Source: Posidoniimonas corsicana | GTDB lineage: Bacteria; Planctomycetota; Planctomycetia; Pirellulales; Lacipirellulaceae | Reading direction: 5' to 3' | Length of the DNA: 64,000 nt | Assembly (NCBI RefSeq): GCF_007859765.1 | Contig: NZ_SIHJ01000001.1 | Location: 310,767 to 374,766, forward strand | Shown: positions 1 through 64,000 of the stretch, piece after piece | Position numbering within the stretch: position 1 is the stretch's first letter | Layout: each line of letters begins with the position of its first letter | Program-made: the position numbers and the translations under genes | The notes under the pieces: model-generated | Databases searched by the model: none | What the model saw: the letters and a program-made list of their open reading frames with translations, nothing else | Told to the model about the DNA's origin: nothing

Positions 1-1
1 G

Positions 2-1309
2 CTTGCCCAATTCGAGGGGCAAGACGAGGGGACCGCTCCTGCCCCCTCCGCAACGCCGAATGAGGCACCCCTTCCGTTGGCAACCGGCAACGCCGCAGCG
101 AGCCAACCGGTCGATTACTTCGTGGGTATGGCGGTCGGCAGCCACCCCCGAATCCGGGCGGCCAGGGCGCGGGTTGCGGCGGCCATTCAGCGAGCCCCCC
201 AAGCCCGGGCGCTGGATGACCCCTTGCTGACCAACAGCTTCTACCCGATTTCTGACCAAGCCCTGCAGACAGCGGCGGGGCGGGCCGGCAACACGATGGC
301 GCTCTCGCAGAAGTACCCCTGGCCAGAGAAGCGGTGCACTAGGGCCGCGATCGCCGATCGCGAGACGCAGATGGCCATGGCCCGCCTCGACCAACTGGAG
401 CTAGAGATCGAGGAGATGGTGCGGTTGGCGTACTACGAGCTTTGGTTCGCCGATCGGTCACTGGAGATAAGCAGGCGGAACCGCGAGATCGCGGCCGAAT
501 TGATCACGCTGGCAAAGGCCCGCAACCAGGCCGGGGGCAGCCAGCAAGACGTGCTCCGGGCGCAGCTGCAGGTCGACGCCATCGACGACCGCCTGATCGG
601 CCTCGCCCGCCAGAAGGCTCTCGCCCAGGCCGACCTCGCGGCGCTTGTCGGAGATCCCGGCCGCGCCAACATCGAACCCACTCGCGAGCTTGACAACGCG
701 GCGTTGCCGGACAGCGTCGAAGAATTGTTCGCCGTGGCGGGCGAGTGCAGCCCACGACTACGGGAGCTCCAGTGGGCCGTGTCGCGCGACCGCCAGAAGC
801 AGCAGCTTGCCTGCCTCAACCGCTACCCGGACTTCACGATGGGCGCATCGTGGCAGTCGATCACGGAGTCGGCCGCCATCTCGCCAGTGGCCAACGGTCA
901 CGACAACGTCGGCTTCATGGTGGGCGTAACGCTGCCGATCTGGCGAGAGAAGATCAACGCCTCAATCCGAGAGGCGTCGGCCGAGGTCACCGCGTCAAAC
1001 CGTAATTTTAACGCCGCCCGCGACGACACCTACCGCCAGATCCGTCGCCTCGTCGAGCAGGTCGGCGCCGCCGAGGAGCAGCTGCGGCTCTACAACGAAC
1101 GGGTCCTCCCACGCGCCAAGCAGGCCCTGAAGCTAGCCTCGGCAGACTACCGTGGCCGACTCGTCGACTTCGGCGAAGTCACCGACGGCTTTACTGAAGT
1201 GCTGATGTTTGAGCTGCAGGTCGCCCGAGCCGAGGCGACGCTCGCCGGGACAATGGCTCAATTGAGACGAGCTGTAGGATGCGAAGCGATGACGGCAGAT
1301 TCGCGGTAG
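2..1309 (+). CDS. TolC-family outer membrane efflux protein, 5' end cut by window edge
   Basis: The reading frame is open from base 2, so the beginning of the gene lies outside the window; a TTG at 77 is in frame but is not needed as a start. The visible product is over 400 residues of mostly long amphipathic helices, with a repeated TolC-like plan: a helical hairpin around residues LEIEEMVRLAYYELWFADR, the characteristic R-Q--L--A-LDL-like stretch (LARQKALAQADLAALVGDP), and a matching second half ending in a LRRAVGC tail. TolC proteins form the outer-membrane channel of RND efflux systems, here perhaps of the metal-efflux (CusC) kind. The partner membrane-fusion and pump genes would be expected upstream, outside the window. 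The family is fairly certain; the substrate is not. Confidence 0.8.
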   Translation, partial: LAQFEGQDEGTAPAPSATPNEAPLPLATGNAAASQPVDYFVGMAVGSHPRIRAARARVAAAIQRAPQARALDDPLLTNSFYPISDQALQTAAGRAGNTMALSQKYPWPEKRCTRAAIADRETQMAMARLDQLELEIEEMVRLAYYELWFADRSLEISRRNREIAAELITLAKARNQAGGSQQDVLRAQLQVDAIDDRLIGLARQKALAQADLAALVGDPGRANIEPTRELDNAALPDSVEELFAVAGECSPRLRELQWAVSRDRQKQQLACLNRYPDFTMGASWQSITESAAISPVANGHDNVGFMVGVTLPIWREKINASIREASAEVTASNRNFNAARDDTYRQIRRLVEQVGAAEEQLRLYNERVLPRAKQALKLASADYRGRLVDFGEVTDGFTEVLMFELQVARAEATLAGTMAQLRRAVGCEAMTADSR

Positions 1310-1650
1310 TTGGATAGCACGCGCAACAAGCTACGGTTTCTCTCTCTCGACACATGTGTGACCCGCAATTCCAGCCCGGCCAGGCGAATCATCGACTTGG
1401 CCAAATGTCTTGCGGTTGCATCGACCGCGGTGCCGGAGGGCGGTAGCGAACTCGCTGGGGTTGTCACAACCTTGGTCAGTTTCAGGATTCCCGAAAACGC
1501 GCAGGATTCGTCGTCCTGTGCAGGTTAGGGCTCGATTCTCGAGGCGGCGTTGGGAAGGACCAGGCGGGAGGCGTTGGCTGCGTATGAGTTTCACGCCGGT
1601 GTAGATTGAGAGAATATCTTCGATGCTCAGGACGACGCCTCCTGTTCAGG
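1310..1650. other. Intergenic stretch with no gene recognised
   Basis: No reading frame here looks like protein. The stretch contains two similar segments, at about 1500-1530 and 1625-1655, which read on the minus strand as CTAACCTG-ACAGGA followed by TCCTG about a dozen bases further on. They belong to the small CAGGTTAG repeat family described separately. Confidence 0.5.
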
Positions 1651-2171
1651 TTAGCGAGTGCGTTCACCTTCCCGTAATTCCCGTTCTATGGAGGCACATT
1701 GTCTCCGAACCGCTGAGTCTAGAGCTGCACCAAGCTCGGTACTGCATCGGTCCACACGGAACCCTGGCCAGTCAGGGCAAGCTTCCAGCACTTGCTCCCA
1801 AGCATCGCGATACTGTTCGTCAGGCTGATTGCGAATCAACGAGCGACGGTACAGCAACAAGTCTTTGAAACGGTAGTTTTCGGGGTCAACCTCCATACAG
1901 CATGCCCCGACTTCGAACAGCATCTCGTCTGTCCAGTAGAAACAAAGCGACGAGAGTTCCAGTTCGCGATTAGCAGACCTGTCCCACCGTGCTTGCCCTA
2001 GGAGTTCAAGTGCCTTGGTGGGGATTAAGCCGTTGCTCATGGCATACCTTGCTTGGGATTCACCGTTCGACGCATTCTAACAGAGGGCCGCTATCTACGA
2101 ACAAGTGACCCTCGTGGGCGCCGAGGCAGCCTGACTAACCTGCGTCGGCTTCATCGCCCGATGCAGGTTAG
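1521..2171. repeat. Three CAGGTTAG repeats, one forming a near-perfect inverted repeat
   Basis: The octamer CAGGTTAG occurs at 1521-1528, 1647-1654 and 2164-2171. The first two share about 30 bp of imperfect similarity. The third is the right arm of an inverted repeat: CTAACCTGCGTCGG (2135-2148), a 9-base loop, then CCGATGCAGGTTAG (2158-2171), with one wobble position in 14. The hairpin sits about 130 bases beyond the end of the last leftward gene of the element to its right, so it could serve as a terminator or border structure. Its role is unknown. Confidence 0.45.
1651..2040 (-). CDS. Hypothetical protein, 129 aa
   Basis: This is an acidic soluble protein with a natural composition: aromatic-rich segments (LCFYWTDEMLFEVGACCMEV, DLLLYRRSLIRNQPDEQYRDAWEQVLEACPDW) and an Arg/Glu-rich C-terminus. 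There is no signal peptide, membrane segment or motif I recognise. The ATG at 2040 is the only reasonable start. The stop codon overlaps a CAGGTTAG repeat. The gene stands alone between the efflux gene and the putative mobile element, so its neighbours say nothing about function. That it is a real gene is likely from composition alone; no family is claimed. Confidence 0.55.
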   Translation of the reverse strand: MSNGLIPTKALELLGQARWDRSANRELELSSLCFYWTDEMLFEVGACCMEVDPENYRFKDLLLYRRSLIRNQPDEQYRDAWEQVLEACPDWPGFRVDRCSTELGAALDSAVRRQCASIERELREGERTR

Positions 2172-2302
2172 GATAGATGCGCCTGGCGACGATGCAACAA
2201 GAAGCCTGCACACCCGCTATCGGGGGCTAGGCGCCGGCACGGCGTACGACCTGCCAGTCTCGGGCGGTTCGTTTGGAACTGGAACGGCTGCCGCTCTTGC
2301 AC

Positions 2303-2503
2303 CTACTGCGTCGGCCGTTCCCGCCTCAACGCCAACCGCCTCCGCACCCGCTCGGCCTTCTCCCGCAGCTGCTCGTCCGTCAGCCACTCGTCGTCCATCG
2401 TGACGATCAGCACCTCCTGGTGGTTCCCACGCACCGTCGCGAACGGCACGCCGATCTGGTACACCGCCGGGAACTTCAGCGTAATCTCTCGGTGCCTTGG
2501 CAT
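2303..2503 (-). CDS. Small hypothetical protein, 66 aa, last gene of the leftward element cluster
   Basis: This is a short, highly charged protein. The N-terminal part looks like beta strands (ITLKFPAVYQIGVPFATVRG) and the C-terminal part is a basic helix (DEQLREKAERVRRRLALRRER). A strong Shine-Dalgarno sequence, AGGAGG, lies a few bases before the ATG, which supports translation. It follows the 133-aa membrane protein gene after about 95 bases and is probably the distal gene of the same transcript. No family is recognised. Small proteins of this style are common in phage-like elements, but a specific role cannot be given. Confidence 0.55.
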   Translation of the reverse strand: MPRHREITLKFPAVYQIGVPFATVRGNHQEVLIVTMDDEWLTDEQLREKAERVRRRLALRRERPTQ

Positions 2504-2598
2504 GGGCCTCCTGCCTTCCGGTTGGTCCTAACGATTAGAGCTCGTTGGCGCCGGACGCCGCCCCGGCTTCCGGCTCGCGGTCCGCCCGCGTCAGTCCG

Positions 2599-3000
2599 CT
2601 ACAACAGCAACGACAACAACGCCAGCACGACGGCGAACGACGCGCCGTAGAGGGCGATCGCCATCGCCTCGCTGCGGCACGCACAGTGGTTGGCGTCGCC
2701 GTGGCCGCAGTTGCAGTACGGCAGGTGACGACCGTGCTCTGGCTCGCGATTGACGTCGCGAAGCGTCGGTTGCTCCGATGGCTGAGCTTGCTCGCCCTGC
2801 TTGATCATCGAACCCACCTTCACCGCGTCGTACCAGCTGAATGCCAGGCTGGGGTCCCCCGCGTACCGCGCTAGCAGCCGCCGCACCTGGTCCCGCTGCC
2901 CGGCCCGGAACACAAACCGGTACCGCTCGCCGCCCCGCAGGTAGTCAATCGTCAGGACGCCGGTTGGCTCGACGCCCGTACGGTTCAGCCCCCCGCTCAT
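2599..3000 (-). CDS. Small C-terminally anchored protein with a Cys/His cluster, 133 aa
   Basis: The ATG at 3000 overlaps the stop of the preceding gene as ATGA, indicating translational coupling; a longer open frame upstream is only antisense-like GC-rich sequence. The first half (residues 1-70) resembles a small beta-rich domain (GVLTIDYLRGGERYRFVFRAG, then an Arg-rich helix). Around residues 100-115 there is a cluster, YCNCGHGDANHCACRSE, with four Cys and two His that could bind metal. The last ~20 residues (IALYGASFAVVLALLSLLL) form one hydrophobic segment ending at the C-terminus, as in a tail-anchored protein. Function is unknown; a membrane-located metal-binding protein is an inference. 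Confidence 0.6.
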   Translation of the reverse strand: MSGGLNRTGVEPTGVLTIDYLRGGERYRFVFRAGQRDQVRRLLARYAGDPSLAFSWYDAVKVGSMIKQGEQAQPSEQPTLRDVNREPEHGRHLPYCNCGHGDANHCACRSEAMAIALYGASFAVVLALLSLLL

Positions 3001-3887
3001 GCCGCCCCTCCCGCGACGCACAGCCGCTCGCTCAGGTCGACCGATCGGGAGCGACGCCGCAACGCATCGGGAACCGACGTCTGCGCCAGCAGACGGTGCA
3101 GGTCCAGCCGCAGGAACTCCCGAGTGTTGTTGACCAGCACACCCCGCCAGAACCTCCAGGGCGTCTCGGGGCGGCCGTGGCGGACCGCCTCCAGGCTCGA
3201 CTCCAGCCAGTGCTCGCCGAGCCGCTCGACGCTCAGCACGGCGATCTTGGCGGCGTACTCCCAGTCGTCCGTGTTGGGGCGGGGCTTCCCGACAGCGGCC
3301 AGGATCGCGTTGCCCCGCCGCCTGACCTCCTCCAGGCCGCCCGGCGACAGCCGGCGGCCGAAACCAAAGCAAGCTTCTTCGGTCGCGCTCGACCCGTCTC
3401 GACTCGAAGAGCTAAGCTTAGAGTTCTCCTCTATGGCCGTGCCAAACTGGCACTCAACCTCGGCATCTTGGCACTCACCTGGGGCGTTTTGGCACTCACC
3501 CCCGCACGACGGCGCCGCCACGCCCAGACCAGCGAACGCCCCCCAGTCGATCCGCCAGGAGTTGGAAGCCCGCCCACCGTTGGCCCCCTTCCGGTTGCGG
3601 TTCTCGACCTCCAGCACGCCCAGCGCCTGGGCGTCCTCGCTGGCCCGGAACAGTGTCCGCCGCGAGTAGCGGCACTCGTCTGCTAGGCGGTCGCTCGACG
3701 CCCAGCAGCCGGTCCCCTGGTTGAGGCGGTGCACGGCCGACAACAACGCCACGACGTTGTTCCAACGCCGCTGCGACAGGCCGCTGCGGCGGTAGGGGAC
3801 CGACTCCAGCAGACGGAACCGCTCGGCGTACTCGACGTCCAGCGGCAGCGGCTGCTGACCGGCGGCGGGTTTTCTTCGGTAGGCCAT
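2997..3887 (-). CDS. Replication-initiator-like winged-helix protein, 296 aa
   Basis: Residues ~40-115 read as a winged-helix DNA-binding domain (SQRRWNNVVALLSAVHRL, then CWASSDRLADECRYSRRTLFRA, then LGVLEVENR and a wing), of the kind found at the N-terminus of phage and plasmid replication initiators. The middle (about 130-175) is Cys/Glu and Ser-rich and low in order, including a heptad-like ECQNAPG, ECQDAEV, ECQFGTA that reflects 21-bp DNA repeats in the gene. The C-terminus contains a conserved-looking stretch, PWRFWRGVLVNNTREFL. Layout (DNA-binding domain, repeats inside the gene, C-terminal domain) recalls lambda O, but no sequence homology to O is claimed. The start at 3887 lies 10 bases after the 51-aa gene; the end overlaps the next gene by ATGA. 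Confidence 0.6.
   Translation of the reverse strand: MAYRRKPAAGQQPLPLDVEYAERFRLLESVPYRRSGLSQRRWNNVVALLSAVHRLNQGTGCWASSDRLADECRYSRRTLFRASEDAQALGVLEVENRNRKGANGGRASNSWRIDWGAFAGLGVAAPSCGGECQNAPGECQDAEVECQFGTAIEENSKLSSSSRDGSSATEEACFGFGRRLSPGGLEEVRRRGNAILAAVGKPRPNTDDWEYAAKIAVLSVERLGEHWLESSLEAVRHGRPETPWRFWRGVLVNNTREFLRLDLHRLLAQTSVPDALRRRSRSVDLSERLCVAGGAA
3439..3510. repeat. Iteron-like 21-bp direct repeats inside the initiator-like gene
   Basis: TGGCACTCA occurs three times at exactly 21-bp spacing: 3448-3456, 3469-3477 and 3490-3498. The first copy is also half of a perfect inverted repeat, GTGCCA-AAC-TGGCAC (3439-3453). The flank at about 3400-3437 is unusually AT-rich for this window. Twenty-one bp equals two helical turns and seven codons, so the repeats are in frame with the protein. 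Together these are the parts of a small replication origin, but origin activity is an inference. Confidence 0.5.
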
Positions 3888-3897
3888 CGTGGTTGCT

Positions 3898-4053
3898 CTA
3901 GGCGTCTGGCGCGGAATAGTCTTCGTCGTCGCAGCGGCAGCCGTACAGCGGCGCCAGGCAGCAGGGGCACGGCTCGTCGAGCCAGCACTTGCAGTCGTCC
4001 AGGTACTCGCCGCAGTCTGGGCAGAACCGGTCGTCGTCGGGACGTTTTCCCAT
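3898..4053 (-). CDS. Cys-rich mini-protein, 51 aa
   Basis: A short frame encodes MGKRPDDDRFCPDCGEYLDD followed by CKCWLDEPCPCCLAPLYGCR and an acidic tail. It holds eight cysteines arranged as CPDC, CKC, CPCC and CRC pairs, which looks like a zinc-ribbon or rubredoxin-like knuckle protein. The start ATG overlaps the stop of the preceding gene by one base (TGATG), a strong sign of translational coupling, and the stop lies 10 bases before the initiator-like gene. The overlap and ordered cysteine spacing make it a real gene despite its size. Function is unknown; such proteins in mobile elements often act as small regulators or scaffolds, which is only a guess here. Confidence 0.6.
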   Translation of the reverse strand: MGKRPDDDRFCPDCGEYLDDCKCWLDEPCPCCLAPLYGCRCDDEDYSAPDA

Positions 4054-4253
4054 CACCACAGCTCTTGGCAGTCTTCCAGGTCGTCCTTGCTGACCGGCGT
4101 CTTCTTGATCGCGAACTCCAGCGGCTCGCCGGGCGGCATCTGCTGGAACTGCTCCATCAGCTTCTCACGCAGCGTGTAGGCGGCGATCGCAGAGTCGACC
4201 CCCAGCAGGGCGGTCGAACCGTCCGGGAAGCGGATCAGGTGGGCTACAGGCAT
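4053..4253 (-). CDS. Small hypothetical protein, 66 aa
   Basis: This is a compact protein that begins MPVAHLIRFPDGSTALLGVD, suggesting a beta hairpin, followed by a helix (AAYTLREKLMEQFQQM) and a charged tail ending ELW. GGAG is placed near the usual Shine-Dalgarno distance before the ATG. The gene begins 17 bases after the HD-phosphohydrolase stop, and its own stop overlaps the start of the Cys-rich gene as TGATG. It is therefore one unit with its neighbours in the element. No family is recognised. Confidence 0.55.
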   Translation of the reverse strand: MPVAHLIRFPDGSTALLGVDSAIAAYTLREKLMEQFQQMPPGEPLEFAIKKTPVSKDDLEDCQELW

Positions 4254-4270
4254 CGGAGTCTCCGGGGTTG

Positions 4271-4864
4271 TCAGTACGCGCCGTCGCCAAACGGTCGCGG
4301 GTTGTCGGTCAGTCGGTTCATGACGCTCGGGAGCTCGCCCGGCTCATCGCCGACGATCTCCTCGTACCGCCGCAAGAAGTTGCCCGCCGCCCGGGCGGGC
4401 AACTCGTAGGAGATCTGCACCCGTGGGTAGGGCTTCACATCCCGCAGCGACTCCCACGCCGGCGCCTTCGGCTGCAGCAGGTCGCGCTCGGTCACCAGCA
4501 GCCGGTTGTCGACTTCGCGGACCTCGACGGGCTTGGGCCACGGGAAGTCGAACCGCTCGGCGATCGCCAGCATCATCCGAGCCTCCAACTCGACGTAGCC
4601 CGGCAGCCTCTGCTTGAGCGGCCGCACCAGATCGCCCAGGTACGCCTCGCTGGCGTCGTGCAGCAGCCCACACAACGCGAGCTCCGGCGGGACCAACCGC
4701 GAGACGATCACCGAATGCTGGGCCACGCTGTAGGGCTCGTGCGTGTGGCCTGCAAACCGGTTCACCCGCGACAGCCCGCGGGCGATGTCTTCGATGGTGA
4801 ACTGCTCCGGCCGCGGGTGCAGCAGGTCCACGCGTCCCCCTTCGTAGAGTCCGATCCAGGTCAT
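4271..4864 (-). CDS. HD-domain phosphohydrolase, YfbR-like 5'-nucleotidase family, 197 aa
   Basis: The protein shows the HD signature expected of metal-dependent phosphohydrolases acting on (deoxy)nucleotides: a first His in RFAGHTHEPYSVAQHSVIV, the HD pair in LALCGLLHDASEAYLGDL, and a later Asp in VREVDNRLL. Length and order match YfbR-like dNMP 5'-nucleotidases and related phage HD enzymes. The ATG overlaps the stop of the CsrA-dNMP kinase gene (ATGA), so the two are translationally coupled. A kinase and a nucleotidase made together suggest control of the deoxynucleotide pool during replication of the element. The family is well supported; the exact substrate is inferred. Confidence 0.8.
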   Translation of the reverse strand: MTWIGLYEGGRVDLLHPRPEQFTIEDIARGLSRVNRFAGHTHEPYSVAQHSVIVSRLVPPELALCGLLHDASEAYLGDLVRPLKQRLPGYVELEARMMLAIAERFDFPWPKPVEVREVDNRLLVTERDLLQPKAPAWESLRDVKPYPRVQISYELPARAAGNFLRRYEEIVGDEPGELPSVMNRLTDNPRPFGDGAY

Positions 4865-5613
4865 GCCGCGCCCTCCGCCGCCTGGTCCGCTTCCCAGAAG
4901 GTCTGCACGCAGTCCAGCACCCGGCGGCAGAGCTGCTCGGGGGAGCCGTCGTTCAGCACCTCGCCGTCGGTCGGCAGGCCGCCGGTCTGGTCGCTGACGT
5001 GACCGTTGACCGGTCCCACGCCGGGTCGCTCGATCCGGATCAGCCTCCCGCCGAAATCGCCCCGCAGCAGCGCGATCTCGTTGGCGAAGCGGACGTCGGT
5101 GATCACTACCGGCCCGCGGCGCCGGGTCTCATTGAGCCGCCGCCGCATCAGGTCGACCCACACGTCCGCACCGCAGACATCGCGGACCACGTCGGTCCCG
5201 AGCCCCTGCAGCAGCCGCCGCACGTCCGCGTGCCGCTTCGCGTGGTCCCACCCGAACGTGCCGACGATCCGCGCCAGCTTCGCGTGCGCCCCGTTGTCCA
5301 GCCGCACGACCGGGTCGAGCCGCAGCAGCGACTCACGCAGCGGGTCGGCGAACGCCAGCCGCCGCCAGCCCTGCTTGACCAGCTCGGCCGCGGCGGCGTC
5401 CTTGCCAGCGCCGGCGTAGCCGATCAGGCCCAAGAGCGGCGTATCCCGCCGGGCCCGCCGGATCGCGTTGCCGACCTCGCCGCGGTGCACGGGAACCTCC
5501 GGCGGCGCGTCGACCCCGATCCGGACCTTGTCGCCGCGGATGTCGACCACGGTCGCCCTGACGTTGTGGCCGACCTCAATGGTCTCGTTGATCTTCCGTG
5601 AAAGAACCAGCAT
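4861..5613 (-). CDS. CsrA domain fused to deoxynucleoside-monophosphate kinase, 250 aa
   Basis: Residues 1-53 are a complete CsrA (carbon storage regulator) domain: MLVLSRK at the start, VTV/RGDKVRIGVDAP strands, and PVHRGEV with the RNA-contacting Arg at position 44; Leu4 is also present. Without a stop or shift it continues into a P-loop kinase: GYAGAGKD at 65-72 (a GxxGxGKD Walker A), FADPLRESL, and VVITDVRFANEI near residue 175, as in phage dNMP kinases of the T4 gene 1 kind. I chose the ATG at 5613 because it starts the CsrA fold exactly and has AGGAG ten bases upstream; 16 extra codons upstream are unlikely. CsrA normally binds GGA in mRNA leaders as a dimer and controls translation; the kinase would make dNDPs. 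Fusion of the two is unusual. Confidence 0.85.
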   Translation of the reverse strand: MLVLSRKINETIEVGHNVRATVVDIRGDKVRIGVDAPPEVPVHRGEVGNAIRRARRDTPLLGLIGYAGAGKDAAAAELVKQGWRRLAFADPLRESLLRLDPVVRLDNGAHAKLARIVGTFGWDHAKRHADVRRLLQGLGTDVVRDVCGADVWVDLMRRRLNETRRRGPVVITDVRFANEIALLRGDFGGRLIRIERPGVGPVNGHVSDQTGGLPTDGEVLNDGSPEQLCRRVLDCVQTFWEADQAAEGAA

Positions 5614-5660
5614 GGACCTTGCTCCTGTGGAAATAAAACAAACCGCGTCGAACCACGCCA

Positions 5661-5981
5661 CTACGGGCTGGGCTCGCTCTCGAGCCAGTAGATGTTCTCG
5701 CCGCGCGACGTGCCCCGGCGGTGCTTGATCACGTAGCCAATCTTGCCTAGCTCTTCGATCCGGGCGCTGTAGCGGAGGCCGATCTTGGAGAGCCGATGGT
5801 TGGGCTGCTCACCCTGCCGCAGCAGCTCGACGATCTCGCGCTGCTGCTTGCCGAGCCGCTTGCGATCGGCGGCCGGCGCCCGGCAGGGCGCGAGCGGCGC
5901 CTCTTCGCGTTCCGGCGTCCGCTGGGGCGGATCGAACAGCGGCAGCCGCTCGCCGCCGTCGGTCGCGGGGTAGTCGGACAT
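5661..5981 (-). CDS. Small winged-helix-like protein, first gene of the element cluster, 106 aa
   Basis: After a Pro/Glu-rich N-terminal 40 residues, the C-terminal ~60 residues read as a winged helix: a basic helix (KRLGKQQREIVELLRQG), a recognition-like helix (NHRLSKIGLRYSARIEELGKIG) and a wing (YVIKHRRGTSRGENIYWLE). This suggests a DNA-binding regulator. I place the start at ATG 5981 (MSDYPATDG), although a longer frame runs to 6059 through GC-rich sequence and no clear Shine-Dalgarno separates the options. It is the promoter-proximal gene of the leftward cluster, right after the nested inverted repeats, so autoregulation of the cluster is plausible. Confidence 0.55.
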   Translation of the reverse strand: MSDYPATDGGERLPLFDPPQRTPEREEAPLAPCRAPAADRKRLGKQQREIVELLRQGEQPNHRLSKIGLRYSARIEELGKIGYVIKHRRGTSRGENIYWLESEPSP

Positions 5982-6066
5982 GAATAAGAGCGGGGCCCGC
6001 GCTCGTCCGTGAGAACCACGTCGTGCGTTTCGCGGGCTTGCCGCCTCCTGGTAGGTCACGCCCAGC

Positions 6067-6171
6067 GTGAGCAGCTCCTACTGAGAGGCTCGGCCGAAGC
6101 CGAGCGGCAGTGTCACGTGCGGCCTTAGATAGGAGCTGCTCACGTCAGGCGTGAGTGATCATGCACGTGAC
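6067..6171. promoter_or_regulatory. Nested inverted repeats at the head of the element cluster
   Basis: GTGAGCAGCTCCTA (6067-6080) is matched perfectly by TAGGAGCTGCTCAC (6130-6143). Inside lies a second hairpin, GCTCGGC-CGAA-GCCGAGC (6088-6105). A third pair, GTCACGTGC (6112-6120) and GCACGTGAC (6163-6171), interlocks with the outer one. The structure sits about 85 bases upstream of the first leftward gene and 370 bases from the tRNA half. It could be an operator, a structured RNA leader, or a DNA site for replication or recombination. The pairing is seen directly; the role is not known. Confidence 0.5.
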
Positions 6172-6542
6172 GAAAACAAACCTAAGGGGCAAAAAATGCT
6201 AGATGCCCTGTCTGGGTGGGACATGCGTTCCAAGCTGTCGATTGCGAAAGCCCTGGACTCGCGAGATAAGTTGCGACACCGAAACGCAGCGTCAGCGCAA
6301 CAGAACGCACCAATTCGGCCATTGTTGCCCGAAGAGAATCTCAAAGAAAATCCGACGACACAAATCGCTGGCGGGGCAGGGCGATCAGATCCATGGCCCA
6401 CAAGAACGCAGCCGCGTCGAGCGGCGTCCCACCCAAATCTCACCCAACCGGCTCTTCACGCACCGCCCGATGTGAAGGGTGGCCGTGCGAACCTCGCAGA
6501 ACGCGAGAAAAAACAACGCCAGCGCACCGCACGACACGCGAA
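6172..6542. other. Element end between the inverted repeats and the tRNA half; no gene recognised
   Basis: A 136-codon frame starting at a GTG (6151-6561) is open but its product (for example NAASAQQNAPIRPLLPE and a run of Arg/Lys/Thr) has no domain, no good start signal, and runs into the tRNA half. A shorter ATG frame at 6393 encodes MAHKNAAASSGVPPKSHP and stops at 6554. This is where an integrase gene would be expected; I cannot recognise one, and the stretch may be its decayed remains. Confidence 0.35.
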
Positions 6543-6589
6543 CTTGACTCTTAATCAGTAGGTTCTAGGTTCGAGTCCTAGAGGGAGCA
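6543..6589 (+). other. 3' half of tRNA-Lys(CTT): probable attachment site (att)
   Basis: The sequence folds as the right half of a tRNA: anticodon loop CTCTTAA with CTT anticodon (6550-6552), variable bases, a perfect T-arm CTAGG-TTCGAGT-CCTAG (6565-6581), acceptor strand AGGGAGC and discriminator A (6589). The matching left half is absent: no GCTCCCT acceptor strand or D-arm occurs upstream. A truncated tRNA 3' end of this kind is the classic product of tyrosine-integrase insertion into a tRNA gene. It marks the right border of the element; the intact tRNA and second border are not in view. Confidence 0.7.
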
Positions 6590-7069
6590 CTCACTCAACT
6601 TGTTGCTGCGGAAGAGCTTGCAGCGACCCTCTTCGCGCCTGCTCATATGCAGGTTTCTGCGTGGCGCACGCCTCGGACCGTCTGTGGCGTGTCCGATTCG
6701 GTTGCTGGGCGCCATACGCTGGAGTTGTCTTACTCTATTCAGCAGTTCTGCGTGTTTAGCAGAAGTCCCATGTCCGAGAGAACTCGCATCTCTTGCTGAT
6801 GCTATCCGGTTGATAGATGCAAGTTCCTTGACAGGCGCCTCTGCGACCAATGACCGACTGACGGGAGTCAGGTGCCCTCTGGAAGAGCGGCAGCGGAGAC
6901 TCGGAAGAGCAGCCGGCCATTGATGCGACCAATCTCACTGCCCAGGTGGCTCGCGTACAGGGGGAGGCGCGGAGTGGCTGCAGGCCTTCCGAGTGGCGGT
7001 AGGTGGCTTCGTTAGCGGCCTCGATCCGCAGCGATCACGGAACCTGATTGCCCGCTCGATGCATTACCT
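6590..7069. other. Intergenic stretch with no gene recognised
   Basis: No frame in these 480 bases encodes a convincing protein and no RNA gene is evident. The base composition is less GC-rich than the element to the left. It lies between the att-like tRNA half and the convergent end of the aminotransferase gene. Confidence 0.4.
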
Positions 7070-8302
7070 TCAGAGCGCCTCATCGAGTGCGATGATGAGT
7101 TGGTCGATTTCTTCGCGACTGGTGTAGTGAACGAAAGAAAGCCGTACTATGCCCGGTGCGGGACTCACGCCCATAGCCTCCAGGAGACGCTGCGCGTAGA
7201 AGTGCCCCAGGCCCGCCATAATCTTGCGCTGCTCGAGCGAGGCCAATACCTCTATCGGCTGGCGCCGCAGGGGAATGATTGACACCGTCGGCGCACGGCG
7301 GCTGGCATCGACTGGCCCAAGAACCCGCACATCGTCCCGCGATTCGAGCCAGTCCAGCTGTACCGTCAACAGTCGCCGCTCATGATCGCGGAACAAGTCG
7401 TGCACCGCTCGCCCTACCAGCGCGGCCGCCGACGGGGCTTCGAAGTGATGGCTGTAGACGGCGTCAATGTAGTCCGCGACACCCGCGGCAGCCGAGATCT
7501 GTGCGTGATCGGGGCCAGCCGGCGTCATCCGCTTGCGCGGAGTGCCGGCGTTGAAGTAGTGGCACTGCGGCGTAAGTTCCTGCAGCAGCTCATCGCGCAC
7601 ATACATCAAGCCTTGATGGGGGCCGTACGTCTTGTAGAGGGAGAACAGATACACATCGGCGCCCAGCTCGCCCAGATCGGGCAGTCCATGGGGAGCGTAC
7701 GCAACTCCGTCAACCACGACGCGCGCACCGACGCCGTGACACCTGGCGACGGTTTCGGCGATGGGGTTGATCTCGGCGACGATATTGGAGCAGTGGGGAA
7801 CGGTAACCAGGCGGGTGCGGTCGCTCAAGAGGTCATCCAGTTCCTCCACGTCTAGGCGCCCCGTGCTTGGGTCGACTCGCCACTCTTTGATGATGCACCC
7901 GGTTCGCGCCAGCTGACGCCACACCCCCGAGTTGGCTTCATGGTCCTGGTTGGTGACGACAACTTCATCCCCGGGTTGCAGCACGGATTCAAACGCTCTG
8001 GCTAGCACGTAGGTATTCTGGGACGTGGAGGGACCGAAGTGCAGCTCGTGCTCGCCGGCGTTTAGCAGCACGGCAAATCGACGATAGGCCTCATCCATCA
8101 GCTCGCCAGCGGTCCGCGATGCGGGGTAGGCGCCGTAGGGCTGCACCTTGTTTCTTGTGTAGTAGTCCCGCAATCGATCGACCGCGCGGCCGCAAGCATA
8201 CGATCCGCCGGCGTTCTCGAAGAACGCCCATCCTTGCAGCGAAGCCTCCGAGAACGCTGGGAATTGGGCCCGCACAAAGTCCGTGTCGAGGGGACGTCCC
8301 AT
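7070..8302 (-). CDS. Aminotransferase class V / cysteine-desulfurase-like PLP enzyme, 410 aa
   Basis: The protein has the class V aminotransferase plan: FENAGGSYA near residue 28 (substrate end), FGPSTSQNTYVLAR for phosphate binding, NQDHEAN with His121, VVVDGVAY with Asp198 that would bind the pyridine nitrogen, and FSLYKTYGPHQG with the Schiff-base Lys224. Relatives include cysteine desulfurases and kynureninase-like lyases. The catalytic Cys loop of SufS/IscS is not evident near residue 360, so a role in Fe-S assembly is doubtful. The ATG at 8302 has GGAAAG at a suitable distance. It is a lone gene with no Suf or Isc neighbours. Fold and cofactor are secure; the substrate is unknown. Confidence 0.8.
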   Translation of the reverse strand: MGRPLDTDFVRAQFPAFSEASLQGWAFFENAGGSYACGRAVDRLRDYYTRNKVQPYGAYPASRTAGELMDEAYRRFAVLLNAGEHELHFGPSTSQNTYVLARAFESVLQPGDEVVVTNQDHEANSGVWRQLARTGCIIKEWRVDPSTGRLDVEELDDLLSDRTRLVTVPHCSNIVAEINPIAETVARCHGVGARVVVDGVAYAPHGLPDLGELGADVYLFSLYKTYGPHQGLMYVRDELLQELTPQCHYFNAGTPRKRMTPAGPDHAQISAAAGVADYIDAVYSHHFEAPSAAALVGRAVHDLFRDHERRLLTVQLDWLESRDDVRVLGPVDASRRAPTVSIIPLRRQPIEVLASLEQRKIMAGLGHFYAQRLLEAMGVSPAPGIVRLSFVHYTSREEIDQLIIALDEAL

Positions 8303-9234
8303 GGGTCTTTCCTTAGTGTGAGCAACGGGTACTGATCAGCGATCCAGTGTAGCGCCTAGTTGGCAGCGAGCCAGACGCGGCAATGTTCTCACTGCCAGGA
8401 TCTCTCCGCAACCCAGTCTCGGAACCAGCCATCTTCGGTCTAAGCCGCAACCGTAGATCCCAGTCTCTGGTTGCGTCGCGGCCGGTTGTTGATGATGCTG
8501 GTTGCTCTCAAACAGTAGTCGCCCGAATCTCCTCGAAGTCGACGCCGCGTGAAGAGGAGTCTAGATGTTTTCCCGATCTGAGTGACGCCGTGGTCTCACG
8601 ACGGCGGAAGTCTTCAAGTACGCTTCGGCAGTATTGCCTAATCCCGCCGCACTTCTACGTCTCGCTTCGAAGCTTACGTAGAACCAAGAGTTGCTTGAGA
8701 TCAAATCCTGTGCCATTCAAGTGTGAAGATCTGCGGCCACGGGCGTGGACTTGGATACCGCCCGCCGCAATGCTGCACGGGGCGTCGTCACATTGGGATG
8801 CGTGACTCACATTGCGGGCGAAGCGTTTGCATCCACAGCATACGAAGATTTGGGCACTTGGACGATGGCGCACGGGCGCGGAGTCCTCATGTTCGTACAC
8901 CGGTGATCTTCCTCACCGATCGCTGTGACTTGTTTGGCTTCCACTGCTACCGGCTCGTTCGGTCGGGGCATTGCTCTTTGCTCCTGTATGCAAGGTGCTC
9001 AACGTAGAAGATCCCTGCGGACATTCTCTCAACCAGGTTAAGGAGATCACCTAGAACTGGCCGGGGAATCGTTGCCGGAGAAAGTCGGCCTGGATCCGCA
9101 CGTGAGCCAAGAAGATGCTGGACTGCGCCAGGCGCGCCATACTACCCTAGAACACTCGCAGGGCGAGCTGCTCTGGCTGATGTCTAACTTCCACTTCCCG
9201 ATGAGCTCCGAAACCGGATCAGAGAAGACATCAA
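8303..9234. other. Long intergenic stretch, no gene supported
   Basis: These 930 bases separate divergent genes. A plus-strand segment at about 8745-8895 (reading LDTARRNAARGVVTLGCVTH and onward to HGRGVLMFVHR) has protein-like composition but no start and no recognised family; it could be a relic. The promoters of the aminotransferase and the CHAT gene should lie here, but I see no definable elements. Confidence 0.35.
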
Positions 9235-12200
9235 ATGTTACAGCTGCCTGGTAAACAACAATTACTCGCCGCTCTGGTCGCTATCGTGGCGACGGGGACC
9301 GTGCCTGCCTTTTCTGAAGAAGTCGAGAGATTCTCAGCAGAACCGGTTCAACTTGAGGATCGCTTTGAGGTCGATACGAGGGAAGACTACAAGATCGAGG
9401 GCGACGCGGAGTGGTCGCGTCGGAAGCTCTCACTCAGCCCTAACGCGACTGTGGCGGTTGTAAAAACCATCGAAGACGAACTCTTGTTTGAACTCGACCT
9501 GTTGCCGGGCGAAGTACGCGTGGGAGAGGCTTCCGCGTCGCGTGTTACCTTCGTTAAGTCCAACGGCTGGCAGATCATCGTACTGATTGGCCGCGCATAC
9601 CACCGAGGTCGGCTTTACCGCCAGGTCGTCGTATCGCAGATCGAAGGCAGCGATCAATCTGCTGAGGCTCCCGTGGTTGGCGAGCTGAGGCGCCTCCCGG
9701 CGTTCAGGATCCCCGGCGAGGCGGAGTCCTGGTCGATCCAGTGCCGCAACGGGCTCATTGAGGTCGCCTGCAACGGGCACAAGCTTGGCAGCGCCCACTC
9801 GGGCTCCGGCGGTGCGTGGGTCCATGCGATTGCACTGACGCAGCTCGGCAAAGAGTCTGCCGTGACGCGCCTGCGGCTTTCAGGCCGAACAGTGGGCTAC
9901 ACCCCGCGACAGCGAGAACTCTACAACCAGACAATCGCGCTGGGTCGGCGAGCAGCTGAAGCAGCAGCACGGGGCGAGCTGGAAGAGGCGACCAAATTGG
10001 AACGCCGCGCCATGGGCATGATCCAACTGAGTCTTGGGGAAGCTGACTTGGGGGTGGCCGTTGCGTACCGAAATATGGGTGGGCGGCTCATGGAGGCGGG
10101 CGACTACCTCGGCGCCAAGGAGGCCTACAAGGCTGCTCACGCCATATACTCTCAGCCGCTCGGCGCCGGCCACCCGGACACTCTGATTTGCGAGATCCAC
10201 ACAGCGATTGCAACCGCAAATATGGGTTACTTGGAGGAAGGCGCCGCGGACGTGAGGGATGCCCTCGGCAGGTACTTTCGTGTCGCTGGCGCTACCTCGC
10301 GAAGTTCGACAAACCTAATGAGTTGGTTGGCGGGGGTAGCGAAACGGCAAGCAGGGAAGGCGGCCGAGCGGGGCGATTACGTCGCGGCTCTGAACTACTG
10401 GCGAGAGGTTGTTGACTTAGAGGCCAAGAGCCGTGGGGCGGACCACCTGCACACGAAGCGCGCGCAGCTTGAGGTCGACTTCTTCACTCGGCTCCTCAGT
10501 GAAGTAGGGACGCAACGCGATCGGATGATCGAGTATGTCCGCACGGACACTCTCGTCGAAGAGCTGTTTGCACAGGGGGCAATGGAAGATTACTACAAGG
10601 CACAGGCAAAGCTTCTCCAGTTGAGCCGCGAGGTCAACGGCGATCGTCACCCGTTGACGGCGGACGCACTTGTAGCACGGGCGATCATTCACTCCAACAA
10701 GGGGCGCTTTGACCTTGGCCTCGCGATGCTGAGGGAAGGGGCAGAGATCTTCCGAGAGCATTTCGGCGAAGATAGCGTGATCTACCTCTGCAATTTAGGG
10801 AGAATCGGATCGCAGTTGAGCATGCACGGACGATACGCCGAAGCGACGCCACTGTTGGAGCAAGCCATCCGGTCGCTAGCGGAGCATGGCTTCGCGCGGT
10901 CAGTCGAGTACGCTGAGACGAAACTGGAGTTGGGGCGACACCTAATACGCATGGGCAAGAATCAAGAAGCGGCCGCGCACTTGGTTGAGTCGTTACAGAC
11001 GTACCGCGTGATCGGTGAGCAGACCAATGGCGGCGTGCTTATCGCCTGCGAACGGCTGGCTGACATACACCGGTCCGAACACGACCTCGAAGCCGCGGAA
11101 CGCTATTTGGAGCACCAGCGTAGCATTGTCCTTTCACTCTACGGGACGGACCACGAGAAGTATGTCAGTGTCTTGTCCTCCGAAGCATTCCACTGCTACC
11201 TGAGGGGCCAGTTCGACACTGCGCTTAAGAAGTACGAACAGGCTGGCCGGCTGGCCGAGAAGTTCTTCGGTAAGAACTCGCGGTCGTACGAGGCAGTTAT
11301 CGACGGGATGCTCCGTGTCAACCTCTGGCTCCGCGACATGCCGGCGGTCGTGCGGCACTTTGAGGAGCGGCTCGAGTGGGAGCTCCACCGACGGGAAACG
11401 CTGTTTAGCGTCTACACCGAAGGGGAGCAGCTCGGGCGGGCGCAAGCCGATTTGCGGTCGCTCGACGCACTCTTGATCCTTGCCCTCGAAGGTCACCTCG
11501 ACCCCCGCCGGGCCTACAGCCACGCGCTCGCCTTCAAGGGGGCAGTCGCCGCGCGACAGAGGGGAGATCGGATCTCCGCCAAGGACCCAGAATCTCGCCG
11601 GATGCGGGAAGAGCTGCAAGAGATCGAACTGCGGCTTAGCGAGCTCGACGCGACGGGCCCTGAGCTCCAGGAAGCGGAAGACCGGTCAGCGTTGCTACGA
11701 CGCCTCCAAGAACTTGAATCGAACCTCGCGTCTCACAACTCGGCCTACCACGCAGCGGTCCAACGCACCAGCGTCGCCGACCTGCAGGCAGTCCTTCCAG
11801 ACGGGACTGTCCTGGTTGACTACTTTGAGTATATCAAGCCCAATGACTACTTCGATCTTCTCTTCGGGTTGCGACCAAAGCTCGGGTTGGTCGCGTTTGT
11901 ACTCAGCAACGAAGGCGAAGTGCGTCTCATCGATCTCAAGGGATTGACTGAGGTTGCTGATTCCATGTCTGCTTGGCGGAACGCAATGGCTCTAGAACCG
12001 TACGTCGGACTGAACGAGGCCGGTGAGAGCTCGGCCCAGGTTACCGACCAGCGCGGAGCGGACGTGTACCGAGCAATCTGGCACCCGCTGGTCGAGCACG
12101 TCGGCGACGCCAAGACCGTCGTCATTTCGCCAAGCACCAACCTGTCCGCCTGCCCATTTCCCGCGCTTCCTGTCGATTCTCGCTCTGCTTACCTAATCGA

Positions 12201-13056
12201 AACGCACGCAATTGCTACCGTTGCGAGCCCCCGCCTCATACCGGAACTGCTTGCGGATCGTCCAGCCAAGAAAGACCCGCGGCTCGTCGTGGTGGGCGAC
12301 ATTGACTATGGACTAGCAGCCGCCGCGCCGTCCGACGGTGGGCCCCCAGGTTCGCAGCTTCACTTTGAAAAGTTGATCGACGCAGAAGAAGCGCTCCGGC
12401 CGATTCAGCGCGCGTTCACGAAACTCTATCCGACGGGTGAATCTCATCGGCTCACAAAGAGCCTGGCGAGCGAGGGTGAGATCCGTCGCCACGCCCCAGG
12501 TGTTGACTTTCTGCACCTACACACCCATGGGTTTTGCGTGCTGGTAGACACAGGCTCGGGCGCAACTCCGGTTGTCGCAGAGGGCCCGATGACGCCTTCA
12601 ACGGTAGTGCTGGCCGGAGTAGCGCTAGCCCACGCCAATGACAGCGAAGCTGCCGAAACCCAAGCCGACAACGGCATCCTGACAACGCAGGAGATTCAAG
12701 AGCTTGATCTCGGCGCCGCCGACTTAGTGACGTTATCGGCATGTCAAACCGCCTTAGGCGAGATAGCGCCGGGTGAGGGTATGCTTGGCGCTCAGCGCGC
12801 GCTCCATATCGCGGGGGCGCGTTCTTCGCTCACATCACTTTGGTCCGTGGAGGATGCAAGCACTCGATTGCTGATGTCGGAGTTCTACACCCGGCTGTGG
12901 GGAGATGGCGTGCCGAAGGCTGAGGCGTTGCAACAGGCCATGATCAACCTGCTTAGGGGTGGGGCCGTCGGTGGCGATCTTGTTGATGAGCGAACAAATG
13001 GTCGCATGCCACCCGCGCTGTGGGCTGGCTTCGTGTTGCATGGCGATTGGCGCTGA
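9235..13056 (+). CDS. Exported TPR-CHAT protein, caspase-like, 1273 aa
   Basis: Residues 1-27 form a signal peptide (LLAALVAIVATGTVPAFSEE). Residues ~35-215 are a beta-rich region, perhaps a lectin-like fold (RLPAFRIPGEAESWSIQCRN). From ~225 to ~700 there are tetratricopeptide-type helices with family-typical wording (AVAYRNMGGRLMEAGDYLGA, PLLEQAIRSLAEHG, ALKKYEQAGRLAEKFFG). After a coiled segment (~780-860) comes a CHAT domain (~870-1270) with the caspase-like dyad: His1098 in HLHTHG and Cys1170 in LSACQTALGE, followed by GAQRALHIAGARSSLTSLWSV. CHAT domains are cysteine peptidases of the caspase/separase clan. Cytoplasmic CHAT proteins serve in defence; this one appears exported, so its target should be periplasmic or on the surface. 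It stands alone, with no obvious partner. Confidence 0.85.
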   Translation: MLQLPGKQQLLAALVAIVATGTVPAFSEEVERFSAEPVQLEDRFEVDTREDYKIEGDAEWSRRKLSLSPNATVAVVKTIEDELLFELDLLPGEVRVGEASASRVTFVKSNGWQIIVLIGRAYHRGRLYRQVVVSQIEGSDQSAEAPVVGELRRLPAFRIPGEAESWSIQCRNGLIEVACNGHKLGSAHSGSGGAWVHAIALTQLGKESAVTRLRLSGRTVGYTPRQRELYNQTIALGRRAAEAAARGELEEATKLERRAMGMIQLSLGEADLGVAVAYRNMGGRLMEAGDYLGAKEAYKAAHAIYSQPLGAGHPDTLICEIHTAIATANMGYLEEGAADVRDALGRYFRVAGATSRSSTNLMSWLAGVAKRQAGKAAERGDYVAALNYWREVVDLEAKSRGADHLHTKRAQLEVDFFTRLLSEVGTQRDRMIEYVRTDTLVEELFAQGAMEDYYKAQAKLLQLSREVNGDRHPLTADALVARAIIHSNKGRFDLGLAMLREGAEIFREHFGEDSVIYLCNLGRIGSQLSMHGRYAEATPLLEQAIRSLAEHGFARSVEYAETKLELGRHLIRMGKNQEAAAHLVESLQTYRVIGEQTNGGVLIACERLADIHRSEHDLEAAERYLEHQRSIVLSLYGTDHEKYVSVLSSEAFHCYLRGQFDTALKKYEQAGRLAEKFFGKNSRSYEAVIDGMLRVNLWLRDMPAVVRHFEERLEWELHRRETLFSVYTEGEQLGRAQADLRSLDALLILALEGHLDPRRAYSHALAFKGAVAARQRGDRISAKDPESRRMREELQEIELRLSELDATGPELQEAEDRSALLRRLQELESNLASHNSAYHAAVQRTSVADLQAVLPDGTVLVDYFEYIKPNDYFDLLFGLRPKLGLVAFVLSNEGEVRLIDLKGLTEVADSMSAWRNAMALEPYVGLNEAGESSAQVTDQRGADVYRAIWHPLVEHVGDAKTVVISPSTNLSACPFPALPVDSRSAYLIETHAIATVASPRLIPELLADRPAKKDPRLVVVGDIDYGLAAAAPSDGGPPGSQLHFEKLIDAEEALRPIQRAFTKLYPTGESHRLTKSLASEGEIRRHAPGVDFLHLHTHGFCVLVDTGSGATPVVAEGPMTPSTVVLAGVALAHANDSEAAETQADNGILTTQEIQELDLGAADLVTLSACQTALGEIAPGEGMLGAQRALHIAGARSSLTSLWSVEDASTRLLMSEFYTRLWGDGVPKAEALQQAMINLLRGGAVGGDLVDERTNGRMPPALWAGFVLHGDWR

Positions 13057-13427
13057 CGCCGGAACGCCATGCCAGCTGTGGATTATGCTGTGTCGGAAGC
13101 GAGCGCATGAGACTGGCGTCGTCAGCCGCGTACTCTCAGGGTTCAGGGATTTTCATCTGAATGACGTCGATTCGGCACCTTAACGCTTTGCCAGGGATGC
13201 ATCGACTTCTGCCCGCAAGATCGAGCTAGAGGGTCCAAGGGCAGGGCTACAAGGTAGACTGCCCCGATCTTTAAGCCAAATCGGCTGGTCTAGCCGAGGT
13301 GTTTGACGAGCGGCCGCGGCAATCTGAGGTGCCTTCACCCTCGCAGCTCTGCCGAGGGTGAAGTAGATGGGTCTTGTCCTGCGAATGCGTTAGTGCCGCA
13401 TGCTGGACCGCGTCTCGCGTGTTCAGA
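13057..13427. other. Convergent intergenic region with a perfect stem-loop
   Basis: Between the ends of the rightward CHAT gene and the leftward DUF1501 gene lies CTTCACCCTCG (13333-13343), a 9-base loop, and CGAGGGTGAAG (13353-13363), a perfect 11-bp stem. No T-run follows on either strand, so it is not a standard intrinsic terminator, though it may still end or protect transcripts. No gene is recognised in the rest. Confidence 0.5.
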
Positions 13428-14627
13428 TCAGCTCGGGCGCAGCAGTGGCAGCTCTTCATGAACGCCGGCCAACACAGACGCCGGATTGACGCCGAGCCAG
13501 TTGGAGAGGAGCGTGGCGTAAATACGCCGGAAGTCCACACCCGTGCGGAGGTCGCCGTCTTGGAGGTCAGGCAGGTCGGGCGCGGCGCACAACAATCCAC
13601 CGGCGACACTGGGGCCGGCCAAGAATACCGGGCCGGCTGTGCCGTGGTCGGTCCCCTGGGAGTCGTTCTCTTTGACTCGGCGACCAAACTCGCTGAACGC
13701 CACAACGACCGTTCGATCATCGAGTCCCGCCGACTTCAGATCGTCCAGGAATGCCTTGAGGGCGTTAGAGAATTCCCCCAGCAATCGCGAGTGTGTGAAG
13801 AGCTGCGATGAATGCGTGTCGTACCCCGATTGCGCGGTGTAGTAGACGCGGGCCTGCGATCCACTCTTCAGCAATTGCGAGACAAGTTTCAGCCGCATCC
13901 CCAGGCCCGTGCTAGGGTAGCCGTGCCCCACCTCTGCGGTTCTAGTTTGCTGCCTGTCAAACTCTTGGGAAGCGGCTACGGCGGAGAGCGTTTGCCGCGA
14001 GACGAAGGCCGAGAGCGAAGCGTCCGGCCCTTGCGCTTGTACGTCCTGAAACGCAGGGGCCAGCATCAGTCGGAGGTCCTCCTCTCGCGACAGTGCCGTG
14101 GCCTGAGAGCGACGGCCCCAGAGCGCAACAGGGGTTTCTTGATCCCCGACGTAGATTGCCCCCGGCGCCGATGCGTCGGTGTGCTCGTTGGCGTCGAGTG
14201 CTCGGCCTAGCCACCCGTAGCCGTCGTGGTCGGCGTCGTCGAAGCTGGCGGTCTGCCAGATCTTCATGCTGCGGAAGTGCGAGCGGTCGGGGTTGGGGTA
14301 GCCTACACCCTGCACGATCGCTAGGCGCCCCTCGTCGAACAGCTCTTTGGCGGCCCGCATGCTGGGGTGCAAACCGGTGTGGTCGTCGAGCTTGTGGAGC
14401 TTGTCGGCATCCAGGCGGAGCTTGTTGCGCGACCGGCCGTAGCCGTCGTCGCCGTACGGGACGACCGTGTTCAGGCCGTCGTTGCCGCCGTCGAGTTGGA
14501 TGACCACAAGCGACTTGGCGTCGGCCTCGGCGCCGGCGGCGAACGCTGAGCGGGTGAAAGCGTACGGCAACATTGGGGCGAACGATACGACCGAGCTAGT
14601 CTGTAAGAACCGGCGACGAGAGAGCAT
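13428..14627 (-). CDS. DUF1501 family protein with Tat signal, 399 aa
   Basis: The N-terminus carries a twin-arginine signal (LSRRRFLQTSSVVSFAPML, cleavage expected near AFAAG). The mature part begins LVVIQLDGGNDGLNTVVPYG, and later has FSEFGRRVKENDSQGTDHGT, the two hallmarks of DUF1501, a family in the alkaline-phosphatase/sulfatase-like superfamily. Asp and His residues in these motifs would bind metal. AGGAG lies seven bases before the ATG. The gene follows the DUF1800 gene by 15 bases; the two families are paired in many planctomycetes and proteobacteria, but their function is not established. Export to the periplasm is clear from the sequence. Confidence 0.85.
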   Translation of the reverse strand: MLSRRRFLQTSSVVSFAPMLPYAFTRSAFAAGAEADAKSLVVIQLDGGNDGLNTVVPYGDDGYGRSRNKLRLDADKLHKLDDHTGLHPSMRAAKELFDEGRLAIVQGVGYPNPDRSHFRSMKIWQTASFDDADHDGYGWLGRALDANEHTDASAPGAIYVGDQETPVALWGRRSQATALSREEDLRLMLAPAFQDVQAQGPDASLSAFVSRQTLSAVAASQEFDRQQTRTAEVGHGYPSTGLGMRLKLVSQLLKSGSQARVYYTAQSGYDTHSSQLFTHSRLLGEFSNALKAFLDDLKSAGLDDRTVVVAFSEFGRRVKENDSQGTDHGTAGPVFLAGPSVAGGLLCAAPDLPDLQDGDLRTGVDFRRIYATLLSNWLGVNPASVLAGVHEELPLLRPS

Positions 14628-14642
14628 GGGGACTCCTTTGGT

Positions 14643-15992
14643 TCAAGCCAGCGAGTGTTCGGGACTCGCTAGCAACAGGGCCAGGGCATTCGACAGTGGG
14701 GCGTCCGACGACTTGGCGGCTTCCGCAACCCGGGCGGCGACGCTGTTCGCGTTCTCGCCCCAGAGCAGCTTGGCGAGCCACGCGACGCCCTCTTGGAGGC
14801 TGTCAGGCTGGCCGTTTCGGCGGAGCAGATCTTCGATGTCAGGCTCACGGGCGGGCCGCCACGCCCGACCACCGGTCAGGGAGTCGGCGAAATTCGCGCG
14901 GGCGACAACTGTGCGGGTGGCGAGCCAGGCTCGCCCTTCGCTCCAGCCCCCCACGTTGGGCGGGTAGAACAGGTCCTGCCCCATCCTTGAGGCCCACTCC
15001 GCCAGCACCAGCGTGCTGGGGGGCGGGGCGCAGAGCTCAAGGGCCCGCACCGCGCCGACGATGTACTCGGATGGTCCTAACACCCGCGAACGCATGTTCT
15101 CGTCCGAGAAGAACAATCGTGATCGCAAGATAGTCTCGACGGCCCAGCCGACGTCCAGGTTGCGTGCGGCAAGCCCGTCTGCGAGCTCTTCCACAGCCGC
15201 TTGGGAACCGACGTTCTCTCCCAGAAAGGCCTGGCAGAGGCGCCGCGCGAGCCGCTTGGCGGTTGCCGGGTGGTTCAGGAGGCGTTCGAGTAACTCGTCG
15301 CCTGAGAGCGGTCCACGGTCACCGAGCAGGTCGATCTCGCCGGCGTCGTGCCGCGCCTCGCGGAAGGCGAACCTGCCGCCCGCGACCGTCCAGCCGGTCA
15401 GCGCACGGGCGGCGGCTTTGACATCTTGCTCCGTGTAGTTTCCGACGCCGAGCGTGAACAGCTCTAGCAGCTCACGGGCGAGGTTCTCGTTGGGGTGACC
15501 CTTGCGGTTCGAATCGGCGTCAAGCCAGACGAGCATCGCGGGGTGCTTCACCACGGACGCGAGAAGCTGGCCAAAGGGCGCCCTGGCGTGACTTCGTAGC
15601 AGATCATTCTGCTCCCGCATCAGCGTCAGGTCCTGCACCTTGCGGTTGCTGGTGGCGAAGTGGTTGTGCCACACCAGCGTGAGCCGCTCGCCTAGCGGGT
15701 CGGGAGACATCAGCATCCGGTAGACCCACCACGCCTTCAGTCGCGCCGGACTGCCCGACGCCATCGCGGCGTTGCCGATCGTTTCTGCCATCGACTCGAA
15801 ATCGGTCGACTCGCCTCCCTCGAAAAGTAAGTCGACCGCCCCCTGAGGTCCGGTGGCCAGGTCCCGTTGCAAGACGCCCCACGGCGCGGCGAACGCAGCC
15901 CGGCGGTGCAGGTGTACAACGCGCTGCAGGTTCCACGGCGTGGACTCGTCGGGCGTGTAGGGCGCCCAGACGTTCTGGTCGTTGGCAGGCAT
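14643..15992 (-). CDS. DUF1800 family protein, 449 aa
   Basis: Typical DUF1800 features are visible: HLHRRAAFAAPW near the start (the family's H-L-RR-xFG position), MSPDPLGERLTLVWHNHFATS, NENLARELLELFTLGVGNYTEQDVKAAARALTGW, and PPNVGGWSEGRAWL. I prefer ATG 15992 (MPANDQ) because a purine-rich GGGAAAGGG lies just upstream; the in-frame ATG at 16028 would overlap the preceding gene by 11 bases and adds a basic, non-conserved tail. No signal peptide is evident. It sits between the BlaR1-like gene and its DUF1501 partner, probably in one transcript. The biochemical role of the family is unknown. Confidence 0.85.
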   Translation of the reverse strand: MPANDQNVWAPYTPDESTPWNLQRVVHLHRRAAFAAPWGVLQRDLATGPQGAVDLLFEGGESTDFESMAETIGNAAMASGSPARLKAWWVYRMLMSPDPLGERLTLVWHNHFATSNRKVQDLTLMREQNDLLRSHARAPFGQLLASVVKHPAMLVWLDADSNRKGHPNENLARELLELFTLGVGNYTEQDVKAAARALTGWTVAGGRFAFREARHDAGEIDLLGDRGPLSGDELLERLLNHPATAKRLARRLCQAFLGENVGSQAAVEELADGLAARNLDVGWAVETILRSRLFFSDENMRSRVLGPSEYIVGAVRALELCAPPPSTLVLAEWASRMGQDLFYPPNVGGWSEGRAWLATRTVVARANFADSLTGGRAWRPAREPDIEDLLRRNGQPDSLQEGVAWLAKLLWGENANSVAARVAEAAKSSDAPLSNALALLLASPEHSLA

Positions 15993-16017
15993 GTCCCTTT
16001 CCCGTGGCGCTCGGCGG

Positions 16018-19000
16018 TTAGTCGGCAAAGTTCAGCGCGATGTCGCCCAGCTCAATACGTTCTCCGGGTTCAACCTTGAACTCGGCCGCGGCCTTCGGCT
16101 GTCCGTCCACAAAGTTAATAATGCGGTAGAGTGCGCCCGGGATTAACGCCGGCAGCGTGATGCGGCCTTGGTCGTCCGTCTTGGGGCCAGGCCAGTAGTT
16201 CTGGCGGTCGATGTTGGCAACGGAGTCGGAGTCGGCCAGCGTGTCTCCCCTGCGAGCCGCCTCAAAGTCGTATCGCGGAGCACCGGGGGACACGACCAGG
16301 TGCGGCGTGAGCTCGACGCCTTCGCGCGGCTCGCCGTGCTGATCCACGACCCGAGCGGACGCCTCGCCGCACGGCCGAAGAACCACGGTTGCATCTCCGC
16401 CGCCTTCCACCAACACGGTGGCGCCAAGCCGTCGCTTGGGGTCGAGCACGTGGACCGGCATCTCCTCGCCTGCCTTCAGGCCGGAGACTTCGAACCGACC
16501 TCCGAGGGTCGGCAGCACTTGTCCGCGCCAATTCAGTGAGCGCGGCATGCGGTTGTGCTGGGAGACGACCAACGCGTCGTCAATGCTCAGGCCTTGCTCG
16601 TCGACGATGCGGCCGGTGACCGGGGCGCAGCGCTCGAGCTCGACCGACACGTCGAGCGGCTCGGCGTTCGGTTGCGGGTCGATCCGCACGGCCGCCTGCA
16701 AGTAGTTGCGCCGCCCGCCGGTCTCGTTTCTGCTGATCTCACGCTCGGTCACCGTCTGTGTGACGAACCGCCCGCTCTCTTCCTGAATCAACAGCCTGCC
16801 CGGTCCGGGCAGCACAGCGATAGCAAAGCGGCCCTCCTCGTCGGATACCTGCGTTGCCTGCCAGCCTGTAAGTATGTCGTCTGACGTGTTGGGGTTGTTG
16901 GAAGACTCCGGCGCGTACTGCACCACGGCGCCCTCGACCGGTGCGCCCGATCCGGCCTCGGTTACGACGCCCCGGATAAGCACCCCACGGGGCAGCGTCA
17001 TATCGACGCGTCGCTCGGCGTCCCCCTCATGCCAACTTAGCGCCTCTGAGAGCGGCGTTTGGCGCACTAGGTAGGGCACACCGCCGGGCGGGAAGGCGTT
17101 GACGCCGAAGCGCACCCCCTGGCTGGGGGAGATGCGGTACTCGCCCCGTTCGTTGGCGACGCCTTCGACCGAGTACATCGATCCTCCCATCTCCTGCTGG
17201 CTCGCCCAGATAGAGACTCGCGCACGCGGGGCGGGCTCGCCGGTATCCTCGTACGTGATGGTCCCGACGAACACCTGCGCCGGCGAGAGCGGCAGAACGA
17301 GCTCTTCGCCAAATTGGCTGTTGCGGGTGAACGCTCGATAGGTTGCGTCGCGTTCGCCACGCTGCTCGGGCCTGCCGGTGTTGAGCGCGAGGTGCTGCCT
17401 GCCGAAGCGGTCGTCGGGCGTCACAATGGCAATGACGCCACAGTCCGCCGGCACTCCAAGTAAACGGAATCGGCCGTCGGCGTCCGACACCGCTCCCTGC
17501 AGCCACGCGGCCGGCGGGCTGTCTTCGCGGTAGCCCGCGCCGTTGCGCATTGGCTGTTGGTCCTGCGTACGCTCCACCACCGACTGAACCACCAGCTTCA
17601 CGCCGCTGGCCGGTTGCCCCTCGATGTCCACGAGCTGTCCAACGATCGGCTGTTCCGCGACCAGCTGAATGTCAAACTTCTCAGCTTCGTCGAGGTTCAA
17701 CTCCCGCCAAGCAATCCCCGCGCCGTCGGCCCGCACGAGTAGATTCGCGTAGCCGTGTGTCTTGGACGTGACATCGTCAGGGACCGTCAGGTTGTACTTC
17801 CCGTCAACGCCAACGGTTCCTTGCCCCAACACCTCGCCGCGCGTCTGCTGCGTGCCAGCAATCCGCAGAGCGACGATCGCCACGTGGGCACCCGACGCCG
17901 GGCTGCCATTGGGGAGCGTCACGGCGCCGGTAAACGTCTTGCCCGCAGCCGGCTGCGCCGCGGGGATGGGGGGCATAGACTCGGAGGCGTTGGGCGTTGA
18001 CGCTGGCTCCGCGGCTGTGTTTTGCTTCACGACCTCACCCTCATCCCGCAGCCTCACATCGCCGAGGTCTTTCGACTCGCCCGGTTCGACCGTGATGACT
18101 GTGTCCAGCGGACCGGGCACTGTTGGCGCCCGGCGGCGGGTCATCATGCTGTCACGGTCGAACGCCATGAGTCGGTACTCCACCCCGGGCGCGAGGCCTG
18201 AGATCTCGAACCGGCCATCGGCGTCGGTCTCGTACCTTGCGCTCGAAGAGTGAGCGACGTTGTGCGGCAGCGGAGGTGTGTCGGGCTTCTGGGCGAGGTC
18301 CTCGAACGTGACGATTGCTGGGGTGCTGGGAACGAGCTGGCAGTTGGGCAGCGGGGCGCCGTCCTTGTCCACCAAGCGTCCGCTGGCCCTTCCCGCCGGC
18401 TGCAGCTCGATCACCAAGTCTTCCGGCAGCACTCCTTGGACGACCGCGTGCCCCGCCAGCCGCCGTTCTTGGTGGACAAAGTAAACATGCCGCGGTTGCT
18501 TGGGGTCATACCCGACGAGCTCAAACTTGTCGCCGATCGAGTGGTCCCACGAGCCGGTGAATCCGGCCAGCTGGCCGGTATGGTAGTAGTCGGTAACCGG
18601 CTCTCCCCCGGGACCCACGACGCGGCCGATGGCCGTTGTTCCGCGGTCGAGCTGCAGGTTGAGTTCGACCCGCTCGACTTCTTCCCCGGGGTCAATCTCT
18701 GCGACAAGGTGCGTGTTGCCCGGCATCAAGTACGACGGATTTGTCTTGATCATCCGCTCTGCGGGTGCGAACGAACCATCGCTCTTAAGGATTCGATTGG
18801 CCCGTGGGTAGATCTGGTGGTTATCGGCGTTGAAGGTGATATAGCCTGGTCCGGGTAGGGCCGCGATGCGGAATCGCCCTTCGCTGTCCGATCGCAGCCG
18901 ATCGCGTTCGTCGACCCCAAGCGAGCGTGCCGCCTGGTGGGCTGGGCTGTCGGCGTCGACGTAGTACGCCAGGCGGCCGGGCAGGCCTTCGCCCGTCTGC

Positions 19001-22000
19001 TTGTCGGTGACGCTTCCCTCGACCCACACGCCGCGGTGCAGGTCGAAGTCGACGGTGGACGCCTGCCCCAAGTCGGTTGGCGCCGACTTCTCTGCCGAGA
19101 AGTACGCGATGTCGCCCCCCGGAGCGATCGCGGCAATCTCGTTCTCCCTGCCGACGGGCATCCCTTCGAGGCGATAGCGACCTTCTTTGTCGGTCACAGC
19201 GCGAACGAAGTCTTGTCCCCAGCCGTGGATCGGCTCGCCGTGGCGCTTCTGGCTCTTCACGGTGACCCCGACAAGCGGCTCTTTCGTGTCCGCGTCGCGC
19301 ACGACGCCGGTGATCGGCACGGATGGTCCGGCGACATGCGTAAACTCGGCCGGGTGGTAGGTGTAGAAGCCGAGGTCGGGCGAGCGGCGCTCTCGCATCA
19401 GTCTGACGGCTTCCCCCGCCTCGGTGCGGGCCCAGATCTTGGCCGACTCGATGCCGGGGCCCTCGAGCAGCAGCCATGCAATCTTGCCATCACCGACGCC
19501 CTTGATCTGAAAACGCCCGTTGGCGTCGGTTGTCGCCGGTGAGATAATCGACCGCAGTTGCGGCCCATTCATACTCCGAGGCGTCTGCATCCGCGCGGAG
19601 TAGTAGTCCGCGTTGGGCTCACCGGCCGCCTTGCGCCATGCGTCGAGGGCGCCGTCGATGCCGGTCCAGGTTTCCAGCAGCGTTAGCCTGGCGTCGGCGA
19701 CCGGCTGGCCGTTGACGTCGACGATGCGGCCGCGGATTGGCTCGCTCTCAGCCTGCAACCTGAGCGGCTGCCCTTTGGCCGCGAGCAGCATCTTGATCCA
19801 CTCGGCGGCGGTCGGGGGCGCCGTCTTCAGGCGTTCCTGGGCTTTGCGGAGCGTTTGGCCGCTAGTCTCGAACAAGCCGGCCGCCGCCCAGGCAAAGCCA
19901 AAGTCATTGTGCTTGGCGACAAGCTGGCCGAAGCCAAACTCGCGGGCCGTCGCGTACGACCCGAAGTCGCCAGGCGTAACCGTGAAGCGGAACTGCCCCT
20001 CGGCATCGGTTGTCGCAAGGGGTTTCCAACTGGGAGTCAGCAGGCCGCCCGCTTCGGGGATGTGGAACACGAGGTACAACTCGGCGCCGGCGGCCGGGTT
20101 GCCATCTGGATCGACAACCTGGCCAGCGAATTCGCTCGAGGAAGAGTCGCCTTGCTTCGTTTCGCCAGTTTGTGCCTGCGCTGTTGTCCGGACCGGCTCG
20201 GCTTGGTCGTCACTGGTGACGTCGATTACGCCGAGATCGATTGCCTCGCCGGGACTGACCTTCAGATCTCTGGCGAGTATCTTGAACCCGAGCTGCGCGG
20301 ACTCCGAGTACACGTTGTAGGAAGTCCCTGGCAGCACGCCCGTCTGTTCAAAGCGGCCTTGCTTGTCGGTGGTGATTTGCACAAGTTCGGGGCTGTAGTC
20401 TCCTCCAGGAAGCGGCTCAAAGCGGATCTGGGCGCCGGGGAGGGGCGAATCAGGGCCGTCCACAATCTGGCCACGGATCGTCGTGCAGGGCTCGAGCTCA
20501 GCCACAAGCTCATTGGGCGAATCCGCGGCCGATATCTGCAGCACTTTGCCAATCCGCCGCTCGGGGTGGTAAATCAACAGGGTCCGCTGTTCGGTCGCCC
20601 CCAACCTGGAGACTTCCAGAAGTGCGCCCTCCGGCTGCGTCCAGCCGGAGCGATGAACCAGGCCCGCTGTGTGAACGCCATCGATCGGGTTTCCCTGCTC
20701 GTCGGCGAGTGACACCCGCACCGACCGCCCGCGGTCGACTTCGAAGTTCACCACGAACTCTGTCGCGTTCTCTGGGATATCGACCTCACGCATGATGGTG
20801 GGATTCAATCGACTCGGGGGCGAGCCCAATCCGTACGTGAGGAAGTTGCCTGCCTTGGTCGCGCCTTCGATAAGCTCAGAGCCTTGGCCATTGGGGTACG
20901 GTCCTCTCCACAGTTGGGCCCCGACAATCGCTTTTCCCGGGAGGCCAACCAGCCGGAAGGCGCCGTCGGGGGCGATCTTGTAGCGATTCTGCCAACCATC
21001 TTGGGGGCCGTCTGCGAATTCCGGCAGAGCGTTGGCGTAGGGGTTCGACAGGTAGGGGTAATACTGAACCCATGCCGTCCGTGAACCACCAGTCGGCTCG
21101 CCGGTGATCTTGTCGGTCACTCGGCCGGTGATCCAGACGCCGCGATGCAGATCCAGCGTCACGTTAATCGGCTCGATGCCCGGCTGCTCAGGAACACTGT
21201 AGTCTCGCATCAGGTACGGTTGATCGTCGCTGGGAAGAATCTTGAGCAGCTTGCGAGATCCCTTGGGCATGCCCACCAAACGGAAGCGGCCTTCGCTGTC
21301 GCTTACTGCGCGGAGGCGATTCTCGCCGGGGAAAGAACGACGGATCATCCAGTAGGGTGCGATGGACACTCCGGACAGCGGGTCGCCCGACTCGGCGTCC
21401 CGCACGACTCCCTCGACCGGTTGCGTGGGCGCGGCGAGGATCTCACAGTTGGCCCCGTAGATCGTCTGCTTGTCCGACCACTCTGGGTCGTCGGCTACCA
21501 CGGGCTTCATGTCACGCGTGACGATCGTTTCCAGCGTGTAAGCAATGGTTGGCCCTTCTAAGGCGATGCGGACCTTCCGCTCGCGGCCGATCCCGGTGAT
21601 GGCAAACTCGCCTTTGGCGTCGGTTGTAAGCTTTGCAGTCGTGTGCGGCGGGGTCAGCCGGGTGCGTCGCTTGAAGTGCTTTTCGATAGCGGTCCAGAAC
21701 CACTCGCGGCCTTCGATCGCCGAGAGCCAACTGTCGAGGCTCTCATCTGCGGTCGCGGCGACGTTGCAAACCGTGACCGTGACGTCCGGGAGCGGATTCC
21801 CTTCGAGATCAATCACCTTGCCGTGGATCGGGACGTCGTCGCGCACCAGCCGTAGCGTCAGGGAGTCGGGAACGGGTTTGTCGTCTGGGACTACCTCGAA
21901 CCCAGGGCCGAAACCGGCGCGGCCGGCGACGACTGCGACGTCGCTGTTTTTCGGGTAGGTCAATTTGAAGCGGCCGTCCGCGCCCGACTCGGTTTTCGCC

Positions 22001-25000
22001 AGGGGCGAAAGCGGCGCGTCCGGGTCGCGGATCCAGGTTTGGGCTTCGACAGTAGCTCCGGCAACGGGTCCGCCGGTTGGGTCGAGCACCTTGCCGCGGA
22101 TCGTGACTACGGAGGATCCGACAGCCTGCTCGTCAGCAGCTGCGCTGGTTGGCTTTGTCCGCACAGGTGTGGGCCGGTCGTCACTGTCGACGTCGATCGT
22201 GCCGAGATCGATCGTCTCCCCGGCCGACACGGTGAGCTCTTTAGCCACCGAAGTGAATCCGAGCCCCCGCCCCTGGGCCTGGATGGAGTAGTCTAGCCCG
22301 GGAAGGAACTCCTCATGGCGGAATCTCCCCTCATGATCAGTGGCTGTGCTACCAAGATTACGGCCATAACCCGAGTCGCCCTTCACATCGATCCGTATCG
22401 ATACGCCGGAGACCGGCGTGCCGTCTCGCGTAAGTCGCCCGACGACGGTCGCCATCGGTTCCAGCTTTACTTCCTGCGAGTCGCCTTGGTTCTTGTCAGT
22501 GGCGACGCGGAGCGCCTTGCCGAGGCGCCGTTCCGAATGGCTAAGCAGCACCGTGCGTTTTTCGCCGGGGCGGAAGCAGAGGAGATCGAAGTCGGCCGAC
22601 TCCATCCTCCTTTGAGACCCGTAGATCTCCGTGACGCCAACCACGTCGACGCCGGTCAGGGGCCGGCCGCTCGGGTCCACTGCTCTAAGTGTGACGCTGT
22701 CGCCTGAATCAAGCGAAAAGTCGAGAGCGGTTTTGTCTGCGTCGGCAGTCAACCACACTTCCTTCATGGCCGTCGGCCACTTTGGGGAGGGGTTGATGGG
22801 GCCGTTGAGCCGCATAAAGGCGTCGCGGTTGTCGGCGTCCGGAAGGTCGGCGTAGCCCTGCCCGCCGGGGTAGGGGTAGAGGATCGCCTTCACTCCAACA
22901 ACTCCATGCCCCGGAAGCCCAACCACCCTGTACCGCCCGTCGGCGTCGGTGCGGTACCGATCCTGGACGTTCGAGCAATGCGCGCCGTGTTCAAACTCGG
23001 GCAGATCCTGCGCCAGCTTGTTGTCCGGAAACGCCATGTAGTGCATGTGCGCCGCCACTGGCAAACCGGTTGACTTGTCTGTCACGCGGCCGGTGATCCA
23101 CTGGCCGCGATGGAGCTCGAGGTCGAGGTCGACCGGCTCAAAACCCGGCGGCGCCGGCACGGCGAACTCGGCCGTGAAGTAGGGCAGCCCTGTGGGAACA
23201 ACCACAATCTCGTTGCCCTCGCCCTTGGGCATCCCTTCGAGTCGGTATCTGCCGTCTTTGTCGGACGTTGACTTTACGCTGGTAATCCCACTGATGTTGT
23301 CGCCGGCGAACTTCCAGCTCCAGACCTCGGCGCCCGCGATTGGTTGGCCCGTGTCTGCGTCGCGGATGACGCCCGCAATCGAACGCGACGGCGCCGCCGT
23401 GTACTCGAACCGCGAGCCGAACTGGGTGTCGCTGTCGGCTTCGCGGTACGCGTAGGCCGGGTGCACGATCGGTTCCATCGGTCGCGTCGCGACGCGGAGG
23501 GTCCTCGTAACAATTGTCGGACCGCTGACTTCCAGGCTGACAACACGCTCGTGTCCGATACCGGTTATGCGGAACCGGCCTTCAGAGTCCGTCGTGACCG
23601 TCGGCCAGTGGTTCGCTTTGTGCGGCGGCAACCCCCCGTCCATTTTCTCGTACGCAGTAGAGATCGCCTGAGACGCTTTGATTGCCTCGATGTACTCATC
23701 AAGAGTGTCCGCCTTCGGCGTGTAGATCGAGCCAACTTCGACGCTGGCGCCCACGACCGGGTTCCCCTCCAGGTCGATCACGCGCCCCTCGATCGGCACG
23801 TCGTCGGCCACAAGCCGGATGGTCGCGCGCTCGTCGGGTTTCAAGCGATCGTAGTGCGCCCATCCAGGTCCGTACCCTTCCGCGAAGGCCGTGATGTACG
23901 TTTCACGCCACTGATCCGCCCGCCCGGCGTTCTCGGCGAACTGCGACTTCCGGTACGAGACTTCGAATCGGCCTTCTTGATCGGCCTTCGCGGCGCCGAG
24001 CGGCTTCTTGTCCCCGTAGTTCCAGAACCAGCGTAGAACAACAACATCGACTGGCCCTGCGGGTTCGCCGTTTGGCTTGAGCACCTGCCCTCGGACGGTG
24101 ACTAGATCGTCGCTCGCCGGTGGCCCCTCGGAACGGTTCTCAGCGATCGCCGTCGCGTCCGCAGATCTATCCTCGCTGATCTCCGCCTGCGAGGGCGTCG
24201 GCGCCAGGCCGATCAACCCAGTCGCCGACACGCCCACGAGCCCGCCCACCAGCACCGTCAGCAGCAGGAGGTTCCCAACTCGCGTCGAGAGCGACCGTGA
24301 CGTGTCCGTGATTCGCGCTACCCGTTTGGCGAGCATCGACCGCAACGATACGATTCCCACGCCAGCCGCCGCGATTGGCGCGGAAGACAGCTCGGCGATG
24401 TCGACCAACCGGTGCGCGTAACCCTCGCGATCGCCGCCAAGCTGTACGACGAAGTCATCGCACACCTCTTCGGCGGTCGCCTCGACCCGCCGCGATAAGA
24501 CCCATAGCAGCGGCTGGAAGAAGAACACCGCCGTGGCAAGCTGACGCAGCAGATTCCACAAGCAGTCGTTGCGACGGAGGTGGGCCAACTCATGGATCAG
24601 CACGTCCCGCAGCGGTAGGCAGAGCTCCGCTTCGGGCAGCAGGACCGTGGGCTTTCGCACGCCCGAAAGACACGGGCCGGGCAGGTACGGGCTGCATCGC
24701 ACCTCTGGCGTCGTTACGTTCATTGCCTCGGACAGCTGTTGGCAGGTTTCCCGCGCTGCGTCGTCGGCTTCGACGGCCGATCGGCGCAGTCGGGCAAGCC
24801 TCCACCATGCTAGGGATAGTCGCGTCGCCAGCAGCCCCGAGACGAGCAACCAGGCTGCAGCAGCGGCTAACGCGGCCTTGCCGAATAGTGTGACCGTTAC
24901 CCCCTGATCACCCTGATCCTCCGCGATTGCCGCCTGGATGGGCGGCGGCGCCGGCGTCTCGTCCGTATCAGTCGCTGCCGCTGCAGGTTTCGCTTGCGGC

Positions 25001-25434
25001 GGCTCAAGTTCAATGGGACCCGCGTTTGGTTCTATGGCGACGAAAGGTGCTCCCTGGCTGCTGGAAGAGGAGTTACCAGGCGGAGCAAGTGCGAATTCCG
25101 ATGAGGTGGAGGCGAGGGCAACCCGGGGGAGGCTGGCGTCTTCGACCCCAATGGCTGGGCCTTCGCTGGTTACCCACGCCAGCGGCATGGCGACCGACCA
25201 TCCCGTAAACCCGGCCTGAGACAATGTCAGTGTTGCAACCGGACAAACGAGAGCGGCCGCCAGAGCTGTCCGGTACACAACGGACTGAACGGCTGAGCCG
25301 CAGCGGCGAAGCAACCCACCCGCCAGCAGGCCGATACTCAGAAGGAGCGTTGACTGGAGCATCCAGTTGGCGGCAAGACCGATCAGAGCTGACACAACGT
25401 CGATCCAGCCCGTTTGAGTCGACAACCAGTTCAT
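16018..25434 (-). CDS. Giant BlaR1/M56 peptidase-like sensor with four carboxypeptidase-regulatory super-blocks, 3138 aa
   Basis: Residues 1-430 form a BlaR1-type membrane module: hydrophobic segments at ~12-40, ~52-75, ~182-208, ~297-312 and ~386-410, with the M56 zinc motif HELAH at 281-285 and EVCDDF downstream. In BlaR1 this peptidase inactivates the BlaI repressor on a signal from an outer sensor. Here the penicillin-binding sensor is replaced by about 2700 residues of beta-sandwich modules (VxGxVxDxxGxPVxGAxV). They fall into four similar super-blocks starting near residues 441, 1110, 1765 and 2498, each with about six modules ending in a linker like DDRPTPVRT. It follows blaI by 12 bases. 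Regulation of blaI-controlled genes by an extracytoplasmic, perhaps polysaccharide or protein, ligand is inferred. Confidence 0.85.
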   Translation of the reverse strand: MNWLSTQTGWIDVVSALIGLAANWMLQSTLLLSIGLLAGGLLRRCGSAVQSVVYRTALAAALVCPVATLTLSQAGFTGWSVAMPLAWVTSEGPAIGVEDASLPRVALASTSSEFALAPPGNSSSSSQGAPFVAIEPNAGPIELEPPQAKPAAAATDTDETPAPPPIQAAIAEDQGDQGVTVTLFGKAALAAAAAWLLVSGLLATRLSLAWWRLARLRRSAVEADDAARETCQQLSEAMNVTTPEVRCSPYLPGPCLSGVRKPTVLLPEAELCLPLRDVLIHELAHLRRNDCLWNLLRQLATAVFFFQPLLWVLSRRVEATAEEVCDDFVVQLGGDREGYAHRLVDIAELSSAPIAAAGVGIVSLRSMLAKRVARITDTSRSLSTRVGNLLLLTVLVGGLVGVSATGLIGLAPTPSQAEISEDRSADATAIAENRSEGPPASDDLVTVRGQVLKPNGEPAGPVDVVVLRWFWNYGDKKPLGAAKADQEGRFEVSYRKSQFAENAGRADQWRETYITAFAEGYGPGWAHYDRLKPDERATIRLVADDVPIEGRVIDLEGNPVVGASVEVGSIYTPKADTLDEYIEAIKASQAISTAYEKMDGGLPPHKANHWPTVTTDSEGRFRITGIGHERVVSLEVSGPTIVTRTLRVATRPMEPIVHPAYAYREADSDTQFGSRFEYTAAPSRSIAGVIRDADTGQPIAGAEVWSWKFAGDNISGITSVKSTSDKDGRYRLEGMPKGEGNEIVVVPTGLPYFTAEFAVPAPPGFEPVDLDLELHRGQWITGRVTDKSTGLPVAAHMHYMAFPDNKLAQDLPEFEHGAHCSNVQDRYRTDADGRYRVVGLPGHGVVGVKAILYPYPGGQGYADLPDADNRDAFMRLNGPINPSPKWPTAMKEVWLTADADKTALDFSLDSGDSVTLRAVDPSGRPLTGVDVVGVTEIYGSQRRMESADFDLLCFRPGEKRTVLLSHSERRLGKALRVATDKNQGDSQEVKLEPMATVVGRLTRDGTPVSGVSIRIDVKGDSGYGRNLGSTATDHEGRFRHEEFLPGLDYSIQAQGRGLGFTSVAKELTVSAGETIDLGTIDVDSDDRPTPVRTKPTSAAADEQAVGSSVVTIRGKVLDPTGGPVAGATVEAQTWIRDPDAPLSPLAKTESGADGRFKLTYPKNSDVAVVAGRAGFGPGFEVVPDDKPVPDSLTLRLVRDDVPIHGKVIDLEGNPLPDVTVTVCNVAATADESLDSWLSAIEGREWFWTAIEKHFKRRTRLTPPHTTAKLTTDAKGEFAITGIGRERKVRIALEGPTIAYTLETIVTRDMKPVVADDPEWSDKQTIYGANCEILAAPTQPVEGVVRDAESGDPLSGVSIAPYWMIRRSFPGENRLRAVSDSEGRFRLVGMPKGSRKLLKILPSDDQPYLMRDYSVPEQPGIEPINVTLDLHRGVWITGRVTDKITGEPTGGSRTAWVQYYPYLSNPYANALPEFADGPQDGWQNRYKIAPDGAFRLVGLPGKAIVGAQLWRGPYPNGQGSELIEGATKAGNFLTYGLGSPPSRLNPTIMREVDIPENATEFVVNFEVDRGRSVRVSLADEQGNPIDGVHTAGLVHRSGWTQPEGALLEVSRLGATEQRTLLIYHPERRIGKVLQISAADSPNELVAELEPCTTIRGQIVDGPDSPLPGAQIRFEPLPGGDYSPELVQITTDKQGRFEQTGVLPGTSYNVYSESAQLGFKILARDLKVSPGEAIDLGVIDVTSDDQAEPVRTTAQAQTGETKQGDSSSSEFAGQVVDPDGNPAAGAELYLVFHIPEAGGLLTPSWKPLATTDAEGQFRFTVTPGDFGSYATAREFGFGQLVAKHNDFGFAWAAAGLFETSGQTLRKAQERLKTAPPTAAEWIKMLLAAKGQPLRLQAESEPIRGRIVDVNGQPVADARLTLLETWTGIDGALDAWRKAAGEPNADYYSARMQTPRSMNGPQLRSIISPATTDANGRFQIKGVGDGKIAWLLLEGPGIESAKIWARTEAGEAVRLMRERRSPDLGFYTYHPAEFTHVAGPSVPITGVVRDADTKEPLVGVTVKSQKRHGEPIHGWGQDFVRAVTDKEGRYRLEGMPVGRENEIAAIAPGGDIAYFSAEKSAPTDLGQASTVDFDLHRGVWVEGSVTDKQTGEGLPGRLAYYVDADSPAHQAARSLGVDERDRLRSDSEGRFRIAALPGPGYITFNADNHQIYPRANRILKSDGSFAPAERMIKTNPSYLMPGNTHLVAEIDPGEEVERVELNLQLDRGTTAIGRVVGPGGEPVTDYYHTGQLAGFTGSWDHSIGDKFELVGYDPKQPRHVYFVHQERRLAGHAVVQGVLPEDLVIELQPAGRASGRLVDKDGAPLPNCQLVPSTPAIVTFEDLAQKPDTPPLPHNVAHSSSARYETDADGRFEISGLAPGVEYRLMAFDRDSMMTRRRAPTVPGPLDTVITVEPGESKDLGDVRLRDEGEVVKQNTAAEPASTPNASESMPPIPAAQPAAGKTFTGAVTLPNGSPASGAHVAIVALRIAGTQQTRGEVLGQGTVGVDGKYNLTVPDDVTSKTHGYANLLVRADGAGIAWRELNLDEAEKFDIQLVAEQPIVGQLVDIEGQPASGVKLVVQSVVERTQDQQPMRNGAGYREDSPPAAWLQGAVSDADGRFRLLGVPADCGVIAIVTPDDRFGRQHLALNTGRPEQRGERDATYRAFTRNSQFGEELVLPLSPAQVFVGTITYEDTGEPAPRARVSIWASQQEMGGSMYSVEGVANERGEYRISPSQGVRFGVNAFPPGGVPYLVRQTPLSEALSWHEGDAERRVDMTLPRGVLIRGVVTEAGSGAPVEGAVVQYAPESSNNPNTSDDILTGWQATQVSDEEGRFAIAVLPGPGRLLIQEESGRFVTQTVTEREISRNETGGRRNYLQAAVRIDPQPNAEPLDVSVELERCAPVTGRIVDEQGLSIDDALVVSQHNRMPRSLNWRGQVLPTLGGRFEVSGLKAGEEMPVHVLDPKRRLGATVLVEGGGDATVVLRPCGEASARVVDQHGEPREGVELTPHLVVSPGAPRYDFEAARRGDTLADSDSVANIDRQNYWPGPKTDDQGRITLPALIPGALYRIINFVDGQPKAAAEFKVEPGERIELGDIALNFAD

Positions 25435-25446
25435 CGCGACTCCCCT

Positions 25447-25821
25447 TTAGTTCTTGCTGCGACGGTTGATGAGCTTGCGGATCTCGTCGATTTCTTCCTT
25501 GGATACGTTCTCGTTCTTCAACAGATGCGTGACCAGCTTGCCGACGTTGCCGCTGAAAACACGTTCAAGCAGGTCACGCGTAGCGTTCTGCTTGAAGTTG
25601 TCTTCTTCGACCAGGGGCAGGAAGATAAAGGTGCGCCCCTCGGTCTCGTGCTTGACCGAGCCCTTTTCTTCCAAACCACGCAGCAGCGTTTGCACGGTGC
25701 TGTGGGCGATCGGTTCGATCTGGTTGATCGCGTCGGTGATCTGTCGGGCCGTTGCCCGTCGCTCGGCCCACAGGACCTGCATGATGAGCAGCTGAACTCG
25801 ACCTAACTGCGTCGATGACAT
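25447..25821 (-). CDS. blaI: BlaI/MecI/CopY family transcriptional repressor, 124 aa
   Basis: The protein starts MSSTQLGRVQLLIMQVLWAE and continues with ATARQITDAINQ, then IAHSTVQTLLRGLEEKGSV as the recognition helix and wing, and a C-terminal dimerisation helix region (LLERVFSGNVGKLVTHLL). This is the standard BlaI winged-helix layout and length. I chose ATG 25821; a longer frame to 25893 would translate through the operator-like palindrome. The adjacent M56 gene is its natural partner: BlaR1-type proteases cleave or release BlaI to open transcription. The family assignment is firm; the regulon is unknown but should include its own operon. Confidence 0.9.
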   Translation of the reverse strand: MSSTQLGRVQLLIMQVLWAERRATARQITDAINQIEPIAHSTVQTLLRGLEEKGSVKHETEGRTFIFLPLVEEDNFKQNATRDLLERVFSGNVGKLVTHLLKNENVSKEEIDEIRKLINRRSKN

Positions 25822-25866
25822 GGGAGAGCAGCCTTCGGGGCCATTGCCTTCGTTTAGCAGACTAAA

Positions 25867-25880
25867 TCTACCGATGTAGA
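25867..25880. promoter_or_regulatory. Candidate BlaI operator
   Basis: TCTACCGATGTAGA has perfect 5-bp inverted arms (TCTAC/GTAGA) and contains TACCGATGTA, one change from the TACAnnTGTA core of BlaI/MecI/CopY sites. It lies 46 bases upstream of the chosen blaI start, a suitable place for autorepression. Binding is inferred. Confidence 0.55.
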
Positions 25881-26485
25881 CATTGCGAGTCAACAGAATT
25901 CTTGCATGAGCATCCGACCTAACTTGCCCGCCAGCGAGCGTCTTCTACTTTGCACTCGCTCAATGAATGGCCTTCGGGGCGAATGCTTTCCGATTTCAAG
26001 CCAAAGAGGGAATCCCACGGTTCGGCTTCGGAGGGCCGGACCGTGTGAAGCCGCAGCACGAAGCGGTAGAGCTTCTCGGCTCTCACCGGTTGGCTCGGCA
26101 TCTTCGAGCGGGTTCGCCGCCCGCTTCGATTGGCGGAAACGCGGAGCAACCGTCAGGGGGCTCACGCCCACGGTTCAGACTATCGCCTATTTGAGTACTG
26201 TTCCGGCAAAATGCGATCAATCGCTCCGACGACTCCCAGCGACGGAACTCGCCCTCAGCGAGTGAGAACGCGTTCGCATCAGACTGGGACAGCTGGATGA
26301 TCGTCTCGACCGGATTGGGCGCCAGTCACCGTAGTCCTCGCTGTGTATCAACAGTCGCTACTCGCTGCGGGCGCGATCGAAAAGCCCCCAACTCACTTTG
26401 TTGTGGGGCGTGGACGTGAGGCCTTTTCGGAGTCGACAGGGAAGAGGGGGATTTGCAGGGTAGGCGCGAGGCCGTCAGGCGGCGT
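25881..26485. other. Intergenic stretch with repeat-like sequence, no gene supported
   Basis: Long open frames exist on both strands at 25906-26265, but the products are Arg/Ser/Gly-rich with no domain. The segment 25960-26180 includes GGGGGCTCACGCCCACGG and an AAGCGG/CCGCTT-rich part, wording I associate with dispersed intergenic repeats of Pirellulales, from memory only. A search of the complete genome for further copies would settle it. Confidence 0.3.
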
Positions 26486-27244
26486 TTAGAGCTTCAACGC
26501 CCGCTGGCGGTAGTGCTCGTCCATGCGATTGGCGATACGGCTAACGTTCTCCTCACTCAAGTACGTGGGGCCGCCCAGTGCCGCGGCGCCGACGAAGATG
26601 CTGGCTGCCTTCTCGGCCATCAGCATCGCCGCCTTCACCGCACCCGCGGTGCGGCCGAGAGTGATCAAGCCGTGATTCTGCAACAGGATCACCCGTGGAG
26701 GCGCCCCGTTTCTCTGCATGAATCGTGATGTCTGATCTCTGATTGCCCGCGCGAGCACTACGCCCGGGTCGGTGTAGGGCACCAGCACGGAGGAAGCGCC
26801 GCAGCACACGATCTGGTCGGGGAACAGGCTCTTCGCCGCGAACTCTCCGGCCATCGGGGAGCACAGAATCTGGTTGACCGCCACGCTGTGCGCGTGTCCG
26901 GCGAACTCGATCCCCGGGAGCGACAGCAGAAAAGCGTGGAACAGCGTCTCGACCGATGGCTTCTTCGCGGCGGCGTCGACTCGGCTGGCTAGGAGGCGTT
27001 CCTCAATCTCCTGATCGGAGAGTCCGTCCGCGTCCAGCATCGGCAGCAGAGAAGAGAACTGGCACGCCACCACGTCCTCTTCGCTGAGCGTCTGCAGACA
27101 GCTTCCGCTGGCCTTTACTAGGAAGGTGTGATCGTTGAGCTTCGCCGAAGTGTTCCCCTCGCCCAGTATGGCTAGCTGGCGGTGTTCTTCGCCTATAAAG
27201 TGTGATAGTTCGAGGATTGCCTCTAGCGTCTCCTGATGGTCCAT
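26486..27244 (-). CDS. Class II aldolase/adducin family protein, fuculose-phosphate-aldolase-like, 252 aa
   Basis: The fold signature is complete: ILGEGNTSAKLND near residue 27 (phosphate-binding loop), VKASGSCL, a catalytic-type Glu99 in KPSVETLFH, zinc ligands His117 and His119 in FAGHAHSVAV, and His191 in LLQNHGLITLG. Spacing is like that of FucA, although the protein is about 35 residues longer. Class II aldolases of this family split L-fuculose- or L-rhamnulose-1-phosphate into DHAP and lactaldehyde. It lies outside the left arm of the PEP-CTERM array; the FucI and FucP genes are outside the right arm, so a shared fucose pathway is plausible but not proven. Confidence 0.8.
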   Translation of the reverse strand: MDHQETLEAILELSHFIGEEHRQLAILGEGNTSAKLNDHTFLVKASGSCLQTLSEEDVVACQFSSLLPMLDADGLSDQEIEERLLASRVDAAAKKPSVETLFHAFLLSLPGIEFAGHAHSVAVNQILCSPMAGEFAAKSLFPDQIVCCGASSVLVPYTDPGVVLARAIRDQTSRFMQRNGAPPRVILLQNHGLITLGRTAGAVKAAMLMAEKAASIFVGAAALGGPTYLSEENVSRIANRMDEHYRQRALKL

Positions 27245-27389
27245 ACAGGCTTATCGATGCTCGGGTGGCTGGAATGAGTGGCGGTGTACGCCGACCGCCA
27301 GGATCCTCTCGTAGGCGGGAACGTTCGCGTGTCGGTCCTCGGCCCTAAGCGTAACCGCACCGCCTACGCTGTGCTACTCTGCAGATGCG

Positions 27390-30300
27390 TCAGCCACATT
27401 GTTGCTGGTGCGAAGTAGCGGAACGAGTCGAACCCATGATCCACGCAATTACAGACGCAGCGAGCACCGCTGAGAGGGGTTCAGGAACCGCATTACTCGC
27501 GCCGCTTGCATCGCCAGCGTATCCGAAATGCGATCTCCAAACGGCGTAGTCCTTCGTGTCGACAAACCCATCCCCGTTGGCGTCCGCGGAGGTGTACTGT
27601 GGGACGGCGTTTCCTCTGACATCCCGCCAGACCGTGTAGTCGGCGGCATCGATCTGCCCATCTCCGTTAAAGTCACCGGTCATCAGGAACTCGGAAAGCA
27701 CGACGGCGCCTTCTACGTAGTTGTACGAAACGATTACAGAGCCCTCTCCTCCTTCGGTCCCGATGCGATCACCAGCATCGGCGTTTTCGAAGCTGCCGCT
27801 AAGTGACTCGGCAGTGAGTATGGTGAAAGAACCATCTGGCGGCGGCAGGAACAGGGCGCCGTCGGACTCAAGCAGCGAAACGCTGAGACTGCCCCCGAGC
27901 GTTGCCGCTCCGGCCGCGAGTTCATCGTGTTCTATCCCTGCAGAAAGCCCGCCGAGTTCAACCGCCAGCGTCGATCCGGTTTGGAACTCAATTTCACCAA
28001 GCGTCAGGCTGCCGACGCTGGCGCCAGGAGCGACGATGCCGCCAGCCTCAACGACCACGGCGGCGTCGACCGCACCGTTTCCGGAAAGCGAACCACCACC
28101 AACCACGGCATAGTTCTCACCTCCAGTGTGTGTTCCATTAACCTGAAGGACACCCGCCTGGACGGTTGTCGATCCCGAGTAAGTGTTGTGCCCAGACAGG
28201 GCCTGTGTTCCACTGCCGGACTTCACCAGGCTGACCGCTCCCTGGATGCTTCCTGTAAACGAAGCCAACCCAGTCTGGCTATCGACAATTAAGGAGCTCG
28301 GCTCGCTGGCGTTCGGGTTTGACGCCAGAATGCTCCCCGGACCGAAGATCTGGCCAGTCCTCGTCGTCAGGCTGTTGTCGTCGGTCCGCGCGTTGATATC
28401 CATGGCTCCGTACAAAAACACGACGCCCGGGGTGTTGACGGCTTTGTCCCCGATCGCCGAAAGAACCGCACCGGAGCTCACGGTCAGGTTTCCGTTGACG
28501 ACGTTCGACCGAGCCACGACGGCGCCTTCGGCCACAGTAAACGAGCCAGTAAATGTGCTCGCCTTCTCGATACTGAGCGTGCCAGGCCCGCGCTTGGTGA
28601 AGTTGCCGGCCCCCTGAATTCCGCCAATCAGAAGCTGATGGCCGGGCACTCCTACGCCGATCGACGCGTTCCCATCCAGGAAGATTGTGCTCTCGTCACT
28701 GACACTGGAGCTCCCAAACCGTGTGCCATTGCTAGCCTGACCATCGGAGTACAGTGCGCCGCGGCCGTCTACTCCGTGGCCGCTAATGGTGAGCTTCTCG
28801 TTCGCAACCCGGATGCCGGGCTGGATCTCCAGGCTGCCCCCGGCCTCTACAATCGATGCGTTGGCTTCAAGCGATCCGTCGGCGGCGGCGCCATTGTTGC
28901 CAAGCCCAAGAGCGTCGGTCAGAACGACGTGAGTGCCACTGAGCACAACTGAGACGCCGTCGTAGGAGTTTTTCTTGCCGTTCGTAATCACCGGCGCACG
29001 CGAGCTGCCCGTGTTGTTTGTGGCTAGGTTGCCTAGCACCGCCGTCTGGTTGGTGTTGTTAACGAATACGGAGTCGATGAAGTCACCCGGGTCGCCGTCT
29101 TCGGGTCCGCTTGGGTGGGAGGTGTCCCGCCAGTTGTTGAAGAAGGTTTGACCAATTCGGACGAGCGAGTCGGCGGGGAGCGCGCCCGCAGGAAGGTCAC
29201 TGTCGATCGTCACATTGAACCGCTGGCCGTTGAGGTAGGCGGCGGCCCAGTCCACCCCGACCGGCGCCTCTCCCACCAGCTCCAGCTCGATTGTCGTGTC
29301 CCGGGCGTGGTTCTGGGGGATGTGTATTGCGGGGCCGTTCACGATGTCAGCCTTCGCGTTTGTAACCGTGGTGAGCGAACCGAGGCCGAAGGCCGTCTCC
29401 GTGCCGTAGGCCTCGACGTTGTTAAGCGTAATGCCCAGGCCGTTGTCCAGGTCCGTGAAGCCCAAGGCGGTAGCGAAGCCGGTGCGCATGTTGGTTACCA
29501 CCACGTTCTCTGCCGTGAATCCAACCGTGGGTACGCCGTTGATCGATCCATACAATCGCACCCCGCCCTCGTTGGCGGAGATCATGATGTCGTCGGGGAT
29601 CTCATTCCCGTGAGAGGTGAACCCGTACTCCTGGTACTTGGGGTGGTTGATCACGTTGCTGGAGGGGACCAGCTCGCCGGTGACCGTGCTGTTGGTGAGC
29701 GTGGTGTTCCTGGACTTCTGGACAAAAAAGCCGTGACCGTAGGTCTTGACATCCAGTTGCATGTCGTCAACGACCGCGTTGGTAGCTTCAAACACGTTGA
29801 ACGCCGAGGTCTTGTTGTGGCCCACCCAGGGTAGGCCAACCACCCCCTCCGGCTCGCCCGGGACCTGCCCGGGCGGCTCACCCTGGGGAAACTGCCGGGC
29901 GCCCTTTCCAAACGCGTCGCCCAGGCCGTAGGGCGACGAACCGCGAGAGAGCACGTTCGCGCCCTGCACTCTGTTGTCCACGCCGGTCAGTTGCACGTAG
30001 ACCGCCGCCCAATCGGCGTAGCGCTGCGCGCCAGGGTCCGTGTCCAGATCCAAGTCGTACCCGGTGAGGCTGAGGTCGTTTACGGTGTTGCCGGCGCCGC
30101 TGATCTTCACCACCCGCACGCCGCTGTCGTGCCCAAGGGCTCGACCAAACCCGTCGAGCTTGCGGGTGTCGAGCTTGAGGTTGGCGCCGGTCAGATTGTA
30201 CGTGTTGTTGTTGCCCCCTAGCTCCAGGAAGATTGGCTGAGAACTCGTGGGATTGGCGATATGATCGCCGTTGATCCAGTAGTCGCCTGGCGCAAGGGTG

Positions 30301-30440
30301 ATGGTCGCGTTGTTGACAGTCGTCGACAGCGACCGTAGCGTCGCAAGATTGTTGGCAAAGTACTGCCCTCTGGCAGGCCTGCTACAGACCGATGCGCCGA
30401 CGGCCACGCATACTACCGCGAACTTGAATCCAAGCGTCAT
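27390..30440 (-). CDS. Secreted beta-helix/PATR-repeat protein with dockerin-like motifs and PEP-CTERM tail, 1016 aa
   Basis: ATG 30440 has GGAAGG eight bases upstream and starts a signal peptide (MTLGFKFAVVCVAVGASVCS). Residues ~20-560 look like a right-handed beta-helix rich in Asn and NT/ITN turns (TTLTNSTVTGELV, NVVVTNMRTGFATALG). Then come passenger-type repeats (GPGTLSIEKASTFTGSFTVAEGAV; GSGTQALSGHNTYSGSTT). Near the end are two dockerin-like calcium loops (FNGDGQIDAADYTVWRD, ANGDGFVDTKDYAVWRS) and a VPEP motif with a hydrophobic helix, the exosortase sorting signal. It is a surface or exported protein; binding to or cleavage of polysaccharide is possible but no catalytic motif is recognised. 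A close paralogue is at 47851-50925 on the other strand. Confidence 0.8.
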   Translation of the reverse strand: MTLGFKFAVVCVAVGASVCSRPARGQYFANNLATLRSLSTTVNNATITLAPGDYWINGDHIANPTSSQPIFLELGGNNNTYNLTGANLKLDTRKLDGFGRALGHDSGVRVVKISGAGNTVNDLSLTGYDLDLDTDPGAQRYADWAAVYVQLTGVDNRVQGANVLSRGSSPYGLGDAFGKGARQFPQGEPPGQVPGEPEGVVGLPWVGHNKTSAFNVFEATNAVVDDMQLDVKTYGHGFFVQKSRNTTLTNSTVTGELVPSSNVINHPKYQEYGFTSHGNEIPDDIMISANEGGVRLYGSINGVPTVGFTAENVVVTNMRTGFATALGFTDLDNGLGITLNNVEAYGTETAFGLGSLTTVTNAKADIVNGPAIHIPQNHARDTTIELELVGEAPVGVDWAAAYLNGQRFNVTIDSDLPAGALPADSLVRIGQTFFNNWRDTSHPSGPEDGDPGDFIDSVFVNNTNQTAVLGNLATNNTGSSRAPVITNGKKNSYDGVSVVLSGTHVVLTDALGLGNNGAAADGSLEANASIVEAGGSLEIQPGIRVANEKLTISGHGVDGRGALYSDGQASNGTRFGSSSVSDESTIFLDGNASIGVGVPGHQLLIGGIQGAGNFTKRGPGTLSIEKASTFTGSFTVAEGAVVARSNVVNGNLTVSSGAVLSAIGDKAVNTPGVVFLYGAMDINARTDDNSLTTRTGQIFGPGSILASNPNASEPSSLIVDSQTGLASFTGSIQGAVSLVKSGSGTQALSGHNTYSGSTTVQAGVLQVNGTHTGGENYAVVGGGSLSGNGAVDAAVVVEAGGIVAPGASVGSLTLGEIEFQTGSTLAVELGGLSAGIEHDELAAGAATLGGSLSVSLLESDGALFLPPPDGSFTILTAESLSGSFENADAGDRIGTEGGEGSVIVSYNYVEGAVVLSEFLMTGDFNGDGQIDAADYTVWRDVRGNAVPQYTSADANGDGFVDTKDYAVWRSHFGYAGDASGASNAVPEPLSAVLAASVIAWIMGSTRSATSHQQQCG

Positions 30441-30491
30441 GAGATTTGCCTTCCACTGTTCCGCCCGCAATGAGTCGGCGCCCTTGCACTT

Positions 30492-30530
30492 AGAGAAAAC
30501 AGCCCATCCCCCTGCCCCAGGGGATGGGCT
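30492..30530 (-). terminator. Intrinsic terminator after the PEP-CTERM gene at 30563-31603
   Basis: On the minus strand AGCCCATCCCC pairs perfectly with GGGGATGGGCT around an 8-base loop (arms 30520-30530 and 30501-30511), followed by TGTTTTCTC. It sits 33 bases after the stop of the leftward gene. The loop and stem closely resemble a terminator at 47721-47757. Confidence 0.75.
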
Positions 30531-30562
30531 GCACCCGAGAATGCTTCGTTGACCGGGCTGAC

Positions 30563-31603
30563 TCAGACGCGGCGACGAGGCCCGGTGGCCAATGCCGCCA
30601 TGACCAGGATCATTGTCGAAGCCGGTTCGGGGACGCCGTAAGTCGCGGTCAGCAGTCCGTTGGCGCCGCTGTTGTCGATGCTGAAGTTCCAGCCTGACGC
30701 GGTGACATCAGACAATGCTAGGCCCCCGTCGACGATGTCGGTGTTCTCGATCTCCATCAGCGTCCACGTACCCGCGAACGGAGCGACTCCGTCAAAGCTC
30801 AGGTCTAGCAGCGAGCCGGATTTGAACTCTCCTACTACGCCGCCCGCGTCATCAAAGTCGTCAATGAAGATCGGCGTTACGCCCCCCGCGTCAATCGCAG
30901 CCTTGAGCATGCCGTGCTGAATCCACGAGCCGTCGCCGCTGCCGCTTGGGCCGATGCTGATCCCAGTCGGCGTGGAACCCACCACACTGAACACCCCCGT
31001 CGGGCCGATATGGACGCCTGCTCGTGTTTGCAGCGAGCCGCCGGAGATCTCAAACAGGCCCGAGCCGGTGGTGTCTCCGACCTCAAGCGATGGACGGCCG
31101 CCTGGGTTGTCCGACTCGATCTTCGAATTGGAGCCGCGGTAGATATCAAGCGAGCCGCCTGTCAGGTTGTAGGCGCCGTCGGGCGCGCCGCCTACGCCGA
31201 CCCGAAGCCCGTGGCCGATGCGATACTCGCCGCCTGACTGGTTCACCATGCCTGCGCTGGAGTCGCCCAGGAAGTTGAAGATGTTGGCGCCGCTCCGTTG
31301 GTCATCGTGCGATCCGCCGATGATGTTCATCGTCGCGCCGCCCTTAATGAACGTGCGGCCTGAGGTGCTATCCACTGAACGCTCGACGGTGAACGCACCG
31401 TTGATGTCTTGCGTGCTATTGTCAGCGCCGCTGGGCGATAGGTTGTCGTCCCAGTTGGCGGCCGTGGAGTACTCGTTGTCCGCGCCCCCGCCGGTCCAGA
31501 CGGCGGCCCACGTGGTTGAGTGGACCGCCGCGGCGCATACGGCGGCAGCAGTAATCGCGACAGTTCGCCGCAGGGCAAAGGGTCTGAGTAGATTGGACTT
31601 CAT
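30563..31603 (-). CDS. PEP-CTERM autotransporter-strand-like protein, 346 aa
   Basis: A basic start and hydrophobic stretch (RRTVAITAAAVCAAAVHSTTWA) form a signal peptide. The mature protein begins VWTGGGADNEYSTAANWDDN, a common opening of secreted planctomycete beta-helix proteins, and carries Gly/Ser-rich repeats (VNQSGGEYRIGHGLRVG, YNLTGGSLDIYRG, FEISGGSLQTRAGVHIG). A conserved stretch GGVTPIFIDDFDDAGG matches the neighbouring 459-aa protein. It ends VPEPASTMILVMAALATGPRRRV, a textbook PEP-CTERM signal. Unlike its neighbours it lacks a dockerin-like motif. It probably follows the gene to its right in a transcript ending at the terminator at 30492-30530. Function is unknown. Confidence 0.8.
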   Translation of the reverse strand: MKSNLLRPFALRRTVAITAAAVCAAAVHSTTWAAVWTGGGADNEYSTAANWDDNLSPSGADNSTQDINGAFTVERSVDSTSGRTFIKGGATMNIIGGSHDDQRSGANIFNFLGDSSAGMVNQSGGEYRIGHGLRVGVGGAPDGAYNLTGGSLDIYRGSNSKIESDNPGGRPSLEVGDTTGSGLFEISGGSLQTRAGVHIGPTGVFSVVGSTPTGISIGPSGSGDGSWIQHGMLKAAIDAGGVTPIFIDDFDDAGGVVGEFKSGSLLDLSFDGVAPFAGTWTLMEIENTDIVDGGLALSDVTASGWNFSIDNSGANGLLTATYGVPEPASTMILVMAALATGPRRRV

Positions 31604-31811
31604 TAGATCAACAGCTCCAGCTCAAAGATGCGCGACCGGCTCAACAGCCTCTGGTCAAGACAAGAAAAACGATAAGTTCATCAAGCAGCAACGGAAACGG
31701 CGCGGACTAACGATTCCTTGTTCGACCTCGCCATAGCTCGCCATGGGCGCCTGGCTAGATCGGGCAAGTGCCGAAACACCCGGTGCAGAGCATTGCCTCC
31801 GCCCCTGCTCC

Positions 31812-33191
31812 TTACCACTGACGGCGGCGTTGTCCCATCAATGCGACGCCCGCTGCAAGAAGAAGCGTGGATGCGGGCTCCGGCGCCGCGGAAGCGGCGG
31901 ACGGCGCCGTCGAGGCGCCGTAGTTGGCGCGCCACAGGTTGTAGTCGGCCGCGACCACATTGCCGGATGGGTCGCCGGTGCCGTTGCCATTTAGCGCCGA
32001 TTCGTTCAGCCCCAGGTTGTCGCGGAAGACGGTGTAGTCCGCGGCGTCGACCACGCCATCGCTGTTATAGTCTCCCGGCAGACCTCCGCCTTCGCCAGGC
32101 AGACGGACCTGAAGGAGGTTTCCTAGAACCTGCATCTCCCAGCCCGCGCCGATTGCCGTGGGGGTCAACGACAAGCCGTTCTCGACAAGCGTTCCGTCCC
32201 ACTGCATGACGGTGTGCCAGACGTTCTGTAGCGCGCCGCCAAGGTCGTAGGGGTCGAGGAGCGATCCGCTCGCAAATCTGACGTCCCCCTGACCGTCGTC
32301 GTCAACGTCATCGATAAGGATCGGCGTGATGCCTCCGGCGTCGACGCCGGCGCGGAGCGTGCCGCCGGCGTATTGCAGCCAGCCTCCGTCGAGGCTGCCG
32401 TTGCTGCCAATGCCGATCTGGCTCGCCGCGGACCCTTGCACGTCAATGGTTCCATATTTGCCGATGGCGATGTGCGCCCGTGTCGAGAATGCGCCGCCCG
32501 AAATGTTGAACACGCCCGTGGTGCTATTGAGTGGGTCGGAGTCACCGTCGTCGGCGCCTAGTTCGAACGACGGCCGTCCGTAGGCGGTGATATCCTCAGG
32601 CGTCATGATCGCGGAGTTGCCGCCACGGAAGATCACGAACTCACCGCCGCTCAGGTTGATCTCCCCATGCCCATTCACCCCACTTCCGAGGAACACACGG
32701 TGGCCAACGTTCACCTGCCCGCCGCTGATGTTGAGCGTGCCGTCCTGGGCGCGTCCGATAGTGGTAACAATCCCCGCCCCGGACCGGCCGGCGTTGAGGA
32801 TGCCGCCGGACACGTTGAGCGTGCCACTGCCGCTTCCGGCGCCTGGCGCACCGAGAAAGAACCGCTGGATGACCACCGGCGCGTCAGCCGCCCCGGCGAG
32901 CGCCAGCGACGTTTGGTCATCAAAGTCGACCGCTCCGCCGTTCCGAACCGCCACGTCGAATGTCGCCGCCGGCAGCGTGTCTGTTTCTGGGATAAAGTGG
33001 GGCGCTACAGAGTTGTGATTGGCGTTGGTAGTCTCATCGAACCAGTTAACTGGGTCTTCCCACTTGGAGGTGGTGGAAGCTTCGTCTTGCTCGGCGTCCC
33101 AGCGGAACAGAAAGTTTTGCGCGTGCACCGGAAGGCAACTCGTCAAGACCAGAGTCGAAGCGGCGAACACGGGGGCAAGAGCAAGTCTCAT
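31812..33191 (-). CDS. Dockerin-like PEP-CTERM beta-repeat protein, 459 aa
   Basis: The N-terminus is a signal peptide (MRLALAPVFAASTLVLTSCL, cleavage after VHA). The body has repeated strands with the wording TLNVSGGILNAGRSG, TLNISGGQVNVGHRVFLG and INLSGGEFVIFRGGNSA. The segment GGITPILIDDVDDDGQGD and the following FASGSLLD closely match the protein downstream, so the two are paralogues. Near the end are two calcium-loop-like motifs (DYNSDGVVDAADYTVFRDN; VVAADYNLWRANYG) and the tail PEPASTLLLAAGVALMGQRRRQW. AGGA precedes the ATG. It is exported and probably processed by an exosortase; its partner or substrate is unknown. Confidence 0.8.
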   Translation of the reverse strand: MRLALAPVFAASTLVLTSCLPVHAQNFLFRWDAEQDEASTTSKWEDPVNWFDETTNANHNSVAPHFIPETDTLPAATFDVAVRNGGAVDFDDQTSLALAGAADAPVVIQRFFLGAPGAGSGSGTLNVSGGILNAGRSGAGIVTTIGRAQDGTLNISGGQVNVGHRVFLGSGVNGHGEINLSGGEFVIFRGGNSAIMTPEDITAYGRPSFELGADDGDSDPLNSTTGVFNISGGAFSTRAHIAIGKYGTIDVQGSAASQIGIGSNGSLDGGWLQYAGGTLRAGVDAGGITPILIDDVDDDGQGDVRFASGSLLDPYDLGGALQNVWHTVMQWDGTLVENGLSLTPTAIGAGWEMQVLGNLLQVRLPGEGGGLPGDYNSDGVVDAADYTVFRDNLGLNESALNGNGTGDPSGNVVAADYNLWRANYGASTAPSAASAAPEPASTLLLAAGVALMGQRRRQW

Positions 33192-33311
33192 TGAAGCGGT
33201 CCTAAGAAGATTGGTGATCAGATTTCGACGGACGCCACTCGGTCCGCGGTACGAGGAGGAGCCGTAGGAGCGGTAACTTGATGAGTTTGATCCGAGGCAC
33301 CGCCCTCGATA

Positions 33312-34325
33312 TCAATCGGCGGCTATCGTCTCTCCGGTGGCACGGGTTGACATTCCCTGGTAGAGGTCGAAGTCAATTCCCTCGACCAGGAACTCGACGT
33401 GCCCATCGGCGAACAGCATATTGCAGCCGCCGGTGTGCTCGCTGCCGAACGGGACTTCGTTGTCAGTCGCGCGAGACAGGCACTCGATCTGGTAATTGAT
33501 TGGGTTGATGGTTCCGCGCAGCGACCGCCCATAGCTGGTGTTTGAAGGGTCGGGCTTGCCTGAGCCGCCCTGGTACCAGCTTGGCTGGCCCCCGGTGCAC
33601 GTCCCGTATCCCGGCGCGCTTGAGACATTGCCGTGGTAGCTTTCGCCGGCCAGGAAGGTCTTCGACGAGCCATCGGTGATCTCAGAGAACTTGGTGCTGC
33701 TGTTGACGTACAGGATGCCGTCATCCGCGACGGGGCCGTTAGGACCCAGGAGTGTGGTTGTGGCCGGGTCGATCGAGCCGAACCTCGAAGAGCCGCCGGC
33801 CTCGCTGTGCCCCCTTCCTCCGAAGCTGCCGTAGTAGTCTCTCCGGTAGCCGTAACCGTAGTTCTCTTGCCACTTGGTAAGGCTCGGGCACAGCAGCGCC
33901 GAGATGCGAGAGTTGGTAATGGCGTCGGCCTCAGCGTCGGTTAAGGACCGGAAGAAGTAGAGCCATCCGCCTTCGTAGTCGAAGTCGAAGCTCTGCTCCA
34001 GCACCCCCTCCTCGTAGTAGGGGAGGGTTAAATGGATGTGCGTCCAGCCGCGGCAGCCCTCCGACGGACAACCTTCCTTCATGTCGAGACTCATCCCGTC
34101 GGGGAAGTGCCTGCGAGCGGACTCGTAGTTGAGGTGGGCAAGCCCCATTTGCTTTAGGTTGTTAGTGCACTGCATCCGACGGGCAGCCTCGCGAGCGGAC
34201 TGAACAGCGGGAAGGAGCAGGGCGATTAGCACTCCGATAATCGCAATGACAACCAGCAACTCGACGAGGGTAAATCCAGGAGCTCTGATTGCGGACGAAC
34301 GGCTACTGGGGCTTGTAGTGACCAT
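33312..34325 (-). CDS. DUF1559 type II pseudopilin-like protein, 337 aa
   Basis: The prepilin motif is clear: [20 protein letters not shown], followed by [19 protein letters not shown] and [15 protein letters not shown], which define DUF1559. The C-terminus holds the planctomycete H-x9-DG signature ([17 protein letters not shown]). GGAG lies six bases before the ATG. Such proteins are exported, processed by prepilin peptidase at the G-F bond, and expanded to dozens of copies in these bacteria; their exact role is not known. Here it lies 26 bases after a regulatory-like lipoprotein gene, the same pairing as on the right arm at 42175-43794. Confidence 0.9.
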
Positions 34326-34351
34326 GCTTTTCTCCGTAGTGCGTATGGTTC

Positions 34352-34861
34352 TCAGCTCTTTGACTGAAGATTGAGATCGATTTCGGCGCCGCCGTCGCTA
34401 ACCTCCGCGGTCAAATCAGACGTGGTCCGATTCGAGTACTTCTGGGGCGCCAGCCATTTCACCTTTGCCGGACCAGACGGCGCCCGGGAACCGGATTGGA
34501 CGCCGCGCAGTTCATCCTCCATGCTCTTGTACGAGACTCCTTCGTCAGGAACGATCCGCGAAGTCACCGTCACGACATAGTTGCCCGGTTTGGCGCCGTC
34601 ACCCTTTTCGTAAGTAGAAAGCTGGTAGCGTCCCTCGCTGTCGATCTGGCCACTTGCTGGCCGTCCTGAGTCGGGGAAGAACTCTACCCGGCCGGTCGTG
34701 AGGGGCTCGCCGTCCATCGTCACGACGCCCGAAACTTCGACAAGCCCGTCGCGATTCGATCCGCAGCCAACTAGCGCCGAAGCGAGAAGCGCCACGCACG
34801 CAGCCTTCATCGCCGCACGTGGCTGAAGACGCGAATTGGTGACGCCGTTTAGCATCTTCAT
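34352..34861 (-). CDS. Carboxypeptidase-regulatory-like lipoprotein, 169 aa
   Basis: A short N-terminal segment ends in a lipobox ([11 protein letters not shown]), so the mature protein would be a lipoprotein. It then has a single Ig-like module with the family wording [46 protein letters not shown] and YVVTVTS. Met at 34861 or Met at 34810 could be the start; neither has a good Shine-Dalgarno. Planctomycetes encode many such proteins next to DUF1559 genes, as here. A homologous, broken copy lies at 42175-42757. Function is unknown; binding or scaffolding at the membrane is a guess. Confidence 0.75.
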
Positions 34862-35392
34862 GAGGCAGTGATAATCCACCACAACTCCGAGAACGAAGTA
34901 TCGAGTAGGAAGCCAGAACAGTGCGATGGCGCGGAGTGTACGCCAAGCAGAGACGAGATCCGTTGAGCGACGGTGCCACATCGTCTTCCAAGGGGTTTCA
35001 CCTAATCGCGGCGTTTTTACGATGGATTTCCATCGAAATGCAGGAAAACGTCCGAAAGGCGGACGTAGATCCCGCAGAAAACCGCAGGATTTCGGCGACC
35101 CGCATGGTGGTTGCCAGATTCCCGATTGGGTCAGTCGTGCCTGGCTACTCCGTTGGATTGCTAGGAATCTTTCGTAAACCTCCCTCGGCGATGTGAATAG
35201 GTAGACGGAAGTGCTCGGTTAGCTCCACCGATCACGTCTAGTCCTTCGCTCATCAGCCGAAGCCCGATCGCGAACCATCCGATTGAAGTTGGATTGCTGG
35301 GCTGGGAGGTTGGCGTCTCGCGGTCTTCGACGCGGGGGGCCTCACCTATCTACTAGCAGATTGCAGTGTGAGTTGAAGCGCCATCGGCTGGC
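34862..35392. other. Divergent intergenic region between the left arm and the sulfatase operon
   Basis: No gene is recognised. The region should hold the promoters of the leftward lipoprotein-DUF1559 unit and the rightward sulfatase operon. I see no clear operator; CGTCCGAAAGGCGGACG at about 35048-35064 is a small hairpin. Confidence 0.4.
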
Positions 35393-36967
35393 ATGCTACA
35401 GATAGACCCGGCTCAATCACCGCCGACTGGTCACGCCAAGAGGCCACCCGGTTTGTCTCGACAATCCGTTACATCAAACATCGATTACGCCGTGCTCCTC
35501 AGAACAGTAGCCGCACTGCTTTGCCCGCTGCTTCCTTCATTCGCCTTGGCGGTGGGGCAGCGTCCGAATGTCGTAGTCATTCTGGCCGACGATCTTGGGT
35601 ATGGGGATGTCAGCTGCCTGAATCCGGAACGGGGCAAGATTGCGACCCCTAGTATCGACCGAGTTGCATCCGAAGGGATGTCGTTCACCGACGCACACTC
35701 GGCGTCCTCGGTCTGCACGCCCACCCGCTACGGACTTCTCACCGGGCGTTACTGCTGGCGAACTCGATTGCAAACATTCGTCCTCTACGGGTACGACTCC
35801 CCCCTTATTGTCCGCGATCGGTTGACCGTCGGGACGCTGCTGCAAGAAAAGGGTTACACCACCGCGTGCATCGGCAAGTGGCATCTTGGCATGGGGTTGC
35901 CAAAGGGGGACGCCTCGCCGCGGATTACCGAGGGGCCGACCACCCGCGGCTTCCACGAGTACTTCGGCATCAGCGCGTCGCTCGACATGCCACCGTTCGC
36001 ATTTATCGACGGTGATGAGCTGACCGAACCATTGACGACCATCAAGAAGTGGCAGCGAGAAGGGGCGGCGGCAGAGGGGTTTGAAGCCGTCGACGTGCTG
36101 CCGAGCCTGGCCGAGAGGGCCGTGGAATTCATCCACAAGCAGGCGGGCAGCAACGATCCGTTCTTCCTCTACCTGCCGCTCAGCTCGCCCCATACGCCAA
36201 TTGTGCCGGCCAATCAGTGGCGGGGGGCAAGCGGCGTTGGCGGCTATGGAGACTTTGTCGTACAAACCGACGCGGTGGTTGGGCAGGTGGTAGAAGCCCT
36301 TGACCGTACTGGCGTGGCGGACGAGACGCTCGTCATCGTGACCAGCGATAACGGCTGCTCGAAGGCCGCCGGAGTTCCGAGACTGCAATCACGTGGCCAC
36401 TACCCGAGCGGCGCCCTCAGGGGCCTAAAGACTGATATCTTTGAGGGCGGCCACCGGGTGCCGTTCTTCGTGCGTTGGCCGGGGCAGGTCGCGAGCGGCA
36501 GCCGCTGCGATCAGCTCATCTGCCTCAATGATCTCCTGGCCACCCTCTCGGACATGCTCGACGCTCCGCTGCCTCCCAATGCGGGGGAGGACAGCGTGAG
36601 TATTCTCTCAGCGCTGCGAGGCGACGATGTCGCTCCTCTCCGCGAGGCGTTGGTGCACCACTCCATCAATGGATCGTTCGCCATTCGTCAAGGCGATTGG
36701 AAGTTGCTGCTGTGCCAGGATTCGGGCGGCGTTAGCTTCCCCAAGCCGGGCAGCGACGACGCGGCCGGATTACCAATGGTGCAGCTCTACAACCTGGCGA
36801 CCGACCTGGCCGAGGAGCACAACGTTCAAGACGAACACCCTCAGGTGGTCCAGCGGATGCGAAGCTTGCTCGAACAGTACGTATCGCGCGGCCGCAGCAC
36901 GCCCGGCCCCAACCAGGATAACGACGTCGAAATCAAGCTCGTCAAACCTCCCAAGGCGAAGAAGTAG
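35393..36967 (+). CDS. Sulfatase, arylsulfatase A-like, 524 aa
   Basis: After a signal segment (LLRTVAALLCPLLPSFALA) the mature protein starts PNVVVILADDLGYGDVSC, the metal-binding Asp pair of sulfatases. Cys108 in VCTPTRYGLLTGRY is the CxPxR site converted to formylglycine. Further motifs are GKWHLGMG, VIVTSDNGCS and the later FEGGHRVPFFVRWPG. The length fits S1-family exo-sulfatases (arylsulfatase A type). It is the first gene of a rightward cluster, with only three bases before the next sulfatase. It would remove sulfate esters from polysaccharide pieces in the periplasm; the regiospecificity cannot be read from the sequence. Confidence 0.9.
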   Translation: MLQIDPAQSPPTGHAKRPPGLSRQSVTSNIDYAVLLRTVAALLCPLLPSFALAVGQRPNVVVILADDLGYGDVSCLNPERGKIATPSIDRVASEGMSFTDAHSASSVCTPTRYGLLTGRYCWRTRLQTFVLYGYDSPLIVRDRLTVGTLLQEKGYTTACIGKWHLGMGLPKGDASPRITEGPTTRGFHEYFGISASLDMPPFAFIDGDELTEPLTTIKKWQREGAAAEGFEAVDVLPSLAERAVEFIHKQAGSNDPFFLYLPLSSPHTPIVPANQWRGASGVGGYGDFVVQTDAVVGQVVEALDRTGVADETLVIVTSDNGCSKAAGVPRLQSRGHYPSGALRGLKTDIFEGGHRVPFFVRWPGQVASGSRCDQLICLNDLLATLSDMLDAPLPPNAGEDSVSILSALRGDDVAPLREALVHHSINGSFAIRQGDWKLLLCQDSGGVSFPKPGSDDAAGLPMVQLYNLATDLAEEHNVQDEHPQVVQRMRSLLEQYVSRGRSTPGPNQDNDVEIKLVKPPKAKK

Positions 36968-36970
36968 TCT

Positions 36971-38386
36971 ATGTATTGCTCGTTGCGCAGAGTCAAACTT
37001 GCGGTCATTGCGGTCTTTTCAGCTTCGCTGGCTGCTCCCGATGCCGTAGGTGGCGAGAATCCGCCGCCGAACATCCTGCACATCCACGCCGACGACCATC
37101 GCCCCGATGGGCTGCACGCACTTGGTACGGACGCTCTGCAAACACCCAACCTCGACAAACTCGTCGAGCGGGGCACGACGTTCTCCCGCTGCTACACTAT
37201 GGGGTCGATGGTCGGCGCGGTTTGTCTGCCAAGCCGCACGATGATGCTGACCGGTCGGTCTTGGCTGAGGATCCCTGGGGGTAAGGCGGCCACTGATCCG
37301 TGGGACCCGTCCATGGCGCTCCCCAGCGTGCTATCGGACGCCGGCTACCAGACGTTTCATGTGGGCAAGAGTGGGAACGAGTTCAAAGCCGGGATCAAGG
37401 CGTTTCAGCAAAGCATCGTTATGGATGACCGCGGAATAAGGAAGCGCCGCGGGTCTAGCGAGCGGCACGCCGACGCGGTGATCCGGTTCCTCGGCGAGTC
37501 GGACCAGACGCGTCCCTTCTACGTCTACATGGCGCCACCCGTTCCGCACGACCCGCGAGTGGCTGCGCCTGAGTTCATGGACCGGTACTCACCCGATGTT
37601 GTTCTGCTCTCTGAGGCGTTTATGCCGGTCCACCCCTTCAACAACGGCGAGATGACCGTTCGCGACGAGCGCTTGGCTCCCTGGCCGCGGACTCCTCGCG
37701 ATACGCGGAGCCAGCTCGCGGACTACTACGCTTGCATTACCGGCCTCGACCATCATGTCGGTCGGATCGTCGAGCAGCTCCGCTCGACCGGTCAGCTGGA
37801 GAACACGATCGTGATTTTCTCGGGCGACAACGGATTGTCGATGGGAGAACACGGCCTGTTCGGCAAGCAGAACCTCTACGAGTTCGGGGGCATGCACTGC
37901 CCATTGGTGATTGCCGGACCAGGAGTCCCCGAACGACAGAGCGACGCTTTCGTTTACCTAATGGATCTGTTCCCAACGCTCTGCGAACTTGGTGGCGCGG
38001 CCGTTCCCAAGGGTGTTGAAGGGCAAAGCCTCGTTCCTCTGCTCAAAGGCAGCGAGCCTGAACCGCGTAGCGTCCTCTACACCGCTTACCGGGATTGCCA
38101 GCGGTCCGTCAGGGATGACCGGTGGAAGCTGATTCGGTATCCGCAGATCAACAAAACGCAGCTCTTCGACCTCGACGACGATCCGAGGGAACTACGAAAC
38201 CTGGCAGACGACCCAGCGTACGCTTCTGAGGTCGCCAGGATGACGGGACTGCTCAAGCAGGAGATGCTCCAGTACGGCGATAGCACGCCGTTGACCACCG
38301 CGAACCCACGGCCCGCGGAGTGGATGCCACCGAAGACGAAGAAGCCCGCAACCGGTGATTCCCACGTCAGGTTGCATTCGAGTTAG
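36971..38386 (+). CDS. Sulfatase, 471 aa
   Basis: A signal peptide (KLAVIAVFSASLAAPDAVGG) is followed by PNILHIHADDHRPDGLHALG with the metal Asp pair. Cys85 in VCLPSRTMMLTGRS is the formylglycine site. The motifs FHVGKSGNEF, FSGDNGLSMGEHGLFGKQNLYE and a typical end (LFDLDDDPRELRNLADDP) complete an S1-family sulfatase. GKW of the standard motif is changed to GKS, a small departure. The gene begins three bases after the previous stop, so it is cotranscribed. The NGLSMGEHG wording resembles choline- and iduronate-type sulfatases, but the substrate is uncertain. Confidence 0.88.
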   Translation: MYCSLRRVKLAVIAVFSASLAAPDAVGGENPPPNILHIHADDHRPDGLHALGTDALQTPNLDKLVERGTTFSRCYTMGSMVGAVCLPSRTMMLTGRSWLRIPGGKAATDPWDPSMALPSVLSDAGYQTFHVGKSGNEFKAGIKAFQQSIVMDDRGIRKRRGSSERHADAVIRFLGESDQTRPFYVYMAPPVPHDPRVAAPEFMDRYSPDVVLLSEAFMPVHPFNNGEMTVRDERLAPWPRTPRDTRSQLADYYACITGLDHHVGRIVEQLRSTGQLENTIVIFSGDNGLSMGEHGLFGKQNLYEFGGMHCPLVIAGPGVPERQSDAFVYLMDLFPTLCELGGAAVPKGVEGQSLVPLLKGSEPEPRSVLYTAYRDCQRSVRDDRWKLIRYPQINKTQLFDLDDDPRELRNLADDPAYASEVARMTGLLKQEMLQYGDSTPLTTANPRPAEWMPPKTKKPATGDSHVRLHSS

Positions 38387-38433
38387 CGGCAACTGGAGAG
38401 GCTGCCTAAGCCCATGGCTGCGGCAATCGAACT

Positions 38434-40026
38434 ATGATCCCATCTGAGCAGCTATTCACTCGCACCTCTTATTCCAAGGTAGGCATCACCCTTCTGCGGG
38501 GCCTGCTGGTCTTACTGATACTGCTGGCGGCCGCGCCCGGCCGTGCCGCGGGTCTGGCGACAAGCAAAGCAGCCGGTAAGCGGCTCAACGTGCTGTTCAT
38601 TGTCGCCGACGACCTCCGACCCGAGTTGGGCTGTTATGGAAACCAGGCTGTCAGGAGCCCCAGTATCGATCGGTTAGCATTACGCTCTCTGGTCTTCGAT
38701 CGCGCCTACTGCCAGCAGGCGGTATGTTCGCCGTCACGCACCAGCGTCATGACAGGAACCAGGCCCGACACGAACAGGGTGTGGGACCTCAACACACACT
38801 TTCGCGGCGCGCTGCCGGGTGTCGTCACGCTGCCTCAACTGTTTGGCGCCCACGGGTACGCGACGCGTGGGCTCGGCAAGATCTACCATGGCGACCTTCA
38901 AGACGCTCCCTCCTGGACCGCCCCAGCTGTTTCTGCAGAACGGAGGCCACTCCGCAAGGGCCGCCGCGCTGCAGGAAAGCGTCCGGATCATCGCGATGAG
39001 CACGCCCTGCTGACCGCAACGCCAGAGGCATGGGCCGAACGGGTCACCAACACCGACCGCGGTCCCGCGGTGCGAGCTACCGATGACCCTCCGAATGGAG
39101 GCGGAGAAGGGCGGCTGGCGGACGAGGCCATCGAATCTCTCCGCGAGCTAAGCGGGCAAGACAAGCCATTCTTCTTGGCGGTGGGATTCAGAAAGCCCCA
39201 CCTGCCGTTCAGCGTGCCGGCTTCTTACTGGCAACTCTACGACCAGCACGCGATCCCGCTAGCCCCCAATCGCTTTCTCCCGGATGGCGCGCCCCGATTC
39301 AGCTTGGCGGACAAGAACGAGCTTTGGAAGTATAGCGGCGTCCCAGACGTGAGCGATCTTCCGGAGTACTACGCACGGCAGCTCAAGCACGGCTACTACG
39401 CCGCCATTAGCTACATGGATGCCCAGTTGGGCCGAGTGCTTACCGAACTGGACGCGTTGGGGTTGCGTGAGACGACGATTGTCGTGCTGTGGGGCGACCA
39501 TGGCTGGAAGCTTGGCGAGCACAGCCGTTGGTGCAAGCACAGCAACTTCGAGGATGACGCCCGCGCCCCACTGCTGATTGCGACGCCGGGCCTGACTTCG
39601 GGTGGCGGGCACACCGACGCCCTGGTCGAGTTCGTCGACATCTACCCAACCCTGGCCGAATTGGCGGGGATCCCAAAGCCGGACCACCTTGAGGGTATCA
39701 GCCTCAAGCCCCTGCTGGAGTGTCCGACTATGGCGTGGAAGGCTGCTGCGTTCAGCCAGTACCCACGTACGGTGTCGCGGCAGAGGTTGATGGGATACTC
39801 GATGCGGACCGACCGCTATCGTTTCACGCGCTGGGTTGCGCGTGATGATCCCTCGGCTGTCATCGCGGTTGAGCTCTACGATCACCGAACCGACCCGCAA
39901 GAGAACGTCAACATCGCGGATGATCCCGCGCACGCACCACTCGCGGCGCAGCTAGCCGAGCAGTGGCTGGCGGGGTGGCGGGGCGCGCTGCCTCGTCGTG
40001 CTCAAGGGACGAAGGGGGATCAATGA
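38434..40026 (+). CDS. Sulfatase, iduronate-2-sulfatase-like, 530 aa
   Basis: A hydrophobic leader (LRGLLVLLILLAAAPGRAAG) precedes LNVLFIVADDLRPELGCYGN, the opening of the iduronate-2-sulfatase-like S1 group. Cys98 in VCSPSRTSVMTGTRPDTNRV is the formylglycine site. KIYHGD, GFRKPHLPFSVPASYW, YYAAISYMDAQLGRV and LWGDHGWKLGEHSRWCKHSN are all group-typical. The stop overlaps the next start (ATGA). Members of this group remove 2-O-sulfate from uronic acids or related sugars; whether that applies here is inferred. Confidence 0.9.
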   Translation: MIPSEQLFTRTSYSKVGITLLRGLLVLLILLAAAPGRAAGLATSKAAGKRLNVLFIVADDLRPELGCYGNQAVRSPSIDRLALRSLVFDRAYCQQAVCSPSRTSVMTGTRPDTNRVWDLNTHFRGALPGVVTLPQLFGAHGYATRGLGKIYHGDLQDAPSWTAPAVSAERRPLRKGRRAAGKRPDHRDEHALLTATPEAWAERVTNTDRGPAVRATDDPPNGGGEGRLADEAIESLRELSGQDKPFFLAVGFRKPHLPFSVPASYWQLYDQHAIPLAPNRFLPDGAPRFSLADKNELWKYSGVPDVSDLPEYYARQLKHGYYAAISYMDAQLGRVLTELDALGLRETTIVVLWGDHGWKLGEHSRWCKHSNFEDDARAPLLIATPGLTSGGGHTDALVEFVDIYPTLAELAGIPKPDHLEGISLKPLLECPTMAWKAAAFSQYPRTVSRQRLMGYSMRTDRYRFTRWVARDDPSAVIAVELYDHRTDPQENVNIADDPAHAPLAAQLAEQWLAGWRGALPRRAQGTKGDQ

Positions 40027-40991
40027 CTCATGTGTGTGGCCGCTACCGATGCGCCAGGCAACTCGAGATCCCGCTGACGGCGCCTTTACCAAGTCCCGTT
40101 GGATGGCGGGTTGCGATCATGCTTGCGGCGTGGTCGTCGGCCGCGATCGCGGCGCCTCGCTTTCCGCCAACGCCGCCGCCGGACCGCCTCGTTCCTTACA
40201 AGGCGACTGACGGTGGCTCGCTCAGCCTGCACGTGTTTGCTCCCCCAGGTCCGGCGCCCGAAGAAGGATCGCCCGCCATCATTCTGTTCTTCGGCGGCGG
40301 ATGGAAGGGCGGCGACCCGGCCCAGTTCTACCCCCAGTGCAGGCATTTTGCCTCGCTGGGGTTTGTCGCGATGTCGGCTGAGTACCGCGTTGAAAGCCGC
40401 CACGGCACAACCCCTCGCGAGTGTGTTGAGGACGGGAAATCGGCTATCCGTTGGGTTCGCGACCATGCGGGCGAGCTGAACGTTGACCCGACCAGGATCG
40501 TCGCAGGCGGCGGGTCTGCTGGTGGTCATGTCGCCGCGGCGGCGGCCACTGGAACCGCCGTCGACGAACCCGGCGCCCCGGCTACCAGCTGTCGACCCGA
40601 TGCATTGGTTCTCTTCAACCCCGTGTTCAACAACGGCCCGGGCGGGTACGGGTACTCACGGGTCGCGGCGTACTGGCGCACGGTATCGCCAATGCACAAT
40701 ATCGACGATAGAACGCCGCCAACGATCGTGTTCTTCGGCAGCAGGGACAAGTTGGTGCCGGTCGACCAGATGCGTGAGTACGAACGACGCATGAAATCTC
40801 GCGGCATCCGCTGCGACCTGCACATCTACGAGGGCCAGAAGCACGGCTTCTTCAATCACGACTCCACTGACAGCAACAACAATCGGTTCTACAGCCAGAC
40901 GCTCAAAGAAGCTGACGCTTTCCTAGCATCCCTTGGCGTAGTTCACCCGGCCGACAAGCCAAACGCGTCTGCCGTCGGGGCAGGTATCTAG
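40023..40991 (+). CDS. Alpha/beta hydrolase, esterase-like, 322 aa
   Basis: The start at 40023 overlaps the preceding sulfatase stop (ATGA) and has AAGGGGG nearby; an earlier in-frame start at 39963 would lie inside that gene. A signal-like segment (WRVAIMLAAWSSAAIAAP) is followed by FFGGGWKGGDP (oxyanion HG-G-type loop), AEYRVESRHG, and GGGSAGGHVAAA with the nucleophile Ser in GxSxG. Asp (SRDKLVPVDQM) and His (EGQKHGFFNH) complete the triad. It resembles carbohydrate esterase and alpha/beta hydrolase-3 families. Its place in the sulfatase operon suggests removal of acetyl or other ester groups from the same polysaccharide. Confidence 0.85.
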   Translation: MTHVCGRYRCARQLEIPLTAPLPSPVGWRVAIMLAAWSSAAIAAPRFPPTPPPDRLVPYKATDGGSLSLHVFAPPGPAPEEGSPAIILFFGGGWKGGDPAQFYPQCRHFASLGFVAMSAEYRVESRHGTTPRECVEDGKSAIRWVRDHAGELNVDPTRIVAGGGSAGGHVAAAAATGTAVDEPGAPATSCRPDALVLFNPVFNNGPGGYGYSRVAAYWRTVSPMHNIDDRTPPTIVFFGSRDKLVPVDQMREYERRMKSRGIRCDLHIYEGQKHGFFNHDSTDSNNNRFYSQTLKEADAFLASLGVVHPADKPNASAVGAGI

Positions 40992-41049
40992 CACCCGCCA
41001 GCACCTTTCCACTCACCCACGTTCGACAACGATAGCACCAGGTACCGTA

Positions 41050-41772
41050 ATGAAGCACTTCGTTCTAGCAGCCGCACTGGTTGGCCTCTCCTTGGGCGGC
41101 GCCGTGGCGGAGTCCCGCGACGACTCGAGCGTTCAGCAGCTGTTTAATGGCAAAGACCTTTCCGGCTGGAACGGCGACCCAAGGCTGTGGAAGGCGAAGG
41201 GCGGCGTTATCCGTGGGGAGACGACCAAGGACGCCTCCGCCAAGGGCAACACTTTCCTCATCTGGGAAGGGGGCGAGGTTGAAGACTTTGAGCTGAAGCT
41301 GTCGTACCGATGCAACGCCGCCAACAACTCAGGCATCCAGTACCGATCGCGACACATCACCGACGACTCCGCACGCAACGCATGGGTGGTGCGAGGCTAT
41401 CAGCACGAGCTCCGCAACGAGAACAAGCTTCCCAATGTGACGGGCTTCATCTACGACGAGGGCGGGTCACGCAAGCGTATCTGCCTGGCCGGTGAGAAAG
41501 CGAGCTGGGACGTCGACGGGAAGCACCTCGATCGCAAGCTGCTTGAGGACGCAGAGCTGGAGCGGCTGATCCGGGTGGACGACTGGAACGAGGTTGCCAT
41601 CATCGCGAAGGGCAACCACATCCAACACTACCTCAACGGCACGCTAATCCTCGACTTTACGGACAATCATCGTAAGCTGGCGCTCGGCAAAGGCGTGCTG
41701 GCCCTTCAGCTCCACGCCGGCGCGCCGATGTGGGTGGAGTTCAAGAACCTCACGCTGAAGCGACTCGACTAG
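41050..41772 (+). CDS. DUF1080 (3-keto-disaccharide hydrolase-like) protein, 240 aa
   Basis: A signal peptide (FVLAAALVGLSLGGAVAE) is followed by the DUF1080 opening LFNGKDLSGWNGDPRLWKAK, then FELKLSYRCNAANNSGIQYRSR, and the typical end LALQLHAGAPMWVEFKNLTLK. DUF1080 domains are concanavalin-like sandwich folds; some members are described as 3-keto-glycoside hydrolases acting with Gfo/Idh dehydrogenases. It is the last gene of the sulfatase operon. A Gfo/Idh-family gene is present at 61381-62754, so such a pairing is possible but the two are far apart. Confidence 0.85.
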   Translation: MKHFVLAAALVGLSLGGAVAESRDDSSVQQLFNGKDLSGWNGDPRLWKAKGGVIRGETTKDASAKGNTFLIWEGGEVEDFELKLSYRCNAANNSGIQYRSRHITDDSARNAWVVRGYQHELRNENKLPNVTGFIYDEGGSRKRICLAGEKASWDVDGKHLDRKLLEDAELERLIRVDDWNEVAIIAKGNHIQHYLNGTLILDFTDNHRKLALGKGVLALQLHAGAPMWVEFKNLTLKRLD

Positions 41773-42174
41773 GCAATCGCCAGCAATCGGCGCTAGAACT
41801 TAGAGTTCCGATGACTGCCTGCTGATGGAGGGGATGGCCGTGCGGTCGTGGCTGCGCGTGAGTAGCCCCCGCTGGGGAAAGACCCCGTGCATGCGATCTT
41901 CGTCGGGCGCCCTAAACCAAGGTGTCACGCCCGGTTTTCTTAGGCGACTATTTGCCAGTACCTTGAAGTCTCTGTCCCGAGCGAATGGACGAGCTCTCGG
42001 ACTCCCAATTAAGTCTTGGGCTAACACTTCTACCATTCTAATCCTAGGAACTTCGAAAGATTCGTTCGTAATTCTAGCGTCAGAACGCGAAGTGCTATCG
42101 TGGCTAAGCAGTACGCGCTCAGTCTCTATTGGTTGCCACACCGCACTCTCGTTCTTTACCTCGTCCTAATACTC
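41773..42174. other. Intergenic stretch, no gene recognised
   Basis: Frames in both directions (for example 41825-42169) are Arg/Ser-rich with no domain. The stretch lies between the end of the sulfatase operon and the decayed lipoprotein gene. Confidence 0.35.
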
Positions 42175-42757
42175 ATGTCGCGTTCTTGGCTCGCCAGTGG
42201 GCCGGTCGGGAAGCGAATCCAGTTCGTGTCGAAGTCCCATCAAGCCGCAGCGCTGCCGGCTGCGTCTCCGGGGCTGCATTTCCTACTTAGCGTTGCGCTT
42301 CTATTGCTGGCCAGATGCAACTCGAGTTCCGCCGTGGTGGAAGTGTCAGGCCAAATCACCCTCGATGGAGTCCCATTCCTCGAAGCGTATAGAGTTCTTT
42401 CCCGAGGACCGTCACGCCGCTTCCGGCGAGATTGAGTCGCAATGCCGGTGCCCCTTGTCGACGTTCACCCCGGGAGATCGCGTTCTGCCGGGCAGATCCG
42501 AGGCAACGGATGCAGCTGTAACGGCGGCTAGAGATGTGCCTCCGGCTATGTGCCTCGGAAAGAAGATAGAACTTCTCGAGACCACTGGGGTTCTCGATCA
42601 AGTAATTGAGGCTCAATCCGCGAGGTGCGAGTAGCTCGCCTCAGAACGGGCTTCGCAGAGAGGTTCGTCGGACCTCACCGCGGAGGTGGACGAGGACGGC
42701 GAGGGGATCGAGTTTAGGTTGTCTCCAGCCGGGAAGTATCCAGAAAAACTTAGGAGG
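42175..42757 (+). pseudogene. Broken carboxypeptidase-regulatory-like lipoprotein gene
   Basis: Frame 1 encodes a lipoprotein-like leader (LLSVALLLLARCNSSS) and VVEVSGQITLDGVPFLEA. Near 42382-42390 the match moves to frame 2: RIEFFPEDRHAASGEIES, PLSTFTPGDRVLPG, VTAARDVPP. It then meets TAG (42632-42634) and resumes in the same frame as LASERASQRGSSDLTAEVDE and GEGIEFRL. The intact paralogue at 34352-34861 reads [33 protein letters not shown] and [19 protein letters not shown] at the same places; the stop stands where it has Trp, so TGG to TAG is likely. The gene thus has one frameshift and one nonsense change. It directly precedes a DUF1559 gene, like its intact copy. Confidence 0.75.
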
Positions 42758-42762
42758 TCGAG

Positions 42763-43794
42763 ATGGCAACAGGTAGACGGAAAGCGGGGCTGCGCGCTGC
42801 GGGCTTCACGCTGGTCGAGCTGCTGGTGGTGATTGCGATCATCGGCATCCTGATTGCCCTATTGCTGCCTGCTGTGCAGGCGGCGCGGGAGGCCGCGAGG
42901 AAGACTCATTGCACCAACAACCTTAAGCAAGCGGCATTGTCGGCGCTCAACTACGAGACCTCATTCCGAGAACTTCCGAAAGGTGGTGGGTCGGCGCCAC
43001 GCGGGGGGTGGGGGCACTCTTTCTGGGTGCTGCTACTCCCCTACTCAGAGGAGTACGCAATCTACTCGGCTTTTGACAGGGTTGGGGTCAATAGCATCCA
43101 CACCGGATGGATCGCAGGGACCGGGAACGCGAACACCAACATGGACAACTTCGCACTGCTGGGCGGAGTCACCGTTCCAATGCTCCTCTGCCCCTCGTCG
43201 GACCTGCCCAAGTTTCCCGCTGTGGGCGAGTATCTTTTTGAAGGCACCAATACCAATCCGCCTTCGGCCGCCATGATGGCGACCTACACCGGGATTGCCG
43301 GTGCTGTCGACCACGAGTCGGCTTTGGGCACGACTTCGATTTACTCTTTTGGTGGCTGCCTCCTGAATACGAACCCGGTTCAGCTGCGTTCGGTTACGGA
43401 CGGAACCTCCAAGACGATGCTGCTAGCGGAGCAGTCGGACTGGTTGATCAAGAAGAGTGGCGGTCGCGTTGCGACCGAAGAGATCGTTGACGCCCGCAGC
43501 GACGGGAATCACGGGTTTACGATGGGGGGCATGGACAATGGCAGGATGTTCAACATCACCACCGTTCGCTACCGCGTGAACGACAAGTCCGCAAACAACC
43601 CAGGCATCCAGGGCAACCTTGGCCCCAACCGCCCCATTCAGTCGGTGCACGCTGGCGGCGCGTTCGCGGCGTTCGTTGACGGATCGGTGCGTTTCGTCAA
43701 CGAGCAAACGGAACTGCAGCTGCTCTTCAATATGTGCAACCGTGATGACGGCAACGTTGCCCTCGAGAGCGCCGGGGCCCCATTGGCGCTCTAG
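42763..43794 (+). CDS. DUF1559 type II pseudopilin-like protein, 343 aa
   Basis: A perfect AGGAGG lies seven bases before the ATG. The protein carries [20 protein letters not shown], then [19 protein letters not shown] and [16 protein letters not shown], and the H-x9-DG motif [17 protein letters not shown], all defining DUF1559. It is the counterpart of the left-arm gene at 33312-34325. It follows the broken lipoprotein gene and is followed after 32 bases by an intact small lipoprotein. Function of the family is unknown, but export through a type II/IV pilin-like route is expected. Confidence 0.9.
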
Positions 43795-43826
43795 TTCGAC
43801 GTTTGCCCCTTAGGGTAGATAACCGA

Positions 43827-44216
43827 ATGCTTCAACGAGTTCTCGAAAGGCCGCTCATCCTCCTGCTGGGCGCCTTGGTCGGTTGCGGCGGGGGCGCCCC
43901 GGAGCCCACCGGCGACGTCGTCGGAACGGTATCGCTGGGCCCGAACGCGGGCGGTGGCGTCGCCGTGATCTTCTACTCAGAGGCACCCCGGGTTGAGAGG
44001 ATGACCGAGGTTGGCGCCAACGGTGAGTACTACCTTCACGATCTGCCGCTCGGGGTCTACTCCGTCTACCTGGCGCCGGTGCCCGTCAACTACCCCACCG
44101 GCGAGCCCGAGCCACCGCAGGCCAAAATACCGAAAAAGCTCTCCTCGCCAGACACCAGCGGCCTCGAGCTATCGGTCGTTGAAGGTGAGAACCGGCTTGA
44201 TGTTACGAACCCATAG
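43827..44216 (+). CDS. Small regulatory-like lipoprotein, 129 aa
   Basis: Starting at ATG 43827, the leader MLQRVLERPLILLLGALVGC ends in a lipobox (LVGC). The mature part is one beta-sandwich module: GDVVGTVSLGPNAGGGVAVI, NGEYYLHDLPLGVYSVYLAP, ELSVVEGENRLDV. It is related in style to the lipoprotein at 34352-34861 but shorter and distinct in sequence. It may compensate for the broken copy upstream of the DUF1559 gene, which is inference. A TTG start at 43803 is also in frame and less likely. Confidence 0.7.
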   Translation: MLQRVLERPLILLLGALVGCGGGAPEPTGDVVGTVSLGPNAGGGVAVIFYSEAPRVERMTEVGANGEYYLHDLPLGVYSVYLAPVPVNYPTGEPEPPQAKIPKKLSSPDTSGLELSVVEGENRLDVTNP

Positions 44217-44583
44217 GGGGGATCGTACCCGCCCGCGCTCCTTCGTTCGAACGCACGCATTCCAGCGACTAGAACCAGCTATCTACGACGCGCAACTTAG
44301 ATGTAAGCGTTCACGGAGTTGGCTGTCGATTGTGTGCTGCCACCGGCTCTCTCCGCTTCCTGTAAATATAGGGGTATCGCGCAACAACTGAGGAATCCTG
44401 AGAATATTTCGTAAATCCCAGTAGAACCGGTGGAGTAGGGGGCAGACAGGGATAACTCGTCAGTGCCCCCGTTCGTGGGCTCCCACCTGTTTAAATTGCC
44501 AGCGACGCCATGCTCAGCGGTGTACGCGGAGCCTGGATGGCAAAAAACCTTAATCAGATTTAGCGTCTAAGCTCACTGCGCCG
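44217..44583. other. Intergenic stretch, no gene recognised
   Basis: No coding frame or RNA gene is evident. It separates the small lipoprotein gene from the decayed pilin-like fragment. Confidence 0.35.
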
Positions 44584-44796
44584 TTGCGGTGGACCGCTCG
44601 CTGGGGCAGCTGTGACGCAGTTGGCCTGCGGCATACCTGCCCAGTGAATCTCGCGTCCAGTGACCGGAGGAACGTCGCACGAAAGTCAGACCTGCAAGGA
44701 TCGGGCTTTACGCTTGTTGAGTCGCAGGTGGTGATTGTGATTATCGGCATCCTGAGCGCCCCGACAGGCTTGCTCAGCAAGGTTTACCGGCTCTGA
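44584..44796 (+). pseudogene. Decayed DUF1559/pseudopilin N-terminal fragment
   Basis: The 70-codon frame ends with GSGFTLVESQVVIVIIGILS, which is clearly the prepilin segment [18 protein letters not shown] with substitutions (LL to SQ, A to V), then APTGLLSKVYRL and a stop where DUF1559 proteins have [12 protein letters not shown]. The part before GFTLVE is not pilin-like. The fragment therefore looks like the remains of another DUF1559 gene in this arm. A short functional protein cannot be excluded but seems unlikely. Confidence 0.6.
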
Positions 44797-44830
44797 GAGC
44801 ACCGAACCCTAGGAAAGAAGGAAAGCAATA

Positions 44831-45838
44831 ATGAAGTCCCCACTTGTACTTGCCGCGGCACTCTACTTCGGCGCCGCTAGCGTTGCAGAAGCTGTGCTGG
44901 TGACAGAATTCCTGTTCGATGGCACGGACCCCACGGTCGCGACCGACACGAGCGGCAACGGCTTCCACGGAACGATCGGCGGCGGCGCCACGCGCGTCCC
45001 GGGCGTCCTCACGGGTTCAACCGCAATGGGTTTCGACGGCGACGATGATGTCGTATCGCTGGCGCCCTCTGATTTCGCCGCCGGCACGGGCCCCTTTGGG
45101 AGCACGAACCAAGAGATCTCGATCTCGGCGTGGGTGCAGTTCGGCATCACCAACCCAGAACAGTCCACCTGGTGGTACGGAACCAACGCTGGGGGCGGGC
45201 GGCAGTCGCAGGTCCACCTTCCTTGGGAGAATGGGTCCGCCCTCTGGCGGTCGCCGAACGGACAGATCGGCGTCGGGATCGCCGCGGAGGTCACGGCGAG
45301 CCAGACTTCGGGGCAGTGGCATCACTTCGTCTTCACGAAGGGCGCGGCCGGGAATCAGATCTGGATCAACAACGTGCTGCGGAGTTCCGGCGGCGACACT
45401 GGGACGTTCGATATTGTCAACGCCACACTGGGCAACAACATCGTCAACGCCAACCCCCTTGGCTGGGATGGGGCGGTGGACCTGTTCCGGGTCTATGACC
45501 ACGTGCTCGACCCCAGCGAGATCGACACCCTCTTCGCCGAGGCGTTCCCGTTCGAGCTGACCGACTTCAATGAAGACGGCTTTGTCAACACCGCCGACTA
45601 CGACATTATGGCCGCCAACTTCCTCACCGAAGCGACCAACTCTACCGACGGCGACGCCAACCTAGACGGCTTTGTTGACCTGGAAGACTTTGTGCTTTGG
45701 CGCGCCGACTTCGAAGACCCCAGCATTCCGTCATCGGCGCCCGCATCCGCGAACGCGGCGCCAGAGCCGTCAACGCTGCTCCTGCTTGCCGCGGGTCTGC
45801 TCCCCACCATGCGTCGCGCGCCGCGCCGGTTGACCTAA
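44831..45838 (+). CDS. LamG/concanavalin-like protein with dockerin-like motifs and PEP-CTERM tail, 335 aa
   Basis: AAGGAAAG precedes the ATG. A signal peptide (SPLVLAAALYFGAASVAEA) is followed by a LamG-type domain (~25-235): YLFDGT-like start, GTIGGGATRVPGVLTGSTAM, ISISAWVQFG, HHFVFTKGAAGNQIWIN, VDLFRVYDHVLDPSEI. LamG domains bind sugars or proteins. Next come two calcium-loop motifs (FNEDGFVNTADYDIMAANF; ANLDGFVDLEDFVLWRADF) and APEPSTLLLLAAGLLPTMRR, the PEP-CTERM signal. It is the first of three consecutive PEP-CTERM genes on the right arm. A role in holding carbohydrate at the cell surface is plausible. Confidence 0.85.
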   Translation: MKSPLVLAAALYFGAASVAEAVLVTEFLFDGTDPTVATDTSGNGFHGTIGGGATRVPGVLTGSTAMGFDGDDDVVSLAPSDFAAGTGPFGSTNQEISISAWVQFGITNPEQSTWWYGTNAGGGRQSQVHLPWENGSALWRSPNGQIGVGIAAEVTASQTSGQWHHFVFTKGAAGNQIWINNVLRSSGGDTGTFDIVNATLGNNIVNANPLGWDGAVDLFRVYDHVLDPSEIDTLFAEAFPFELTDFNEDGFVNTADYDIMAANFLTEATNSTDGDANLDGFVDLEDFVLWRADFEDPSIPSSAPASANAAPEPSTLLLLAAGLLPTMRRAPRRLT

Positions 45839-45914
45839 CTGAGAGCGTAGTCTGTTCACCGCGAGCGATTCAACAACCAACGAACATGACATCTTCTCTC
45901 AAAAAGGTCATCCG

Positions 45915-47687
45915 ATGAAACCACTACGTACGCAATACTTGCTGTCGGTACCCGTGCTGCTGGGGTGCGCCCTGTGCGGTTCGGACTCGGCAGCTCAGCC
46001 ATTCCGTGTGAACTGGATTGGCGCCGCAGGTGTGGAAGGTCTGTGGGACGCCGGTGAGGCGGGCAACGGGGAAGGCGACAACTGGCTCACGACCGAAGAG
46101 CCGGCTTCCAACTTCCAGCCCGACGAAGGGTTCCAGGAGTACGGCTCGATTTCAAACGGAGGAATCGCGGTCCTGGATGCGACAACCTCGCCTGTGACCC
46201 CGGTTGATGTCCGGCTCGCTGAGGACGGCGGTTCGACAGGCTCGCTGGTTATAAAGGACGGCGGCAGCATCACGGTGACGGACACCATCACCACCAACAT
46301 GAATCAGGGGTGGATCCGAAACGGCGTGCACGCCAACGGAGTCGGCGTCCTAACGCTCCACGACGCTATCGGTGCGGTCACGGTCGACGGGTACGGACAG
46401 AACTCAGTGTCGACGCTTAACGTTGAGATCGATGGCCCGACGTTCAACCCGGTCGTCGTGAAAGAGCAGATCCAGCTTGGCGGCACGCTGCAGGTGAGCG
46501 GGTCGCTGGCGTCCGCCGGCGCCGGATCCAGCTGGACGCTGTTCGATGGCAGCGCGGATGGCATTGGGGTGTTTGGTCAGTTCTCCCAGGTGGTGAACAA
46601 CTCGGACTACAGCCTGCTGGACGGGCAGTCGTTCACTGTATCGACCGCAGAAAGTGAAGTGACCCTGGGGATTAGGCAGCAGCTGGTGCTGCGGGTGGAC
46701 CCGTACGCGGGCACGGCCGTGCTCTCGAACCCGTCGGGCAGCGGGGTTGACTTTGATGTCACCGGCTATGTGATGTCGGTGTCGAACGGCGCCGTCAATG
46801 AAGGCCAGTGGAGCTCGTTCAGCGACGATGCCGCCGGCTGGGTAGAGACCGCTACGGCAAACCAGTTGGCCGAGACCAACGCAACCGGAATGGCGACTCT
46901 CACGGATGGCGCGTCCCAGGACTTTGGAGCGCCGTTGAGTATCAACACCAACCAGCCGATTGGAACCAACCTGCTGCAGAGCGTTTCTTTCCAGTACAGC
47001 ACGGCCGACAATGTGATCGAGAACGCGGTCGTCGTCCTGGAGGGCAATCGGCAGAACAATCTGGTGTTGGTCGTTGACCCGGTTGATGGGAGCGCCATGC
47101 TTCAGAACCAGTCCAGCCAGTCTGTCGACCTCACGGGGTACGTCGTCCGTTCAGAATCCGGCGCGTTGCTCCCGGGCTTCAGCGACCTGGAGGGACAGGG
47201 AGTAGCGGGTTGGGACGTGGTTGCGGAAACGGCAAACGCGTTGTCGGAGCTGAACGCTGTGGGCATGTCGACGCTGGGCGTAGGCGCGACGCTGGACCTG
47301 GGCGTCGTGTGGGATTTGTCCGAAGAAGACCTGACCCTGCAGTACAGCACCGCGGGGCTGACCACTGCCTTTGGCGCCGTCTATTTTGGCGACTTAGCAG
47401 ATATCAGCCCGAACGTCCTACCCGGCGACTTCAACGCCGACGGCGTCGTCGACGCCGCCGACTACACCATCTGGAGAGACAATCTCGACGGTGACTCGTC
47501 GGTGCTTAACGGAAACGGCAGCGGCGCCCCGACCGTGGTGGCCGCCGACTACTCTCTCTGGCGGGCCAACTACGGGGCGACGACCGCGCCGTCCGCCGGA
47601 TCGGCTGCTCCGGAACCAGGGTCGATCCTGCTGTTTGCCGCGGGCGTTGTGGCAACCGCGGCCCGGGGGCGCCTTCGTATCGCGTAG
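45915..47687 (+). CDS. Dockerin-like PEP-CTERM protein with a tandemly repeated domain, 590 aa
   Basis: AAGG precedes the ATG and a signal peptide (YLLSVPVLLGCALCGSDSAA) follows. Residues ~20-255 are a beta-repeat region (GSLVIKDGGSITVTDTITTN). Two copies of a ~115-residue domain follow: the first from LVLRVDPYAGTAVLSNPSG, the second from LVLVVDPVDGSAMLQNQSS, each with a DVTGYVM/DLTGYVV strand, an ANxLxExNxxGMxTL stretch and an LQYSTA-like end. The C-terminus has FNADGVVDAADYTIWRDN, VVAADYSLWRANYG and APEPGSILLFAAGVVATAARG. The last 100 residues closely match the 459-aa left-arm protein at 31812-33191. Function unknown; surface location expected. Confidence 0.8.
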   Translation: MKPLRTQYLLSVPVLLGCALCGSDSAAQPFRVNWIGAAGVEGLWDAGEAGNGEGDNWLTTEEPASNFQPDEGFQEYGSISNGGIAVLDATTSPVTPVDVRLAEDGGSTGSLVIKDGGSITVTDTITTNMNQGWIRNGVHANGVGVLTLHDAIGAVTVDGYGQNSVSTLNVEIDGPTFNPVVVKEQIQLGGTLQVSGSLASAGAGSSWTLFDGSADGIGVFGQFSQVVNNSDYSLLDGQSFTVSTAESEVTLGIRQQLVLRVDPYAGTAVLSNPSGSGVDFDVTGYVMSVSNGAVNEGQWSSFSDDAAGWVETATANQLAETNATGMATLTDGASQDFGAPLSINTNQPIGTNLLQSVSFQYSTADNVIENAVVVLEGNRQNNLVLVVDPVDGSAMLQNQSSQSVDLTGYVVRSESGALLPGFSDLEGQGVAGWDVVAETANALSELNAVGMSTLGVGATLDLGVVWDLSEEDLTLQYSTAGLTTAFGAVYFGDLADISPNVLPGDFNADGVVDAADYTIWRDNLDGDSSVLNGNGSGAPTVVAADYSLWRANYGATTAPSAGSAAPEPGSILLFAAGVVATAARGRLRIA

Positions 47688-47720
47688 GGCGTTGGTGCGT
47701 GTTTCGACAGTTTGCCATGA

Positions 47721-47757
47721 CAGCCCGTCTCCTGGGGCAGGGAGACGGGCTGCTTTT
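47721..47757 (+). terminator. Intrinsic terminator after the PEP-CTERM gene at 45915-47687
   Basis: CAGCCCGTCTCC (47721-47732) pairs with GGAGACGGGCTG (47741-47752) around TGGGGCAG, and CTTTT follows, 34 bases beyond the stop. Stem ends, loop and tail match the terminator at 30492-30530 on the opposite strand almost base for base. Confidence 0.8.
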
Positions 47758-47850
47758 GGATCACCGGCGCCGGCGAGGCGAAGCTAGCGGACCAAGCAGA
47801 GGGAGGCAGTTCGAAGGCCGCCGCAGTGGCGTTCCTTCCTACGCGAGGCG

Positions 47851-50800
47851 ATGACCCAGTCCCGCAGAAGAATCACCGTATCACGCTCAGACGTGGCGGC
47901 GGCGTACTCGATAGTTGGCTGCCCATTGCTACGCCTGTGCTTGCTGATCACCCTCGTTGCGTCCTGCTCCCAGGCGTCGGCGCAGCTAGTTGCAAACAGT
48001 CTTGCGGAGCTTCGGTCCTACGGAACTTCGGTCGACAACACGACTGTTGTGCTTAGCGGCGCCGATGGCGACCCCCACCCAGAAACCGGCGTCGTGACGC
48101 CGGGCCACTACTGGATCAATGGCGATCACATTGCCAACCCTACCAGCTCCATGCCGATTTTCATGGAGCTGGGCGGCTCGGGCAATACGTATGACCTGTC
48201 CGGCGCTACGATCAACCTAGACACCCGTAAGCTCGACGGCTTTGGGCGGAGCCTTGGGCACGACAGCGGCGTCGACGTCGTCCGGATCACCGGCTCGGGG
48301 AATACGGTGCGGGGCCTGACACTGATCGGGCAGGATATCGCCCTGGACACCGACCCGGACGCCCAACGCTTTGCCGACTGGGCGACGCAGTACGTTGAGC
48401 TGTCCGGCGCCAACAACACGGTTGACGGCGCGCATGTGGTCTCGCGAGGCTCTCGCACCGACGCCTATGGTCTCGGGGACGCGTTCGGTAAAGGCGCCTC
48501 CCAGGGCGTCAGCCCGTACATCCTTCACCGCAAGGCGTCGGCGTTCCGGGTGGGGGAAGCGACCAATGCGGTCATCAACGACATGCACCTCGAGGCGTAC
48601 GCGTTCGGGCACGGGTTCTTCGTGCAGAACTCGACCAACACAACCCTTACCAATAGCACGGTCACCGGCGAGTTGTTCTCATCACAGGGCGTTGTCGAAC
48701 ATCCGCTCTACCAGCAGCATGGCCACACCTGGTGGGGAGAGCCGATCCCGGACGACATCATGATCTCCGGCGCTGAGGGCGGGGTGCGAGTGTACGGCGG
48801 CGCATCGGGCTTGACCGTCGACAACGTAGTGGTGACGAACATGCGTACAGGGTTTGCCACTGTCCACGACGGAGGCGCCGTTAACATCAGCAACTCCTAC
48901 GCGTATGGAACCCAGTCCGGGTTTGACGTCGGCGACAACACTACCATCACCAACAGCGGAGGAGACATCGCCAATGGGCCGCTGCTTGTCTTCTACGGCA
49001 GCGGGGGGAACAACTCGATCGAGCTTGAGCTGGTGGGGGGCGATCCGGTCGGCGTGGACTGGTCGCCCGCCTTTGTTAACGGCGTCGCCGATGTCTCGAT
49101 CACCAGCAGCTTGCCGGCGGGCGCGCTTCCGGAGCAGTCGGTCATCCGCCTTGGCCAGAGCTACTACCAGAACTGGCGGAACTTCGACTACACAACCGAC
49201 GGTCCAGAAAGCGGCGATCCAACTCCCTACACGAACTCGACGTTCCACAACAATACCCACCAGATCCTGGTGCTGGGGGAAAACGCGGTCAACAACACCG
49301 GCAGTTCCGTGGGGATGGTGATCACCAACGGAAAGGAGAACTACTATGATGGCGTCTCGCTGGTACCCGCCGGCAAACGCACGCTGGTGTCGCACGCCGC
49401 TGGGCTGGGCAACAACGGCGCCGCGGCCGAAGGCACGCTCGACAGCAACGCGTCGGTAGTGCAACTTGGTGGCACGCTGGAGCTGCAGCCGGGCGTCAAG
49501 ATCCTGAACGAGAAGCTGACCATCAGCGGTGACGGGGTTGATGGCCAGGGAGCGTTGTACTCTGACGGACGCGCCGACAGCGGCACCCGCTTCGGAAGCT
49601 CCAGTCGAGTCGACGAAAGCGTTATCGTCCTAGACGGAAATGCGTCGATCGGCGTAGGCGTGGCGGGCAACCAGCTGCTGGTCGGCACTATCCAGGGCAC
49701 GGGAAATCTCACCAAACGTGGTCCCGGCAAGCTCAGCATCGAGCGGCCCAGCACGCTTGCCGGGAACCTGACCATCGCCGAGGGACAGGTCACCGCTCGA
49801 TCGGGCGTGGTGAGGAATGGTCTGACGGTAGCCGCTGGCGCGTCGATCGACTCGATCGGAGCCGATGCGATCAATACAGGCAGCGCTGTGCTTCTATACG
49901 GCCGTATGGACGTCAACGCACGGTCGGACGCCAACCAACTCTCCGCTCGGGTGGGGCAGCTGTTCGGCTCCGGCGTGATCGAGGCCACCAACCCAACCGC
50001 GGATAATGCTGGCACGCTGACAGTCGAAACGTCTTCGGGGCAAGGATACTTCATCGGCGAGATCCAGGGCGGACTTAGCCTGGTAAAATCCGGCGCGGGA
50101 GAGCAGGTGCTGGCGGGCGTCAACACCTACACCGGCAGCACCACCATCAGCAACGGGCTGCTGCGGGTAGACGGAACGCACACGGGCGGAGCCCACTACG
50201 CGGTGCTGAGCGGAGGCGTACTCGGCGGCGTCGGTGAAATCGGATCGGATGTTGTGGTACAGGCAGGTGGAACGCTGGCGCCCGGCTCCAGCGCCGGGGA
50301 ACTAAGAACCCGGGATGTCGAGTTCCATCGCGGCGCCGTTCTCGCCATTGAGGTGAGCGGCGCCACCGCGGGCACAGACTACGACCTACTCGCAGCCGAC
50401 GAGATTCTGCTCGGCGGTCAGCTTGCGGTTACCTTGATCGGCGACGGCTTCACACCCGCATTCGACGATGTCTTCACCGTGGTCTCAGCTGCTTCGCTGT
50501 CTGGTGCATTCGACAACGTTGCTGACGGCAGTCGACTCAACACAACGGACGGCGAAGGCTCCTTCATAGTTAGCTACAGCAGTGAACTGGGCGTGGTCAC
50601 GCTAAACGGTTTCCTGTTTGCTGGCCTGGCAGGCGACTTTAATGCCGACGGCGTAGTAGACGCCGCCGACTACTCTGTCTGGCGGGACAACCTTGGCGCC
50701 CTCGATGAAGACTCACTTAGTGGGAACGGCAGCAATTCCGGTGGCGTGGACGCCGCTGACTATGAGCTGTGGCGTAGCAACTTTGGTGCGATGGCTCTCG

Positions 50801-50925
50801 ACGCTGCCCATCCGGCCTACGTCCCGGAGCCAACGTTCTCTGGTGTCCTTGCCGTGGTGTGCTGGTTTCTAGCCCACAGGCGCCGTCAGCTCCGACACCC
50901 AGCCGCAGCACGATGTCGCCGTTAG
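47851..50925 (+). CDS. Secreted beta-helix/PATR-repeat protein with dockerin-like motifs and PEP-CTERM tail, 1024 aa
   Basis: This is a full-length paralogue of the protein at 27390-30440, sharing long stretches such as GHYWINGDHIANPTSS, NLDTRKLDGFGRSLGHDSGV, YGLGDAFGKGA, IPDDIMISGAEGGVR and NVVVTNMRTGFAT. A signal peptide (LLRLCLLITLVASCSQASAQ) precedes a beta-helix to about residue 560, then PATR-type repeats (GPGKLSIERPSTLAGNLTIA; GAGEQVLAGVNTYTGSTT), two calcium loops (FNADGVVDAADYSVWRDN; GGVDAADYELWRSNFG) and VPEPTFSGVLAVVCWFLAHRRR. The two genes lie at the outer ends of mirror-image arms around the sulfatase operon. It is exported; a role in binding or cleaving the polysaccharide is inferred only from context. 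Confidence 0.82.
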   Translation: MTQSRRRITVSRSDVAAAYSIVGCPLLRLCLLITLVASCSQASAQLVANSLAELRSYGTSVDNTTVVLSGADGDPHPETGVVTPGHYWINGDHIANPTSSMPIFMELGGSGNTYDLSGATINLDTRKLDGFGRSLGHDSGVDVVRITGSGNTVRGLTLIGQDIALDTDPDAQRFADWATQYVELSGANNTVDGAHVVSRGSRTDAYGLGDAFGKGASQGVSPYILHRKASAFRVGEATNAVINDMHLEAYAFGHGFFVQNSTNTTLTNSTVTGELFSSQGVVEHPLYQQHGHTWWGEPIPDDIMISGAEGGVRVYGGASGLTVDNVVVTNMRTGFATVHDGGAVNISNSYAYGTQSGFDVGDNTTITNSGGDIANGPLLVFYGSGGNNSIELELVGGDPVGVDWSPAFVNGVADVSITSSLPAGALPEQSVIRLGQSYYQNWRNFDYTTDGPESGDPTPYTNSTFHNNTHQILVLGENAVNNTGSSVGMVITNGKENYYDGVSLVPAGKRTLVSHAAGLGNNGAAAEGTLDSNASVVQLGGTLELQPGVKILNEKLTISGDGVDGQGALYSDGRADSGTRFGSSSRVDESVIVLDGNASIGVGVAGNQLLVGTIQGTGNLTKRGPGKLSIERPSTLAGNLTIAEGQVTARSGVVRNGLTVAAGASIDSIGADAINTGSAVLLYGRMDVNARSDANQLSARVGQLFGSGVIEATNPTADNAGTLTVETSSGQGYFIGEIQGGLSLVKSGAGEQVLAGVNTYTGSTTISNGLLRVDGTHTGGAHYAVLSGGVLGGVGEIGSDVVVQAGGTLAPGSSAGELRTRDVEFHRGAVLAIEVSGATAGTDYDLLAADEILLGGQLAVTLIGDGFTPAFDDVFTVVSAASLSGAFDNVADGSRLNTTDGEGSFIVSYSSELGVVTLNGFLFAGLAGDFNADGVVDAADYSVWRDNLGALDEDSLSGNGSNSGGVDAADYELWRSNFGAMALDAAHPAYVPEPTFSGVLAVVCWFLAHRRRQLRHPAAARCRR

Positions 50926-51004
50926 GCGGCTGCATTCACAACGCGGACGCCATCCGGGCCGCGATGAGCCGCTGGTAACTCACCGCGCTTACGGCGTTGC
51001 CTGC

Positions 51005-52330
51005 TCACGCTGCCTGCCGCTTGGAGGTGGCGAAGCCGTAGACGGCCACGACCACGAAGCAGATCAGCGGCAGCACGAACGAAGCGCGGGTGGCGGAGAG
51101 GGTGAGGGAGCCGAGATTGACGGCGGAGCCGTCCATGATCTTCCCCTGCAGGGGCGGCATGACGCAGCCGCCGCCGATGGCGCAGATGAGTCCGGCCGAG
51201 GCGAGCTTGGCGTCGTCGCCCAGGCCCCGCAGCGCGATGCCGTAGATGGTGGGGAACATCAGCGACATGCAGGCCGACACGCCAACCAGGCAGAGCAGCC
51301 CCGCCTGGCCCGGCAGCAGGATGGCGCCGGAGACCAGCATCCCGCCGCCCACCGCCAGCACGCCCAGCAGCGTGCCCGGGTTGACGAACTTCAGCAGGTA
51401 GGTGCAGATGAACCGGCTCGTGACGAAGATGATCATCGCCGCGATGTTGTAGGTCTGCGCCACCTCGGCCTTCATCCCCAGCTCGTTGACGCCGTACTGG
51501 ATGATGAACGTCCAGCACATGATCTGGGCCCCAACGTAGAACGCCTGCGCGACGACGCCGCCCAGGTAGCGGGGATTGCTGAACAGGCGGCCCAGGGTCG
51601 GCAGCAGCCGCGAGTCGCCCTTCTCGTAGGTCTCGCCCTGGGGCAGCTTCGCCAGCGCGAACACCACCAGCACGCCCAGCACCACCAGGCCGAGCGTCAC
51701 GTACGGGCCGACGATCACTGCCAGGTCCGAACGCTGGATCGCCTCGAAGGCGGCGGGCTCAGACTCGGCCAGCGCGCGGCGGGCCTCCTCGTCGGCCGGG
51801 TCGAGCCGCGCGAGGATTAGGTTACGGGCGGTGATCATGCCGATGATCGACCCCACCGGGTTGAACGCCTGCGCGAAGTTGAGCCGGCGGGGGGCGTTGT
51901 GCTCGGGCCCCATCGCCAAGATATAGGGGTTGGCCGTGGTTTCGAGGAACGCCAGGCCGGAGGTCATGATGAAGTACGCGGTCAGGAACGCGGAGAACGC
52001 CATCGCCTGCCCCGCGGGGACAAACAGCAGGCACCCGGTGGCGTACAACGCGAGCCCCATCAGCACGCCCGCCTTGTAGCCCATGCGGCGGATGAACAAT
52101 GCCGCCGGGATCGCCATCACGCAGTAGCCGCCATAGAACGCCGACTGCACCAGCGAGCTCTCGTAGTTGCTGATCAGCAGGATGTTCTTGAACGCCGCCA
52201 CCATCGGGTTGGTGATGTCGTTCGCGAAACCCCACAAGGCGAACAGCGTCGTCACCAGCACAAACGGGAGAAAGTAGTGCGGCGGGATTACCGTCGAATT
52301 GGGATGTGTACTATCTGCCTGGTCGGACAT
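51005..52330 (-). CDS. fucP: L-fucose:proton symporter, MFS family, 441 aa
   Basis: The N-terminus reads YFLPFVLVTTLFALWGFAND followed by ITNPMVAAFKNILLI, the FucP signature, and continues with QSAFYGGYCVMAIPAALFIRR, FLETTANPYILAMGP and LNFAQAFNPVGSIIG. Twelve hydrophobic segments with a charged central loop fit the major facilitator fold. FucP takes up L-fucose with a proton across the inner membrane; related members carry other sugars. Its neighbour upstream on the same strand is L-fucose isomerase, 93 bases away, which strongly supports fucose as the substrate. The two probably form one transcript. Confidence 0.9.
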   Translation of the reverse strand: MSDQADSTHPNSTVIPPHYFLPFVLVTTLFALWGFANDITNPMVAAFKNILLISNYESSLVQSAFYGGYCVMAIPAALFIRRMGYKAGVLMGLALYATGCLLFVPAGQAMAFSAFLTAYFIMTSGLAFLETTANPYILAMGPEHNAPRRLNFAQAFNPVGSIIGMITARNLILARLDPADEEARRALAESEPAAFEAIQRSDLAVIVGPYVTLGLVVLGVLVVFALAKLPQGETYEKGDSRLLPTLGRLFSNPRYLGGVVAQAFYVGAQIMCWTFIIQYGVNELGMKAEVAQTYNIAAMIIFVTSRFICTYLLKFVNPGTLLGVLAVGGGMLVSGAILLPGQAGLLCLVGVSACMSLMFPTIYGIALRGLGDDAKLASAGLICAIGGGCVMPPLQGKIMDGSAVNLGSLTLSATRASFVLPLICFVVVAVYGFATSKRQAA

Positions 52331-52423
52331 GGTTGTGATTGATCTCGCTCGTGGAACGCGGGAGCGCGTTGAATGATTGTTGGCAATCCGCCGGTTGGGA
52401 AGCAGTTCGGTCAGGGTAGCTGA

Positions 52424-54196
52424 CTAGCCGTAGAGTGGGCCGTAGTTCGCACACGCGCGGAAGTCGGCACCCTCCAGATCGGACGTGCCGTGAGCGGCCC
52501 AGACGCTGGGTCGGAAGACAAGTTTCGGGTCAACATTGTGCATGTAGACAGGGATACGGAGCATCGACGCGAGCGTGATTAGGTCGGCGCCAATGTGTCC
52601 GTAGCAGAGCACGCAGTGGTTCGCTCCCCAGTTGTTCATGACGCTGTAGGCGTCTCTGAAAGCGCCGGAACCGGTGACGCGTGGTGCGAACCAGGTCGTT
52701 GGCCAGGTAGGATTGGTGCGTTGGTCCAGCGAATCGTGGGTATCTTCAGGCAGGTCGACGGTCACGCCTTCCGCGAGTTGCAGCACCGGTCCGAGCCCAT
52801 CCACCAGGTTGATCCTGGCGATGGTCGACGGCATCCCTCCGCGGGTGCAGTAGCGGGTTGACCACCCTCCACCGGGAAAGTACTCGGTGATGGACGGGTG
52901 CCAGGTGGTTGCGGAAAGGCACGCCTCGACCTCCTCGTCGGTTACTTCCCACCACGGCTTGATGGCCGGACTCCCATCGACCTCTTGCATGCCGGCGCCG
53001 TCAAGAGCCGCTGGCCCTGAATTGATCAGGTGCAGCAAGCCGCCAGCCCCGTCGCCCTGCAACCTGTGCCCTGTTGTCCGCTCGACTGCCTCAGGGCTCC
53101 AGTATGTTCGCAGGTCGGCGAACACCTGCGCGGTGTTGGTGAGCAGGTGACCGAACAGCATCGTCACGGCGTTCAGCGCGTCGTTCTCCGTGGCCATGAT
53201 GAAGGGGCGGCGACGCCCATTCCAGTCGAACGACGTGTTGAGCATGGCCTCCATAAAGTCGCCGTTGGGGTACGCGTCCGTCCATTGTCGCTGCCCCTGG
53301 AAGCCTGCCGCGATCGCGTTGTGGCCGTGTGCCTCTTCGCCGTAGCCTGCGGCCGCGAGGAGTGGATTTCCAATCATCAGGTCACGGGCGATGATGGCCA
53401 TCTGGACGCTCGCTTCCCACTCGCTATCCAGCTGGTTGCGCGTACGTCGCTTGGCTTCGGGGTTGGCATCAAATCCCTCTCGGCAGTGCTCCCGCACCCA
53501 TCGAATTGCCTTCTCACATTCCCCGCCGTCGAATATCCCATCGCGTTGGCGCCGCACAATCTCGGTCATGTCGACTGCTTCGACTCGCATGCCGAGGCCC
53601 TTCTCAAAGAACGCTGAATCGACGACAGAGCCGGCGATCCCCATAGACGTGCCTCCGATCGACAGGTACGACTTCCCACGCATCTGAGCCGCGGCCAGAC
53701 CGGCCCGCGCGAAGCGGAGGATCTTGCCTGACACGTCGGCCGGGATCGTGCTGTCGGTTGCGTCCTGAACGTCACGGCCGTAGATGCCGAACGCCGGAAG
53801 GCCCTTCTGAGCGTGCCCGGCCAGCACCGCGGCGAGGTAGACGGCGCCGGGGCGTTCGGCGCCGTTGAACCCCCACACCGCTTTCGGGCGGGTCGGGTTC
53901 ATGTCCATCGTTTCAGATCCGTAGCACCAACACGGCGTGACTGTGATTGAGACGTCAACGCCCTGCCGGAGGAAGTGCTCTTCCGCTGCGGCCGCTTCGG
54001 CTACTCCGCCTATGCAGGTGTCGTGGACGATGCACTCGGCCGCCGAGCCGTCCGGCAGGCGTAGGCTGCTGGAGATGAGGTCGGCGACTGCGCGGGCTTG
54101 GGAGAGCGTCTGCTCCTCGAGGGACTCCCGCACACCGCCTAGTCTGCCGTCGATGGTGGGGCGGATGCCGATACGCGGGTTTGTGCGGGTACTCAC
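52424..54196 (-). CDS. fucI: L-fucose isomerase, 590 aa
   Basis: The protein aligns by eye along its whole length with E. coli FucI (591 residues): [89 protein letters not shown], and CANYGPLYG at the end. The metal-binding Glu (MATENDALN), Asp ([12 protein letters not shown]) and His ([10 protein letters not shown]) are present. I chose GTG 54196, which has AAGGA five bases upstream, over an in-frame TTG at 54214. The enzyme converts L-fucose to L-fuculose in the cytoplasm. A fuculokinase is not found in this window; a class II aldolase is at 26486-27244. Confidence 0.93.
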
Positions 54197-54473
54197 GGGA
54201 TTCCTTGGATTCAACTGAGCTCAGTACTTGCCGGGCCGGCGAAGGGAAGGGTAGAAAGCGAGCGACCGCGGGGCCGCAAGCAAGTGTGAGAGCGCCTCTT
54301 CACACACGGACGGCGAGCGCCACCCATCGCGGCTCTGCGGGCTGTGCTGGAGAAACGTGTGGCCGTGCTGGGATGGCTTACGAGGGCTCGCGGCTGAGTT
54401 AACTGCAAGCAAATGGGGTCCGCCCGCGATCGACGCAGCAAGAGCGCGACTGTTGGGAAACGCTCGGATTCAG

Positions 54474-55922
54474 CTACCGGACCGCGTCGAGGGGACTCGC
54501 TGCGATGCCGTACATGTTCGAGCCCACCGTTGCCGGCACGCCCATGGGCCCCAGACGCACCTTCCCAGGGGCTTCTACGTCCTTGAACCAGATCGACAGC
54601 TCGTCGTCGATGCTCTCGCCAGGGCCAACGCCGACGGGGCCTTTGTTGTGCCATGCCGGCCCGTTGCTCTGGAACGGACCGTTGTCCAGGCCGATGTCGT
54701 CACCCGAGTCCTGGAACTCCTTCGTCAGCCACTCTGGCGGAGCGAGCCGATTGTCGAAGAACACGTAGAGCCTCGCTGGCTGGCTGAGCGTGACGTCGAT
54801 GTGCATGTCGCTGCGGAGCTTATCGTTGTTGAACATCTTGACGTAGTCGGCGCCAACGAGGTACCCAGGCATGCCGTCTTTGGTTACGCCGTTGTACTGG
54901 TGCGCAACACGATCCACGTGCGACAAAGCGTCCTCCCGCATTCCCTCGTGCACGATCTCGTAGTAGTTCAGCATCGAGTCGTCTCGCTCGATGTTGTCAC
55001 GCACCTCGGAGATCAGCAGGGGCCGTGTGTGCTTGCCGGACGAATCTCCCGAGTAGGATTTCCCATGGATGGAGACGATCCGATGAGCCGTCCCACCGGC
55101 GTCCAATCGCAACGCCTCACCCATGCGGAGGCGTCGTGCTTCGGCCGTTTGACTCCGGTAGGCCAGGTCGACCTCGCCTTTGAAAACGACTACGTCGGTG
55201 GCGCCATCGTTCCCAACCTCAACGCCAAACTCGGTGCCTAGGTCGACCACGTTGGCTTGGGGGGTCACCACCGTGAAGCCTTTGCCCGCTTCGGTGACGC
55301 TGGCGGTCAGGCGGCCGACTAGCATCTTAGCCTGGCTGCCGGACACCAGTTCGTAGGCCGCCGGTGAGTGGAGCACGACGTTCGTGCCGTTCGCGTACTG
55401 GAGCGAGAGGGCCCCCGCCGTCACTCGGAAAACGTCGCCCGGCTGGAACGCCGACGCCCGCTCGTGGCTCCGTTCTTCAACATACCAGCGGCAGTCGGTG
55501 GAGCGCGGGTCGACAGATGTGAGGAGGGAAACTTTGGTGAGCTCGGGCAGACCGTGGGTCGCTCCTGGATCGCGGTTGGTCATCAAGCGACCGCCCGCAC
55601 CAGTCCACCACCATCCCACGGAGAGCATCAGGCAGGCCGCCGTAGCCAACGCTACGCCGCCCCAGCTGGTCGGCCATGCCGCGCTGATCGGGGGGGGAGA
55701 CGGCGGCTGAGGCCGGACCGGCTCGGCGGTGTGGATGTCATCAAGCAGCTCTTGCGACTTTGCCTGGTTGGAGAATTCTGCATGGAACCTGGCCGCGATC
55801 AGATAGGCCTGCCGGTCATCGGCGCTCGCCAAGAGCCGTTGTTCCAACGCATGCATCTCATCCTCCGACAGCGAGCCGTCGAGCCAATATGAGATCTGCT
55901 TTCTCAGACGTTCATCACTCAT
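54474..55922 (-). CDS. FecR-domain protein, likely anti-sigma/sensor partner, 482 aa
   Basis: Starting at MSDERLRKQISYWLDGSLSE, the first ~70 residues resemble the N-terminal cytoplasmic part of planctomycete FecR-like regulators (zinc-free anti-sigma type). One membrane segment follows (GGVALATAACLMLSVGWWWT, about residues 85-104). The periplasmic part has the FecR core: FQPGDVFRVTAGALSLQYAN, GKGFTVVTPQANVVDLGTEF, VVVFKGEVDLAYRS. The C-terminal ~200 residues (SQPARLYVFFDNRLAPPEWL) look like a sugar- or ligand-binding sandwich. It begins 35 bases after the sigma-factor gene. FecR proteins transmit an outside signal to their ECF sigma factor; the signal here may be a polysaccharide breakdown product, which is inference. 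Confidence 0.82.
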   Translation of the reverse strand: MSDERLRKQISYWLDGSLSEDEMHALEQRLLASADDRQAYLIAARFHAEFSNQAKSQELLDDIHTAEPVRPQPPSPPPISAAWPTSWGGVALATAACLMLSVGWWWTGAGGRLMTNRDPGATHGLPELTKVSLLTSVDPRSTDCRWYVEERSHERASAFQPGDVFRVTAGALSLQYANGTNVVLHSPAAYELVSGSQAKMLVGRLTASVTEAGKGFTVVTPQANVVDLGTEFGVEVGNDGATDVVVFKGEVDLAYRSQTAEARRLRMGEALRLDAGGTAHRIVSIHGKSYSGDSSGKHTRPLLISEVRDNIERDDSMLNYYEIVHEGMREDALSHVDRVAHQYNGVTKDGMPGYLVGADYVKMFNNDKLRSDMHIDVTLSQPARLYVFFDNRLAPPEWLTKEFQDSGDDIGLDNGPFQSNGPAWHNKGPVGVGPGESIDDELSIWFKDVEAPGKVRLGPMGVPATVGSNMYGIAASPLDAVR

Positions 55923-55957
55923 GGGATTGCGATACCGTGATCGCCCATAAAGGTAGA

Positions 55958-56485
55958 TTACCGGTGGGCTTCTTGGGCGAGCGTCGATTCGACGCACCTT
56001 TGAAGCAGTCCTCGGATACGCGACAACGCGCTGTAGAGGGTCGTGATTGGACAGCCTCGCCGCCGCGACATCTCTTTAGGTTTAAAGCCGGACGCGTACC
56101 GCTCTTTCAGAAGCACGCGATCCTTCTCGTCCAGTTTTGCGACGCACTTCTGGAGAGTCTTGACGCGATTCTCCAGCTCGTCGGACTGCTCGACGTACTC
56201 TGCCGCCAGTGTGTCGATCAGCGGGCCGCTGAACATCAGCTTGTCGGTCGCGTACTTTCTTCGATGGCGATGGACCTCGATGAGCACGATCCCGCAGGCC
56301 CAGGGAAAGAACTCGCGAGTCGCATCGTAGTCGCCGCGTTTATTCCACAGGGTGAGACTTGCGTTTTGTAGTATGTCGTCGGCGTCTGAAGGGGAGCGAA
56401 CAAGTGAGATGGCGTACGACCTCAGCCGCAGCTGGACTGCGGTGAGCTTCTCGACAAACTGGGCATCGTTGAGTCGCTGAGTCAT
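55958..56485 (-). CDS. ECF-type RNA polymerase sigma factor, 175 aa
   Basis: Region 2 is seen in LTAVQLRLRSYAISLVRSPS followed by DADDILQNASLTLWNKRGDYD and FFPWACGIVLIEVHRHRRKY. Region 4 is KLDEKDRVLLKERYASGFKP with SRRRGCPITTLYSALSRIRG as the helix-turn-helix. This is the ECF group common in planctomycetes and paired with FecR-like partners. I prefer ATG 56485 (MTQRLND), with GAGG close before it; ATG 56533 is possible. It is followed directly by the FecR-domain gene. The pair probably controls nearby degradation genes, but no target promoter is identified. Confidence 0.88.
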   Translation of the reverse strand: MTQRLNDAQFVEKLTAVQLRLRSYAISLVRSPSDADDILQNASLTLWNKRGDYDATREFFPWACGIVLIEVHRHRRKYATDKLMFSGPLIDTLAAEYVEQSDELENRVKTLQKCVAKLDEKDRVLLKERYASGFKPKEMSRRRGCPITTLYSALSRIRGLLQRCVESTLAQEAHR

Positions 56486-56979
56486 GGCCTCGAATAAGAA
56501 TCGGGGTTTTCCAGCTGTAGAGAGAAGGTTCATCGAGCTGAACGTATCCGCACTGACCAGTTGTAATTACGAACGAAAGTGTAGATTTTCTGCACGCCCC
56601 AGCTTTTTTCGTAGTTTTTAGGGGTTTCACGGATGCATCTATAGCCCGGCGGTCCCGGTATGACCTTTAGCAGGTTGCACAGCAAGTCCCTCTGAGCAGC
56701 GGCTTGTGGCCGTGAAGGGCCCTCTGGTGCTTGGCGGTTGCGAGTATCGGGGGTAATTGCGGTTTCTCGGTCGGCGGCCCTCCGGCCGACGCCCTCAAAT
56801 CGCAGGAGGACTCCCCCAGGCCTGCGGCTGGCCGCGGCTGGTCGCTTGGGCGACGGAGATGCCAATTGCCCGGGTGTCCGCGCGCAGTATGTGGGCCTGT
56901 TTCTTCGGACAGTTGCCTCGAACCAGCCCGGCGGACTCAAGGCAGTATCAACCTACTCACCCAGTCAAAACTGAGTCGA
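56486..56979. other. Divergent region between sigma factor and GH92 gene
   Basis: A frame continuous with the GH92 gene runs from 56731, but its 83 codons (SIGGNCGFSVGGPPADALKS and onward) are unlike a signal peptide and precede a proper one, so I regard it as untranslated. Promoters of both divergent genes should lie here; I do not recognise a specific motif. Confidence 0.4.
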
Positions 56980-59316
56980 ATGAAATCGCTGCAACTCGCG
57001 TTGACTTTGCTGTCCGTTGGTAGCTGCTGCTGGGGTCGTGGCGCCAATGCCGATGATCTGACGCACCTGGTGAACCCTCAGATCGACACCCACAAGTCAC
57101 GGTGGTTCTACTTCTCTTCGGCATGCCGTCCATTCGGCATGGTGAATTTGAGTCCCGACACATCCACCAAGGGGAGCTGGAATTCGGGTTACCTCTATGA
57201 TGACGAGTTTGTCCGCTGCTTCAGCCACATCCATGCCTGGCAGATGTCCGGTATCCCCGTGATGCCGACCACGGGCGAGTTTCGCGGTCACCTCGGTATG
57301 GACGAGTACAAGTCGCGGTACTCGCACGACAGCGAGATCGTCCACCCGGGCTATCACAAGCTCACGCTCGAGCGGTACGGGATCGACGCCGAACTGACGT
57401 CGACCTGCCGAACCGGCTGGCATCGCTACACGTTCCCCGCGGGGGAGGCGGGGTACGTTCTGTTTGATACTGGCGCATTCCTCGCGCACGGCGGGGTCGT
57501 CGCTTCGAGTGTGTCCCGTGTCGGACCAACCGAGATCGCCGGTTGGTCGTTGATGGAGCGAACCTCAAGACGCCCGAAGGACACCCGAGTGTTCTTTGTT
57601 GCGCGGTTCAGCAGGCCGTTCGAAGAGTTCCTGTCGTGGGTCGGAGGTGAGCTCACGCTCGGCGCCGCCGGGGTCGAGGGGGCCGAAGCGGGGTCCGCCG
57701 TCCGGTTTGCGGCGTCGGCGGACCGCCAAGTCATCGTGAAGATTGGAATCTCCTACACGAGTATCGAGGGCGCCAGAAGGAACCTCGATGCGGAAGCGTC
57801 GCACTGGGATTTCGACCGGGTCCGACGCGAGTCTACCCAAGAGTGGAATGAATGGCTCAGCCGGATTCGGGTGACCGGCGGCCATCCTGAGCACCGGATC
57901 AAGCTCTACACGGATCTGTGGCACGCGCTGTTGGGTAGGCGTATTGTCTCGGACGCGGACGGCAGCTACTGCGACATGACGCGGACACGCCCTCGCATTC
58001 AGCGCAAGAGGCTGAATGCCCAAGGCGAACCGGTCTACGCCCACTACGCGTTCGACGCGTTGTGGGGCAGCCACTGGTCGCTCAATATCTTGTGGACGCT
58101 AGCCTACCCAGACGTGGCCGACGGGTTCTGCAACACGATGGTTGACATGTACCGCGATGGCGGGTTGATCCCGCGAGGTCCCTCCGGAGGGAACTACACC
58201 TACGTGATGATAGGAGATCCCGCGGCGCCGTTCTTCGCCGCCGCGCACAACAAGGGCATCCGGGGGTACGATGTGGACGCCGCCTACGAGGGCCTGAGAA
58301 AGAACGCGTTCCCCGGTGGGATCCGCGATCGAGCGGGCTACGAGCACCAGGCGAACGCGGGTGGTGGGGGCATCAAGCACTACGTCGACCTGGGCTACGT
58401 TCCGGAAGACATGGGCGGCGGCGGCGCGCACCGCGACGGGGCGGCGATGACGCTCGAGTACGCCTATCAGGACTGGTGCCTCGCACAGCTCGCAAGATCG
58501 TTGGGGAAGGACTCGGACTACAACCTCTTTATGAAACGCTCGCAGAACTATCGCAGTCTCTGGGATGGCGAGGCGAGGCTTGTGCGGCCTCGGATGAAGG
58601 ACGGAAGCTGGATGCCGGGTTTCACTCCTACGGGCAAGGGGATGAGCTGCCGTGGGTTCTGTGAGAGCAACTCGATGATCTACTCGCACTTTGTTCCCCA
58701 TGACATGAAGGGGCTAATCGGGATTGCGGGCGGCGCCGAGGCGTACGCAACGAGGCTGAACGAGTCATTCGAGCAAAGCGCCTCGAGTCGATTTGTAGCC
58801 GATCACGGGCGCCACGCAGAGAAGCTCGTCGATTACGACAACCAGCCTGGGACCGCCATGGCTCACCTGTTCAATTATGCCGGGAAACCCTGGCTATCGC
58901 AGAAGTGGGTGCGCGAGGTGAAGTTGAAGGCGCACGGCGACACCACTCCTTACGGAGGCTATCACGGTGACGAGGACCAGGGGCAGATGGGCGCGCTCGG
59001 CGTTCTGATGGCGATTGGACTCTTCCAGGTCGACGGCGGTGCAGGGAGCGATTCTGTCTACGAGATCACCGCCCCGTTGTTCGACGAGGTGAGAGTCCAA
59101 CTCCACGGCGCCTACTTCCCCGGCGGAGAGTTCCGGATTGTTGCCCGTAATCAATCTCTCGAGAACTGCTACATCCAGTCGGCTGCTTTGAACGGCCGTG
59201 AGCTCAACCGTTGCTGGTTGTCACACAGCGAGGTGGCCGCGGGTGGAACGCTTGAACTTGTCTTGGGGGCCTCGCCGAATAGATCTTGGGGCCTCGAGCC
59301 CCCACCAAGCCGCTGA
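56980..59316 (+). CDS. GH92 family glycosidase, alpha-mannosidase-like, 778 aa
   Basis: ATG 56980 starts a signal peptide (MKSLQLALTLLSVGSCCWGR). The mature protein begins LTHLVNPQIDT and has the GH92 marks in order: CRPFGMVNLSPDTSTKGSWN, FSHIHAWQMSGIP, HALLGRRIVSDADGSY, FDALWGSHWSLN, NYTYVMIGDPAAPFFAAAHN, GYDVDAAYEGLRKNAFPGG, LEYAYQDWCLAQLA, and GYHGDEDQGQMGALGVLMAI near the end with its acidic catalytic residues. GH92 enzymes are calcium-dependent exo-alpha-mannosidases. It lies beside the divergent sigma/FecR pair. Release of mannose from glycan side chains is the likely role; linkage specificity is not readable. Confidence 0.9.
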   Translation: MKSLQLALTLLSVGSCCWGRGANADDLTHLVNPQIDTHKSRWFYFSSACRPFGMVNLSPDTSTKGSWNSGYLYDDEFVRCFSHIHAWQMSGIPVMPTTGEFRGHLGMDEYKSRYSHDSEIVHPGYHKLTLERYGIDAELTSTCRTGWHRYTFPAGEAGYVLFDTGAFLAHGGVVASSVSRVGPTEIAGWSLMERTSRRPKDTRVFFVARFSRPFEEFLSWVGGELTLGAAGVEGAEAGSAVRFAASADRQVIVKIGISYTSIEGARRNLDAEASHWDFDRVRRESTQEWNEWLSRIRVTGGHPEHRIKLYTDLWHALLGRRIVSDADGSYCDMTRTRPRIQRKRLNAQGEPVYAHYAFDALWGSHWSLNILWTLAYPDVADGFCNTMVDMYRDGGLIPRGPSGGNYTYVMIGDPAAPFFAAAHNKGIRGYDVDAAYEGLRKNAFPGGIRDRAGYEHQANAGGGGIKHYVDLGYVPEDMGGGGAHRDGAAMTLEYAYQDWCLAQLARSLGKDSDYNLFMKRSQNYRSLWDGEARLVRPRMKDGSWMPGFTPTGKGMSCRGFCESNSMIYSHFVPHDMKGLIGIAGGAEAYATRLNESFEQSASSRFVADHGRHAEKLVDYDNQPGTAMAHLFNYAGKPWLSQKWVREVKLKAHGDTTPYGGYHGDEDQGQMGALGVLMAIGLFQVDGGAGSDSVYEITAPLFDEVRVQLHGAYFPGGEFRIVARNQSLENCYIQSAALNGRELNRCWLSHSEVAAGGTLELVLGASPNRSWGLEPPPSR

Positions 59317-59783
59317 CGGGAAGATTCTGGATGTGGTTCGCGTCTGCAGGGCGGCGGCCGCCGACCTGCAGGGAGAGTCTACAAGTCCGACTCCGCCGCC
59401 ACCGCGCGAGTCCGTTGATGCCGCGTTTTCTTGTAGAAACCTGCCACCCCCCGTGGTCAAATACGGGGTGAGAGAAGACTGGGCGGGTGATTGGACGGCG
59501 CGGTGCGTCCCGCAGGTAGCGGATCGCACCGCGGAGGAGCCTTTTGGGTTTTGCCACTTTTGTCCCTGTCAGCGGGCAAGTGTGGACAAAACTCCGTCGC
59601 CGTGAACGGCGGGAAAGCTGCTAGACACTGCTATGCAAGCGTGAGGCGAGCCCATGGGCTTCGGGTGGGGGCCGACTTTTGTCCCTAAGGATCGATAACG
59701 CGAAAGGGGACAAAGGTCATTGGAGTCGCGGTGTGAGGCAGGGGAGGGCGACTCCGACTGGGGTTGCCTAGCGAACGCACTGT
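59317..59783. repeat. Convergent intergenic region with ACTTTTGTCCCT repeats
   Basis: ACTTTTGTCCCT occurs at 59556-59567 and 59675-59686. A near-copy in inverted orientation, AGGGGACAAAGGT, lies at about 59705-59717. The inverted pair 59675/59717 could form a hairpin. No gene is recognised in these 467 bases, which lie between the ends of the GH92 and enolase-superfamily genes. The repeats may be remains of a small mobile or REP-like element. Confidence 0.4.
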
Positions 59784-61322
59784 TCAGCTATCTGACCGCG
59801 CGGCGTCGGCATGCCGTGACCGAAAGTGAGGCAGCGGCGCCCCGCCATCCGCCGCGATACGTGAAGCAACGGGCGCGGGAAGAATCCTGTCAATCTCGTC
59901 GATCCGGTAGCCGAACCCGTGGTCGCCTAGGGTCGACAGCTCCACCCGCCCGCTGCGTCGGCGGTAGATGCCGGGGTGTACGGACGCTTCGATCGCTGAG
60001 GCGTCTGGGTAGAACTGCATCGCGTTTGTCTCGACGCCCATTAGGGTTTCGGTGTACGCGGCGAGCGTGAGGTGGGGGATCTGAGCCAGCATGGGGTTGG
60101 TCAGGTCCTGCACCATCAGGCCCATGCCATGCGCCTTGGCCCAGCACAGCGACAACAACGCCCCGGTTAAGGTCTTGCACGTCTTCAACGCGACGCCGGT
60201 CCACCCGAGCGCGCGGCCGACCCGCACAAGCTCCCAGTTGTGCGCGCTCTCGTCCATCAACAGCGGCTTCCTCCGCGACACCTCGCGCACGTCAATCATG
60301 TGCTTCTCGAGGTCATAGGGGAATGGCTGCTCGATGTACAGCAGTCGGTCGTGAACGGCAGGCGCCTGGCGGGCGAGCTGATCGATGATCTCAACGACGT
60401 AGTTAGGATCCGTCACCGTGCAATTGAAGTCCGCCGTAAGGTGTTCAACGCCATGCGACTGCGCGACCTCACCCACCTGCGTCAGGCGAAGGAGGTCCCA
60501 TTCGTAATCGGACCCGCGAAGCTTCACCTTGAGGCACTTCAGCCCGTCACGCTTGATCCAGTCGCTGAGGAAGACGGGGTGCCCGTCGTACGCCGGTGGG
60601 GCGCCCGCCTCATCGGGGGTGAGCGGGTCCGCCCCTCCCACCAGGTGCCAAGCGGGGAGTGACTCCAGACGGCGTGGGCGCAGGTAGTCGGCTGGGTAGC
60701 GGCCTCGGAAGTCGACCCCATCGTCCGAGTCCAAGAACGAGGAGAGGTCGCTGCTGCAGAACTCCTTGGTTAGAGAATGCATCGCGGGGATGCCGTGCAG
60801 GTTGCCGAACGCGTCGTACAGGGCGATGTCGAAGGCGGAGCAGCACAGCAGCGCCGCCAGCAGGGGAAGCCGATCGGCATCGGCAACGCCCTGATTCACG
60901 TTATCCAGTTCGTCCTGCAGGACGGTCCGCTGAAAGGCCTCTCCGATCTGCAGCGGGTGTCCGGTCACGGGGAACACTGACCAGCAGTCCACTAGGCGGG
61001 TGCAAAAGTCATGCGTGATGCGGCGTCTGGTTTCGTAAGGGCTGGCGGACGGCCAGACCCACTCCACGTTCAGTGGGGTTTCTCCCCAGCCGCAGGCCGT
61101 CCTCCCCTGGGAGTCACGGACCGTCAATCGAACCCGCGCGCAGGTGACCGACGTCAGCGTTTCTGCCCCAAATTTGAGCGGCACGCGGGTACGCACGGGC
61201 AAGAAGTACAGCTCTGCGCCAACGACGCGGACGTCGGTTGCGAGCCTTACTGGTCGATCGGTCAGGGCGGGGGCGCCGCAGCTGCGCCGTTTCGCGCGCT
61301 CGAAAGCCGCTCCGTGTGGCAT
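59784..61322 (-). CDS. Enolase-superfamily protein (mandelate racemase/muconate lactonising type), 512 aa
   Basis: Catalytic features of the superfamily are visible: KxK at Lys265 and Lys267 (CLKVKLRG), metal ligands Asp298 (TADFN), Glu331 (LYIEQPFP) and Asp357 (LLMDES), then LKTCKTLTGAL with Lys380/383 at the far end of the barrel. The capping domain is at ~35-175. At 512 residues it is longer than the usual 370-450, with an insertion around 185-260. Members remove a proton next to a carboxylate and either dehydrate or racemise; acid-sugar dehydratases are common. It follows the Gfo/Idh gene by 59 bases, so it may act on an oxidised sugar made by that enzyme. The substrate is unknown. Confidence 0.82.
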   Translation of the reverse strand: MPHGAAFERAKRRSCGAPALTDRPVRLATDVRVVGAELYFLPVRTRVPLKFGAETLTSVTCARVRLTVRDSQGRTACGWGETPLNVEWVWPSASPYETRRRITHDFCTRLVDCWSVFPVTGHPLQIGEAFQRTVLQDELDNVNQGVADADRLPLLAALLCCSAFDIALYDAFGNLHGIPAMHSLTKEFCSSDLSSFLDSDDGVDFRGRYPADYLRPRRLESLPAWHLVGGADPLTPDEAGAPPAYDGHPVFLSDWIKRDGLKCLKVKLRGSDYEWDLLRLTQVGEVAQSHGVEHLTADFNCTVTDPNYVVEIIDQLARQAPAVHDRLLYIEQPFPYDLEKHMIDVREVSRRKPLLMDESAHNWELVRVGRALGWTGVALKTCKTLTGALLSLCWAKAHGMGLMVQDLTNPMLAQIPHLTLAAYTETLMGVETNAMQFYPDASAIEASVHPGIYRRRSGRVELSTLGDHGFGYRIDEIDRILPAPVASRIAADGGAPLPHFRSRHADAARSDS

Positions 61323-61380
61323 GTTAGAGCTTTCTCATAGACAGTCGATTGGGCGCCTGTTCGCATCCGCGGCCGGCTGG

Positions 61381-62754
61381 TCAGGTGGTCCAGGAGTCTC
61401 GCTGCTCCCGGTCAAGCAGCTCATTGGCCGCGTCGGCCTTCGTTCCCTCAAAGCGTTCGGCCTCTGGGTCCCAGGACAGCTTCTCGCGAAGCCGGAGAGC
61501 GATGTTGCCAAGGTGGCAGACCGACGCGCTGCGGTGGCCGACCTCAATCGGTGCGGCCGGTTCGCTCCTCGATCTGACGCTGTCCAGAAAGTCTCGAACG
61601 TGGTCTGAGCCCGAGTGGTACTTAACTCGTTTTCGGAGCATGTCTGGCGTGGCGTCCCTAGGTATTACCAACGCGTTCTGTCCCTGGTTGTCGATCGATA
61701 CAACGCCGTCGGTTCCGTAGAACATGCAACGCACCGATGGGTGTCCCGTTACGCACTCGAGCACAGCTCCATTCTCATACTTGCAGCGGAAGTTGAGGTA
61801 GGTTGCCGCGTCGAATAGACTCCCCTCGGGCAGATAGTCGGCGAAGACGTGCTCTACTTTGGTGGGGCCTGTGTGGTCGGTCCCAAGTCCCCATTGCGCC
61901 ATGTCGATCGAGTGAGCGCCGAAGTTGGTCGTCTGGCCGCCCGCGTAGTCATCGATGAAGCGGAAGTTGTACAGGCATCGATCAGGGTGGTACGGCGCAT
62001 CCGGCGCTGGGCCGAGCCACATGTCGTAGTCGAACCCAGCGGGCACGGGCGCCTCTTGCCAGCCGGGGCCGGGACCAACCTTGTTGTGGCGACCGACGTT
62101 GCAGACAACACGCTCGACCTTCCCGATCCCGCCGTCTCGCACAAACTCGCACGCGGCGCGGACGTAAGGGTTGGATCGCTCGTGAGAACCCGTTTGCACG
62201 ACCCGGCCGTTCTCTCGGGCTGCGGCGATCATGCGCCGCTGGCCCGCGATGGTTCGCCCGAGCGGCTTCTCGCAGTAAATATCTTTGCCTGCATTGGCCG
62301 CGGCAATTGTCATCGCTTCATGCCAGTGGTCGGGCGCGACGACGATCACCGCGTCGACATCGTCCCTGGCAAGAACGTCGCGAAAGTCGCTGTAGGCGTC
62401 GCACCCTTTGTAGGTCCCACCTTCACTGCGGCGGCTGTAGTGTTGTTCTACCATCTGCTTGGCCGGTTCACGGCCGCGGACATCCTCCGCGTTCTTGTAC
62501 CCGCCGCTCCCCCGATTGACGTCGCAGACCGCGACCAGCTGGCAGTCTGGCTGGGCCATGAACAACTTGAGATCAAGAAACCCTTGGTTCCCCGTTCCTA
62601 TGCACGCCACGTTAATGCGGTTGCTTGGCGCCGTCGCGCCGAACACCGACGGCGGGACGATGGTCGGGGCGGCGAATGCGACAGCCGCTGCTGACCTCTG
62701 GAGGAAATCCCGACGGGTCCGCTCGGCGCTAGAGGGTGACTTGGGTTCGCTCAT
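61381..62754 (-). CDS. Gfo/Idh/MocA family oxidoreductase with Tat signal, 457 aa
   Basis: A twin-arginine leader (RTRRDFLQRSAAAVAFAAPT) is followed by the NAD(P)-binding segment INVACIGTGNQGFLDLKLF and VAVCDVNRGSGG. The family motif EKPLGRTIAGQRRMIAAARE lies near residue 160, and the C-terminal sheet domain includes YNFRFIDDYAGGQTTNFGAH, SIDMAQWGLG, with His and Asp for catalysis. Planctomycetes encode many such exported oxidoreductases, probably acting on sugars in the periplasm with a bound cofactor. It lies between the beta-helix protein gene and the enolase-superfamily gene on one strand, so the three are likely cotranscribed. Confidence 0.88.
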   Translation of the reverse strand: MSEPKSPSSAERTRRDFLQRSAAAVAFAAPTIVPPSVFGATAPSNRINVACIGTGNQGFLDLKLFMAQPDCQLVAVCDVNRGSGGYKNAEDVRGREPAKQMVEQHYSRRSEGGTYKGCDAYSDFRDVLARDDVDAVIVVAPDHWHEAMTIAAANAGKDIYCEKPLGRTIAGQRRMIAAARENGRVVQTGSHERSNPYVRAACEFVRDGGIGKVERVVCNVGRHNKVGPGPGWQEAPVPAGFDYDMWLGPAPDAPYHPDRCLYNFRFIDDYAGGQTTNFGAHSIDMAQWGLGTDHTGPTKVEHVFADYLPEGSLFDAATYLNFRCKYENGAVLECVTGHPSVRCMFYGTDGVVSIDNQGQNALVIPRDATPDMLRKRVKYHSGSDHVRDFLDSVRSRSEPAAPIEVGHRSASVCHLGNIALRLREKLSWDPEAERFEGTKADAANELLDREQRDSWTT

Positions 62755-62789
62755 GATCTCTCCCTGCTCTTGGGAACAGTTGCTGAATT

Positions 62790-63998
62790 CTAGTCGGTGG
62801 GACAGTTGCGAAGATTGGACTGTTGGTGGCTAACGAGAAGCACCACCGCAGCGAGCCAGGCTGAACAAGGCTCGGGTGCCGCCGAGGTCGCGGGCGGTCC
62901 AGCGCCCAAGCCGAAGTTCCGCCGCCAAACGCTGTAGTCACCGACGCCGATCTGACCGTTACGGTCGCCGTCTGCCGCTAGGCCTCCGCCCACTTCGCCT
63001 AGGCTGTCACGCCAAACGCTGTAGTCGGCCGCGTCTACCGTTCCGTCGTTGTTGTAGTCGCCGTCAATGCTGGCGAACATCGCTTCGAGCTGGCCGTCCG
63101 ACAGCTCCCAGTCGCTGCTCAACACGAAAGCGTCCAGCTCGGCCCGCTGCTCTCTCATTGCCAGCCGCAGTTCCAGCGGCACGCCAATCATTGTGGCGTC
63201 GACAACGAATCCGGTGTCGCTTCGCTCCCAGCGAAACACTCCGTTGCTTGATAGTGATTCGTTGACGTCAGGGGCGATGCCGAACCCATCGGGGGCGTGG
63301 AAGCTGTCCGACGAACTGTCAAACCCTCGAGCGCGGTAGTACGCCCGGTAGAGTCCCTCCGATTCAAACTCCAAGTCATAGGTGGCGATGGTGTCGTGCT
63401 GTTCGGCGCCAAGGTCGACCCGGTCACCGTTGGGCGCTTTCAGGACCTCGTCCCCCAATGCCCCGTAGGCGACCGCTACCGACCACACGGCGCCGTTGTC
63501 ATCTGGATCGAGGATAGAGGAGTAGCTCTCGGCCTGTATCGCGCATCCCAGGGCGAGCCCGCAGCCGCTAAACGAGGTTGAGCCGGTCACACCCGCCAGC
63601 CAGTCTGGCCCGACGTCCCGGGCGGTAAGTGGCTTGCGGACAATGACTGCATTCGAGTATTCATCGGCGCCAACATCCCCTACGCCAACCCGTGGCTGCC
63701 CATCCATGTCATGCGTTGCGATGCTGCCCAATCCAGGGGTTCCGCCATCAATCAACGGGCTGGTTGCTTGCGGTCGATAGAGGCCATCAGGTCCAGGCGC
63801 CAATTGAGGGTCAATCACCGATACTCCGGTATGCACTGCCGACCCCAGCGACTGCCCGAACGCGATGTTTCCTGACCAACTCCAGTCCGCGCCTTCGGCG
63901 CCACTGAACAACGGATCGTTCGTGCTCCACACCGCGTTGTTGACGATCTTCACCCTCTCGGCAAGCAGCGTCCGCCCGCTAGAGCCGAGACCTTCATC
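62790..63998 (-). CDS. Beta-helix polysaccharide-lyase-like protein with dockerin-like motifs, 5' part outside window
   Basis: The frame is open to the right edge, so only the last ~403 residues are seen. The first visible part (RVKIVNNAVWSTNDPLFSGA, GNIAFGQSLGS, LYRPQATSPLIDGGTPGLGS, VGVGDVGADEYS) has the wording of the final turns of right-handed parallel beta-helix enzymes of the PL6 chondroitinase-B/alginate-lyase kind and related secreted proteins; the catalytic part is outside view, so the enzyme activity is not shown. It ends with two calcium-loop motifs (YNNDGTVDAADYSVWRDS; DRNGQIGVGDYSVWRRN) and a weak PEP-CTERM-like tail (APEPCSAWLAAVVLLVSH). It starts the leftward group with the Gfo/Idh and enolase-superfamily genes. 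Confidence 0.65.
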   Translation of the reverse strand, partial: DEGLGSSGRTLLAERVKIVNNAVWSTNDPLFSGAEGADWSWSGNIAFGQSLGSAVHTGVSVIDPQLAPGPDGLYRPQATSPLIDGGTPGLGSIATHDMDGQPRVGVGDVGADEYSNAVIVRKPLTARDVGPDWLAGVTGSTSFSGCGLALGCAIQAESYSSILDPDDNGAVWSVAVAYGALGDEVLKAPNGDRVDLGAEQHDTIATYDLEFESEGLYRAYYRARGFDSSSDSFHAPDGFGIAPDVNESLSSNGVFRWERSDTGFVVDATMIGVPLELRLAMREQRAELDAFVLSSDWELSDGQLEAMFASIDGDYNNDGTVDAADYSVWRDSLGEVGGGLAADGDRNGQIGVGDYSVWRRNFGLGAGPPATSAAPEPCSAWLAAVVLLVSHQQSNLRNCPTD

Positions 63999-64000
63999 GA

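Follow-up and report, generated by a model that had tools for sequence, protein, structure and literature searches.

A CsrA domain fused in frame to a T4-type deoxynucleoside monophosphate kinase in a small island of Posidoniimonas corsicana

CsrA is among the most studied of the bacterial RNA-binding regulators. It is normally a free dimer, built by strand exchange, that binds GGA motifs in mRNA leaders, and its roles in phages and plasmids are poorly understood. T4-type deoxynucleoside monophosphate (dNMP) kinases convert dNMPs to dNDPs, and the kinase of T4 itself is a dimer. Published work describes csrA as a free gene in phages and plasmids (PMC7366521, PMC8450108) and in a Vibrio phage (PMC12038007). 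Here, we describe a gene in which a complete CsrA domain runs directly into a kinase of the T4 type, located in a stretch of 64,000 nucleotides of the Posidoniimonas corsicana genome (contig NZ_SIHJ01000001.1, positions 310,767 to 374,766), hereafter called the window. An earlier note, made from the DNA alone, had pointed to the gene and knew of no described example. The literature agrees as far as it was searched: among the matches listed, abstract beginnings and passages contained no report of a CsrA-kinase fusion, and no paper was listed for the two protein families in combination. Judged by its domain profiles, the fusion is a new combination of known domain families, found in one genome.

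One reading frame with two domains

The fusion gene lies on the minus strand at window positions 4861 to 5613, begins with an ATG at 5613, ends with a stop codon at 4863-4861, and encodes 250 amino acids. The earlier note, which gave no strand, had proposed an in-frame fusion, and the frame indeed contains neither a stop nor a shift between the two parts; the plus-strand translation of the same interval is a different frame and not the fusion protein. The CsrA domain comprises residues 1-57 (positions 5443 to 5613, minus strand) and matches Pfam CsrA (PF02599) over residues 1-52 with 71.4 bits (cut-off, 27) and the CsrA-like PHROGs family phrog_9500 over residues 1-57 (2.1e-16). The kinase domain comprises residues 58-250 (positions 4864 to 5442, minus strand) and matches the dNMP kinase family phrog_139 over residues 58-237 (1.7e-41) and Pfam DNMK (PF21448) over residues 128-228 with 48.7 bits (cut-off, 27.1). 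Every motif that had been claimed is in place, namely, the MLVLSRK start with Leu4, PVHRGEV with Arg44, the P-loop GYAGAGKD at residues 65-72, and VVITDVRFANEI. Leu4 and Arg44, which we take to be critical for RNA binding by CsrA, are found in both copies of the gene.

The amino-terminal part resembles the CsrA/RsmA family in that the domain is complete and has the conserved start, Leu4, and the VHR-E motif. Moreover, its score is like that of free CsrA, ranking fourth among the nine CsrA places of the genome, and it falls slightly under the cut-offs of the NCBIfam equivalogs for free CsrA (67.1 versus 73 and 66.9 versus 70.1). The known members of the family are free and about 60 to 70 residues long, whereas the CsrA domain here is extended, across hardly any linker, by some 190 residues of enzyme. 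Thus, the product is a CsrA-domain fusion protein and not a canonical CsrA. The carboxy-terminal part resembles the T4 gp1 kinase (1dek; PF21448; phrog_139) in family profile, P-loop and fold, and an alignment shows 16 invariant columns common to it and 23 other kinases. Several relatives, among them those at loci L044, L050, L060 and L217, begin a few residues ahead of the P-loop strand, whereas the fused kinase has CsrA in front. The kinases of Streptomyces phages (Lannister, R4, Caliburn and others) are about 40 to 47% identical to the fused kinase; that of Lannister, a few genes from the DNA polymerase, is annotated as standalone with no CsrA annotated beside it.

Translation likely begins at the ATG. 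The sequence AGGAG (positions 5622 to 5626, minus strand) stands 8 nucleotides upstream of it, as well placed as had been claimed, and ACAGGAGCA around the AGGAG is identical in both copies while the flanks differ. The frame is open upstream as far as a GTG at 5661, which was considered as a start; the ATG is preferred for its fitting AGGAG spacing and the CsrA-like N terminus that it gives.

A monomer model built from an alignment that combined the fusion, 23 kinases and 6 CsrA proteins reached a mean pLDDT of 89.2 and a pTM of 0.79, compared with a pLDDT of 41.6 for a single-sequence fold. The model has CsrA strands at residues 11-15, 18-26 and 29-35 and a helix at 44-56, followed after about 3 residues by the kinase strand 60-64. 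Residues 1-10 are modeled less well (block mean pLDDT, 67), presumably as expected for an N-terminal strand that pairs with the partner subunit in CsrA. Foldseek returned 24 PDB matches at an E value of 0.001 or below, the best of which was T4 dNMP kinase (1dek_A, 1.6e-7; TM 0.50 over the two-domain model), and CsrA chains 5z38, 5dmb, 1vpz and 2bti followed at 1.1e-3 and weaker. VIA-align also placed 1dek first (Z 16.1, root mean square deviation 3.0 Å, 174 aligned residues, 25% identity; next match, 14.5) and listed kinases, with CsrA folds appearing in the Foldseek list alone. In addition, the kinase family profile matched 1dek with an E value of 9.6e-25.

A second copy and a small, probably mobile island

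The P. corsicana genome (6.77 Mb in 13 contigs) has two dNMP kinase places, and both are fused to CsrA. The second copy, at C2:567848-568633 on another contig (also L154:12848-13633), is 93% identical to the window copy in amino acid sequence and intact in frame. Sequencing or assembly error is ruled out because a diverged second copy elsewhere in the genome keeps the frame, and codons 55-60 at the junction are identical in the two, which bears out the claim of the earlier note that the fusion is no annotation artifact. We conclude that the CsrA-dNMP kinase fusion is a genuine, intact in-frame gene. Near the C terminus of its kinase, the second copy has a tandem in-frame repeat of six residues (NDGEVL type), which adds 12 residues absent from the window copy.

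Comparison of the two copies over the whole gene gave a dN/dS of 0.24 (dS 0.147, dN 0.035). The ratio was 0.196 for the kinase part and 0.72 for the CsrA part, the latter resting on 4 nonsynonymous and 2 synonymous changes, and the difference in selection between the parts was nonsignificant (Fisher P = 0.21). At least the kinase part is under constraint. Differences within the CsrA domain fall at residues 9, 10, 11 and 29, outside stretches 2-7 and 40-47, which we take to be the RNA-contacting ones, a placement that chance would give with P = 0.29. The low synonymous divergence of the CsrA part was likewise not significant (P = 0.08) against a patchy background, and the identical linker codons 55-60 lie in a generally little-diverged stretch.

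The fusion belongs to an island at window positions 2322 to 6188 (minus strand) that nucleotide comparison aligns with L154:9914-14208 on contig C2 at 87 to 89% identity. In the order of the minus strand, the island encodes a small open reading frame (ORF) beginning MSDYP (5661 to 5981), which weakly matches PHROGs families without assigned function; the fusion; a deoxyribonucleoside 5'-monophosphate phosphatase (4271 to 4864; phrog_318, 1.4e-61), the start of which overlaps the fusion stop as ATGA; a 66-residue ORF without assigned function that is conserved in the second copy (4053 to 4253); a cysteine-rich ORF of 53 residues with no convincing family match (3898 to 4059); and a replication-initiation-like (O-like) protein (2997 to 3887) recognized by weak matches to phrog_270 (3e-6) and phrog_391 (4.8e-6). 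Between the copies, the four island genes compared besides the fusion had dN/dS values of 0.19 to 0.25 and no internal stops. By its neighbors, the fusion sits in a cassette for nucleotide metabolism and replication.

The C2 copy has a tyrosine integrase directly upstream (phrog_1, 2.4e-38) and, further on, excisionase-like helix-turn-helix (HTH) ORFs and a second replication-initiation-like gene. In a search of the whole genome, the integrase of this type was complete only at C2, and therefore the window island is without an integrase of that kind, none being found near it. Moreover, of 12 ORF products encoded in and beside the window island, none matched a PHROGs family for virion proteins or integrases. 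For the C2 region (4 + 4 proteins scanned against PHROGs), the integrase was recovered, and the sole virion-category match was that of an excisionase-like HTH protein to small-terminase family phrog_57, a weak one (0.012). By the integrase search and the PHROGs scan, the window island does not unite an integrase and virion genes in one unit, as an intact temperate phage does. Thus, of the "phage-like element" in the earlier note, the mobile-element context stands, whereas the island is about 4 kb long, encodes no recognized virion family, and at the window lacks an integrase of its homolog's kind. The small island is probably mobile, and in being carried by a mobile element, its CsrA would resemble those reported from phages and plasmids (PMC7366521, PMC8450108). 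Neither the window nor L154 yielded a tRNA gene, and four proteins compared with PADLOC matched no defense system.

Several features near the two islands were observed in passing. Adjoining the C2 island, L154:16609-17529 and 15996-16364 appear to form a second related module with a replication-initiation-like gene, a winged-helix-like MSDYP ORF and an excisionase-like HTH. A few kilobases from the window island, positions 9235-13056 encode a 1,273-residue protein that by eye is rich in TPRs and has a CHAT-like C-terminal region, with no PADLOC match. Large ORFs at 13 to 64 kb, named from reading them, resemble ordinary host chromosome, with sulfatases and PEP-CTERM-type proteins. Two similar PEP-CTERM-type proteins of about 1,025 residues with autotransporter-like repeats (27390-30470 and 47851-50925) are, by eye, apparent paralogs.

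Distribution and origin of the fusion

The earlier note had proposed looking for the same domain order in planctomycete genomes and phages. Both own-genome copies were recovered, and no fusion was found elsewhere in the sequences searched. A whole-protein search matched all of 196 related genomes; among the matches listed (to an E value of about 9e-15), only the two places in P. corsicana matched both domains, and the others were CsrA matches, a few of which extended at low identity up to residue 128, several of them through stop codons. The kinase profile, with at most 8 candidates scored per genome and with genomes recurring between sets, matched 39 of 392 genomes of the phylum at an E value of 1e-3 or below (16 at 1e-6), 58 of 396 genomes of the order (5 at 1e-6), and 4 of 397 genomes of the class at 1e-6; the weaker matches in the phylum and order were mainly short P-loop matches. 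The phylum and order searches supplied 59 loci, which were inspected with about 1.5 kb of flank, and CsrA was present solely in the own-genome locus (L158). Conversely, among loci L001 to L040 from P. corsicana and its relatives, a kinase was present solely in the own-genome places.

Phages, plasmids and viral contigs gave the same picture. Whole-protein matches were found in 369 of 50,697 phage records; the 60 of these that were listed included none with full coverage of both domains (best listed coverage, 85%, by a Streptomyces phage dNMP kinase), and 82 phage records matched the CsrA part alone. Among 72,556 plasmid records, 45 matched and none covered more than 80% of the query. For viral contigs, the DNA fetched for 80 whole-protein loci and 53 kinase-part loci (overlapping sets) contained no CsrA, and no kinase stood beside CsrA in the best 80 of 176 viral CsrA loci. 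Across 157 loci, several of which are one contig entered twice, 119 had a kinase, 42 had CsrA and 6 had both, the last being the two own-genome places; likewise, no fusion was present in L217 to L222 or in L311. Two DNA patterns spanning the CsrA end to the P-loop hit 1 and 4 stretches of viral DNA, in which neither domain was present; as a control, the first pattern recovers both own copies. Finally, exact 8-residue patterns, an insensitive method, were run against 84,980 genomes, one for each species, and found 6 relatives, none of them fused.

A few sequences deserve mention beside these counts. A structure match in BFVD, A0A8S5VT95 (245 residues, 233 alignment columns), could conceivably be a further fusion. 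In a viral contig, L254:3001-3606, CsrA runs in frame into about 150 residues with no Pfam match, possibly another CsrA fusion, to a domain outside Pfam. The CsrA of L275 has a tail of 95 residues.

The nearest kinase is encoded in L217 (JAUILW010000005.1), a metagenome-assembled genome labeled Gammaproteobacteria, a label that may be wrong. It is a free protein of 190 residues (MSESTRAPIVGLIGYAGAGKD...) that is 53% identical to the fusion over residues 48-236, and in a tree of 30 kinases, it joined the two fused copies (100/99), which were sisters of one another (100/98). A free csrA starts about 930 nucleotides past the kinase stop, with an acetyltransferase-like ORF between, and the surroundings encode an excisionase-like protein, an integrase (3.9e-33), an Erf-like annealing protein (8.7e-30), a weakly ParB-like protein and a helicase. 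The helicase ORF (L217:11530-14181, 883 residues) seems by eye to contain an intein-like insertion (CLDDQTEVLTEAG...). Thus, L217 and P. corsicana both hold the kinase and csrA in one element-like stretch, whereas in L217 they are separate genes with the kinase first.

Because the nearest kinase stands alone and a free csrA lies in the same contig, the fusion probably arose by the merging of two separate genes of an L217-like element. The arrangement in L217 is a plausible precursor state, and as its order is kinase first, more than a simple deletion would have been needed to produce the fusion. The earlier note would have doubted a fusion whose parts are always separate genes in homologs. The parts are unfused in every homolog inspected outside this genome, the nearest included, and fused in both copies within it, so that the doubt applies by half.

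What the fused protein may do

How a CsrA domain and a nucleotide-making enzyme would work in one chain can be proposed from what is known of the two families. We favor, with a probability of about one half, a bifunctional protein encoded by a small integrative element, in which a CsrA-type dimer would bind RNA and bear two dNMP kinases. The N-terminal CsrA domains would form a strand-swapped dimer on GGA-containing mRNA leaders, and the T4-type kinase at the C-terminal helix of each CsrA subunit would serve the replication of the element by converting dNMPs to dNDPs. With two genes of one element joined, a single early cistron would provide both RNA regulation and nucleotide supply and would be translationally coupled to the dNMP phosphatase. 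Host mRNAs and the operon of the element itself would be the likely RNA targets. We infer the dimerization, the RNA binding, the kinase activity, the targets and the side-by-side working of the two activities. The gene could regulate itself through the ACAGGAG ribosome site, but neither a conserved GGA hairpin nor folding beyond that of shuffled sequences (z 0.4 to 1.1) was seen in the leader RNA of the two copies. Passages of two papers concern CsrA-family proteins with attached partners: one study constructed a strain with RsmA-3xFLAG, tagged at the C terminus, and also reports RIP-seq, for which the strain presumably was used (PMC8450108), and adenylate cyclase two-hybrid fusions of RsmE and RsmQ still self-associate (PMC9928087).

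Alternatively, the CsrA part may no longer regulate RNA and may instead serve a phage-type kinase as a dimerization or solubility module or as an efficient translation-start segment. Selection is demonstrable for the kinase part alone, and since both CsrA and the T4 kinase are dimers, a dimerizing tag could be tolerated. Against it stand residues 2-7 and 40-47, presumably the RNA contacts, which are intact with no difference between the copies, and a score like that of free CsrA; we regard this alternative as doubtful. It is unlikely that the gene is a neutral by-product, in which csrA and a kinase were joined by rearrangement and the window copy is a decaying remnant without function. The restriction of the fusion to one genome among the sequences searched, the separate genes of the nearest relative, and a window island without the C2-type integrase are all consistent with such an accident, but both copies have kept a frame of at least 250 codons despite their divergence (dS 0.15, dN 0.035), and the four neighboring genes show the same low ratios without internal stops.

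RNA might also control the enzyme directly, in that RNA or a sequestering RNA on the CsrA dimer would alter the activity or location of the kinase and match dNTP supply to the translational state. Helix 44-56 ends only about 3 residues before kinase strand 60-64, so that a shift in one domain could reach the other; both copies have the same linker, although that identity falls in a little-diverged stretch, and we consider direct control improbable. Were it so, the protein would be an enzyme with its own CsrA sensor, the first of its kind, in which RNA occupancy switches or localizes a dNMP kinase and ties the DNA precursor supply of the element to the translation state of mRNA, a prospect that we likewise hold to be a long shot. 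Least probable is that the gene makes two products, the full fusion and a kinase-only form from an internal start, for while both copies have in-frame GTG codon 42, with GGAGG 5 nucleotides before it, and TTG codon 61, and while two standalone csrA genes compared have GTG42 without a preceding GGAGG, GTG42 is ordinary CsrA coding sequence, the GGAGG comes from a common Glu-Val codon pair, and a start at TTG61 would cut kinase strand 60-64.

The weight of the finding is limited because the fusion was found in one genome. Set beside its closest relative, which keeps the two as separate genes of one element, the fusion suggests a link between nucleotide supply and the CsrA proteins that such elements carry. 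The fusion, for which we prefer the bifunctional reading, also offers a simple protein with which to ask whether RNA may control an enzyme through CsrA.
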